From assembly GCA_914767715.1 (NCBI GenBank), contig OU612066.1, positions 8,375,001 through 8,439,000 on the forward strand: a DNA stretch of 64,000 bases, read 5' to 3'. Of the stretch, positions 1 to 64,000 are shown one piece after another. The stretch is from Membranipora membranacea. Lineage: Eukaryota > Bryozoa > Gymnolaemata > Cheilostomatida > Membraniporidae. A program made the translations under genes and the position numbers. Under the pieces are notes generated by a model. It was not told where the DNA came from. It worked only from the letters and a program-made list of their open reading frames with translations, and did not search any database. Each line of letters opens with the position of its first letter. Position 1 is the first letter of the stretch.

Positions 1-3000
1 TACATCTCCTTACTGAGTGTATGTCCAGTAGGCACTGGAGACCAGCTGCTGTGTTTCATAAACTGAACGGTGTACAGCTGTTCCTGAAAACTATCACACT
101 GATCGCAGACTGGCAGGCATATACTGGAAAGTACGTAATATATGACTGATATTATACATCATGTCTTTAAACACCTCATTACGATTTTTGTGGATACGCC
201 CAATCATTGTACTTGTTGAAAAAAGTCAAATTGTTGATAATGTCAAATGACTCATCATTTTCTCATGGCAGCGAGGTTTCTGCATAACCTTATACAGTTG
301 ATAGATTCAACACTGAAATCTGATCCAAAACTGACTGATTGTTCCAGCTATGGAACTGGGTGTATCGGTTCTACTCCCATTCATTAAAATACCCTTTATA
401 TTTTGAGTTGTCCTATTAATATCAATGGGAGAACAACCTCTGAAAAATTCCTATGAATTTGTTTATTTTTGTTACACAGAGCAGAGTCAGTTAGATGGTT
501 GTTGGACACATTAAATGTTTGCTCTACACATCCTATTACACAATCTGAGCTGTGTACGACTGTGGAGCTGCCTGATGGTATGACGTCACCAGCTGTAAGG
601 TAAAGGGGCGCTATTTGCTCAAAGACTCTCCTACTATCCATTAGGAAGAGATAATGATTGAGTTTATATATTTACATATTGACATCCATTGCAAAATCTT
701 TTACTGCAATATCGAAAGAAATTCAACACTTATATCTGCTTTGTTATAATTTTCATAATGTAGGATTGGATTTATAGTGTTAGATTTCTTTCTTTTTGCT
801 ATGGAATCTTGCTTTGCAGAGAAAACTACGATGTTTTAGGCAAATGTGTTATTAATGATTTACAGCATATTACTTGGAATGGCAGATACAGATATATTAT
901 GTGAACCGGAGGTGCAGAAATCAGCTCTGAATGTGATCATTAATCTAGTGTGTGCTCCATCTGATATGGTAAGTCTCTATCTGCATCGCAGTGGCACATT
1001 ATGCCTAATGTATGATATATATATGTGTTCTGTGTCAGCATGCCAGATCTGGATTAAGATCTAAAGAGTTATTTATTTCCTAATTTTTAATAACTTTTCT
1101 TGAAAAAAGGAATCCCTGAAAGTCCGTGAAATAAGGAAGTTTTTTAGTAAGCCTATTTACTTGTACTGTCATTATTATTAGCATTGGATGCTTGGCATTT
1201 TATTCAAAATCATCAAGTGTCAAGGAATGTGGTTGAGATCTTGGTTGCTGATTATTATGAGCTTATGAGAACGAGAGATTCCCATTACTTCAAAGTATTC
1301 ATACTTAGAACACGTCATGTATCTTATCCTCACAGCCAGCCTCTCAGTGTGCTGCTCAGAGAAGACTTAATATAAGTAAGCACAGTGGATCGGCGGCTCC
1401 ATCTGTACCCTCCACCAGTTCAGGGGGGAGTAACTCCTCATTCCTACAGACTCTGTGGGACGAGTTCAGGCAAAATAACGGTATCATGGTGCTTCTCAAA
1501 CTGGTGCAAATCCAAGTAAGTAAAAGTGGGACCAATCCTAGGTTATGAGGTTCATACATTATTAACTGATAGCTCATTTGTCCTAATTTCTTCAGCACGT
1601 CGATTGCCAGGATGAAGTTATCTGCCAAGACAAAAACATAAAGTCTGATTGTATCACTTTACAATAGTAACCCATGCTATGCCATGCTAGTCCCATAACA
1701 AATTTTGTTGGACCATACATTCATACTGACTCTCGTGATCTGACTGGGCATGTAGATCACTGATAAACTAAGCTATCATTACCACAAAGCTGGTGTCGTA
1801 AGGCTAAGTATGCATCATGCGTGACTTGAATTTGCGCATGTGCAAGAACAATGAGTTTAGTTTGGGTTCTGATTGCAACTTTGGAAAGGGGATATGAGAC
1901 ATCCCCTGCATAAACTGTCAATCAAAATCAGCTAATAATGACAAGAGAGGACAATTATTAATAACAAATCCGCATGCTTTGGGGAGTATGTCACCAGAGC
2001 AGGTAGCCAATCAGATGGCTTCGGAATTCCGAGACTCAATTTTGCAGAGATCAGCTCATGCCCAGAGCTGAGCATGCGCAGAATGCCATACATTTGTGTT
2101 ACTCATCAGATAATTTCTGATTTGAGACATTATTTTTGTTTTGATGTAGTCTCCACTAACAGGTGCTGATGCCATAAGAGCCTTAGCCTGTCAGGCTTTA
2201 GTCGGTCTCTCTAGATCTGATACTATGTGTCAGATTATGAGTAAACTACCTCTGTTTAACAACGGACAACTTCAAGGTATGTATTCCTAGTCGGTCGTGA
2301 AATGCTATTGATGTTATAAGCCTCATCCTGTACCATTGAATCATAAATCAAGAGGCATCTAGTAAAAATTTCTACGAAGGCTAGACCGTATCTTACATAT
2401 AACTTATCTAGGTTTGCAAGAAGCCCTCTGGCCCATTTCACTGAAATCTGTTTAACGGCATGGTATTTCTGCATATGTCAAAATGGTAGTGTTTTTTTTG
2501 TTATCCAGTGTTGATGAAAGAGCCTGTTCTGCAGGACAAGCGAAGTGAACATGTTAAATTCTGTAAATATGCCTCTCAGCTCATAGAACAAGTGTGCGGA
2601 AGACCTCAGAATATCAATACAGATGTGAGTTTTTTGCTGATCAATGTTTATAAACTAAAAAATAAAAATGAGTGATAATTCTTATATTAGTTCACTATCT
2701 CCATATCCAGGCTCCTACTATTATGGCATGTCTGTTTGCGAATGGAAATGATTTCTTAGCACTGAAATGAAATGTGGCATCTTTTTCGTTGTGTTGATAG
2801 CAGTATGTGTTTTGTTTCTGCAGATATCTCTGGATCATATCAGGAAGGCAGACGTTGTGGCACAAACTAAGATTGTATACAAAGAAAAAGAACTGCTCCA
2901 GCTTATGTATGACCACCTTTTACAGGTAACTTACATTATAATCGGAACTTTTTGTTGTTCCTCAGAGTTTAAAATGAGTTCATCAAGGTAGGATCGGGTG

Positions 3001-6000
3001 ATTGATGCTTTGCGCTGGAGAAATTGTATAGTATTGTAACTGCTACTCTCCAACGCTGATAAAGAAAATGGTGATGTTTTTTTCATAAATTGATAATATG
3101 CATAAATATTCAGTATTCATTGAATGGCTAGAACTTGTCACATATGAGAATGAAAGCAGCAATAATCATTAGCTGATTTAGGTTTCAAATTGAAATTCGG
3201 GATAGTAGTATTGATCATAATTGGACACTTCCGCAGATAGCGTATAGCCTGGTCATATATGCTTATTATGCTTATATTACAGAACGGTTTAGATAAAGCA
3301 GCGGAGGTTTTACAGAAGGAGGCGGGTCTACCCGTACGTGCTATTAACTCTGCTGTACAGCCTCACTCTACACAACTATACGATAGCCCAGGTCCCTCTC
3401 ACTGTGTTAGATCATCCGCGGTACGTGTACTAGTAGTGTAATGGGATTGTTGGCTATAGATAGCATACTGCACCTGGGCAGCTCTGAGACATGAGTTGAT
3501 CTCTGCAAATATGGACTTCAGAATTCCGGAATAACCTGCTTCTGATGTCCGTGTTTCAACGTGGATGACCCTAAAATAAATGACTTCTCTTTTAAAAAGC
3601 TGCATATATTGGATATAGTATTTTGCTACACTGCTTTGACATTAAACATAACTTGGTGTATCTTTCATAAAGAACTCAAAGTCTGTTCTTTGCAAACAAA
3701 CTACTCCCTTTACACGTATGTTGATGTTCATATATATATATAGGATATTATAAAACTCCCCCTGACAAATAGCATTTTTATTGCTGTAAATTTGCAGTTT
3801 ATCTTTATTCTTCACCTTTCTTCATTGATAGCATACTGGGAGACTACCGATGACTCCTTCCTCACCAGCACCTTCAAACAGCATCAATAAGAATACCCCA
3901 TCTACTCCAGGAGGTCTCAGGTTTAATATTAAATCATCCGCTCCGTCTACTAGTCAACAGCTCGAGAGCCCCAGACAACGACCTACAGTAAGTAGCTGAT
4001 CTTATTATGTGTTACTTACCTTTTAACATTTTACTCACCCCAAACTAGCCATATGATATAAGCTTATATTTACTCCTCCAGGATTCAGTCAAGTCGGTAT
4101 GCTTCAGGCTGGGTTACGGCCGTCAGCGGTCGAAGAGTGGCACTAATGACTTCAAATAATATTGAATAATGAATCTGTCATGCCACCTCAAACATAACAC
4201 AGAGTGCGTAACAAACAAACGAATCCTTGGTTCTTTGGCGGAAATAATGTCAACCGTTCTTCTTTATTTTAGTCATCTGCGAAGCAATCACGATCTCGGC
4301 ATGACATACGCTCATTCGGCTCCACCCCAGCACACAACAATAAGAAGACTACTCTATCACTGGGACCTGCTGTGGCCGATCCGGCTGAGTCTATGACTCT
4401 GGATAAGATTATAACCTCTTACTTCAGGAAACAGCACGCTCTGTGTAAAAACCCTGTAGTTACTTGTCCGCCATTCTCACTTTATGAGTAGGTGTTACGC
4501 AAGCATGCCTTCAAAATCCACCTGTTTAATAAATGATAAGGCAGATTTGCTTCTATAACAGATTCAATATATCCATAGATGGGTTTGATGAAAAATTGAC
4601 TATCAAGGGGGTCTTTCAATAAGAATGAGGGAGGCTTTTTAAGCCAAATGGTCGCAGTCACTCAGCTCCGAACCCTCGCATTGTTGGTCTTTTAATTATG
4701 CAAATTTAGTCAAGTTCCCTCAAGAAATGGATTTGGGAACGTGAACTGAGACAGTTTTGTTAATCTCAATGAGGATGGAGCAGATAACAATTTTGAAAAT
4801 TATTAATTGATCGACCCACAGAATAGCATTGTTGGTTGAGTTAACTCTCAGCCATTTATAATACATTACTTTTATCTGTTCATGTCAGTGATGTATGAAC
4901 TGGTGTTTTTTTCAGACCTCATGTGTGCCCAGAACCTGCAAGGAAAAATATAGCTTCAGGAAATATGACTATGAGGGTGATGCGTAACATGGTTAGTATT
5001 GATTAGGTATTAGTATTTGGTATTAGTGTGTCTTCCCTCTCCCCCACTCCAAAAAAAATGTTAAGAAAGGCTAGCTTGATATGTGATTTTAGATTTACAC
5101 AACCACCGAGCAACCTGAAACGTTAAGTAGTTTTTTAAAAGTAAAAAATTAAGTGAGTTGAATATATTATGATGGTCAAAGAGATCAGTCCTCAATGCAT
5201 GGTATGAGCTGCAGTCTAAATTGTCTGATTAACCAGCAAGTAACTTCTTTTGTTCTGCTGAATGATAATCATATTCTCCATTTAATTTTGTTCCAGGCCC
5301 ATTTAGACAGCGGTGGATATGAAGGCTCAGCTATGAATAGAAAATTTAAATACAGCAGATTTAAACCAATAAAAACATACAAAGATTCAGATGGAGGCAG
5401 CGCTTACTCATGTGTCTCATTCTCAGTAAGTCCACAACAGACGTCTGTGTCTTATCAGTCATTATTATGTGTTGTTTCTTTGTGAATGTCTTAAAGCTGG
5501 TCAGACAAGGTTTTTTTTTATTAATTTTCCTTTTTTTTGTGTTGGTGAAAAGAGAATCTACCAGTATGCTGGATTTGACTTTCGTTGGATCTTGTTCTTT
5601 GTTGTGCCAAAACCAGTTTTATTCTGATCTTTTTTTGGGGTTACTGTCTTGCAAAGATAGACAATTTTCTATTTCTCTTGCAGGCGTGTGAGCAGTGGTT
5701 GATGTTAGGCTCATATACAGGAGATCTAAAACTATATAATATACAGACAGGGGAAGAAGCAGAAACATATAACTGTCACAGCTCACCGCTCACACACGCT
5801 CAACCTTCCAGGGTATGTACTGTAGACTGTTATCTGCTGCTGCTACTGCTGCAAACCTGACGGTGTAGTTGATCAATGTTGCAATTTCACTTGAATGTCA
5901 AAACAGTTTTGTTGAGGGATCAACAGCGGCGCTATGCAATCAATCAACAAAAATGGCCCTGAGCATAACAGCTTGGTCACTCTCACTAGTGGCAATAGTG

Positions 6001-9000
6001 TTTATGGTGGTGGAAAATCATAGCTTATTTAGGAAATGGAAAATACATACATTAGGAAATTTGAACAAAGATTTGAAATGTTATTGATAATGCACTAATG
6101 TAAACTATATATCAGAATAAGGCTACTGAGGTTTGCTAAACATATTCTGGTTTATATTCGCAGGATGGAATGTTGTTACTCACATCCTCCTCCTGGGGTC
6201 GTCCTCTCTCAGCCCTCTGGACTATGGATAACTTCTTCGATCAGAAGATAGCCTTCGCAGAGGAACAATATGTAGAGTTTAGTAAATCAGTACAAGATAG
6301 GATAGTAGGAACCTGTGATACTACAGCTAAGGTAAGTGACATCACTCAAATGCTACATACAGTTGATTTTTACCAAAAACATCTAAATATTTATATGTGT
6401 ATGAATAATACAGATGATATACCCCACTCTGGATATGAAGAAGGCACTACTTAAGCTGTGAACAATTGACAGGGTCAGCAATTCTTATAAATGTAATGTG
6501 AGGCTGTTTATGTTAGTTTCTTTCTCACTGTGTATAATTTCTTAGGAAATAATAGAACCAACTCATTCTTGTAGGTATATGATGTTGCCACTGGTACAAA
6601 AATATTAACATTATATGATGAAACCAAAGCTAATAACTACATAAGAAACCAAGCTACATTTAACTGCTATGATGATTTGGTGCTCAATGATGGTGTGCTA
6701 TGGGACGTTCTCTCAGGCAAGGTACGTATCATTACACCACATGGTACAAGATAAGTTGACAGACAAATTTGCCAATTAATTCCTCATTCGAATAAATTAT
6801 TATACCATTCCCTCGGATTCTTATGCTTTCTTGCTTTTGTTGTGGAGACATGCACCTAGGAAATAAAATGTAAAAAAATGCCAGTGAATGTTTCACTTTC
6901 AATATCCTTGTGGTGTTATTATTTGCAGGTGATACACAAGTTTGACAAGTTTAACCCTCATGTCTCAGGATTATTCCATCCGCTCGGCCTTGAGGTGATT
7001 ATCAACTCGGAGATCTGGGATCTGAGAACATTTAAATTATTGCACACAGTGCCGGCCCTGAATCAGTGCCAGATCAGGTTCAGTCATGATGCTAGTGTCT
7101 TATATGGAGGTGAGAATCTATACTATCAGCATAATACTTCTCGTTATATTGACATGTAACACAGCATGGATTGACATACTATATAATTCTATAAGACAAA
7201 TATCAAGCTTTCAGTCATTAATACTAAGAATGCTTTGCCTGATCTAACCTCTTTTCTAACCTCTAAGTCTTTCTTTTTGTTTAAATTTATAACCGACAGA
7301 GCCTAAAGAGCTCCTGATAAAACACTTATTTGGCATGCAGATACGGATGACTGTTAAGTTTTAAGGCCAGGAGAGCAAAGCTGCGTCAACAATATTCCTC
7401 CTACATTTGTGATAATGTTATAAAAATAACTTATTCTTGATATTTGAAAGCTGTGATACCACATGATGATGAAGAAGATGAGAATGGGCCAATGAGGAAT
7501 CTGTACAGCTCTTCGTTCAGAACGTTTGATGCAAGGAATTACTCGTGTCTAGCCACTATAGACGTCAAACGCTCAATCAATGATCTCTGTACAGGTGAAA
7601 AGGCTATCCATATTTTTATCATATCACAATCATAACTCTGTCAATATAAACAGACAATGGTGGTAAATCCAAGACACATAAATATATTCCAAGTAAAGAG
7701 GCGGTTTTCCATAGATAGCAGTTGAGAAATTTATGGTAAGATTGTACGTGGATTAGTATCAATTTTTTCATCTTCATATATTTGTAGACAAGTCTGACAT
7801 GTTTTTGGCTGTGATAGAAAGTCATAAAGACAATGAAAATCTGCAGGAAGACTGCCAGTGTAGGCTGTATGAAGTAGGCGCTGTCAAAACCACTGAAGAG
7901 CTGGTAAGATTGCACTCATACTTTACTTCAATATTTATAGTTATTAGAAAATTTTTGCTATAGACATCAGTATCTCAACTTCATCATGAATATTTTGATA
8001 ATATTATTGACTCGGATAAGCAATCAGGGAGTTTGTCACTAAATCACTGGTCCAATCCTTATTGAGTTGGGAGTTGCTGCCTCATGACGATAAGTGGGAC
8101 AACGCTAACATATGATAAACATGATGATATCTATTTTCTCAATGCAGGCCCAGGATGATGAGGAGGACCAGGAGGAGAACGACTCCGATGATGAGGAGGA
8201 TGAAGTAGAGGATGATATGGGAGCCTCAGACGCTGAGATACTGGATATAGTAGATGATGTAGATGCTCAAGATGAGCAGACTGATGGTGAGTTTGAAGTA
8301 CACCGCGGTCACTTCGGACGATTCTGAAAACTATGATAAAATAACACTCTCCACACTTAGCATTTGTTCAGTTTATGTGATGAAGTGCAAAGTTCTTTCG
8401 GCACCTATTTCTATGCTCATCTCTGTCCCACTCATGTATGTACCCTCTTTTTCCTGACACCGCATGGCCTGCTATTTCCTAGCAAGAATGCATCACAGTA
8501 CCATTTTGCCTCTATCTTGTCATTTTCTCTGAACCAAACCATTTCCTTCTTTCAAATTACCCATCATTTACAAACGTTAATTCATAATCATTACTGTCTA
8601 CCCTCTCATCCCTTCTTGCATACCTAATTCATCGTGTCATCAGGCGAGAACATGGAAGCTGAGCTTGCTGAGCTCTTAGCTGATCAGGGCGAGGAGGCAT
8701 CAGATGATGTTGAGTTTCGGCCAGCTCAGACATCTGTGTCAGCTGAAGAAGCGTCAATCATTCCACCGGCTCAACAAGTAGAAGAGGAAGTGACATCATC
8801 AGAACTATTCACTGCTGCCACGCTTAGCGAGTTTGCTGAGCAGGTGATGGCCGTTGATATCGAGATGACTGTTGATATCGAGATGGCCGAGGACGGTGAG
8901 GGAGAGGATGTTAGTTTTGTCGTGTCTGACGGAGGAGATGAGTTCGATACGTCTGATGTGAATGAAGATGAGGACGACTCTGATGAGGGTGTGAATGAGG

Positions 9001-9825
9001 GAGGAGAATCAGATGTGAACTTTGCTACTATGGATATTGAGGAAGAATCTGGGGAGAGCGACAACTCTGACGCCGAGGAACAACCTGATGATGATACAGC
9101 TGCTGCAAGGTGTGGGAAAATCCCGAGACTCTTTTCTTTTTTAAGAGATAACAGAGTTATGATGCTTGGTGATTAAAACTTCAAATCTGCGGGATTTTTT
9201 ACTGTTACAAAGTTACTCTTTAGCCTCATAAGTTACCCATTTCTTCCTGTTTGTTTGCAGGTCTCAATGACTTCAGCTCACCAAAATCTGTCGTCTGTAA
9301 GTCTCATTCATCTGCTGCCTATTCATTCCATCCCTCTCCATCTTCTATCCTAGCACTTCAAATTGTCCATCCTTCTACTGTCTTATTTCTTCCTGTTAAA
9401 TTAGTAAACTAATAGTGTGGGAATCAGCACAAAATGTGAAAACCTGGCAGCTTATCCCTTATATTATATTATATGGTTCAGTCTTTTTAAGCTGAAAAGA
9501 AATGAAAATAAAATATCTCTGGACCTCAAGCTAGAATGACAAATTTTTGTTTACTAGCTCCCTTTTTTATTAACATCTTTGTACCTAGTCGCCTTATATC
9601 AACCAAAATTTTTATACAGCTTATTAGTTTGTATACAGTACACACAAACCAAGATCAAGTGATTTTGAGATGATTGTCCTTATAAATATCTATTTGCCTT
9701 TAGGAGAGGATGACTCTTCATCAGACGATGACTCCGATGATGATAGCAGTACTGCTTCTAATAACTTCTTCATGAATGCTTCAGATCTCTCAGACCTTGA
9801 GGATGATGACGATGATGATATCTAA
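1..9825 (+). CDS. DCAF1: DCAF1 (VprBP), CUL4-DDB1 substrate receptor; 5' end outside window
   Basis: DCAF1 recruits substrates to the CUL4-DDB1-ROC1 ubiquitin ligase, mainly in the nucleus. Exons read from GT-AG sites with matching phases: 1-130, 480-599, 866-968, 1336-1515, 2150-2276, 2509-2624, 2824-2925, 3283-3420, 3832-3987, 4273-4487, 4916-4991, 5297-5425, 5684-5812, 6164-6331, 6575-6721, 6929-7109, 7451-7594, 7788-7903, 8148-8286, 8645 to about 9111, and 9704-9825 (stop TAA). The order matches the family: armadillo-like helices ([31 protein letters not shown]), a LisH segment ([17 protein letters not shown]), WD40 blades ([33 protein letters not shown]) and an Asp/Glu-rich tail. Of the two WDxR DDB1-contact motifs known in vertebrates, EIWDLRTF is intact and the first reads WDVL. 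The junction between 9111 and 9704 is unsettled: a small exon near 9261-9299 has compatible phases but would make a TGA codon where it joins the last exon. Identity is very secure; the last splice is not. Confidence 0.95.
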
Positions 9826-10553
9826 ACTTATTCGCATAATTCTTATAATCAGGGTCTGCATCGGCGCCAGAAGCAAAATTGTTTAAGGCTCTCAAGATCC
9901 TGCTTTTTTTTCTCTCTGTATTCAGACTTTTACTGCGAGTGCAAGCACTTTTGATAGCCTGATAGCTGGATTCAAGATATTTATATAATTGCTCCTTTGT
10001 CTTGCACGATCATATTATAATGTGTCTCCATTAAAATTCACTGGACAATTCCATTTTCGTCACAATATTTTTCTGCTGTATACACTTCCATAGTCTTTAA
10101 ATTTATGGTCTCAGTCAGTATTTTTTTCGAGAATTAAACTCTATTTATGTGTAAGTAATACAAAGGACAAATCTGCTTTACAAACCGTAGCTTTCATTAA
10201 CTTGTTCAGAGCTCAACCACTTACCAAGAAAGGGCGAAATGATGGCCTTATATCCAATCTTGTATGTCGGTCAAGCCAAGTACCCTTTGGTTCAGATGAG
10301 ATATTGACCTGGATTAGTTGGGATTATAGCTTGGATATGGCGATATGCATCAATTACCCATAGGGTGTAAATTTCTATTGGAATTAAGTTCTGCTAATTT
10401 CTAAAAAAGACAAATTCCACTTACCATTAAAATTTATAAACTTTCTCATTGGTGGTATAAGTGTTAGTGGGAATTATATATACTTAATTATTGCCGATCA
10501 AAGTCAATGACAAATAAAGACCATGCACAAATAAATAAATAAAAACAAAGTAT
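9826..10553. other. DCAF1 3' flank, no gene seen
   Basis: AT-rich sequence after the DCAF1 stop. An ATTAAA near 10030 could be a weak polyadenylation signal. An A-rich AATAAATAAATAAAAA tract near 10529 directly borders the minus-strand LINE fragment and is probably not a host signal. No open frame with family resemblance was found. Confidence 0.4.
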
Positions 10554-11150
10554 TCAGGTGTATTTATGGAAAATATCATTGTCTATAAATGCTGTCCTAT
10601 TTATAGAACGGTGATTTCGGGCTTCCAAAAATATTTTACACGGATGATTCTCATATTCTTTAACCTTTGCAATATATCGAAAACAAAGAAGATCAAGATG
10701 TATTTTTAGCTCTTCGAGCTTTAGTAAAGAAAGTCTCTCTTCATAGTTCTTCTCATATGGAATCATAATTCTGGTGCAGAGCTTTTGAAATCTCTCTATT
10801 TTATCCTTATCATTTTGGGTGGTGTGTGGGAACCAGCACGGGGCTGCATATGATAAAACCGATAAGATTCTAGCTTTGTAAAATAATATCAGTGAATGAG
10901 ATCTCACACCAGCTTTTCTTAGCTTTATAAGACCATGCAGAGAATGTTTTGTTTTGTCAATGATATGGTCTACATGGGAGTGAAACTTCAGGTGCTCATC
11001 AAATATCACACCAAGGAGCCTCACATTTGGGGTGTAGAGTATTTCAGCGTGATTGATGTTATAGGTGTCAATGGTGAGTGTTTTTTGCAAAGTGAAGTTT
11101 ATGGAGAGAGTTTGGAAATCACAATTCACCATTATTTAAACCCATGTAGC
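10554..11150 (-). mobile_element. LINE reverse transcriptase 3' fragment
   Basis: A minus-strand frame of about 190 residues matches the region downstream of the RT active site in APE-type non-LTR retrotransposons. Landmarks are VRLLGVIFDEHLKFHSHVDH, the helix LIKLRKAGVRSHS, LSYAAPCWFPHT and IERFQKLCTRIM. It aligns block by block with the 3' part of the larger LINE at 34150-34668, so both belong to one family or close families. The endonuclease and RT catalytic core are missing. The frame stops where the hAT-like element begins at 11151-11159. Beyond that element (about 12022-12065) the same minus-strand frame reads on for some 15 residues, which suggests the hAT landed inside an older LINE. 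Confidence 0.8.
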
Positions 11151-11158
11151 TTTTAGAC

Positions 11159-12013
11159 CAGCTGTGGGCAACCTGCGGCCTTTTTGCCAGTGCAGCCTAT
11201 CTTTTGCGGCCTAATTGTGGCCTTATGTCTGTGAAAATCACACATTCAAGTTTTAACTGTCATCTGGATGTCCAAGCATGCATTACCCTGTACATGCACA
11301 ATTCATTGTTGGGATATCAAAATATTGGCATTCTGTATCAACCATGCGCTAAGTTACTTACATGTTGAAAAAAAAGGAAATTCCCAAGCCATTCTACATA
11401 AAAAAAGCATCATGAATGTACTGGTGCCAACTACTTTTTCACGCGCTTCCATTTGACTAAATACCCGAAACAGTAAAGAAATTGTCGTAATATTTTGAGA
11501 GAAAAGCAATTTTATCAATTCTTTCACCTTTGAATAATTAACTACAAACGGTTTTTTGGAAAGCTGTCATTTTGAGCAAGAATGGAAAAGTTGTTCTATC
11601 AAAAATTTGACATAGTTACAAGTGCGCCAGCATTTGGCTGAAATGTTCCAGATTGAATCCCATTGACAAGTATGCAAATATTTACTGCACTTCTTGAGCG
11701 CTCATCCTGCCCTTTGCCCTACTGTTCGAAACACTGGGAAACAGCCATGTACACAACCGCTTCCCAGACACAAAAATTCAGTAGAGTAGATAAACAAGAT
11801 AAAGCTAAACTGATGCAGTTGAAAAATCTGATGTTTATTGCAACATAACAAAAACATTTTTATCGACACATAACTCTGCTTTAGTTTGTATAAAATGCAC
11901 AGTGCCAAATTATACTTCGCGTTACAAGTTTGTGCCGGAAAAATATGTTGTGGCCTTTTGTGTTGATTCTGCATAAAATGCGGCCTTCTTCAAAAAAAGG
12001 TTGCCCACCCATG
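11159..12013. mobile_element. Non-autonomous hAT-like DNA transposon
   Basis: An 855-bp element whose ends are inverted repeats: GTGGGCAACCTGCGGCCTTT at the left and, reversed, AAAGGTTGCCCACCC at the right. The outermost bases are CAGCTG and CCCATG. It is flanked by an 8-bp near-perfect target duplication, TTTTAGAC (11151-11158) and TTCTAGAC (12014-12021). An 8-bp duplication and a CAG-type end with a GGGCAACCT motif are typical of hAT elements. No transposase frame survives inside. A related fragment lies at 37600-37733. Confidence 0.85.
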
Positions 12014-12147
12014 TTCTAGACAATCTGTGAATACTTTTATCCTGTAGGGCATACATGTATTATGTATTTCGTATTCAAACAATCACAAATTAAAACAATC
12101 ATCGTGTTTTCATCAATATAAATCAATATGCTCCGCAAGTGTATGTA

Positions 12148-12238
12148 TAAGGGGACTTAGTATTGTTTGTTTTTCATTTTAGCGCACTGATGCTGAAATA
12201 TATAAAACAACTTGGAAAAACGATACTAAGTCCCCTTA
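12148..12238. mobile_element. 91-bp MITE with TA duplication
   Basis: Terminal inverted repeats of about 22 bp (TAAGGGGACTTAGTATTGTT at the left; the right arm has one C for T change) surround a 45-base centre. TA dinucleotides lie at both outer edges (12146-12147 and 12239-12240). Size, inverted repeats and TA duplication fit a Tc1/mariner-type MITE. Confidence 0.7.
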
Positions 12239-12574
12239 TAGCAATGATAATCTTTGCTTATAGTATGGCTATACACACAATAAATTTCTTTACATAGTTA
12301 TGGTGCAAATAATGATATTGTATGAATAAAGAGTTTGGAAAATACTGATATGGCGAGCCTTTCCAACAACACTCTGCATAAGATCCAAATCCCAATCAGC
12401 ATTGAAACAGTACAATTACACTAGGGAATCAATATACTAGTTTGGATCAAGTTCAATCCATTTTGCAAGTGTTGTAACTGCCTCCGCCCCTCTACTGACA
12501 CGCTGAAGGCGTTTTTGCCTTAGTAGTGGAGGCAACTCCATCGCTGGCTATCAAACTTGATCTTGTATATCCTC

Positions 12575-12618
12575 ATTGGTCCTTTGGACACACCCAGAAA
12601 TGCGTTGAGGTATATAAG
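12575..12618 (+). promoter_or_regulatory. Candidate TATA/CCAAT promoter of the METTL27-like gene
   Basis: TATATAAG at 12611-12618 is preceded by an inverted CCAAT box (ATTGG, 12575-12579). A strong donor (GAAGAAG/GTAAGTTG at 12863/12864) and an acceptor before 13225 would give a leader exon from about 12640 to 12863 spliced to the first coding exon. The GGTATATAAG core is shared with the candidate promoter at 36714. This is inferred from motifs only. Confidence 0.5.
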
Positions 12619-13234
12619 TACCTCTGACACTGACCAGGTTTCAGAGGCTTGGGTGTGAAAAAAGCTTGCATGCATCATTAACTTGATTGATTATTATTAT
12701 TAGGTGCCACATGGATAGTGGTGCAGCTATCATAGCCTAGATAATTGAACTACATAACATTTCTGTGTTGGGCAAGTTGCAAGCAAACAGTGACCGCCAG
12801 TACAACAGAAATTTCAGGTAGACGAACTGGATAAAGAGAAAACAGTGCATCAAACTGAAGAAGGTAAGTTGATCAGCACATACCATCATTAACCATCTGG
12901 CATTGTATGGATAAACATCACACAAGCGATTCTAGATGCACAGTAGAGATGTTTTGGTCACAATAAGGTGAATTCCGTGCTGCTTCACCTTTTCCCTGCC
13001 TGTGATGCTTATCAAAGTCCCGCTTATGTAAGCACATCACGCGTGCTTCGGAACATTTTTTATAACTGATCTTGCAACATCGTGTTCTGGCAACCGATGC
13101 GTTGTTTAGTCGACTTGTAATGCATTTTATTAAGGCATCCTGTCACCTGTATATAGGTTTTGTATCAAAAGTTCATTTATAAACTGATCTCAATTTTATC
13201 TGTTTTTATCTGTGCTAAAACCAGACAATTTGAA

Positions 13235-16200
13235 ATGGAAGCAGTTCTCGAGCAGTCTCGCAAGACTTTGTTTAAATTAAAACTTGTGACAAAGGTGATC
13301 TGTGAAAATTCTAATTTCCCAGTAAAAGGCAGCTTGAGTTATCCACAAGACTCCAAACAGCGCTGTTTGACAATGGCGAAATACAGCACTTAAACACATG
13401 TGATATTGATGGTTTCCTGCATTTGTCTCAAATGTATGATTGTTCAAAGAAACCAAGTGATAGAAAATTTTCCCTTTTTTGGTTACAGAGCGAGGTCGAC
13501 ATGATGTTTACTGCCGCGCCTGTAGTATCTAAAGCAGATTGGTCAACCAATGTCCTCAAGCCATCTGAAGACCAATCTAATGAAGACCCCAAATTCACAT
13601 CTGAGGACAGAGTCAATTTCTACAGTGACAATGCTGCTCTCTATGATGCAGATATGGTCACTTATGAATTCAAGTAAGACAAATTAATTTCTGCTCAGTA
13701 CATAATTTCATTTGTATCAAACGTGCCAATATCATGTTATGTTATGTTATGGTATTGTTCTCAGGTCTTCAAACTTTGCCCGGGTAGGGTGTGGGTGTGA
13801 CCAAGTTTGGTCCATTTGCCTGCATTCCGAGTCGCTCCCGATCCACTTGTCAAGCCGCGGCGTGACCAGTGGAAGGGAGCAACAGGAATGCAGGCAAATG
13901 GATTAACTTGTTCTAGGATGTGGGTGATAATGACATGCCACAACCCGGCAACCAGCATCCTGGGCTGAGTTTGAGAACTTACACTAGCTATGGTAAGATG
14001 ACATGGTAGACAACCAGTTTGACATTATCTTTTGAGAATTTAGTTGTGAAGAGTTATAGATAATTATTGAACCCGATCTGTTTCCAGACAGGGCCACATT
14101 ACCATATTACCATACTATATAGTGGTGACGTCTCTCTCTGGTGTAAAAATGTGTGCCTAAAACTGAAGATGCAAACAAGCTGTTCGATTGAAAGTGAGAC
14201 AAAAACTAGGCCTTCAGTTTTATGTCTTCTAAGGAATGCAAAATGACCATTTATTACTTTGGCCTACTTTGTTTATTGTGTCATCTTCAGAGATTAGATA
14301 GCACTTAAATTGTCTTCATAACTGAGCTCAGAGTCAACTATTGACTGTGCAGTAACTTGTATCACATTTTATTTCTTTATCTTGGGCTAAGAGGCAGTTG
14401 TTCAAATGTACGATAGGGCACAGGTTAGCCCTAAAACCTAGCCCTCCCGTCCCCCAAGGAAAACTACAGAATATATTCTAGAATTCAGTTTAGCTAGTTT
14501 GGAGAAGGGACTTTATGTTAGCAAGTACTAATTTTCACAGGCTCATAACACATTATAACTGTAATATTATAATGTTGTTAGCTAACCATAAATATCACTG
14601 TTTCAAGCCTGTGCAAAATCTCGAATTCTTCACAGGGTATATGTACCAGGTCATGAGTTCCTACATGAACATCGGTGTTCTCTTTTTTTTTGAAGAGGAC
14701 CTCAGGTAGCTGCTGAAGAAGCTCATGCTGCTTTGAATGGTAATTTTGAGGCCAAGATTCTGGATGTTGGCTGTGGAACAGGCAAAGTCCTCGAGGATGT
14801 GAGTATAGGATTTAATGAGTTCCCCGGTTGGTTGTACCCACACAACCTATAAGAGACTCCTTAAAAAACCAGGTCATACAGGTGAACTCAAATTGAGGTC
14901 CGTTAAAGAATTTGCAGTAGCCAAACTAGTGATTGTTGAGTAGGTGATTCTAATTTATGCATGAAATGAAAAGATAATAATGTCACCACAAACTTTTGAC
15001 CATTAACCATTAATGCAGTGTATGTATTTATTGGCAATAACTGTCACAAACCCGTTGTTTTTCCCACTTTTCTCAGTCTATATATTTTCCTGACCAAAGG
15101 CTCCCAGATGGCCTAAAAAAGATTTAGATGTGCTCTATATTATTCATATTTGTGATGAGGCTGATAATTTGCAATGGAGATTTGCTTGAATCAATAATAA
15201 TGTAGATTTTTTTAATTATATTAAAAACAAATCTCAGATGAAAAGAATAAAAATAATATCTTGAGGAAAAGGTGAACTGTCTACAGAGCAGTAGGACATT
15301 GTTTCCACCCTTGTTAGCTCTAGGCCACCCTCAGTACACATCGGACCTGGGTAAGGGACCTCAGTAAGGGACCTGGGTCAAAATCATCAAATTCCCCAAA
15401 CTAAATATCTCAAGAAATTTCATTACATATAGCTGAAGAATTAATAAAACAGTCTGATATTATCGGGAATATTTAGTCTATGAGTCTATACCATTAGTGA
15501 AATGGCATATTTTAATTCCTCTAAATGTTTTTCAACATTTTGGTGTACCACTCATTACGAGGCCCAAGTTCCAATACAGCTTTTATTTCTTAAGTGCGAC
15601 TCAACAGTCAACACTGGCTAGTTTGAAGCCCGATCCACAAGTGTAGCACTCAAGATGATTCACAATAAGTAGTATAGACTCCTATAATTCCTTTCCCTGC
15701 AGAGTTTTAGTTATGTATTTGATGATCAATGTGTACTCAGTCACAGGTATATCCATAATTTTTTATTGCAGATGCTAAAGTTTGGACCATATAAAAATGC
15801 AGATGGATTGGAACCTGCCAAAGGAATGCTCGATATTGCACAACACAAGGGACTTTATCAAGTCTATCTCAACAAATTCCTATATCTCGATTGTGGCCTT
15901 GAGCATGGTATGTGACATACTTGTTCCTTTCTGTATTAAAGTGTCAGTCAGCCAATGCAGTAGCCGCTGGTCAAAACATAAGTCACTATATGGTCAAATG
16001 AAGAATGAGGCCACAACTCCCACTACTATAACGATGTTTATTATCATTCATTACATTATGTTTATTACATTTATATAATAAATACTAGGATTTATATGTT
16101 CATGTTTGCTACACCAGGGAGAATGGATCCCATTCTCCCTGGCTACACACAACATCACTTCTCAACTTGCTAGTGTCTGCATTATTAGATACTGATATAT

Positions 16201-17435
16201 GTTTGAAGATTTTAGTATTATTTTGATATCTGTTATATCCTGTTATAGCATTGATTGATGCCATCGCAGTTCTCGATATGTTATTCCAGTTAGATGTCCT
16301 GTATTTTGTATGTCAGTAATAACATGACATCTTCAAATTAGCGAAATGATAATTAGCTTTGTTCGTGTTGGACATCTTGAGCTATTGTGATGGTTAATCA
16401 GATATTTTGTTGATCCAGTGATTTCTTTCCTTTAGACAAGTATGACGCAGTGGTTTCCTCAGGTACATTTGTGGCCGGTCATATGAAGTCAGATTGTTTG
16501 ATCGAGCTGTGCAATGTTGTCAAATCAGGTATAGAAATCCACATATTTTCACTTGGGTAAACCTATTTTACCATTGATATTTAATTCAGTTTTTATATCA
16601 TATGTATGATTAAACATCAAACTTTGTTAAATGTGATGAAAAAGCAACTGTAATTATTGGCTTAACCAGATGAATGAGATGTAGATATAAGCGCAATTTG
16701 AGGGTCTCCTGTCTGAGTTTGGCATTACACCATATTGCACCAAATATTTGGACTCAGCTAAAAATTCTAGCTACACTTTCTGTAAATGGAAAAAGAGCAT
16801 TATATGGGCGTAACCTGTTTTTTTTGGATAATAAGGGACTGATGGGAGTCGCGTTATACTTTTGTATGATAGGACAACTTCTAACATTCTGAATGTAAAG
16901 GTGATCATGATAAAGAAATGTCAAGATTTCATTGTTGATTCTGAACTTGTTTTGTCATTTTAAGCAGTAGACATTACATTATTATAACTGCCAATAATCC
17001 GGGCAATGTTTTAAGTGCTCACACCATTCTAAATCATCCATCTATGGCTATGTTTGAAACCAAAGAAAAATATTCTAACCCTGAGAAAATAAAAAACACA
17101 AGATACAGTCGGTGTTTATAACATAAATTGATAATGGCTAAGATCTATGTTAATTCTTATGATAAGGCAGTTCTTACGCCAAACCATATTGGTTGCAAAT
17201 ACCGGCGCAACTGAATTTTATTTGTGCATTTTTAGGTGGATTCATAGTCATCACAATGAGGGATGAACACCTGAGCACCGTCGATGAATATAAAAACAAT
17301 TTAAGGCCAACCATTGAAAAGCTCATCTCTGAAGGTCGGTGGAAGGTCGTAAAGGACGAAACGTTTCCTGGCTGGTGCTTCAGTAAGGATGGAAAAGGAA
17401 TCAAGGGTAGATTATTTGTGTTTGAAAAGTTATGA
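13235..17435 (+). CDS. METTL27-like SAM-dependent methyltransferase
   Basis: This is a class I (Rossmann-fold) S-adenosylmethionine methyltransferase resembling vertebrate METTL27 (WBSCR27), whose substrate is not well established. Six exons with compatible phases are 13235-13294, 13489-13673, 14696-14798, 15772-15907, 16436-16528 and 17236-17435, giving about 258 residues against about 245 in vertebrates. The N-terminal block YSDNAALYDADMVTYEFKGP precedes motif I (ILDVGCGTGKVLED), followed by an acidic post-I segment (NADGLEPAKGML), YDAVVSSGTFVAGHM, and GGFIVITMRDEHL. The first ATG lies 10 bases into an exon with a good acceptor; if that exon is not used, a start at 13501 gives about 234 residues. 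Intron 2 carries a long hairpin and intron 4 a 27-bp palindromic insertion. AATAAA occurs only near 18182. Confidence 0.9.
13797..13916. repeat. Long imperfect hairpin in METTL27-like intron
   Basis: Two arms of roughly 50 bases fold back around a short GC-rich loop (AGCCGCGG). Paired blocks include TCCATTTGCCTGCATTCC with its reverse complement, CGCTCCC with GGGAG, and CCACTTGTCA with TGACCAGTGG. Flanking sequence repeats TGTGGGTG on both sides, which could be an 8-bp target duplication. It could be a small foldback transposon or a source of a small RNA; sequence alone does not decide. Confidence 0.6.
16108..16148. mobile_element. 27-bp palindromic micro-insertion with 7-bp duplication
   Basis: A 27-bp element (16115-16141) has perfect 12-base arms, CAGGGAGAATGG and CCATTCTCCCTG, around the centre ATC. 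It is flanked directly on both sides by GCTACAC (16108-16114 and 16142-16148). The exact 7-bp repeat touching both ends is the mark of an insertion. Similar elements lie at 42486, 57310, 63028 and probably 63182. Confidence 0.75.
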
Positions 17436-19130
17436 TTTGCTACATAAGCCAATCATTTGTACGGCAGCTTCTTGTTTATCATGTTTCAGTTTCACTCCTT
17501 TCAGCATCTGTCATATGCATGGTTCCGTGCTCATTTCTATGAAGTTTATTTTGAAACAATCTTACTAAAAGTGAATATACTATTTCGTAAAAATTCTAAC
17601 CAGTAGCAGATGGTATGTGATGGAAACAGCGTTGTCAGATTTATTGTACTTTTGAACTTCAAGTTGGAATCTTTGCAATATGATATGATATAACAGGCAT
17701 TAGTAGACTGATATTGAAATAATAGGCACCTTCTTATTCAGTCAAGAAATACCAACAAACGCAAAACCAAAATACAGAACACTCATGTTAACATAATATA
17801 TGTTAAAACAGCTACTGATGGTATAGCAGAACTGCTGTCCTTTTTCCCAAGGGATTCCCCATGTTGGTCATTGTGCTATTATCACTGTCAGATGGTCTGA
17901 TGACTGCCAGTTTTAAGAATACAGAGTTGTCACTCTATGAAGCAGTGAAATCAGCAGTGCAAAGATTTCAGAGGCTGTTTTTGCACAGAATTTGATTACT
18001 ATACAAATTTGAGGTAGGGCAACCTCTCAAATCTTTGCACAGCTGATTCCCTTGCTACAAGTTCTAGAGCTCGGTTACAAGGCTAGAAATTAGGTCTCAT
18101 TCTGCCCTATAGTGGTAAATTGTAGCCTTGCTACAGATTGAGCCTTATTCACCTGAATGTTTATGAATTGGAAGGAATCTCAATAAAACAAGCAACTTAT
18201 GTCAACCTCTTTTTTCATCTTAGGGCCAACTTGGATTTTTTGTTGCATGGTGTGGTGAATTCCCGCCGTTGCTCCACCTCCCGCACCACTACCCTGTCTA
18301 TGATGACTTAAAACATTTGATATGTGATGAAGGCTGTAAGATATTTACTCAGAACAGCTCTCATAGAGGCAGGTGGGTATTTCTTTGCAACCCTGACTAC
18401 AAGAAACAACTTTTCAACCTTAGAACTTTTATTGCTGGAGAAAAACTGTTTCATTGTGAGAAATGAAATAACAGATGATAAAGACAAGGTACTAACGTAA
18501 ATATTATTTTGTAAAATAAAATATTTACAGCTGAAACAATACACATGCGCAGATGATCAAAGGTACAAAATACTTGATATGATTGCAAAATCTTGACCAG
18601 AATAAAATATTATTTTGTACGATGATCAAAACGGGAGGGGATAACTAGCATTTGCTGCTGTAATCAGCTATCAAATCATGGTTGAGTAGCCAACCAAAAA
18701 TGTTAGCTCATTGCCTTGCCTCATTTACTTCATGACAACCAAGACAATTCAGTAAAGAGGATGCTCATGACAGCCGAGGCACAGAGTAAAGTCTTTGGCA
18801 GGCACTCGCTACCCGAACAGGATAAGAACGGAGAAAAGTTAGAACTCAAGACACCTGCCTTTTTTTCCTCCTCTTTGTCCTCAAAAGGATTTGTTATAAG
18901 AGCAGGATTAAAATGATCAAATGTACGTGTACAAAGGTATTATGTGGCTTTGATTGATTACAATTATGCAGATTTAAGATACATTGTGGAAATACTATTG
19001 GCCTGTTCTGTTGATGTTGATACGACATATCGGTGAGAGGTTCATTCTATCCTCAAACCACTAAACCTCATATAATCCCTCAAAGAAGAAGCTTAATGAT
19101 GCTCAATTTGAATCAATACGTAATGCTTAG
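17436..19130. other. METTL27-like 3' flank, no certain gene
   Basis: No secure gene. A hairpin with about 23-base arms lies at 17952-17974 and 18023-18045 (CAGTGCAAAGATTT with its complement). Bases around 17905-17960 resemble 23920-23965, so a dispersed repeat is likely. At 18226-18466 an acceptor (TCATCTTAG) opens about 80 residues on the plus strand rich in His, Cys and aromatics (PHHYPVYDDLKHLICDEGCK); this could be a lone exon but no family was recognised. Confidence 0.35.
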
Positions 19131-22100
19131 TTATTTGTCATCGCAAATCCCGGACATTGTAGGGAAAAGCAAGAGCAAAAAGTGAAAATTAATCAAGTGT
19201 ATATACGTATCCTCATAATCTATCGGATCACGGCTATCTTTGTTTATTTGAGGGGTACAGTTTTCTGAGGAGAAATCTGATATAGAAGATAAATTATAAG
19301 TCTCTGTATGACTTCTGACATCTGATTTGTTATCTGTTTCAATGTGTTTGGTTTTTCTAAAAGCTACAGCACTTTCTATGGATGTGCTGCTTCTAGTTTC
19401 ATCCATAACTGTACTCCTATGCAATCGCTTAACGTGATATATCGCCTTTTCAGTTTCTCAGGCACTACCTGTCCCATCTCAAAAATTCCTTCACTGACAC
19501 GTTACCATAAGTATGACTTATGTTTAATATCGCAAATTTTTTCAAACCGCATGTTCCTAACTTGATTAATTGCATTGAAAACATATAGGCAGCAATGGGC
19601 AAAATGATGCAGTAAATTACGTTATGCAAAAGCGTGACGAAAATCTAAGCAGTATTACATGCAAAGCACATTGTGTACAACAATGGATCACCTTTTTTGG
19701 GTGATTGTTTAGCATGGAAAGAGAAATGTTTATGCTCATAACTTCTCTACTACTGAATTTATCATCAAACGCCACAATCAAAACCTCGGAAATACTCTCT
19801 AGTTTGATGGAAGCTAGTGTGTATAACATGTTGTTTAACCTATTTTCTGTTTTTTGGCTGGAAAAGAGTGCATGTTTTGGACCAAATAAAGCTGGTTTAG
19901 TCACAGAAATCCAAATATCTCAAGATGTGAAGCCATAATCAACAATCGCTTCGATCAAAACCTAGGCAATCTCCTGTTGTTGATCATGCTGACAACAAAT
20001 TAGACTGACATCTTTCTGAATTCCTGATTTTTGGCTGGAAAATTTTGACTTAAATTAGTTAAAATTCTGGTTATTATCTGTTACAGTTGTGACAACCAGG
20101 ATCTGTAAGCTGGTAAGATTATTGATTGAAGTGACAGTACAAGACCAAAATGGTATATTGATTTTGAAATTTTAGTTTCTGCATTATTGGGGTCGAATGT
20201 AATGAGCGGTCAGAAATGGCCCTATTACCATTGCAAAAATCAATTTCAAGTCTCGAAGACAGGAGGCCTAAAATCATAAAGTTTCACCAAAATGTCACTC
20301 CTCCAGTTAGTGCCATGCCTCCTCTATTTATAGTGAAAGCATGAACTAATCAAATACCTCAAAAAACAAGGCACAGAGGGCACAATTTAAAAAGGGCGCT
20401 TTTTGCCCCAAAATGAGCTTTCAGAGGTCACTGCGACTCAACGTCAAATATTTGGGAGGTTTCAACTGTGCTATAACTATTAGACATGATCACCATTACA
20501 ATATTAAAAAGTTTTAAAAAGCGATATATCACGTTAAAGTCATTTGGTTTGGATATTGCTGGCCCTGCACAAGGTAACGGTGGAGCAAGTGGTACCATAG
20601 GGCTAGAAGAAATGTCTTCTAAATTACCTGGCACCCCTACTAATGTGTGTTGGAAATGCATCCCTCTTTTCTCCATCTCATCTAAACATGTCCCCAACAA
20701 ACCTGGTGAAGGGCATCTTGGTGGTATCATAGGAGGCAGGCTTGTATTGGAATGCTGTATGCTCCTTTCTTGTTGAGAACTGCTAAGCATGTCATTTTCA
20801 TTGATGACGCTGTAGTCTGCACATACAGCAGTCTGGTCAATGTTATCAAACACAGGTGATGTAGCAGACTCGCAGTCATTGGCACGCTTTAGGTCTGCAA
20901 TAAAAACATATGGACTACAATTTATTGTATTTTTCAGATCGGGAAAAATTTTTGTTATATTTATTTTCACACATAAATCTGACTGGTAATAGCATTGTAA
21001 GCCCTTGGAACCCCAGCTCTTTGTTTAATTCCCCCCATACAAATAGGCTGCATCGTTGTTTTGAATTCAGGCTGTATTATGATAAGTCATGATCTGATTG
21101 GCTCCTGACCCAGCCTGCAACTCATCTTAGTGGCCTCATTTATAAAAAACGAGATCCTGTATAAGTGATTTACAACACCTGTAGTTATTTAGCTTGAGAT
21201 CTATGGTGTTTACCAGTGTTAGCCTCTCTTCATGCTAATAATATTTAAGTTTCCCCCCCCCACTCCCAATCACATATCTATTAAACTGTAAAGCAGTCCA
21301 GTTTCTGATTTTTTACCATAACTACGTAAGACCTCTTATAAAAGATGTCAATGTCAATTATCGGATTAGAGTGATTCAAGTTTTTAGCGATATATAAGAA
21401 AAAAGAACAGTCACAGCTGTATGATAATCTGTTAGGATCATTCAGTGGCTGGTGGTAACCCTCCGAAATCGTATCCAAAGACGCAATGATTATTAATAGT
21501 TTGTATTTGATTTTACTACTCTTCACATATTACGCTGCTTCCAGAGTTTGGACATCAACATGTCAGGATAAATCTGTACCAGGTGTGCCATTTGTGAATA
21601 TAAGAATAGCACTCTCGCTAAAGCTTTTCTAGTTTAATCGCTTAAATTGTGCCGGGATAGCTGGTAGTAGCATTTCATCATCGACCACTATTGTTGGGAA
21701 AGTGGTTGATAATGAAATGCTGCTACCAAATTTTTATTTAATGTCCTCACAGGAAATGGAATTTTTTTGTTACAAATCTGTTAGCCACAATCAACTTCAA
21801 ACACTGTTACTTTTAGCAGGCTATATATCTTCATTATCATGGGATCATTTAACAATAGAGAATGAGGCAAATAAGTATCCCACAATGCATTTCTTCTGGA
21901 TTTCCCATCGAAAACCAGGTCATCTCGTAAATGGTTATAGAAAATTCATCCAAAAATTTCAATTTTAGATCAGTACATTTTACAGACCACTGGATTGAGG
22001 TTGAGGGAATCGTCATATTCAGACTGTGCTGATGCTTGTGAGAGGATAGGACCTGTTAGGTCTGGAAGATCATATGGTGGTTTATGTAATTGCAGTTTGT

Positions 22101-22830
22101 GTAGAGAAGACTTTTTGCGAATGAGTCTAGATGAAGAAAAAAGGTCTTATTTTTTGAGGTATTCGGGTTGTACTACTATGAATGATATCCGAAATATTTC
22201 ACCGGCTCGATATGAAGACCGCCTGTATGTTTGCAAGCAACACCTTGGGTTTCCTAGACAGACTATTTATGATAATAATAATAATCAATATCTCAGTGAT
22301 AGATAGATAAATAGCTGATAAACTGTTATTTATAAACTTGATGACATTTTCATTTTCTACTTTTTTTTACCATGATTGTGACCGAAATGGCTGTTCTAAT
22401 TTTGTAAATGAACATTTTAAAATTTTTGTATGCTGTTAGTAATTGGTGTAAATAAAAATTTAGTAAATATTATGGCGTATTAGTGGTCGTAATTGTGGTT
22501 CAGTCTACAAGTTCTTTACTAATTCCTGATAAAAAATCATTAGATATACCTGTGATCCTTCCAACAGAGGGAGGGAAGTAAGCTGTGTTGTCCAATGTTT
22601 CTGCATAATCTGCATAAATTTGAAATGAGGATTCCTTGATGTGTTCAACTTGACAACCTCTAACTGAAGGGTATCCATCGCAGACACAGGGAGGTTGACT
22701 ATATGTTCTCTCATTGGATGAGGTTTTCCCTTTGAACCCTACAAAAGCGTGTAGTCAGAAATGTATCACTCAGTCTGTTTTTGAGCATTGATATATATGG
22801 GATATACTCACTGATGGTGAATGCTGGATA
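19131..22830 (-). CDS. Possible multi-exon gene of unknown function
   Basis: Several minus-strand blocks look like exons. A 21-base candidate (about 22830-22810, FIQHSPS) ends at GTGAGT. It joins in phase to an exon at about 22740-22552, which begins GSKGKPHPMREHI and ends LEGSQ at CAG/GTATAT. A Ser/Pro-rich block at about 20896-20540 follows the acceptor TTTTTATTGCAG and contains LPPMIPPRCPSPGLL and LVGVPGNLEDISSSP. A further Ser-rich block lies at 19424-19131. The 22552-to-20896 junction is out of phase without another exon; 21526-21281 may supply one. No domain was recognised, and start, stop and exact exons are uncertain. Without transcripts this should be treated as a hypothesis. Confidence 0.3.
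21662..21728. repeat. Near-perfect 67-bp hairpin
   Basis: Arms of about 28 bases, TGGTAGTAGCATTTCAT and onward, pair with ATGAAATGCTGCTACCA with about three mismatches and a loop of about ten bases (ATTGTTGGGA). Size and shape are those of a microRNA precursor, but small foldback insertions in this window have the same look. No target duplication was found. Confidence 0.55.
21995..22306 (+). CDS. Small hypothetical protein, Cys-rich
   Basis: A 103-residue frame with balanced composition. It contains a Cys cluster (CADACERIG; LCNCSLCREDF) followed by a charged and aromatic part (MSLDEEKRSYFLRYSGC; YEDRLYVCKQHLGF) and ends in an Asn tract encoded by AAT repeats. It could be one exon of a larger gene, since the frame is open upstream to 21962, or a decayed transposon gene. 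Not recognised. The opposite strand holds a different exon-like series, so only one of the two may be real. Confidence 0.3.
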   Translation: MRLRESSYSDCADACERIGPVRSGRSYGGLCNCSLCREDFLRMSLDEEKRSYFLRYSGCTTMNDIRNISPARYEDRLYVCKQHLGFPRQTIYDNNNNQYLSDR

Positions 22831-23089
22831 AACTGAAAGAACAAATCACATCATTGGATTAAAAAGACTAACATATGCATTAAGTTTTTTATAATCCAGC
22901 TGTATAGCCAAGCTGGTAATATGTTGAGACTAATCATTTGACATGTGGCTGGCAATAGTAACATTTTATCTTACATAATGTTGCGCAATGAGCGGGTTAT
23001 TGCAAAAAATGCTGCCGGCATAAGGGAAAGTGTTTAAATAATGATTATATGAGCTTGAAACATCCGAAATCTGAAAGAGCATGTCAGAA

Positions 23090-23290
23090 TTGTGATATGA
23101 TGTTGATTGTTTCTTTTGTTTCCGGTATCAGTACGGGTCTACAGACTGGGATCCTGATGGAGCACAGGAGCATTTGAGGTCGGATGCTCCTTCTGACACC
23201 ACCGTGATCTGCCGGAAATCGAACACAGGATATCTCGATTGAAAGACCTACCCATCGCAACACGGCTGCTCCCTTATAACACCTGTATAA
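23090..23290 (-). mobile_element. Possible tRNA-derived SINE
   Basis: Read on the minus strand, the block has an A-box-like stretch (TTGCGATGGGTAGGTC) and, about 35 bases on, a B-box-like stretch (GTGTTCGATTTCC), followed by an unrelated body ending in an A-rich segment (GGAAACAAAAGAAAC). This is the plan of a tRNA-headed SINE, with degenerate boxes. No target duplication was established. Confidence 0.4.
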
Positions 23291-23651
23291 AACCATCATT
23301 AAAGCAAAACTAGTCTTTCAATTTTGCTGCCTGGACAACTGGCTTTTGATTACTATAGAGATCTGATTTTTTATAGTTGCTTTTTATTGACTTCATCGAT
23401 GACCAATAATATTTTTTCAGCACTAGGCACTTTTTTGCTGATACTTATTAATAAATACTTGTAAAAAACTGTTTTTTAGGAAACTATAGAAGAATCTTAA
23501 AAAATATGTACCATTTGAACAGACACACACTCAGCATCGAAAACTTGTTTTATGCAATGAGAGGGTCAATACAAAGTCAACATAAAAAATCAGATCTATA
23601 CAAACGTCCAAAGCCAGTTTTCAAGGTGGCAGCAAAAGTGAAAAAGTAGGG

Positions 23652-23678
23652 GGTAAGGTAAGGTAAGGTAAGGTAAGG
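23652..23678. repeat. GGTAA microsatellite
   Basis: Five tandem GGTAA units flanked by G-rich sequence. Surrounding bases 22860-24080 contain no recognisable gene. Confidence 0.9.
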
Positions 23679-25356
23679 GGGTATTGCAACTGTTTTGAGC
23701 TGTTACTACCCAATTAATGATAGCAGACCCATGAAAACTGTTAAACCCACTAATTCTGCTATGTTCTTTCAGATTTTGGATGTTTTACAACCATATAATC
23801 TCTTTTTGATCCCCTATGCCGGCAGCGTTATTGGCAATTAGCCTCTTATTTTGCAACATTTTGTAAGGTAAAATATTACCATTGCGATCAGCATCAGAAA
23901 CTCTACTGGTAACAACAGTCAACTGCCCGTTTTAAGAATATAAAGTTATCACTATATGGAGCAGTGATAACAGCTTGCTATATTGAATATTAGTCAAATT
24001 CTAATAGCCATCATATATTACTTTGGAGTTGCCCCACCACACATAAATGAAGGCAACTCCCTCCCATTTTTACATGTAGATGGAATACAAAGGTATAAAT
24101 AATATGACTCAGCCAGAAACCAGTCGGTCATGTAACGGCAACCAGATAGGGCAGACTACTATCATATTTCGTACTGAGGAATCATATTATACCTTTGTAC
24201 CAACTGCATATATATATACATCATTGTATATTATGGATCAAAACAAATCAACCAAAAACTTGTAGGACGCTACAACAAAAACAGAAAATAAAAACCGACA
24301 GAAAAAGCAAAAGAAAAAAAAGGAAGAAGGCAAGAATGGGAAAGGGACTCTACTTATAACTGCTTACTGTGCAACATGTATACTCATGAGGACAGCTAGA
24401 TTACTCATATGAGGATTATATTACTTGTAGAGTCACCCAGAAGGCTGGCGGCTAGTAGAGAGGACAATCCACTGATAGCTCTGTACTGAGAAGATCTTGC
24501 TTGAGCAAGTCAGACATTTGTAACAGTGATTTGAGGTGAGCCTGTTCTATCGATTGTATTGAGTTTAGTTGTATCGGTTATTCTAAAACCCCTTAGTTTC
24601 AGATATAACAAGCTGTGCAAATATTTGAGAGGATCAGAGGTAACCTAACTCAAATATCAAAAGTTTAGCCTGAGAAATGAGTAATTAATGGTTATGCTGG
24701 TCTTACTCTTAGATAGTACGGGGCTGTAGATGGACACCCCTATATAAAAAAAAGAAATATAAATATTTTGGAATTTGCATGATAGCAAGGTAGTTTGTGA
24801 AGATAAAAAGTAGGTGGAGTAGGAGGAGAGGTTGTACCTCATTTCAACAGCCAGATAGGATCAAGGCAAAAGTTAGCTTACCATTGTAGTATTGCAGTAT
24901 TCCAATTTTTCCTCAGCAGATATGGCTCATCTGCTGGCTTTTAAGGTAAGTAGAATTGGCGTTACCAATCAAGCAGAATTAATAAAAGAAACAGAGAACT
25001 AGCAAATTTTGAAAGCTCGTCTCGAGGGATTGCAGTCGTTGCCCTCGACTCTGTATTGACTAGAAGTGGAGAGACAAAGACCAAGCATCTGCTTTCCGTC
25101 ATCTTTCCGATCTGTAAGGAGAGTTTAGCTTGGTTGGGAAACCAGATGGAACTGGGTTATAAAAAATATCGAATACGTCACAATACCGAAAATTACAAAA
25201 TGCACTGAGGGCTAGAAGTGTAAGAATGAGATTCCAATCTACACACGGGTTGCTTCATGGTTCTTGGGCCGGCCATGAGGAGGTAGTACCAGAGAAAGCG
25301 TTGAGACAGTGCTTGACTCATGGTTTTTATCTGTAGACCTGGGTAGTGTACTGTGG

Positions 25357-25475
25357 AATTCACTCTACCGTATGTAGAGTCTACATATGTAGAGTCTACA
25401 TATGTACATATGAAGACTCTACATATGTATCTATATACGGTAGAGTCTACGTATGTACACTCTACCGTATGTAGA
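25357..25475. repeat. Palindromic array of GTAGAGTCTACATAT units
   Basis: Several direct and inverted copies of a roughly 15-base unit (GTAGAGTCTACATAT) alternate. The block folds on itself: CTCTACCGTATGTAGAGTCT near 25370 pairs with the reverse copy ending ATACGGTAGAG near 25447, and a further CTCTACCGTATGTAG follows. It lies just upstream of the split gene at 25593. It could be a foldback element end or a cruciform-prone satellite. Confidence 0.6.
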
Positions 25476-26004
25476 TCAAAAATCTACACGATTGTTGAAC
25501 GTGACGTGGCGACAAGCTGGAATTTTGAGCTTCTCGTGGAAAAAATCTCAAATTATCTAAAAAACCATCAAATATAGAAAATAGAACAATACATGAAGGA
25601 AATAACCAAGATAAAACTGCAAAACATATTCTCGGCCTTTACAACAGGCCGAGAATCGAGATCTCAGAATGTAGAATTGTCGGATAATTTACTGCCTTAT
25701 GCTATGGATCGTGCAGAGGCACTCAACCAAAATATAAAGAATGCAAACAACAGACTGAATTACCAAGGTGAGCTAACCATCAAAGGGAATGCCCGTGATC
25801 CTCAAATAGTAGGTAACTACAGCTCTGCAACCTACTAATATATGCGATCATCTTTCCTGTCAGTGTCATACATTGAACATTGTGGATATGGGGCTGATAT
25901 TTGCGACAAGGACAAATCTGGTCTAGTGGTACATTCCAAAATAACAATTTATAATGAAAAAAACAGTGAAGAAGTCTACTTCACAATTAACTTCTATCAT
26001 ATGA

Positions 26005-28861
26005 CACTACAGATTTTGTTCGTGACGAACAAGGCTTTGTTTGTAAGAGTTATATTCCCAAATTGCTATAGAATTCATTCCATTGACTGTTAGGATAAAT
26101 AGAGCTGAACCAATAATATTAGGTAACATTAGCTACTGCAAACACTCAATACTCTCATTGTTAACATGCTCTATTGGGCAATATTATTCCTGTCACCCAA
26201 CTTGCCAAGGTGTCCATGTTGCCTCAATGGCCATGAATTGGGACTACTCAAGATCGACATTGCAGACATGACTGCCCAACAAAACCCGGCAGCAGTTGAC
26301 TGAAGGGGTATCAAATCCAATAATATTAGCTTAGCGATGACCTTGCACTCTAACATATATGCGAGGGGGTAGAGGTTACTCAAAAGTAAGCACTCTCTAA
26401 CAGAGGTTCAGTCTGAGCTAAACATTTTAATCGATGCTTGTGGCTTGATATGGGAATCCACAAGCTACCTTTTCGATTTAATTTTTGGAAGCAGAATTAG
26501 AGAAACACCATCATTTCAATCAATCCTCAAGATTATTGCCTATGTAATTAGGGATAATCTTGATTGGAATGTGATATTGGCACCAGTTTAAACTCAAAGG
26601 TATCATTCTTTTTTTTGGATTATGAGTTAGTTACATTGATCTGAAAGCAATCCTAGAATCATCACTTTTGGGAAGAGGATGAGGTGGCTCAGTTGATTAG
26701 AGCGCCGGACTTAAGCATGCACATGTTGAAGGTCTAGGGTACGAATCCCACTGCGGTCCATCACCTACTCGTGCATCGGTTGGCCCCTAGATGTGCTTTG
26801 ACCTGCCTGGAAACAGAGAGCCTCGCCGATAAGGCACTAAAATTTCGCCGCCCATGCTTCGGGATGTGGCAAATGATAAGACATATGATTTGAATCATCC
26901 TTTTTTTTGATCAAGACTTAGTTAGGCTTGCCTACAAATCCGTGCAATGTTTGTTATGTTTGAATTATGCGCTGTGTATCAGTGTTCCCATACAGAAACA
27001 CCATTAGAATATAAATAACAACAGGGAATCACAATAAAATCAAATATTTCATCGTATTTTTGATATTCTGTAATTTCAAAGCAGCTTCCATTCAATTACG
27101 AAAAAGGCATACCCATGTTACCTCAATGGCAAGGAATCGCAACACAACATGCGATATAAATTTTTTATGTAATGTTATGAGAATGGCAGCGTAATCCGAA
27201 TAACAGAGTTATGGATCCGCTCTAGTCTTGTTTTAACAATGTCCGATAGCAGATTGTACCATGCAAGGCGGGCGTGGGCGATTACAGACGTAATTAATAG
27301 CTACATACAAGGCTTTCAGGCCATCGCTGGAGGCTTGATATGAGATTTTTCAATTTTGCTAGGAATCCAAAAGCTACCTTTTCTACTGACAAATTAATTT
27401 TTGGAAGCTGAATTACAAAAAAAACATCTTCATTTCAATCCATCGTCAAGATTATTGCCTATATAATAAGGGATAATGTTAATAGGAATGTGATATTGGC
27501 ACCAGTTTAAACTCAAACGTATCATTCATGTCTTTGGATTATGAGCTAGTCACATTTTTCTGAAAGCAATCCTAGACTAATCTGTTTGTCAAATAGTAAT
27601 TTGGGAGTACGTAGCCAGATTTGCTTTCAAATCCATGCAAAGGATGCTATGTGTGCAATTTGCACTGTATATCAGCGTTCCTGATACAGAACAACAGGGA
27701 ATCACAATCAAATAAAAATTTCCATCATATTTTGGATATTCTGTAATTTTAAAACAGCTTTCATATAATCACGAACATATATGGCAGGCATCTCTGTCAC
27801 CTCAATAGCAGGGAATCGCGACACAATATGCGATGTGAATGAAGCGACAGCAGCTGGTCACGGACAACAAAGGGCGCATAAGAATTGTAATGCTAGGGCT
27901 TTATGCATTTCTGGGCCTTGTACCAATTCAAGAGTAGTGCAGCTTTTCGAACACCATTCTTTATCACCCAAAATCACCTACAAAAACTCATGAACTTCAA
28001 CAGTTGTGTGCTTATTAGCTACACCACCCTACCCCTGCCCGCCCTCAGATTTCAGTTTTCAATGTTGTATGGTAGAGAAAAAGGTTGCAATAGCAGCACT
28101 ATTCTCCCACTTCATTATATTGTACAAGAAAGCAATTACTTTTGATTCAAAATTCTACTGACAGGCATCAAATTACACCCAACTGAGCCTCCTCATACTC
28201 TTCCCAAAAGAGATGATTTTAGGATTACTTTCAGAACAATGTAACTAACTCATAATCCAAAAGAATGAATGATACCTTTGAGTTTAAACTGGTGACAATA
28301 TCACATTCCAATCAAGATTACCCCTAATTACAAAGGCAATAACTTGAGGATTGATTGAAATGATGGTGTTTCTCTAATTCTGCTTCCAAAAATTAAATCG
28401 AAAAGGTAGCTTGTGGATTCCCATATCAAGCCACAAGCATCGATTAAAATGTTTAGCTCAGACTGAACCTTTGTTAGAGAGTGCTTACTTTTGAGTAACC
28501 TCTATCCCCCTCGCATCTATGTTAGAGTGCAAGGTCATCGCTATTATTGGATTTGATACCCTTCAGTCAACTGCTGCCGGGTTTTGTTGGGCAGTCATGT
28601 CTGCAATGTCGATCTTGAGTACTCCCAATTCATGGCCATTGAGGCAACATGGACACCTTGTCAAGGTGGGTGACAGGAATAATATTGCACAATAGAGCAT
28701 GTTAACAATGAGAGTGTTGAGTGTTTGCAGTAGCTACTGTTATCTTATATTATTGGTTCAGCTCTATTTATCCTAACAGTCAATGGAATGAATTCTATAG
28801 CAATTTGGGAATATAACTCTTACAAACAAAGCCTTGTTCGTCACGAACAAAATCTGTAGTG
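26005..28861. mobile_element. CACTA-like DNA transposon with 690-bp inverted arms
   Basis: The ends are CACTACAGATTTTGTTCG and its exact inverse, flanked by a TGA duplication at 26002-26004 and 28862-28864. A CACTA start with a 3-bp duplication is the hallmark of the EnSpm/CACTA superfamily. The inverted arms run about 26005-26695 and 28172-28861 with high similarity. Inside, an arm-derived segment (about 26430-26660) and a following segment (about 26920-27165) recur as diverged copies at 27320-27585 and 27600-27840, a tandem duplication. No transposase frame was seen, so it is non-autonomous. A tRNA-derived SINE sits between the first pair of segments. Confidence 0.85.
26679..26906 (+). mobile_element. 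tRNA-derived SINE nested in the CACTA-like element
   Basis: An A box (GTGGCTCAGTTGATTAGAGC) and a B box (GGTACGAATCC) lie 40-odd bases apart, as in a tRNA. A non-tRNA body (CTTTGACCTGCCTGGAAACA and onward) follows and ends in a short T-rich stretch. The tRNA part lacks a clean cloverleaf, so this is a SINE rather than a tRNA gene. The duplicated segment at 27585-27610 lacks it, which dates its arrival after the internal duplication. The left edge is uncertain because the right transposon arm also resembles GGCTCAGTTG. Confidence 0.75.
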
Positions 28862-29274
28862 TGACCAATACCATATTAGTTAATCACACGAGTGCCTTAA
28901 AACATAACATTGATTTGTTCATGCATGTCTATCAAGATATCATGTCTGAGATCCCCGTGCAGAAGTCAAATGAGTTAAATGACTATATAAAGTCAGCCTG
29001 CCAGGATGCCCTTCAAGAACTAAGCCAGACATCACCCCAGTATACACAAAATGGTGATGTTGATCACTGTGAGAGCAGAGACCAACCTCAAGACATCGAC
29101 GTTATAGTGAAAGCTGTCTGCAAAGACACACTTATGGAAATAGATAGACACTCTTCCATGAAGCGTAATAAAAGATCAGCTATGGTCGATTGTTCTGAAA
29201 ATGATGCTTGTACTTGTTGTGAACGAGTTAAGATGAATGTGGTTACGCGTAATGTGAATGCTAGTAGAGAATAG

Positions 29275-30668
29275 AGATTGTGAGTCTGAGGAATTTTATG
29301 TATTACATTTGCTCGTTGCCTTCATGTGTACAAAAGAAGACAACTACAAAGTATCACAAATATGTTAACAGTATGAATGAGATGCCCTAGTTCATACATG
29401 AATGAACATGGACGATTAGGGAGAGTGAGTGAAGTATTAATAGCAAGTAAAGAGCTTAGCTCGAAAAACTCTTGATCCACCGAGAGAACTGAGCACATCA
29501 AAAACATTAATTGGAGCTGAAATATGTGGCAGCAGTGTGAGATAACCTCACAGCTTTCTCGGATGACTCAGGAGAGTCAATAAACAAGGAGGGCAGAAGC
29601 TGTGAGATCTCAAGTTCTCACAGGTCAGGAGATTCCGGATAAAGAGAATGGACCAAGAGGATGGTAGCAGGTGATACCAGACGGCGCCAACCACTTCAAA
29701 ATAATATATACAATTAAAACCTTTTTATCAGACATAAATTAAAGTCCAATCTCCGTCTTTTTGGAGAGTTCAAACGCAAGCATTTAAATTATATATATAA
29801 TTAAAACCTTTTTATCAGACAAAAAACCTAAATCAAATCTCCGCTTTTGTCAAGAGGATGGGCAAATGCAACCTCCGGTTTTTTGGCCATGCTCACCCGT
29901 CGTGATGAACCCCGGTGCATATAAAAACCGGGGGAACATCAAGGCAGGGCAGTTCTGGTTGGAGAGCCCTTGGAGCATGTTTTTCTGGTAAAGTATAGAT
30001 TGCTTTTCTGGTATCTAACTTAGTTTATTATTCAAGAATAAAAATTGATTTTAATGTCGAAAAGGCATCTCAACTATGAGTCATTAGTAAATTGAATTAA
30101 TACCTACTTGTAACAAAAGTCTAAAGAACAATGTTGTGGATAAATTTGATTAGGTAAACAAAACACTTTTTGTATGGAGTTGCCTTCTTTCTCAACAGGA
30201 AGAAGTTAACTCCATACAAAATAAACATGAGCAAAATGAATGAAATAGTGGTGTCTGTTCTGCTCGGGTATTCGGCCCCAAGTGGGTCGAATATGCGACA
30301 GCAGCACACAGATATCTAGCCACAAATTCAGTATTAGATAGTATTATAAAACACCAGAAAAACACCAGAAGAAGCAGAAAGAAAAAAACAACAACGACAA
30401 CAAACAACAACAAACAACAACAAACAACAACAACATGATTGCGTGATTGTGGTTGCGAGTTTATATCTTGTTCTGTTTATATTTGTTTATGTTTTTCTAT
30501 CATGACGTTGTCTCTCACCCATGTTTTTGTCTATCTCTAGGTTTGATATCACCGTAACAGGACAAGTTGATCAGGATTAAATTCTTTGATGGTTGTCAAT
30601 TCAGAGGTAGAATAGTGTAATTCGGTGAGTTGTATATTTATTTGAATTGAGCATTTGCCTTCAACTAG
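29275..30668. other. Region before the LINE: direct repeats, hairpins, CAA tract
   Basis: No gene recognised. Two direct repeats about 87 bases apart (near 29708-29760 and 29793-29848) share ATAATTAAAACCTTTTTATC and an ATCTCCG motif. An inverted pair CTCACAGCTT/AAGCTGTGAG lies at about 29547-29607. A hairpin near 30170-30230 has 14-base perfect arms TTTTGTATGGAGTT/AACTCCATACAAAA. A CAA-rich microsatellite lies at about 30387-30434. Part of this could be the 5' untranslated region of the LINE. Confidence 0.5.
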
Positions 30669-31972
30669 TTGTTAGTGTACACCCCAAAGTGCACCATTCG
30701 AGTGTATCATACTGAAAAGATGCAGGCCAAGAAATATTGTCATGATATGCCAGGTTGTTCATATTGGGCAACGGAAAATGATAGTATGCCACGATCATCC
30801 ACTCATCACTCGGCTAGTAGTCTACTAGCCGACACCACTCATTGTGATACAACTAACCAGCACTCACCGACAAAAATGTCCACAATTGAAGCCATTCAAT
30901 TACAACTGTTGTCTGCACTTGAAAGAATTAATAACTTGGAACGAAAAGTTAATATAATTAATAACGAGAACTCCAGCTTGAAGAAAGAGGTAGAACAATT
31001 CAAAACACATCAATCTAATATTCCCAAGGGGTATCAGGACAAAGTCCCGCAGCCAGAATTCCAAAACCAAAGATCCCAATGGACAAAGTCCCGCAACCAA
31101 AGTCCCATAGTCAAAGGTGTCTCAATCAGTAACTGCTAACAAGGTGACATTTTGCTCAGTTAGCACAAGCAATGAAAAACCAAAACTCTGTTAAACCGAT
31201 TCAAAAGCATGAGAGACATAAGCGTACCATCACATTCAAACCACAAAAGAATACCGTAGTAACTGTTGAAAGAGAGGGTGATATCGTCAAGAATTATGAC
31301 GACATCAGAAAAGCTATAGGCGGACTCGACAGCGACATTATTTTTGAGAGAATTAGTAGAAGCAGTAATCACTGCTTAAAAAAGTTCTGTGTGCAATTCA
31401 GCGAAGAAAGAATGGTAGATACTGCCATCACCTAATGGTCACCAAACATATTTGGACAATCTTCGGCTAGAAAACCTATCCGACAGTCTCAGGCCATATC
31501 GGTCGGAGTTATCAAAGGTGTTCCTTTTTTTGTTGATGACGCTGACATTGTGAGGGACCTCGAACAGGGAGGATTTGGTGAAACTACGGTGTCAAGAATA
31601 AGTAAGTTTAAAAATCCTACAAGATCTGTCAGGGTATACTTTAAATCTCCCGAACTTCTACAAAAAGCCATGAAAGATAGAGTGCGCTCTAATAACCTTA
31701 CTTTCGTGGTCGAAGAGTACAACATGCCATCTGTCATTAGATGCTACAACTGGCATGGATACAAGCACAAAGCATCATCTTGCCCCAATCAAAAAGCCTG
31801 TTTCAACTGTGGTGGTGCGTACCATGGCGATCAATGTTCCGAGGTCCCTAATTGTGTCAACTGTAAGGGAGATCATCGAGCGTCATCCATAACTTGCCCA
31901 GTATATCTGAAATTATCTCACGCAATGCTCTCTAGATCTGCAACTGAGTCTTCACCCTCAAGTTCCGATTGA
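30669..31972 (+). pseudogene. LINE ORF1 (coiled coil plus zinc knuckles), broken
   Basis: This is the first frame of the non-LTR element. An N-terminal part contains a coiled coil (ALERINNLERKVNIINNENS). After a frame change near 31139-31172 and a stop at 31433-31435 comes an RRM-like stretch (GVIKGVPFFVDDADIVRDL). Three CCHC-type knuckles end it: CYNWHGYKHKASSC, CFNCGGAYHGDQC and CVNCKGDHRASSITC. In the first the second Cys is replaced by Trp. Such proteins coat LINE RNA and are needed for retrotransposition. With a stop and a frameshift, this copy is dead. Confidence 0.75.
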
Positions 31973-31999
31973 CTAGAGAATTTCAACACAAACAACAAT

Positions 32000-34668
32000 G
32001 TGTCCGAAAACTGCGTTCTTCCTGCAATATACATCCATTATATCAGATCACTAAATCTAGAGAAGTATAATGAGCTAAAGTTTCTGGCGAAGCACTATGA
32101 TCTTATATTTCTGACTGAATCTTGGCTTACTTCAGATAAGGAGGGTCTTTATAATATTGATGGATTCAAATTACATACATGCCATCGAGCCAACAAACGC
32201 ACAGGTGGCGTAGCTGTTTATGCCAGGGATACACTTTCAGTGCAGAAGCTATGTACATATTCTGACCGATCTGTATCTGCCTACTGGTTTATGATTCACC
32301 AAGCAAACATGCCATTTGTTATATTTGCTGTAGTTTACCACCCCCCTGGTTTGCCGAAATTGTCAAAGGATGGGACAGTGGACCACATTATATCCACTGT
32401 TTCCAAACTACTGCATAAGCACTCATCAGCAAAATTATTCATCTGTGGAGATTTTAACGACCTGGATAATGAGTCAATAACAAACATTACCCCAGTTCAA
32501 CAGATAGTGAAATTCCCTACTCGATATGACAGTTGTTTAGATCTCATATTCACAGATATTGCTGAGTACGTTGAATCGGGTTGTGTGTCTTTGCCACCAA
32601 TTTTGACTAACGATCACTGTGCCATTTCTGTGCCTTCGGTAAAGAGTAAGAGAGCTCCGAATTACAGTACCATAAGAAAACGCAACATCACTCCTGCCTA
32701 TAAAGTAACTGTAACAAGAGAGTTGTCCTCCCTCTCATGGTCAAATCTATTCAACGCAAACACAGCTGATGAGAAGGTTGATATCCTTCACATCACTATC
32801 AATAGTATACTAGAGAAACATTGTCAAGTTAGGGGCGTGCGCGTTCCTTCTGGGAATCCGGTATTAACATCACCACTAATCCGCAAACTTCAGTGTGCTA
32901 AACAGAGAGCTCATAAGAAAAACAACCCAACCTGGAAATTCTTGGCCAAGATGCTGTCATCACAACTTAAACAGCGACTGGAAAAGCAGACTTCGGATAA
33001 TGTGAATGAGACTGTTCAAGGTAGCAAAAGCTGGTGGAGAAACCTCAAACAGCTCACTGGAGACTGGCACAATGCACGTCCTGCACCGTTCATATCGATG
33101 AATGGTAACTGGCTGTCCCACTCTCAGTTTGTAGAACAGTTAAACACCTATTACCTCGATGGACATCAAAGCTATGTGCCCATACACCCTTCTTTAACTG
33201 ATGATCGTGTTTCTGTCTCTGTTAATGAAATGGAAGTCTTCAAACATCTTAGAGGTATAAACACTCACAAGTCTACTAATAGAGAGGATTATCCTAGCTG
33301 GGTCACCAAAAACAATGCACATCTGTTGTCACTTCCAATAACTAATATAATCAACAAAGTTCTTGAAAGCGGTCATTTCCCCAAGCTTTGGAAAAGAGCA
33401 GAAGTTACTCCAATGAATAAAGTGAAGACACCTTCTACCTTCAAGGAGCTCAGACCTATCTCGTTGCTCTTCCATGTAGGAAAAGTTATGGAGAAAATCT
33501 TATCTGAGCTGATCAAGGCGGAACTCCCCAGTTTTGATGATCAGTATGCATATACTAAAGGAATGAGCATCACTGACGCTCTAGTGAAATTTACAACGGA
33601 AATTGCGTCTAGTCTTGATGATAAACAGAATGTTGCTGTTCTGGCTTTGATGCTGGATTTCAGCAAAGCTTTTGATAAAATGCTTCCACACATTGCTATT
33701 CAAAAACTTCTAGCCTTAAATACCAGTCCTAGTCTCGTCAGACTGATGATGAGTTTCTTCAATGACAGATGGCAGAGAGTGAGGTACGCAGATGTATATT
33801 CATCATATGAGTGTTGCAAAATCGGAGTTCCACAGGGTGCTATTATGGGACCGCTCTTGTGGAACATTTTTGTGCATGATCTGCTGCCCGAAATACCTTG
33901 TATCAAATACACAATGACACTACAGTTTATAATGTCATAGAAAGCTCGGAAGTGCGCATAGAAAACACGACATCTCATAAAGCATCTCTCGTATTTCATG
34001 ACAATCCTCTACAGTCTGCAGCTGATTATGCGGCAAGCTGGTGTGAAGAAAATTCGATGCTGTTAAACATCACTAAGTCACAATCACTGACTCTAACCCT
34101 TCAAAAGAACATCATCTGTGATCCTATCAAGATAAATGACATGCCCATCTCACAAAATTCATCAGTCAAACTTTTAGGGGTTTGCTTTGACAATCATATG
34201 AGATTCAGTGCTCACGTTGACACTCTAATAAGTAAGTAAGTAAGGCCAGCTGTGCATGCCATTATTCGGCTCAGGAAAGCTGGGGTCTCCACGTCTAGTC
34301 TGGTCACATTTTATAAATCCAGAGTTCTGTCAGTGATCTCGTAGGCAGCACCAAGTTGGTTCCCATACTTATCGAAAGGGGACAAGGAGATTCTTGAAAG
34401 ACTACAGAAGTTATGTCTCAGGGTTATTATGCCATGGTTAGAACATTATGATGAGCATCTTGCAGCATTAAATTTAACAGAACTAAGTGTTTATCTGGAC
34501 ATATGCTGCCTAAAGTATGTCAATAATGTGAGAAAGAACACCAGCCATCCACATCACCATCATCTACATCACCTAGCAACAAATGACAAGCACCATCATA
34601 AAACCACGACCCTCCCTAAATCCAATACTGCTCTTTGCAGAAAAAGCCTTTTTTATAAATACTCATAA
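32000..34668 (+). pseudogene. LINE ORF2 (APE endonuclease and reverse transcriptase), broken
   Basis: An intact stretch to 33940 holds the endonuclease landmarks (IRSLN, LTESWL, YHPPG, ICGDFNDLD, TNDHCAISV). The reverse transcriptase blocks follow: ELRPISLLFHVGKVMEKIL, LMLDFSKAFDKMLPH and GVPQGAIMGPLLWNIFVHDL. At the catalytic box, normally YADD or FADD, there is a frameshift, and the shifted frame (33898-34239) reads HNDTTVYN, so one of the two Asp residues is lost. A stop follows at 34237-34239 and the thumb-like C-terminal part continues to 34668, with an in-frame stop near 34342 and a His-rich end. The arrangement resembles CR1/L2/Daphne-type elements. The tail near 34750-34770 is AT-rich. 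Confidence 0.85.
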
Positions 34669-34963
34669 ATACGTCACTGCCTTCTTATTGCTTCTTTTAT
34701 TTTTCGTTTACACATGGTCTTATTTGCTTCATGCATTGATCGGTGGTTAATAAAGTTCATAATATAATATGTTATATCATCTCAAGAATATCTCCTAGTC
34801 CTACCCAGAGAATAGACCCAAGTTTCCCTTGGCAACTGCTCAGGTTGCCACCACCCTACTATGCTGGATACATGAAGAAGAAAATTTGACAGCAGTTTGG
34901 GCACTTTTGCGTTTCAAAAGATACTCTATTTACTTTTAATAAAATTTTCGAGCTGTATTCAAG

Positions 34964-35897
34964 GGGTTCTGGAAAACGCGGAAAGGCTGAAAATCAGTTT
35001 CATCGCGGAAAAGCGCTTTCCGCGTTTTCGAAAATGCGGAAAATCGTTTTCCGCGTTTTCGAAAATGCGGAAAATCGTTTTTCACCTTGAATTTCATTAT
35101 GATGCTAAAAAAAACTGCTGGAAAGACATTGAGACATCACCACTGTATCATATGAGTGTTTTTGGTAAAAATCAATTGAACAAAATTTTTTTTTGGGAAA
35201 TGCGGAAAATATTTTTTCCTCAAAAATTGATCTCAATGCATAGAAAATGAACTGTAACCCATTAAGATATCATCCCCATCTTTTAACGGCCTGAATTTCA
35301 GGTTTTTCTGCGCTTTCTAAAGATGGAAAAACCTGAAATTCAGGCCTTTAGAAGATGGGGATGATATCTTAATGGGTTACAGTTCATTTTCTATGCTTTA
35401 AGATCAATTTTTGAGGAAAAAAATATTTTCCGCATTTTCCAAAAAACAATTTTTTTCAATTGATTTATACCGAAAACACTCATATGATACAGTGGTGATG
35501 TCTCAATGTCTTTCCAGCAGTTTTTTTTAGCATCATAATGAAATTCAAGGTGAAAAACGATTATCCGCGTTTTCGAAAATGCGGAAAACGATTTTCCGCG
35601 CTTTCTAAAAATGGAAAAACCTGAAATTCAGGCCTTTAGAAGATGGGGATGATATCTTAATGGGTTACAGTTCATTTTCTATGCTTTAAGATTAATTTCT
35701 GAGGAAAAAAATATTCTCCGCATTTTCCAAAAAAAAATTTTGTTCAATTGATTTTTACCAAAAACGCTCATATGATAAAGTGGTGATGTCTCAATGTCTT
35801 TCCAGCAGTTTTTTTTAGCATCATAATGAAATTCAAGGTGAAAAACGATTTTCCGCGATGAAACTGATTTTCCGCCTTTCCGCGTTTTCCAGAACCC
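34964..35897. repeat. Large foldback palindrome with duplicated right arm
   Basis: The outer ends are inverted (GGGTTCTGGAAAACGCGG at the left, its complement at the right). The left arm (about 34964-35300) is mirrored by a right arm (about 35330-35570), which is then repeated in direct orientation (about 35590-35870). The arms contain CGCGTTTTCGAAAATGCGGA units. The flanks share GTATTCA at 34955-34961 and 35899-35905, not perfectly flush. There is no coding capacity; frames running through the arms are mirror images of each other. The likely identity is a foldback-type non-autonomous DNA element. Confidence 0.75.
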
Positions 35898-35929
35898 GGT
35901 ATTCAGATCCAATGAACAACGCAAGGAAC

Positions 35930-36660
35930 TTTTTTGTGGCCAAATTTGCTTAGAAATTTGAAATAAAATTTGCTTAGTGTTGCACCAGTGCAGTTGATAA
36001 AGTCAATCAAAATTTGTCAAACAAATCTGCCTGATGAGGTTGTGAATGTAAGGGCACTAAGTTCAGTAGGCTATAACAGAGCAGTCCAAACTTACTGCGA
36101 CTTTTCCGATTTCTTCCATTTTATTAGGCACCAAATAAAACTCAAATGAGGGGGGAGTCCACAAAAAATAAAGAGAGTGAGTGAATGTTAACTGGCCTTA
36201 AATTCATTTATCTCAAACCAGTGCAAAATCAAAACTTTTACTCCTGCGTGTAATTCACTTCTCCTGTATACATGAAACCCTGCTGTGAAAATAGCTTGTA
36301 CCATCACAGCTAGAATGTGAATAACTGGAGGTTTTTTATTGACATTCGCCAAAATTCCGTTCGTTCGTCCCGATTGTGTAGACTATTGTGTGGTCACGCC
36401 CACTGTACCCGCCCTCCAGATAGTGTTAGGACTGACAGGTAAAGGGCATTGTAAGAAACCTGTTTTCTTTGCAGTGTAATACCCATTATTCATTAACGTA
36501 ATATCTTTAGCACTTGTTTTGACATAATCAATCATAACCAGGCATACTGAAATGCGGTGACCAATGTCTTTTATCTTGAATTTTCTTTCAACCTATCTCA
36601 CCCTCATCACAAATTACTTGATTTGATGACATCAAACTTTGTTTCCCTTTCTATTTTTAG
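35930..36660. other. Spacer upstream of the NTase-TPR gene, nothing recognised
   Basis: AT-rich sequence between the foldback element and the promoter at 36664. No open frame with family resemblance, no tRNA and no clear repeat was seen. Confidence 0.4.
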
Positions 36661-36663
36661 ACT

Positions 36664-36720
36664 GCCAATAGCTGACCTGTTGACCGTATAGAGAAAGTAA
36701 TCACACATAGGGGTATATAA
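36664..36720 (+). promoter_or_regulatory. Candidate TATA/CCAAT promoter of the NTase-TPR gene
   Basis: CCAAT at 36664-36668 and TATATAA at 36714-36720, about 77 bases upstream of the first ATG (36797). The core GGTATATAAG is the same as at 12609-12618. Spacing would put the transcription start near 36745-36750. Motif-based inference only. Confidence 0.55.
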
Positions 36721-36796
36721 GCTTCAAGATTAACAAAGGCAAAACAGCCACTCGTCAGAAACAGCACACACGGAAATAGACTGGCAGTGATACAGT

Positions 36797-39700
36797 ATGT
36801 GGTTTCAATGGCGAAAGATGTGCTTTAAAATCGGTGTGATAGGATTCTTCTTTCGGTTACGTATGAATCAATTATGGCTGGTCTGCCTCGACACACTCTT
36901 CCGTATTCTTGGGTATGGAAGTTAGTCTACTTGTGCAATAGCAGGATGTTTCGGAATTGTCAGCTCTACTCATTAATGCAGTGTAATAGCTAATAAATAT
37001 TCATATAAGTGAATGTAAATTGTTGCCAAATCGAGTGCTTATAGAGGGGCTTTCCCTTACAAATTCATTGAATTTTATATCATCTAAATATTGTATACCC
37101 AACCACCCTCTGAATGCAGTCTTATCATCCAGGTGTCTGTGATAGAATATTATGACTTTATCACATGTGCTCCAATCTCTTCTCATATTTTGTCTCACAG
37201 CTTTTTTGCTGTCATACTGGACGTCAGAGACTTCAAACAGGAATATGAGAAGCACTCACCTGAAGACTTGCAGTGGCAGATCCCTTACCTACAGAGATTG
37301 GCTGATCACTATGTAAAGAAGGCAAGGCGGCAACCAAAGAGCCAGGAATCATTATGGAGACTTATGTTACATTACACTGGGATCTGCCGTATTCAACCTC
37401 AATGGAGAACATACCTACAGGTTTGTGATATGCATGTTTACAATTAGACTTGGCCCTCCAATTCCCAAACCAAAAATCATTAATTAGGGTCGCAGCAAGA
37501 CAAAATTTGTTATATTACTCCTCTGTTGGAGCAATTTTTATCAGGTTTAAAGTCAACACAATTTCAACACGAAAAGCATTGTATCAAAAAATAGATATGT
37601 TACAACTAATAAGTGCTCCACCATTTTGGATGAAATGTTCCAGATCATCTCTCATTTGACAAGTACTTGCAAATATTAACATCTAATATTGATAAAATGT
37701 GACCTTTTTCAAAAAAAGGTTGCACACTCATGCCTTTAACCTTCAGGTACTTCAGTGCTATCCTTCCTGCGCAGTCTTGATAATGAAGTTCAATAGCCCT
37801 ACGCTAGATGCTAATCCACCCTTTTGTACCTCAATACTACAAGAGTAGGAATGCTAGTGCGGCATTGCTTCTGAACATCTTCCAAAACCTAGGGATAATA
37901 TCTTGCCTCTTAATTGAAATCTTCTTTTTGATTGACACGAGTTTTGAATAAAGATCACCCTGGGTATCAAATTCGGTCAACAACATTCTAGAAGGACATA
38001 TCTTGCTGAAATCGGAGGCCAAATTATTTATTGACTGTTATTCACTTGTTTAGATGTAGTACTTCTGGTACTACCAGGTGTACATGGGTATTTGGTAGAG
38101 TAGGGGATCAGATATTTACTCTCAAGACAAAAATAAGCAGGGCGATTTCCCTCGTTTACAAACCATTATGGGCTATGCAGAATCTCTCAGTTGTTATTCA
38201 AAGTTTAAAATGGATAGATAGCGTTCTAAGGTTGAATTTAAACCCATTCTCGGAGTTGCCCTCTGTCCATTTGGGTACTTTTTAGGACTAGCACCATTAT
38301 TTTTACTTCAGGGACATGGCTTACTAAATAGCATCAAGGCAAGAATAGAAGATTCAGACAACTCATCTGTCTCTGCTGGTAGCCTATCATGCGAATGGGA
38401 GAGTATTAATCATCAAATATATGAGTTAGAGTCTCTGTGGTATCAAGGCCGGCATCCACTACGGAATTCAGAAGAGCTAAAGCAGCTAACATTTGAGCAC
38501 AAAGAAGAACTCAAACGGATCCGTCAGAAATGGAAAACTGTATACAAATCAATCGGGGACGAGTTCGGTGCAGGATTTGACATGGATCAAATGTTTAGTG
38601 ACAGAGCTAATCAACAAAAGTTGACCTTTGCCGAGAAAACCTTATCCGCTAGTAAACAATTGACTGATGACATGAGATTTTTTGCTCAAAAGATCATTGT
38701 GTCTAGTGCCAACCTAGTACAAAGAGCATATGGAGAGCCGCCATGTTCATTTGGAGTTCTGCTGTTTGGTAGCCTTGGTCGTTGCATAGAAGGCACACCA
38801 TATTCAGATATCGAATTTGGCTTTATAGTTGAGCATGACGACGCTGACAGCTATTCTTACTTTGAAAAGCTAGCTGTAGACATCTATTTTCGACTAGGCA
38901 ACCTTGCAGAGTCTCCTTTAAAATTATTCTACATACCAGAGCTCTTCCGTAAACGCCATGTGTTTGATACGACTAGCGATTCTATGTGGTTCAAAGACAT
39001 GAGCAAAAGTGGATTTAGGTTCGATGGGATGACGCCCAAATCCGGTAATATACCAACAGGCAGTGGGTTGAATCAACACCACTTAACCCTAACTGCAGAT
39101 CAGATGATGACCAGATATCGCCAATGTTTTAAAGATTTTTCTTTGAATAGAAAAATAAATGGAGATTTGGCAGACTTGATGGCAAGTATGGACTTACTTC
39201 ACGACTTTGGCAATGGCAGACTTTTGTATGAAGATTTCACGACCATGCGGAACAGCTTCGAAAGCACAGTGGCAGATGATAGGCATATTATGCGAGCAAA
39301 TGAAAAGCGAATACAAACTCTTCAAAGGGATCTTGAAGATCATGAGTTCACTCCTATGTCAAACCTGAACACAGATTTTAGGAGGATCCAAGTGAAAGCC
39401 GACATTCTCCGCTTCATCACCTTACTTGCTCTTAACTTCCGGATAGGTCTGCTGCAATATCAGCACGTTGGATCAGCAGATGAGCTGTTTAGGAAACTCC
39501 ATGAAGACGGATGGATAAGTAGTAGGTTATCCCAATCACTGTTGTTCATTCTTTCCTCTGCCCTCTGGTGTAGAACCTCTGCCTACCTTCAATCTGGTAC
39601 ACAATCAGACTATATCTCTCTTTTACCCAAATACAAAGCAGGATATCAGCTCAATGACGACTTCCATTTACCAATGCAGCTTTTCATTCCATTGACTTAT

Positions 39701-41425
39701 ATGCAGGCTCAACTTAAGCGCTGTATTATAGCGCCGAGAGAGCGGTCTAGGTACGGTAGAGGCAGTGGTAGGAGTATTATAGGTGTTATCAAAACAATGT
39801 TACATGAAGCGGACAGTATAGATAATCATGACTTTGTGTTGTTGTCCAAGCTTTACCATGCTTGTGGAGATTCAGAGAATGGTCTTAAAGTGATAAGCAG
39901 AAAGGTGAAAGGATACACAGGCAGAGAATTCGAGAAACTTTCCCCAGACGAGACTTTCAATGTTATGCGCAGTCTTCTGATAAACATACAACGACGATCT
40001 GATGCAGCGGAAGATTCTCCAGTATGGGAGGTAGTTCAAACGGTGGCTCATCTGCTTTTTCGTCTTTCCAAATATGAAGAAGCCAGGAAATATTTCAATC
40101 TTAGCTCGAATGAACCTGGCCTGTCGTCACCCTTAAAGGCATGTTATACAGGACTTAGTGGATTTTGTCTATCTATGACAAGCAAGCCTATGGAGAGCTA
40201 TATTCACTTCTCGGAGACCAACTTGGAGCTTCAGCGAGACTTTGGAGTGAGAACTATTTCAGAAGTCATAAATTATATATTTAGTCCGACGTATGAAAGA
40301 TCGCAAGAAGACATTTTGATTGCAATTGTAGCAACAATGGATATCAAGCTTTGTCGTGAGATATTGGAGTATCACCAGGGAAGTGCTAGGGCTCATAAAA
40401 AATCATGGCAAACGCTGAAAGATATATTCCATATCCTAGTCAACTATTTCACTGTCATCAATATGGGTAGACATCGTGCTCTTGCTGACTTTATGGTCGG
40501 TATTGGAGTAAGGTCTGAACAATTTGGAGACTATCAATCTGCTTACAAGTGGTATAGTGAGGCAGAGGTAATTTTCAAAGAAGTTCAAGGGAAGAATGCT
40601 GCTTCACTGGAAACTGCTGTAGTGGCAGTATATAAAGCTAAGTTACTGATCAAGAGTGGAGCGTTTGAGAATGCAAAATTCAAGTGCCTCGAGATATTGG
40701 AACAATTTGCACTTGTAAGAATACCTTCCCCAATCCATGAGCTTGATTGTGGTGTGATCCTTATAGAGGCTTACCTAGGCTTGGGTAATCGGCTTTATGC
40801 ACACTCTGCTTTGGTGCATTACCTTACTCTTGCTGACAAAATATACAGCAGCAGCTCTGGTATTATTGATAGGTGCAAACTAGGTTTCCTAAATGCCAGG
40901 CTTCTGCTCATGTCAAGTCGTTTGTGGGGGGCTAAAGAAGTTGCTGAAGAGACTTATTTGATGTTGGAAGACTATATTTCTCAGAATTCGATTGCCTTCT
41001 TGAGCAGCCCTCGAATGCCACATGACACAACGGAAACAGTCAAAGGATGGTTGAAAGATATTTTACCAGACAAACCCTACATATCCAGCCATCCGATGCT
41101 CTGTGAAGGTCGACAAATATTAGCTGAGATCTACATAAAGCTGGATATGCTGGAAGAAGCTGAACTTGGACTGGATACAAATCTCAGCGATGAGGGATTC
41201 GATAGAGCCTTTGGTAAGGATTCAGGACACCCTATGATCTCAAAGACTCTTATGACATGTGCAAAGCTGAAGCAAAGGCAAGGAGACTTGAATGCAGCAA
41301 TGGATTATTGTGAGAGAGCCATATACATTTTGAGGGAAAAGTTCACACCAAAAGAACAGCAAGTTCACCAAGATCTCCAACAATGCCAAAGCTTCTACAA
41401 TGAGCTGTTCATGAAATACAAATGA
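36797..41425 (+). CDS. Nucleotidyltransferase-like protein with TPR-like repeats
   Basis: Three exons with exact phases are 36797-36912, 37201-37420 and 38312-41425, coding for about 1149 residues. The N terminus is hydrophobic (KIGVIGFFFRLRMNQLWLV; ILGFFAVILDV) and may be a membrane or signal-anchor helix. At about residues 262-285 lies a polymerase-beta-type nucleotidyltransferase signature, LLFGSLGRCIEGTPYSDIEF, with G-S-x-G-R and S-D-x-E, as in GlnD/DUF294 proteins. The rest is helical with paired repeats typical of TPRs (QSAYKWYSEAEVIFKEVQG; MLEEAELGLDTNLSD; GDLNAAMDYCERAIYILRE). Enzyme activity and substrate are unknown. The third exon is one unbroken 3.1-kb frame. AATAAA occurs at 41704. 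An hAT remnant lies in intron 2, and a decayed 3' copy follows at 43 kb. Domain assignment is by motif only. Confidence 0.88.
37600..37733. mobile_element. hAT-like element fragment in NTase-TPR intron
   Basis: Bases near 37624-37678 match the inner part of the hAT-like element near 11631-11690 (GATGAAATGTTCCAGAT, TTGACAAGTA, GCAAATATT). The end TTTCAAAAAAAGGTTGCACA near 37704-37730 matches that element's right end. The left limit is unclear and may reach about 37445; no duplication was confirmed. Confidence 0.6.
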
Positions 41426-42424
41426 TTGGATACTCATAGCTATTATTCGCTCCAATTTAATTTATTGCGTTGTAGATAATGCAGATGCAGGTAATACAAA
41501 ACTGCCACTCTGATGCTCGGTTAAGAAGGGGATACCATATATGCTGATAAATCCTACAAAAACGATGTTTGACGATAATGAATGTTATTGGTGTGATATT
41601 TTTGCTGAGCTTCACAACATATTGATATCACATTAATTACAATACATTTTTTTTCTTAAGCTTAGCTTTTTTCTGCCATCATGAATTTATTAAGTCATAT
41701 TTAATAAACTTCCTCTCCTCTTTCTTGAACTTTCAGTCATTGAGTAGATTCCGGTGAACAGCTGACTCATCACACCTTTGTAAAGATCTCCAGGCATTTT
41801 CTAAAGAGCATAGATAACAAGAGATCAATGCGTCGCTTTTTGAATTGATTGAGGGGGAGCATTAGCTACTGTGCAGTGTACTGTGTTTTCTGGGATTGAC
41901 AAGTTAGTTTGTTAAATCGTGATTAAACGAAGAAAAATAAAAATTGCCTGTATTTGCAGGCATAATGTTGAATGCAATAATGATATTTCTAGACATATAA
42001 AAGTTGGGTCCCTTACACTGCTGGGCAACTTTGAAGTCACTTAAAGATTTGCGAAATTTAGGGCATGTACACACATCGAGTGAACGATTATATAGTGACC
42101 ATTGAATGACCAAATATAACGCGTAATGATTGTCTGCAACCTGACTCGTCGGCTGAATTTATCTGCACCCTGAACTTAAGAAGTATATCCACGATTTATG
42201 ACTTGCAATAACACAATTTCTATAATGAGTTTAAACACTATCCGCGGTTGGAGTTTCTACCGGCAGGCTTACGTTGTCGATGTTACTTAGCTCCTATTGG
42301 AGAACCCTGCGTTGGCATCAAGACAAGACTTAGCTTGTATAATGCGGATGTGTGTGATGACCAACATTGCCATCTTGTTTAAGTCTGATACGGATATTTA
42401 GAAAGAGGAGGGTACAAAGTTACT
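41426..42424. other. NTase-TPR 3' flank, no gene
   Basis: AATAAA at 41704-41709 is the first plausible polyadenylation signal for the NTase-TPR gene. No other gene or clear repeat was recognised here. Confidence 0.45.
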
Positions 42425-43010
42425 TCAGAGACCCGTTGTATGTTGTTCTAGTGCAAGTAGTTATTACTAACACCCTCCCTGCTAACAGGGAGTTTGGGAC
42501 CACAAGTTGGGATCCCAAACTCCCTACTGCTAACATCAACAGGAGGCTGAGCCTTATTTAGAGTTATCTGCACTTTTGGTATGAAAAGACAACTACATAC
42601 ATTATAGATATAGAACATATTATAATAGCATAATAATGTTTTATGGCCTTTTATGTTATTGTCACTCGGAGAAAGCGTGGGTCAATTGTTTGCATATTGT
42701 TATAAAAAATGGTATGAGCAATATATAAATGATACAACGAAACTTGTATGTGAGAGATCTTGGCATGCATTGCCCTGCTGAGAGAGGATTAAGGTAGACA
42801 GTGTTTATTTTGAAATTTCTAAAATTCTTACTTAACAGCCTCCCATCAAGATTTCAGGTTTCACTAGGCCTACATCTATTTTTCTTGGTTCTTTTTAATC
42901 TTCATAAGTTCTGGATCATTTTCTGTATGTTCTTTAAACAAGACCGAGAAAAAAGCAAGTGTCTGTTGCAAAGAAATTAATTCTCTCAACTCTTGACTGG
43001 AAACACAACA
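42425..43010. repeat. Duplicated non-coding block, copy 1
   Basis: This block is similar, in the same order and orientation, to about 45365-45815. Shared landmarks are GTGCAAGTAG or its variant, TTATCTGCACTTTT, GTATGAAAAGACAACTACAT, GTTATTG with CACT and GGAGAAA, and an AGTTCTGGAT segment near the end. It directly precedes the NTase pseudogene and contains one palindromic micro-insertion absent from copy 2. Confidence 0.65.
42479..42533. mobile_element. 41-bp palindromic micro-insertion with 7-bp duplication
   Basis: The element (42486-42526) starts CAGGGAGTTTGGGA and ends TCCCAAACTCCCTA around a 13-base centre. CTGCTAA flanks it on both sides (42479-42485 and 42527-42533). The start matches the element at 16115. 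The homologous block near 45400 has no palindrome at this place. Confidence 0.75.
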
Positions 43011-43022
43011 CAACACAAGGTT

Positions 43023-43795
43023 GCCGATCTATGAGCTTGATTGTGGGTTGGTCCAAGTCTTGTCACGCGGCTACGGGTTTTGGGTTTTTTGGTTTGACTA
43101 AAACCGGTTGCCGCGTGACAAGACTAGGTTGGTCCTCATAGATTCCTATGTTTGTAACGGGGAGCACATGCTGGCACTCACTGGACTGGTACATTATCAG
43201 AATTTAGCTGGATATATCTACAGCGATAGCTGAGGGATTTCTGATATATGCAAACTTGGTTTTTTGCATGCCAGGATTCTGCTTTTATCAAAGCATCTAT
43301 GGCAGGCTAAACACGTTGCTGAGGAGACCTTTTCAACGTTACAAGGTTACAATGCCCAGAATTCTATCTATTTTGCGCAGTCCTCGAATGCCACTTGATA
43401 CACCCTAGACTGTCATAGGATGGATGAAAGACGCTCTACCAGAAAAGCCTTATATATCTAGTGATCCGCTGCTCTGTGAAGCTCGACAAATACTAGCTGA
43501 GATCTACATAAAGCTGGACATGCTTGATGAACCTGAAGAAGGATTATGGATCAACCTGAGCAGTGAGGGATTTGATAAAGCTATTGGTAAGGATTCAGGG
43601 CACCCAATGGTCTCAAAGACTCTCATGACATATGCAAAGCTGAAGCAAATGCGAGGAGAAATTCACATGGCAACAGACTTTTGTGAAAAAGCCATTGGCA
43701 TTTTGAGAGAAAAGTTCATGTTGGAAGAACAACAAGCTCACAAAGCGTACCATCATTACCAACATTTCTACAATGGCGTTACATCTCATTGCAGC
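43023..43795 (+). pseudogene. Decayed 3' copy of the NTase-TPR gene
   Basis: It aligns with about 40730-41420 of the intact gene. ATGAGCTTGATTGTGG opens both, and the later stretch 43424-43790 stays open and similar (EKPYISSDPLLCEARQILAE; GKDSGHPMVSKTLMTYAKLK; AIGILREKFM). The earlier part has stops and frame changes and is split by a 72-bp hairpin insertion. Only the last few TPR-like helices would be encoded; the nucleotidyltransferase part is absent. This is a partial tandem duplicate rather than a retrocopy, since a non-coding flanking block is duplicated too, although the 3.1-kb exon it comes from has no introns to test this. Confidence 0.8.
43055..43126. mobile_element. 72-bp foldback insertion in the pseudogene
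   Basis: Arms AGTCTTGTCACGCGGC and GCCGCGTGACAAGACT pair perfectly and continue with mismatches towards the centre. GGTTGGTCC is repeated exactly on both sides (43046-43054 and 43127-43135), a 9-bp target duplication. The intact parent gene reads straight through the matching place, which confirms an insertion. A 9-bp duplication would suit Mutator-type mobilisation, but assignment is tentative. Confidence 0.8.
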
Positions 43796-43861
43796 AATAG
43801 CAGGAAGATTGACAGAAATAGGCTGTTGTTACCCTGCGAGTGGAGACGTTATATAACCTAA

Positions 43862-45364
43862 CAGTAATTTAGATACCAGAGACTATAGATTGTATCTATT
43901 GTCTTTGATGATATATCGAACATGCCTTTACAGAACATGCCTTCTTATTACCCAATGATAAACAGTAATGATAGTTATTTGCATGCTTGAACCAAGCTAC
44001 TTCACTCTTAACTTGTCATAATAAGCTCGGTCAGAAATAACAAAGTAGGCTAGAACAAATTCAAATATTTTTTACATTTGATATAATGTTTTATACGTTA
44101 AGGTTGTGATATATGTATTTATGCATTTATACATAATGTAAATGTGACGGTTATCGGAAATAGTAATTTCTCCATTCAGACTATAACATGACTAGCATAT
44201 GGGACAGTGTAGATGAGTTTCAACAGGTCAGCTTTATGGGAACAGTCTTGGTCACAATAGTTGAAGGGGTACGTACACTTCTTAATTAATGTTGTATTGT
44301 CTTAAGTGCAAGGGAGGGCCGGTAGTGGTATGAGAACCTACTCTCCAGATAGTAGGTGATTAACACCCGTTGTTCTCAGAGACCCACAAACAGTCTTTAA
44401 TTTCTACTGATAGAACACATCCTTGAAGGCAGTAGGGCAAGTGCGTTCCAAACTGTATCGTTCTCATTGTAGTTGTGATTACGGGAGTTGTTGAGTTGAG
44501 ATAAATGTGGATGGTGTTCTAGGGTATTTTTGGTCGGTTACATCCTCTCTAAGTGTGGTGGTCTGAAAATAGGAAGTAGCAAGATAACTCCTTCGAGATG
44601 AGAACAGGATCTGTGATAGCTATAGATGGATGATTAGTGCGGTTTCAAAGCTTTCCTTTTAATTTAATTGCCCAAAAGTTGGAATTGATTCTGCTTTGCA
44701 GAAGTAATCAACTCTATTCACTACTAGCTACTTGTGGTACAAATGTACTTGAGAAAGAAAACTAGAGAAGATCTAAGTGAGGTTTAATCATTGATTCTTT
44801 AGGGAATAGGAATAATACTAATGGAATGACATGCAAGAGATAGCATAGTCGAGTGACAGGCTATAAGAATCAGGTCTGTCAATTCACTTTGTCTTGATCA
44901 CCGTTATAGCAGTATAAAATTCCTAAATGTAAATGTCTAAAAAATGGCACACAAACAAACAGCTCTGCTATAAGTATCCTGGTACAAATGAAACTTGATC
45001 TTATATCGAATTTGTTGGTGGTAAACTTGAGAGTTTTCTGCATGTTATGCATAAGTCTACTCTCCCAGCCAGGGGGCTGTGGGCGGGGATAAGTGTTTGG
45101 AAGACTCAACCTAGATCTACTCACATTCTTGTCTGTGAGTATTGGGATTAGAGACATTCGAGTAAAATCGCTATGAGATATCTTATTGATTAGAGCTGTA
45201 GGAGATTCCAAGTAGATAAGTATACATATTAACGTCCTAAATGGTAAACATCGCCCATCTCTTTGGCCATAACCATACGAAGGATAGCAGTTGCTTTGCT
45301 CAATAGCATACAGTGCCATTGATGCTTTGCTGCAAAGTTACTCTAGCAACCCTGTCAGCATGTG
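43862..45364. other. Spacer, no supported gene
   Basis: No recognised gene. A 146-residue minus-strand frame at 45319-44879 has no family resemblance and lies in AT-rich sequence, so it was not called. Confidence 0.4.
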
Positions 45365-45815
45365 GTCCTAATGCAAGTAGTTCTTTTCTTACTAACATCC
45401 AACCTGATGCTGAGCTTAATCTAGAGTTATCTGCACTTTTTGTATGAAAAGACAACTACATACAGGTTACATCTAGGTTATGTTATTACATAATAACGTC
45501 AAATGTTATTGCCACTAGGAGAAAACATGGGTTTAAATTTTCTATCAAATAAGACATGGACGATGTAATAATACAATGAAATTTGTATGTGGAAAACCCT
45601 GGCATGCTATGCCCTGTATTTATTTGGAAATATCCATAATTCTTGCAACAACTTTCCAACCCATTAAGATTTCAGACTTCACTACTCTTCTTATTCTTTC
45701 TTTTTAATCTTCGTAAGTTCTGGATAAATTGCTGGCTGGACAGGGCAAGGATTAAAGTAAGTATCTGCAGCAGAGACATTATTTCTCTCAACCATTGACT
45801 TGAAACACGACTGCC
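45365..45815. repeat. Duplicated non-coding block, copy 2
   Basis: Second copy of the block at 42425-43010, in the same orientation and without the palindromic insertion. It marks the far side of the tandem duplication that produced the NTase pseudogene. The 490 bases that follow, up to the UNC13-like start, hold nothing recognised. Confidence 0.65.
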
Positions 45816-46305
45816 AATCAAATCAACCAAGGTGTCACTAAGTAATGAGAATTGCCTCTCCATGAGACTATTGATTTCAGATTAATTTACCAACGCTGAT
45901 TATGCAGGCGCCTCCCATAGGAATGCTGTATACCTTTGTGCCAAGCTGTTATGTGCATGGCACATGAATTGTACATATATTGATCCTAAGATACAGCACA
46001 CGATTTGAGTGATACCTGCATTCACAGACAGCAGTAGCTTGATTTCAATGAGCCGCAAACTTAAATACAAACACTACCTACTACATTTGGTGATTGCAAT
46101 CACGTAATTCTCTTTTGTTCAAAGGTGTAGCAGGTATTGAGCTCTACCCACTTCACTGCATATCAACAAAATAAGAAAAGCTTCTTTTTCAAATCGCATG
46201 ACTAACTAAGGCATTGTCCTACACGATAAGTTCACAGGCAGGTCGAATATCTATGGATTAATAATCAGGAAACAGAGCACTTCTATCAGCCTAAGCAATA
46301 AGAAG

Positions 46306-49300
46306 ATGAGTGTTCGCCATAAAACTCGGCATGATGGAGAGAGGAAAAGGCTACGCTTTATACATACACCGACTGCTACTGAAGAATCGCTGACATCAGA
46401 TACACTGAGCAACTATTCTAATGACAGGTAATGTGATGTTTAGCCCTCTAACTGTGTTTGCTGGCATATCACCTGACCTCATGTTCTCGAAAGAAAAAGG
46501 TTGTTAGGAGTGGGTGAGCTCTCATATACTGATTTCAAAGTTTGTGAAAGTGCGGCTCATACGTTTTGGTTCTTCTTAACAAACATTTCTTACCCAGTCA
46601 TCTTTAGAAGTTTACGATATTCATCCTGACACTCAACATTGAACCCAGAAAAAAGTGGACAAATAGGTCCAGATGTTTGGGAACTAGCCACATAAAAAGT
46701 TAACCTTTCATGATAGCAGGACATGGCACACATTTGTTCACATGTTTTCAAAACCTAAGATCTAAGGTTCTTGGTGTGAGGTCAGTCACACATGCAGGTA
46801 CAAATGTGAGCCCATGTGTTTGCCAAAGTTGTTATTAGCCTCATTAGTGCATGATAGGAGTTTAGTTATGCGCTGCTATCCATGTACGCTGTCAATATTT
46901 AAAGCTTGACAACCAATTAAAGATAACCCTAATCTGCAATTCTGAAGACACACCGTCATAGTGTCAGCAAAACACAAGAAAAAATCTCAACATGCATCGC
47001 ACTGAATGGCTCATGTTATCTCGTAGTACTTAGATTCCAAGAATGTCATCAAATCATTAATTTGAAGTACCATTTCACTGTCGATAGAAATCGATACTGT
47101 GTGCAAAACATTTACGGCTCAAGGGTTGGCTATAATGGGACAGACATTGAGTTTGCTCTAATCAATATTATTTAGGTGTCACAATCCAAGTTTTCTTTAG
47201 CTGGTGAATACCATTTCCTCCATGGCGGATAATTAATAGAGATATGGCCAGATGTCCCACATCCTCTTCCATAATTTTCCATTTGTTAGAGATTGAGAAA
47301 ACAGGTGTCCTTTTTTTTCTGCAGCTTTGTAAGGGCAATGAACTATCTGTAGGTAGATCATGGTAAGGGATGCACATTTTATGTTCGTATTTTACATCAC
47401 CAGTGTCAAAGGTGTCCAGATGTTACTGGACGATCTGTCACAAATTTTAGCCATCAATAATCGTCTCATAGCATATTATCACAGAGTAAGGATATTATGT
47501 GCAGACCTAAATTTGGTCCTAGATATGCGCCAAAATATGAAAAAACAAGGTGAGATCACTCAGGAGCATGTGTAGATGGATGGTCAGATTTCATTGATGG
47601 ACTACCTTTGATTCATACTGTTGAATTTATTGACCTGCAGAATTTTACAAATCAACCTGGATCATAAAACTGCTCTACCAAACAATTAACATGGTTCTTT
47701 GATATGTAATAATTTATACCATACAAACAAATCTGAAAACTTATCACAACTATTGTTTTCTAATTTCAGTATCAAAGATCAGGATGGCAGATTTTTTGAG
47801 TACTTCTCCTCGGTTCACGTCAGCCATGTTGGGTCAGCACCTGGTGAAACTGATGAAGCTGATGGAAACTTCAACTATCGCATACATGGAGTAAGTATGT
47901 GGAAATGTGCTCTCCCCCCCCCCCCCCCGCTTTAATAAAGTGACAACAGAGGAACAAGAACGTTTATTTGAATAGAATGGCCATGTGATTTTCTTACTAC
48001 GTGATGTCAGTCTAACATTCCACTACAAACATATATGGATATTTGACCTATAATACCACCGCTATAAGGAAAAGAGGCTGTTTCCATGACTCTAGCAGAG
48101 GAAAATAAAACTGAAATGGTAGTGCTGGCCTTTCACAAGTTACAATGGCAGCTACTGCTACAAACTTTGGTGATTAAGTATTTGTATGTTTTGGTAGAAG
48201 AACAGGAGACCGACTCTGTCTCAGGAGCTTCTGGAGACGTTAGAAACCATGGAGAAGAAAGAGAAAAAGCAGCTCTCCAACAAAGAGGTAAATAACAGCT
48301 GCAGCACCAATACCTCCCCCCCCCCCCCCCATATAACCTCTCTCTGAGAGATGAGCCTTAGGCCTTAGCCGGGGCTATCAGACGGGGGGATGGGGGGGGG
48401 TAAGAGTCTGCAGGGCTAAGACTTGCTAAACCTCTATCTTCAGTCAGCAAGACTATATGTTTATGGTGATTTGATTTGACAGGTCAGGGAGCTGCACATG
48501 ACAAAGGTAATTTCCGATCCTACATGGTCATGGGTAGCATGGAGTTAAGGTTGCAGGGTTTTGTTGCATTGATAGAGTCACTTGTCTGGGATATGGTGTG
48601 TGAATTGATGCCAAATTTGACACTAATATGGTGTAATGGGGGAAACACATAGTTATCATGAGGCACTATTAAAGCATTAGACATTGGGATACAGACATAT
48701 GGTGCATGCATTAACAGCGATAAAATCTGGTAGCAGATGTGCATCATTGCCTACCACACTCAATAATCCAAAACATTACTTAACTAGAACAACTTCGTCG
48801 ATGGTAACACATGGATTGTCAATGAGTTGGCCGTCTTTCCTAATTTTTCTCTCTATTTTACCCTTTGCTAGTAGTTAGTTATGGGGAAGCATGCCTTCAT
48901 TATGTGTGAGATATTCTCCGAGATGGATTATTAATGTGATTTATACAACTCAGGTTACCATCGCCACCAGCATGATTATTACAAATTTTTGTGATGTATA
49001 TGCCAAACATTGAGTCTAAGACATGTGTCATGACCAATGAACGTAGGCCTTACAAGACTAATATAAAAGTAAGGGTTATTTCTTAGAAAATGGACTAATC
49101 AAAGAAAGTGGTGAGATGATCATGATAATTTTATACAAGTTGATGCAATGCCATTCTGGAAAATCATTGATTAGAAACAGAAGTGTTACTTTCTAACTTG
49201 AAGCAGAAATTCTAAATCCCTAGAGGAGTAGGGTATACGCAGGAGGAAAAGCTGCCAATTTGACGTAGACTTTAGTAATAGTGAAATTTATGATTAGCTT

Positions 49301-52300
49301 TCATTTACTCCACCTCATAACTTTCCACTACAGCTCCCTTCCTGCTCCCACCTCAGCTCGCTTCAATAAAGATACCCCCCCCCCCCCCCCGATACCCCCA
49401 AACTAGCATAACTAATATTTACTCCTCCCAGGTATAATGGCACCTTCTATCTGAGATTTGATCAAGGTAAATATGCCAGCAACTCCCAGAATAGTGGATA
49501 CAGGTGGTCAATGACTATCAGATATCCGTTTATTACAGATCATATCAGACATTTATTCATTTAATCACATTGTCATTCATTACAGGCATTATATCATATA
49601 CATTTATATATAGTCCTATATATTTTATTGTCAGTCTACAACCATTTGTTTATCAGATATATACATAATAATGATTAAGTCTATAGATATATATTTATAT
49701 CAGAGAGTACGTCTTTTTACAGAAAGAACTATTATATATTGAGTTGCTGTATACAATTCAGCACAAGATAGGAGCAGAGGCTAGCACTAGAAGCGCTGAG
49801 GCTAAGCTAGATGAGCTGTATACCTACGGTCAGAAAGCATTCAAAGTGAACGAGGATCAGCATAACAGGCTATTATCTGTCACAAACAGAGCAAAGGTAG
49901 GTAACTCCGAAAAACTTAATTTTTAGGCCAGGAATATTACCCCATTCATGTTATAAACCAACCTGTAGCTTTCCAATACATAAGGGCTCCTTGTTTGCAG
50001 CAGTTTCAAACTTTCTATAGCTAGAGCAACTTCATCGCAACATTTGTAATGCAATGCAATGTTGATCTGTGTCACCACTCACCACCATGTCCCTTTCCAT
50101 TGCTGTGTTCTTCTTTTAGTTTTAAAGCTTAATTTATCTGAATATTTTCAGGCTCCTGTATTAGTGTTAAATATGGTTGTGGAAGAAGCTCGCAATCTGG
50201 AGGCAAAAGATGCGGACGGTGAGTTCCACTCTCTCCCTGGGAATATCTTCATATTTTTCTTTATTTGTGACGTTGACTAGGTTGTCTCTTGTTCTCAAAA
50301 CCTTGTGTAAGATTATAATTATTATTGCACCATGAAAATACTGTTTTAATAAAGTTTTTTTGGTCAGATTGAGTAGGTTGACAGGAACGTTCTTTCGTAG
50401 CATTTTTAAATCACTGTACCTTTCTATCGTAACCAATTACATCACCATATGACCATTTAGAAGCTCTTGGGATGATCGTTTGTCTGAAATTTAAATTGAT
50501 AAGAAGTTTCTAATTTTCTCACAAGAAAGACGTCTCTCCAGAAAGCCATGATTCGCTATTTTAAATGCTGTATTCCCTGTGGGTAACACTTGTGTAACAG
50601 TAAAATATCACTAACAGTATTGTGTCAAGCTCAAAATCGAACCCTGGGTGCATTCTTATCCCGGAAGGGACTCAGACGCCGAATCCCTAGTGTGATTCAA
50701 TTGTTTTGTATATCCTTATTGCAGGTTTCAGCGATCCCTACTGCATGCTGGGTATTATACCTGGAAGCAGGATAGAAGAAATGGATCGTAACATCCAAGA
50801 GCAAGATACAAAGGATACATCAAAGGCTAAAACCATTCTGCGCAAGTTCAGTGGGTCGCTGAGAGACAGATTGAAGGGCAGTTCTAAGGACGGCCCATCA
50901 CATGTCATACCCGCCAAGTTTATACAGAGTACCAAGGTCATCGCTAACTCACTTAACCCTCTCTGGAACGAGAACTTTAAGTTGTGAGTTATCATATCAA
51001 TGTCCAAATAAGGACAAAACCTGATATACTCCATGTCTAATGAAAATGAGTAGAAAATTCACGACTTAGAGGTTAACATAAATCCAATCAGGAGGCATTT
51101 GATTCTCCCACGCTCATTTCTTCCACAGTCTTGGTTGCTGATTCCTGGATTGATTATTACATTAATGGACTGGCCGATAACTGAACTGTCTACATTCACA
51201 TATACTCTCATTATTTGTCTGTTATGTGTGTGAAGGTACAATGCATAGACAACACAATGTCTATGGCTCAACAATGTACCATCTGTTCATTTCAGCGACA
51301 TAGAGAATGTAAGCAAAGACAAGGTTCATATCGATGTCTGGTGAGTAATGGTAGTCATCCCTTTGAATGGAGTAGATTGAAGGCTTCGTTCTAAAACCTC
51401 TCCTGAAATCTTACATGTTTACATGATTGAGGATTTTCATTCAGAATGTCCCGCCACAATATTTTACTTTTATTGACTGGTAAAATTAATCCTATTACCC
51501 ACAAAGGTAGCCAATCATTAGCATGCCAATTATTTAACGCAGTTAGATATCGGGACAAGTCAACAACCACTAACTAAATGTATGTCAGAGATTGATTTTC
51601 TGATAAATTTTCCCAGGTGTTAGATTTGCCATCGGAGTTTTCCAAAATATGAGCATGGTTTGCCTCAATACAGCATAACTGCCTCCCTTCATTATATCAG
51701 AATGCCACATTAAGATGCAGATATACTATATTAAATACATAGCTAAGTCTTAAAGACGTCTAATATTTCAAAAATTAATAAATTGACTCATCTGAACCCG
51801 CCAGTAAACATTTGTGAATATCAAAAACAACCATTTTAGAGAGAAGCTGATGCCTGCCGAATTTTTGAAAGAAGGTTGCTTCCCTCAATCTATTGCCAGA
51901 GAGATATTGCGCACAGAGGTTGTGAGACTTTTAGCAATGAACTAAACCTCAGTTCATTGCTTTTAGATAGGTGCTGATTAGATCAACCTTATTTGTGAAA
52001 CTCAAAATGTTGCATTGTGGGAAAAATAAGGAGTTTGCCAATTAATGAGTCGTCTTCTCTTTTCTACAGGGACCACGATGATGAAGAGTCAGTGTTTGAT
52101 GCTGCTAAGACCCTAAATAAGGCGAAGAATCTGAAAGGTCTAGGTCGAGTGTTCAAACAGATAGCTCAGTCAGCTCGCACCAGTACTGGTGATAATGTGG
52201 ATGACTTTTTGGGATGCATCGATATTCCGCTTCATGTAAGTGCAACTTTCCATTATAAAGAAAATTAAATGGTGATTAAGATAATTATATCTGGACATGT

Positions 52301-55300
52301 GAAACTCCTTCACATCTCTTAACTGTTTGACGTTTATATTTCACAAGTAATGAGTTTAAGAAAAAGTCAATACTGTCGGTTGGTTGATGTGGTATAATAA
52401 TATACTTGAGGAAAATAAGTTGCGTAGAGTGATAAGTCTAGTAATCGAATTTGGACACAGTCAGCTACTAGCAAAGTTTACCTACATACTTTTGTTGATG
52501 GACAGAGGACAGTAAGCTGTAATAGATTCAATATGTATTGCCTGCATTTAGAAACTTTCCTTCCACTGGTCTATGCTGAGAGGAGCGGGCAGAATGTATC
52601 CAAAATGATCTAACAGCCCGAGTTCATGCTCTGATTTTAGGATATTCCATCGACGGGTTACTCTGACTGGTACGATCTATGTGGTCGCTCAGCTAAATCT
52701 AAAGTTCAAGGTCAGATAAAAGTTCACCTCACTCTTGCCACTAGAGAGGACCACGGCATACCAATTGATGATAACTTCAACGATGTGCAGCAACACGAGG
52801 ATTTCCTGCTCATATTTATTGATCACGAGAGGCATTTATTCTCTGTGAGTTTTACTGGACGAGGTCTAAATCTGGTCATAAATCTATGTGGCCATATGAC
52901 TGCCCAAGTATGCCAGTCACATAAAAAACTATCATGTAATATATAAGCTCACCTTTCGTGGGACCTATATGCAAATTACTATACCAACAAGTTCCATGGG
53001 AATACGTATTCATCACTAGCCCGCGGCACCCCAGTCATTGGCATCGGTATGGTCAATATATCTATCCATGGTAATCTCAGTAAAAGGGAGCATGATACGT
53101 CAATCTACATTGGTAATGTGCATTTTACTGATCATGTCGCTGTGAGGTGCGTTATTTGAATCAAATATTACATCAGAGGCTGCTGTCAAAGTAACGCACC
53201 ATTTGTTATACCGCCATCAATATTATTCCTTGGATGCTCCCTCCTCTTTTATAAGAGAACTTTCTACATTACAACTACTGTCTCATTGATATCAAACTAC
53301 ATCTTCAATTCTTACCCTAGAAAATTGTTTATAGTTCTCTCACTAAAAAACCTCTCTGTTAGGCAGAGAGGCTTTTGACAAAACCTTTAACTGACGTGGC
53401 ATGTCAGCCAAAAGCCTTGCAAACTGCAATATTATTCCATGTTTCAGGAACGGTCGGTCTTGTAGGTGTTGAAGGCCAATCTCAATCATGTCAGGTGATA
53501 TGTTTGCTTTCATAGCGCCGACGAACACAGTGGCAATTTCTTATTTACATATTAACACCCAATTAGTTTTTTGTTTAAACAATATATTACCACTTAATTA
53601 CATATTTATAATTGTAGGGCGAAGACTGTGATTGGCCAGGGTTGCTGTCCTCTGAAGCTAACTTGATACTTCACCAGCACTCTGTGCAGGGTGACATAAC
53701 TCCCCTCCAAGAGGCACTCTGCTATTGGCTAGCTTTCAGTCAGAAATTTAGAGAGCGGAGGTTTGACGCAACATGCCTGTGGAATATTTTGAAAACATTG
53801 GATGAGAAATGGAGCGAGGGGAGATTATCTGGGGAAGAGGTTTGTTGTTGTTTAGGAATGAGCACGTACCATTCGCTTTTGAAACATGTGAATATAGATT
53901 GTCTGTAGCAAGAGATGCCCTTTATACTAGCTGTGGATGCATTTTTATGCAGCCAGTTTAAATGATTTGTCTACTGTGTTATTTTATATAATGCAGAGAA
54001 AAATAGTTTTGGTCTAATAGTATGATTGTGGTATTTTCTAGGAGGCTCAGCTTTCAAAGTCTTTCAACCAGTTTATTAGCTATTTCCTGGAGAGGCTGGT
54101 TGACATTAGAGTTATCTATCCTGCTGAAGATCCTCAGTCGGTTCAGAAGTTAGAGGCGCTAGTTGAGTGAGTGTTTATGTGATATAATGGGTCATAATGG
54201 AATTATAGACCGTCAGTCTATGAAACATCTGGATGCTGTTATTGAAATTTTTGCCATGTTCATTTTAAAAATACGATATTATTTATACATTATTCCAGAC
54301 CAAATAGAGATATGATCACATTTCCTGTTCGTGTATTTTGAAAAGCGTCCCTTTGAATGGAACTGTGTTGCCCATAACAATATTGACATTGATTGCTTCT
54401 CGGCCTATTGGCTAAGATCAAAGTGTCACTGCCAATGGCCGATTAGTGCCTGTTTCAGTTTCTGGCAGCTTGCTGCACACTTATGATTAGGAGGTCCACC
54501 ATGTCCTCACCTCTAGGATGCATTCTAGTTTACTAGGATGTATCACACTCTCAGCACGAGGACTCCGGGCAACTTGCGTCCTTCTTTAGGGGCAGCCTAC
54601 CCTCTGTTTTGTCATAAACAGGGCCCATAACAATATTGACGTGAATGAATCTTCCCTCAGGTGTGTTCAGATACTGGTCAACTCACAAGTCTATGCTCAA
54701 TGCTGTCCACAAATGTATGAAAACCTCAACTCTGATATTGCTCACAAGCTAAAGGTATGAAATGACTTTATGCATTAAATACTATTTGTATTTATTATAT
54801 TTTTATAGGCTTATGGAACTGACTTTCTAGCACGAGGGGAGAGTGTTGCGTTAACCTTTCCTTTATTTCATCAGGAATTTTATTTCATGCCAACGGTTTA
54901 TGGAAAAGACATTCTTCATGACTAAATAATGAATTTTTTCTCACATATTTATTACAGTGCATTACGAAAAATTAAGATAGTAATGCTCATAATAATTTTA
55001 ATGCGAATTGGCTTTGATAATAATATTACAAATTAAAATTCTGTAAGACTGTTATCTCTCCCTTTAATTTCTGGGACAAGGCGCCGTAATGTTAAAAACT
55101 AAAATATTATGTCCTTGAGAATGCTGCTACAGTACTTTGTTGCAATCACTACTGATGTCAAATAACAAATTATAAATAATGTATTTGTATTTGCATCTTT
55201 TACGCATATGAGGTATTGATCATTACAATTTACACATTTTGTAGTCAGGCAGTAAAAGTTTCTTCAATCAAGTACTGTCATCGCTAAACCAAGACGTAGC

Positions 55301-58300
55301 AGAGGTAAGGAGAGAAAATCTCATTACTCAGCCATTTACATTATTGATTGGTTGTTAATATTTTATACCAATATCATCACCCGTATTGTGCATTACAATT
55401 TTCAAATTCAAACATTGCCCACAAATCCGGAACAAAATGATTAACACTTGCAGTCAGCATAGACGGAGATGTTTGTATGTGAATTATGTAAAAATGAGCC
55501 ATTTGATAAGATTTTAATTAAACCTTTGCAGAAATCTTTGAAAGAGAGGGTGGATGACCTTACCAGTCTTGCTAATCTGTTGCGATCTGATGTTAAACTT
55601 GGGCTAGATATCTACAACCCCATATTCTACAAAATACTTCATGTACCATACTTTGATCCGACCTACAAACTGCTGGAGAGGAAGGTGAGATCAGAGCTGT
55701 TATCAGTCTGTTATGTTCACTTTTTAAAATTGGGAAGCAGAAGGTGTTGCTTTAAATCCTTTCATGCGAAGTAAATCTAAATCCAAAATTTGTTGTATAT
55801 TAATTTGTTGTTATGAGATAAATCAATGCTACAACGTTGAATCTTCAAGCTGAAAAAAATAATCCGATATCTGTTGTAAACAAAAATGTTATGAAATCAC
55901 TGTATATAACGTCTTCCGATAATTGATTTCTCAAGAGCCTCTTGCCGCCCATCGATGTTAAAACTAAGAACATGAAGAACACCCATCACGTTTGTTAATA
56001 GTGGGTCAGCTGTGATAGTAAAAACAGAGTTACATTAAAATGTCATGTCAATCAATATACTCAACTAGAAATCCCTGAGATTATTTACTAATAAGAGCAA
56101 ACTCACATTAAAGATTTATATATCTACTCAGGATTTGACACAGCTCAACATCACAGCTCAACGGTGCAAACAGTTACTGTATCAATAGGAGGCACGTAAT
56201 GCTTCCTGCTGAACAGGAAACACTCTTGCTTCCTATATTGCTCTTGTAACACTCTCACACATCTATAACAAAGTTGCATTAATTAACCTTCATTACTAGC
56301 AAAAATATTTATCTCCAGTATATATACTCAGAGTACCACTTTTATGTCCCTGACACTATATGCAGGCAGCAAACAAAAACTCAGACAATGTTAATAAATT
56401 ATTAACAATCCTCAAGGTTTGGCAATGAGAGCAAATAAATAAAACTTGATGTAGGTGTTCAGGAGTCGTTCCCCTTATGAAAATGGGAAGATAACTCCAT
56501 GATTGGTATCAAGTTCCGCACAAGCAAAGAGAATAATATTGCCTTCAAAGTATCTCGAACAATTCACAAATAATTTTGTAGCTATCTTCAGAGGTAAGAA
56601 GGTTGCTAGATGAGGAACTATCTGCTCATTTGTTGACTAGTGACGTCACTTCCCCAGGCCCTCCTCCAACAGAGCCGCAACCTAGACAGAGAAGGAGCAG
56701 TACCCAGTCCACACACTCAACTAACTCGAATAATTCACTGAAGATGAAGCCACCTCCTCCACCAACCGCTCAGCAGAACGCTAACACACTACTTATATCT
56801 GCTGTTCTCAATCTGTACTTCTGTGTCCAGAAGTTCTCCCAGCTACAAGAGCATCTCATTATAAGGTAATGGTGCTCCGCTCCGATCGCTTCTCGGCCTA
56901 TTGGCTAAGATCAAAGTGTCACTGCCATTGGCCGATTAGTGCCAGTTCAGTTTTGGCAGCTCGATGCACACCCACGATTAGGAGGTCTTCTATGGCATCA
57001 CCTCTAGGATGCATCACATTCTCAGTATGAGGATTTAGGGCAACTTGCATCCCTCTTTAGGGGCAGCCCGATCTTCTGTTTCTTACTAAACAGCAATGGG
57101 GCGCCGCTCGGCCTAACAGTTTAAGTATCACTGCCATTGTTTGATGAGAGTTTAATGCAGCTTTTTAGACACTCTATGTCATTAATGGGCTCACACCTCT
57201 TATGTGCGTTCTATTTTCTAGGATCCAATCTCAGTATGAGGATTTTAGGGTACCTCTGACCCACAGTGGAGCCAATTCTTTTTTCTTTTTTTTTGTAAAA
57301 AACTGACACCAAGGAGTTAAAGACTCCTTGCTGATACTAATGCAATACCGATATCCTATACATTAAAGGGTATTTACTAAACTACCTGGTGTACACCGCT
57401 GAAAATACTATTATCTTATTACAGTAACAGAGATACAGTGGTGATTTCACGTTACCAGGATTGGTTCAGCAGAGTTGTACAGGAATGGCTGACACTATCA
57501 AAGACAAAGCTAGAAGCCCGTATTCACCTGGCAGTCCAGTATGATAAGGTAAAATAGGCATAATGTTAGAAATTATCCCAAATCTAGTTTGATGTTAATG
57601 CACAATATAACCTTGTTAAATGGTGAACCATGCGTAGAACATGAGTGGAAGCAATGCACAGAATATGATCATGTCATTTCTTTGATGCACAACTTTTCAG
57701 CAAACTGGTAAACCACTTGACCTTGCCCAAACATTTCTTCTAGTTACTCATATCCTAAGATTTTGCATGAAAATTCTCACTCCAGTTCCTTATATCCAAA
57801 AATGAATTTACCTGGTTGACCTCTTCAACTTACCAAGTCCTATTTTTGTACTTGTAATGACACTATCTTCACTTTTAGACTGTTACAATTGAGGTAATAA
57901 TTTTTGTCTCGTATTAAATATCCTAATCATCATTAGTTGTCCCTCCTAACGCATGTTCTAAATATAGTAATATTCTCATTATATGTCATCTTCACTATAA
58001 AACATTGTAAATTATTTATGTCTGCTATATAAATCTGCTTATGGTTGTGAACTAAATTTTACATTCTATGTCTTCTGAGTCAGATTCAGGGGAGGTGACC
58101 GTACTCTTTACATTGCAATGAAACAAAGGTTGTTATGATCAACTTTCTCTGCAATAAATCTGGGATGAAATTACAAGCAATTTTATTTTATTGCCAGCGG
58201 ATGCATGTCTCAACATATCATAAGAATACCCAAGAAAACTGTAACTTTGTTTATCTTTACCACTAAGGCTACCCTATCACACATACTAATATATTTTGCA

Positions 58301-61300
58301 GTTTCTGAATATTCAGGATAACTTTGAGTGCAGTACATCTGCAGTGGATGTGGTCAACTGCTACACTCAGGTTTGTTGTTCTTCTGAGACTCTGCTCAAC
58401 TGTTTTACATTTACTCTGTTTCTAAGACCTGTCGGTTCAGATCTTGGTTCGTAATCATTCTGAACCCTCAATATTCTGGTAGCATTAGGTTACGATGCAA
58501 CCAATGAAGAGCTTCTTATAAGAGATATTTTAATATATAAGGTACCATCTCTCCAATATTTGCCATATCTGTCTCATAAAATCTGCTCGGTATTAATAAA
58601 ACTTCCATTTGTTTTAGATTTCAGATTTCTGGAAGAGATTGAAATGGAAGAATGAGGAAGAACTCTTTGCATTTTCTCTCAAGTTAGCTGATGTGAGTGT
58701 ACAAGGCAGGAGTATCCAACCATAAAACAGGATGGTTGACCAAATGTGTAGCAAGGGAAAGTGGGTTTGGATTTATTGGTTTTCACAAATAAAGAAGGCA
58801 ACTCCAACAAAATAAATAAACCTTGGCCTGCCTTGCCAAGCATCCATGACTGGAATGAAACAAGTCAAGAGAGGTTATTTAATGGTCAGCATAGTTATTT
58901 CAAAGGCTGATTGGTTAATTGTTTTCACACCAAGGATCGTCATGTAGCACTAAATTGCTTGTCTTCATAAAAAAAACTACAGATTATGAGTACATCTTAT
59001 GTTCCAGAAACTAATATTTTGCACTTGTAGGATATCTGTCAGAGTGCAGTGTTGTATACAGATCTTCTCCATATGAAGATGAAGAAGAATGCTTATTTTG
59101 ATGATGAGGGACAGTTTGATGTACAACAACCAGTAAGTAAAGATCAGGGATTCAATTTCTTCCGTGGAAGCCTGTTTGGTGCTCATCAAATGGTCGACAA
59201 CATTCTACATCAGGCACCCAATCCGGAACTTAAGCTCTGTTTATTATGTTTAAACTATTCAACTGCGGTAAAACTTACTGACACTACTGCAGTTCAACAA
59301 CCATATTATGGTGTCTTGTCTAAGTTTATTATTAAGTTTATGGTGTGTACTCGGACCTCGGTGATGATGCCCTGACACTGTATATCTGACCTAACCTTGT
59401 AAGTTTGTTCAACTCTTTTTCAGCTGTGCTCATGCTTGAATGATCTGGAATACGTCAGAAGAACTTTGTTAGAGTTACCTGAAAGACTGAACCTACCACA
59501 GGTATATCAATTTCCAATTTAAATTTATTTATTACATGGCAGCCTATCATTGGTGAATGGAGAAAAAAGAAGTGGTGACCAGGAAAGCATGCAAGGGTTA
59601 TATTGGCAAAATGAGAAGCTACTGATGTGGTACATAGAAAACGTGACAGTTATGCCATAAAATTATTATCGAAACAAGCGGATGAATATTGACAAACATC
59701 CTATCCCACGTTCTATGCTCATGAAGCTTCGTGAGCATTATTTTAACTGCCTGTCTATTATTGTAGGTGGTTAGAGCCATTGAGAAGAGGCACCATATAC
59801 AGCATGACAACACAAACCCCTCACATTTCCACACAGTATTCCAGACGCTCATAGAGACGGCTGTTACTACAATGGAGTCAAAGATACGAGCTATAGCCCA
59901 GCGAGTTGCCGACAGGGTGAGTAAATATTCCACTCAAGTGAACTCATCGACGCCCAAGGCCTTTGAGACCTGATGTTTCAATCAACCTTCCAATTTGAAT
60001 GTTATAGACTGCAATGGTCATATCTGCCTGTAAAAGAAAAGAAAACAGTGAGATAAAAAATTCATAGTGTAATAATTGTGCAAAAGTAAGTAAGCGGTCG
60101 AAGATTAACTTGTTGCTACAATAGGGATGTAACAATGAGATGATCAGAAATATTTGTACATTATTATAGAATAATCTGTTTACTATCAATAGATGCGGCC
60201 AGATATGAAGAAGAACGTATTTCACCTGTGCTGGTCACCAGATAAGGAACCGATACAGGAGGCCATAGACCCTCTGATAGAGTACCTGGATAACAACCTT
60301 CAGACTCTTTATAAATATCTACTGAGACGGAACTTCAAGACTCTGCTGGCAGAGATCTGGCAGGAATCACTGGAGGAATTCCAGGAAGTGGTCAGCAATA
60401 GCGATGAGGTAAACCTGCTATAAGCCAATTAGCTATCAGCTATTAGCTTTGGGTATTATACAAGCTGTTTATTTGTATGTTTATATTTTATTTTAAAATA
60501 TCTCTTTTTGCTTTTGTAAACAGACAATGCTATGTGTTATCCTTTGGTTCTTTGTTCTTTGTTTTGAAGCATTTGGAACATGAAGTGACAGAAATTCCAC
60601 AAAAAACTTGGTTTTCAGCATTAATGGCCACTTTTTGCTCTTAATTTTATTCCCTTGAACAACACAAGTTCCTTCCACGGTCGGTTGGCATTTGTTCTTA
60701 TGCCTAGATGCCAGTCTCACTATACTTCACCACTGAATGCATTGTCTTTATAGAAAGCACTAAGCTATGACATGGTAAGATTGCTATAGGGTGGAAGTTG
60801 ATTGAAACTCATATAACCTAATAATAGATGCCGATTCAACCTTCATGCTGAACTGTTACTACCATCAAACCTTCAACTGATAAACTGTGTAATATGCTAA
60901 AGAGCGGCTTTCATGTTCTATCTTTGTGGCGTGCATTGTATATCGTCCTCTCTTGTCTGGTCATCCCAAATCCTGACCATTCAAAGGGTGGCTGCACATG
61001 CAGGGTTAATGGGGCTGATTCTTTCCTAGACCTATACATAATATGTGTGTGGCTTTGCCTTTCGATGAACGTTCTGCTGTCATGAGGTAGATTTAGATTT
61101 CTAGCTTTCACTGCTTATGAGACAACTTGCAGCCTTCATGTTCTATCTTAGAATATTAAAAACTATTTTACCTTAAAATTTCTAGATGACCCCACTACTG
61201 TTCAGTAGAATACGGCAGGCTTTAGAGGTATTACTCGATTTCTTCAATGCAGACGACAAAGGACTTCTAAAGAGTGAAATGAACACTGAACTATACATGG

Positions 61301-63435
61301 TAAGATACTGCCCTGCGTCTCGTGTCTGGTCGGAAATGAACTACCTCTGATGATTGTATATATGTTGTGATATTCCCGATAATGAATTTAATTTGTATTT
61401 AGTAACAGAAGAGGCTTCTTTGCTAAGTTCTATAGAAAAAAAATTGTGTTAAATGTTCTGTAAGAATGAATGTGTTGACGGTACCGGCTAACCTTTACCA
61501 TGATGGAGAAGCGCAGTCAGACAATGTATCCTTTCTTCCTCAATCTCAGCTCATCAACATTGTCAATATATATTTTTTAGTATATGAACGGCTATCTCAC
61601 TCTACAGCAGATGTCTACAGAGGAAATTATTTGTGCGTTCTACAATGATATGATCAGCATGCAGGTAAACTTGTGATGATTGTTTAGTACAAGTTTAAAT
61701 AATATAATTTGGTTCTATCTTAGGGAGTACAGGGGCTCGAACTATACTCAAAATTGCATCCCAAAGTTAGACAGCTTTTCTTTCAAAAATATCTGACCAG
61801 TGAATAAGTGAAATGGAAGTGCGGTAGAAAAATGCTAAGACTGTGAAAAGTTTGTTACAACCAACTTCTTGTGCACCTAACACGTGGCAGAAAAAATAAC
61901 AGGAAAATTATTGGACGTTAAAATAATAATGAACATGGAAACGTGTCTTCAGTACTGTTGTATATAATGCAGTCATGGTTCAGTTCAGCCTCCATATATT
62001 TACTTATAGCACAAAACTAAGGATGGAGATGCAAACATATTAGGAACTGTTGGTTACAAGGCTTACTATGATAAGGCACAAGAAATACTCAATGTGGAAA
62101 GTAAGTACGATAATTGATTTGACATCGAGTTGATCAATCTGGTTGATGTCTGATATCAGCTGTCGATTACATGTGTTTACAATTCCCATATTAAGTAATG
62201 TGTGTTACATAAACAGTTTGGTGCACTCGATGAGTGAATGCCCTTGTGGATTGTGTGTTTTTTTCTGGAACAGTTTTCGTTTAGATTTATTATCTATAAG
62301 CGTTGTCATAAGGAGAAAGTGGAATAACTTTTAAACAAGATGAATAACTGATATACTTACACATCTGATATTTTTTCCCAGTCAACTACTGTAAGGATAT
62401 TATAGCTCTGGATTCTAATGGTCTATCAGATCCATATATAGTATGGGACTTATGTCCTCGTCACATCTTCAGAGAATGTCCTGAGCACAAAACTACGATA
62501 AAAAAGAAAACACTTAATCCAATCTATGATGAAGTATTTCAATGGTGAGAAAAATTTTGCTGTCAATGAAAACTTTTTCTTTGTAAGCACACAATATAAG
62601 TAGTTTGTTTGATGTGCTTCATCCTTTCCCACTACTTCGTCCCACATATCGCATTGGCGACCTGAAAATGAGTAGAGAACTATAATGTTTGCCAAATGCT
62701 CTGACCAGCTGTCAACTCTACAGTGCGCATAAACTCGGCTCAACATTTTTGCATCGGGAAGCAAAATAAAAATGTTCACTTCATACATATATCAGAGACT
62801 GTTTTGATTTTAGCAATGTTCCCCATGATATTCTGAAACAAGCTGGTTCCTGTCTGCGCATCACTCTGATGGATTACAACTTTGTTGTAAAGAATGATTT
62901 TGGAGGTGAGGCCTATCTATCTATGAATGATGTACCAGGAGTATTTAGTCCTAGTAAGGGATATCACAGGCAGCGACCAGCTGAGCTAACATTCATGAAA
63001 CCTCAGAATGTAAAAGGTAAGTGAAATCAAGGAGTTAACTCCTTGGTGAAATGACAGGAAGAAGTGAAATTTAGTCATAGATCCCAAGTGGCAGTCGAGT
63101 CATTTTGGAATATCTTCTCCTTCATCAGTAAAGGATAACTCCCACTGTAAATGGTTTTGTTGACTGGATTCTCCCTGCTTCCAGGAAGTTTAAACTTCCT
63201 GATTCTTCCAAGTTCAAAAACACATGGTTCAATATCTTATAGAAATGTTGTGTTCCATCACTCATAACACTTAACAACTTCTGCTGTAGATAACGCACAC
63301 TTGGTGGCTCTGACATGGAGAGTGAATGACACAGTAGCTCAACAGTTTGTCACAAACCGGAGTGCATTAGCTAATGAAGCCCAAACTAAGATTGAGGAGT
63401 ATGCTGCTATGAACCACCACGCAAGTGCCGAGTAA
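46306..63435 (+). CDS. UNC13D/BAIAP3 (Munc13-4)-family vesicle priming protein
   Basis: Proteins of this family prime vesicles for SNARE fusion at the plasma membrane or endosomes. Twenty-eight exons join in phase: 46306-46427, 47770-47890, 48198-48287, 49723-49896, 50152-50218, 50725-50983, 51296-51340, 52070-52235, 52641-52844, 53618-53839, 54042-54166, 54661-54754, 55245-55304, 55532-55684, 56594-56865, 57425-57548, 58302-58370, 58618-58692, 59031-59132, 59424-59501, 59767-59916, 60193-60408, 61186-61299, 61581-61664, 62010-62100, 62382-62544, 62814-63016, 63290-63435. The product is about 1262 residues (human BAIAP3 about 1190). The first C2 domain (about 170-400) has loop Asp residues in KDADGFSDPY and WDHDDEE; the MUN/MHD region is about 420-1060; the second C2 (about 1090-1240) has DSNGLSDPYIVWDL. 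A Ser/Pro/Gln-rich linker occupies about residues 645-695. An in-phase 24-base microexon (48483-48506) is possible. BAIAP3 versus UNC13D was not separated. Confidence 0.93.
47913..49395. repeat. Cluster of long poly-C tracts in UNC13-like introns
   Basis: Runs of 14-18 C lie near 47913, 48317 and 49376, and a G-rich run lies near 48385-48401, within 1.5 kb. Such runs are prone to length errors in assembly and to variation. The bases after the third run (CAAACTAGC, ATTTACTCCTCC) resemble DCAF1 intron bases 4042-4082, so a dispersed element may carry them. Confidence 0.7.
54388..54623 (+). mobile_element. U2 snRNA-headed SINE, copy 1
   Basis: The head (54392 onward, TTGCTTCTCGGCCTATTGGC then TAAGATCAAAGTGT) matches the first 35 bases of U2 snRNA with few changes. 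A body unrelated to U2 follows (CACCTCTAGGATGCAT, CTTTAGGGGCAGCC) and ends without a long A tail. CCCATAACAATATTGAC is repeated exactly at 54371-54387 and 54624-54640, a 17-bp target duplication as made by LINE machinery. It sits in an intron, 20 bases before the acceptor of the exon at 54661. Confidence 0.85.
56883..57094 (+). mobile_element. U2 snRNA-headed SINE, copy 2
   Basis: The head ATCGCTTCTCGGCCTATTGG is closer to canonical U2 than copy 1, and the body aligns throughout with copy 1. Imperfect flanking repeats AATGGTGCTCCGCT (56868-56881) and AATGGGGCGCCGCT (57095-57108) suggest an older target duplication. It begins 17 bases after the donor of the exon at 56594-56865. Confidence 0.8.
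57103..57290 (+). mobile_element. U2-headed SINE, diverged copy 3
   Basis: Directly after copy 2 a third, more diverged copy begins CCGCTCGGCCTAAC. It shares the body landmarks TATCACTGCCATTG, TCTCAGTATGAGGATTTTAG and a CAGTGGAGCC end before a T-rich stretch. Copy 2 probably inserted at the head of this older copy. Confidence 0.65.
57303..57337. mobile_element. 21-bp palindromic micro-insertion
   Basis: CAAGGAGTTAAAGACTCCTTG (57310-57330) has 8-base perfect arms. It is flanked by CTGACAC (57303-57309) and CTGATAC (57331-57337), a 7-bp repeat with one mismatch. Confidence 0.65.
63021..63052. mobile_element. 18-bp palindromic micro-insertion with 7-bp duplication
   Basis: CAAGGAGTTAACTCCTTG (63028-63045) is a perfect palindrome. 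GTGAAAT touches both ends (63021-63027 and 63046-63052). It sits 5 bases after the donor of the exon ending at 63016. Confidence 0.75.
63175..63208. mobile_element. 20-bp palindrome, probable older micro-insertion
   Basis: CAGGAAGTTTAAACTTCCTG (63182-63201) is a perfect palindrome in the same intron as the 63028 element. The flanks CTGCTTC and ATTCTTC agree at five of seven positions, consistent with a decayed 7-bp duplication. Confidence 0.5.
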
Positions 63436-64000
63436 AGTAGCCAGGCATGCTGTACGGAAGTTCAAAAGCTCATTTCTTACTTTATCGTAGTTGTCTCCTG
63501 CTCATATTTTTTTTCTTCTATTATATGGTCAGATAGACAGATTGTGATGATGATTATTTCATATCAGATTTACACAAATAAGGTGGTGACTTCAACATAT
63601 TATTTTTTTTTTGATCTGTTGGGAACTGAATGTAATGATCCGTATCATGAGCTAATAGGCCCAATACACATCATTTCTATAGAATTTACCGTTGTGCCAA
63701 AACCACAATATATTTTATCAGAGTTAGTGGTTATATTATTGTGAACAATGTTTTGAATATGTTGTTGTGCTGAAAACTAACAAACCCACGAAAATTGATG
63801 ACCATTTCGTTGTTTTATTTGTTACAAGCGCATTATATTATGATTCATGAGAACTAAAACGGATTTAAAATTTTAAACTATGTACATTCATGTGCAGTCA
63901 TGCACCAAACACAAATCGCTGCTTGTTACCTGTGGAAAAAACTTGTTGAAAATGGAAAGTTCTGAAGAGGAAAAAATAACAGAACTATTATGGATACACT
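63436..64000. other. UNC13-like 3' flank, no gene seen
   Basis: AT-rich sequence after the stop of the UNC13-like gene. No canonical AATAAA was found in the first few hundred bases. The final 100 bases contain an open stretch with an ATG near 63952, but too little is visible to call a gene. Confidence 0.4.

Follow-up and report, generated by a model that had tools for sequence, protein, structure and literature searches.

Palindromes flanked by 7-bp repeats in Membranipora membranacea: probable excision footprints of P-superfamily-like transposons

Introduction

In a 64,000-nucleotide stretch of the Membranipora membranacea genome (contig OU612066.1, positions 8,375,001 to 8,439,000; hereafter the window), several palindromes of 18 to 41 bp lie directly between 7-bp direct repeats, which raises the question of whether such minute sequences were inserted as they stand or are what larger elements left behind. 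A sequence-only reading of the window had offered two possibilities, namely solo-terminal products of a larger element and a new class of hairpin-donor insertion. We consider it likely, with a probability of roughly 0.82, that each palindrome is the footprint left when a cut-and-paste transposon was excised, the transposons resembling the P superfamily (Galileo/1360-like, with a 7-bp duplication) and not a new kind of insertion.

Results

Palindromic loci in the window

The loci were read directly and then re-checked by script. Those that we interpret as footprints are as follows.

16108..16148: footprint 1; GCTACAC (16108-16114), a 27-bp palindrome with CAGGGAGAATGG tips (16115-16141) and GCTACAC (16142-16148)
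42479..42533: footprint 2; 41 bp (42486-42526) between CTGCTAA and CTGCTAA
57303..57337: footprint 3; 21 bp with CAAGGAG tips (57310-57330) between CTGACAC and CTGATAC (6 of 7 bases, one mismatch)
63021..63052: footprint 4; 18 bp, CAAGGAGTTAACTCCTTG (63028-63045), between GTGAAAT and GTGAAAT
51928..51966: footprint of the CAATGAACT family; 25 bp (51935-51959) between CTTTTAG and CTTTTAG
47329..47369: probable footprint; 27 bp (47336-47362) between exact copies of GTAAGGG
47473..47498: probable one-sided footprint; 12 nt of a CACAGAGTAAGG tip (47480-47491) between ATATTAT and ATATTAT

The four palindromes that the sequence-only reading had reported (starting at 16115, 42486, 57310 and 63028) do touch 7-bp direct repeats, which are exact at three loci and match at six of seven positions at 57310; the last three loci above had been overlooked. 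Its "probable fifth", a 20-bp palindrome (CAGGAAGTTTAAACTTCCTG) at 63182-63201, was not accepted as a footprint because its flanks, CTGCTTC and ATTCTTC, agree at five of seven positions (two mismatches). The closest relative of footprint 1 lies at L002:1509-1536 and carries a different duplication (GTGTAAC), and the strings of footprints 3 and 4 recur identically at 2 and 4, respectively, of the first 89 places listed among the 6,850 that match the CARGGAG pattern described below. The tips of footprint 2 measure 13-14 nt (CAGGGAGTTTGGGA and TAGGGAGTTTGGGA) and its final base is A, which breaks the outermost pair; its centre is not palindromic and is read as filler or a longer remnant. At 47336-47362 the left tip is CAATGAACT and the right tip is decayed or different, and the one-sided locus at 47480-47491 has a two-sided relative at L016:5370-5401 with flanks matching at six of seven positions.

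Near footprint 2 (42466-42533), an extra CTCCCTG just upstream of the 41-bp locus gives a second small palindrome, CTCCCTG-CTAA-CAGGGAG, that overlaps the duplication and may reflect a complex repair event. Two 8-bp CAGGGAGG cases were also noted, one at window position 42481 and the other at L004:7092. Other features of the window are listed here.

31436-33940 (+): LINE-like element, in which 31973-33940 encodes endonuclease and reverse transcriptase domains
35005-35857: tandem arrays (a 31-bp unit; a 288-bp unit x 1.9) rich in TTTTCCGCG and CGCGGAAAA words
38222-41425 (+): long ORF of 1067 aa with weak TPR matches and three database relatives (best 97% identity); a second, partial copy lies downstream at 43409-43861 (+)
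43054-43127: 74-bp inverted-repeat element, perhaps a small MITE from a different family, with ends CAAGTCTTGTCACGCGGC and CTAGTCTTGTCACGCGGC and 7-bp flanks that are exact copies of GTTGGTC
43877-43907: CAGAGACTATAGATTGTATCTATTGTCTTTG, likely a decayed CAGAGAC footprint; its 7-bp flanks no longer match
54392-54524 (+): U2 spliceosomal RNA match, 46.3 bits against a gathering score of 46

Abundance and flanks across the genome

Across the genome (339 Mb, 18 contigs), the pattern CARGGAGN{4,34}CTCCYTG, which admits spans of 18-48 bp, matched at 6,850 places, compared with 45 for a reversed-pattern control, and the tip-to-tip pattern of a sister family, CAGAGAC (CAGAGACTATN{0,30}ATAGTCTCTG), matched at 838 places with a control count of 0. 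We inspected the flanks at the first 20 listed places of each pattern, taken in order and unchosen. For CARGGAG, the 7-bp repeats were exact at 13 places, with one mismatch at five, two at one and four at one; for CAGAGAC, 13 were exact, and three had one mismatch, two had two, one had three and one had five. Most places in both sets are thus flanked by a 7-bp duplication, within the 7-8 bp expected of P-type footprints, and none of the 40 places had exact repeats of 4-6 or 8-12 bp abutting both ends. When the target was symmetrised, T occupied position -2 in 32 of 38 half-sites from 19 selected sites, in 34/40 from the CAGAGAC set and in 34/40 from the CARGGAG set, with G the commonest base at -3. 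The differences from locus to locus, the single length and the symmetric target motif all agree with the earlier proposal that the repeats are target-site duplications.

An excess over shuffled sequence had been suggested as a check, and it was found at 7 bp for palindromes beginning with CA and ending with TG. In 273 kb, made up of the window and stretches L002-L023 (of these, the window and L002 were ascertained, unlike the remaining 21 stretches), 1,266 CA..TG palindromes of 14-50 bp had exact abutting repeats of 7 bp in 13 cases and of 6 bp in one, with none of 5, 8, 9 or 10 bp. Forty Markov shuffles gave a mean of 0.1 exact 7-bp repeats (maximum 1); with one mismatch allowed, 20 were observed against a shuffle mean of 2.15 (maximum 6). 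The CA..TG condition had been picked after a first look at the data, and without it there was no peak at 7 bp, with 23,752 palindromes yielding 51, 50, 23, 20, 7 and 2 exact repeats of 5, 6, 7, 8, 9 and 10 bp; the later data therefore weigh more. With the condition fixed beforehand, 60 kb of another contig contained three cases at 7 bp (two of them exact) and one at 5 bp. The palindromes belong to four tip families, CARGGAG, CAATGAACT, CAGAGACTATAG and CACAGRGTAAG, and the three of 20 listed matches that fall outside all four (L019:6449, L021:9628 and window position 12242) may be due to chance.

Full-length elements with the same ends

The CAGAGAC tip CAGAGACTATAGAT occurs 1,804 times in the genome, compared with two control occurrences. 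Among the first 100 listed places, 29 facing pairs span 26-52 bp (eight of them 30 bp), four are long facing pairs of 1,248, 1,252, 1,262 and 1,794 bp, and 34 are single, 16 of which are footprints with a shorter second tip. The two long pairs that were read, of 1,262 and 1,794 bp, have inverted ends of 33 nt (CAGAGACTATAGATATAGAGACCTTCCACTTGC; one end reads ..GATAATGAGACC..), and their 7-bp duplications, ATTGCAA and CCCTCAC, are exact. A P-superfamily parent is expected to duplicate 7 or 8 bp at a symmetric target of the form GT..AC; both elements show the 7-bp duplication, and the three site sets above show the motif. Neither contains an ORF longer than 91 aa, and both look non-autonomous. 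With larger elements of 1.26 and 1.79 kb carrying the same ends and 7-bp duplications, the idea of solo-terminal products of a larger element is essentially right. In addition, a 142-bp element at L016:9150-9291 has ends CAATGAACTCCCTCTCC and the duplication GTCACAT, and its first 15 nt (15 of 15 letters) also begin a 21-bp footprint with the duplication CATAGTC at L035:865-885, as read by eye.

Tip lengths and joins

For the first 50 listed of the 838 CAGAGAC footprints, we followed each of the 100 tips along either 33-nt end. The match extended for 10 nt in 12 tips, 11 in seven, 13 in one, 14 in four, 15 in one, 16 in 20, 17 in 48 and 18 in seven, and none went beyond 18 of the 33 nucleotides; 75 tips thus ended at 16-18 nt (68 of them at 16-17 nt) and 25 at 10-15 nt. 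In the seven 18-nt tips, the 18th base is G and the next is T, in place of the A of the element; the G may therefore derive from the opposite tip or be filler.

Thirty of these 50 footprints consist of two tips of at most 17 nt that overlap by 1-4 nt, the commonest join (8 of 50) being a 30-bp string that corresponds to 17 + 17 nt with TATA in common. The remaining 20 have 1-21 extra nucleotides, which are partly copies of tip words and partly tip variants (CTATGG, for example) absent from the two reference elements. Both features of P-type footprints, at most about 17 nt from each end and joining by microhomology or short filler, were therefore found in these CAGAGAC footprints. Centres vary widely, with 28 different strings among the 50 CAGAGAC footprints (26 if reverse complements are merged) and 71 among the first 89 listed CARGGAG places, where a recurrent string, CAGGGAGAATTCTCCCTG, was seen nine times. 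Spans in the latter set were at most 34 bp at 79 of the 89 places and 36-44 bp, longer than 2 x 17, at the other 10; these long spans, like the non-palindromic centre of the 41-bp locus 42486, speak against the footprint reading.

P transposases in the genome

The P-transposase RNase H domain (PF21787) has 134 matches in the genome, several of these being exons that belong to a single gene; 14 control genomes, their kind not shown, had no match. At L031, THAP, HTH, RNase H and GTP-binding domains are spread over two ORFs, and the P-type transposon to which they belong (L031-L033; G000:C2, about 141332-146264) has a Galileo-like build, with inverted ends of about 500 bp that are 91% alike and have CATAGACC tips. 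By eye it appears to have an 8-bp duplication, GTTAGATC, and the scripted 7-mer test found no 7-bp duplication there. It is the sole P element whose ends were read, and its tips are unlike those of CAGAGAC or CARGGAG, which counts against assigning the palindromes to the P superfamily. A P-transposase gene with a 762-aa frame is also present at L030 and L034-L037 (C11, around 7.306-7.312 Mb; C3, around 34.637-34.642 Mb), the two contigs being about 99% identical there. The copy at C11:7306600-7310900, which was expected to reveal element ends, showed no inverted ends in 6.3 kb; two stretches from its C3 copy aligned with it from end to end at 99.0% and 99.7% (95% over the last 222 bases), so the gene lies in a larger repeat or duplication.

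Discussion

A model of insertion, excision and repair

In the mechanism we propose, an element with inverted ends CA...TG would insert at a symmetric site of approximately GTNNNAC and duplicate 7 bp, a step that is documented in the two full CAGAGAC elements. Transposase would then excise it with a stagger of about 17 nt, a figure suggested by tips that end at 16-18 nt, so that each chromosome end would retain a 3′ tail consisting of the outermost 17 nt of the element. The tails, inverted copies of one sequence, would be joined by alternative end joining at TATA, TA or similar, or with short filler; the anatomy of the joins is seen directly, and from it the enzyme is presumably polymerase theta. 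The product would consist of the duplication, a tip, an inverted tip and the duplication. What inserted was thus very probably the larger element, the palindrome being what remained after excision. The CARGGAG loci of the window would be the same product of related families, to judge from their shared architecture, their flanks and the identical strings found elsewhere.

Alternative explanations

The tips themselves, such as CAGGGAG and CAGAGAC, resemble hAT ends, and one alternative is that the palindromes are excision footprints of another superfamily, such as hAT, that happens to leave tips. Cleavage by hAT transposases, however, leaves hairpins on the flanks and is not known to leave long transposon tips. 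In the hAT element hobo, too, the second position of the target (GTNCGNAC) is T and the penultimate one A, yet its duplication is 8 bp (PMC3276498), and the loci here have 7 bp only: an exact 8-bp target duplication was found at none of the 1,266 palindromes, none of the 20 CAGAGAC places and none of the 20 CARGGAG places. Since the 16-18-nt ceiling on tip length also equals the P stagger (PMC7776569, PMC2895639), we regard a hAT origin as improbable. A similar arrangement of duplication, two arms and duplication could arise if a transposon lost its interior in place, for instance by replication slippage between its inverted ends, with no transposase cleavage. Arms of every length, up to the whole 33-nt end, would then be expected; with 0 of 100 tips longer than 18 nt and 68 at 16-17, in-place deletion appears extremely improbable.

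The remaining alternatives have the palindromes themselves inserted, a view that is opposed by their varying centres, by tips that stop at 16-18 of 33 nt and by the larger elements with the same ends. If the 18-41-bp palindromes were mobile as such, with transposase recognising their tips, they would be ultra-short MITEs, and the different 7-bp duplications around each of them fit this idea, as do the recurrent strings (9, 4 and 2 of 89 in CARGGAG; the 30-bp string in 8 of 50 in CAGAGAC), which can be read as mobile copies. These strings, however, are the ones predicted from joins at TATA, ATAT, TA, TTAA or AATT. The palindromes share inverted ends and target duplications with MITEs, and the 142-bp element at L016 is a MITE by anatomy, but unlike MITEs they have no common interior (71 strings among 89 and 28 among 50), and their centres vary as repair joins do. 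One-sided cases such as that at 47480, full elements with the same ends and the internal binding sites that P transposase also requires (PMC7776569) and that the palindromes lack make this explanation very improbable. Perfect palindromes between duplications also resemble an inserted hairpin, as would come from a hairpin-shaped DNA donor captured at staggered breaks. Their tips, however, fall into a small number of families that are found at the ends of real transposons as well, and their centres contain overlap or filler; together with the variable CAGAGAC centres, the 16-18-nt limit on tips and the existence of full elements, this renders the new class offered as one option by the sequence-only reading scarcely credible.

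Comparison with known P-superfamily systems

Excision footprints of P-superfamily-like elements, our preferred reading, have their clearest counterpart in Drosophila. As described in PMC7776569 and PMC2895639, cleavage by P transposase falls 17 bp inside the element and leaves 17-nt 3′ extensions, and Table 1 of the latter gives joins composed of the duplication, up to 17 nt of one end, microhomology or an insertion, up to 17 nt of the other end and the duplication; joins at terminal AT or TA recur. The Membranipora loci are alike in having a duplication, at most 17 nt per end, a microhomology overlap or a partly templated short insertion, one-sided cases and repeated use of AT/TA close to the ends of the tails as the point of joining. 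They differ in their 7-bp, not 8-bp, duplication and in their end sequences, and in being natural, the two patterns matching at 838 and 6,850 places of a single genome, as opposed to induced events.

Closer in duplication length are two other Drosophila members of the superfamily, 1360, with 7 bp at GTTNAAC (PMC3276498), and Galileo, with 7 bp at GTANTAC (PMC4168063 and PMC2775673). With 1360 the loci here share the length of the duplication and the symmetric target motif. Galileo shares the 7-bp duplication and the motif, and the P element of the L031 region further resembles it in the length of its inverted ends, about 500 bp; the CAGAGAC elements differ from Galileo in that theirs are short (33 nt). 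In zebrafish, THAP9 is a P-type transposase able to excise elements (PMC10983969). The THAP9 / Pdre2 system, in contrast to the palindromes here, has an 8-bp duplication and 13-bp ends (PMC7776569), and excision is followed by larger flank deletions.

Implications

The mechanism is already known from flies; what appears new is natural and very numerous footprints with 7-bp duplications. Titles and abstract openings listed by searches of one open-access library mentioned no natural P-type footprints in comparable abundance, a weak indication that none have been described. The P-element footprints that we found described come from induced excision in flies, whereas here thousands lie in one natural genome with both the duplication and the join readable. 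Most likely, the genome retains thousands of excision scars, and among the first 100 listed CAGAGACTATAGAT places, 29 tip-to-tip pairs and 16 cases with shorter second tips stand against four full-length survivors. An improbable extension is that a transposase that excised but seldom reinserted, behaviour reported for zebrafish THAP9, cleared entire families out of the germ line, leaving thousands of polymerase-theta-like repair records across the genome; if true, the 17-nt stagger would be shared by a branch of the P superfamily with 7-bp duplications. Two questions can be tested with sequence, namely whether P-type elements that duplicate 7 bp have conserved the 17-nt staggered cut, and how non-complementary breaks are repaired in the germ line of this organism. 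For genome annotation, such palindromes are better treated as traces of earlier excision than as MITEs or hairpin genes.
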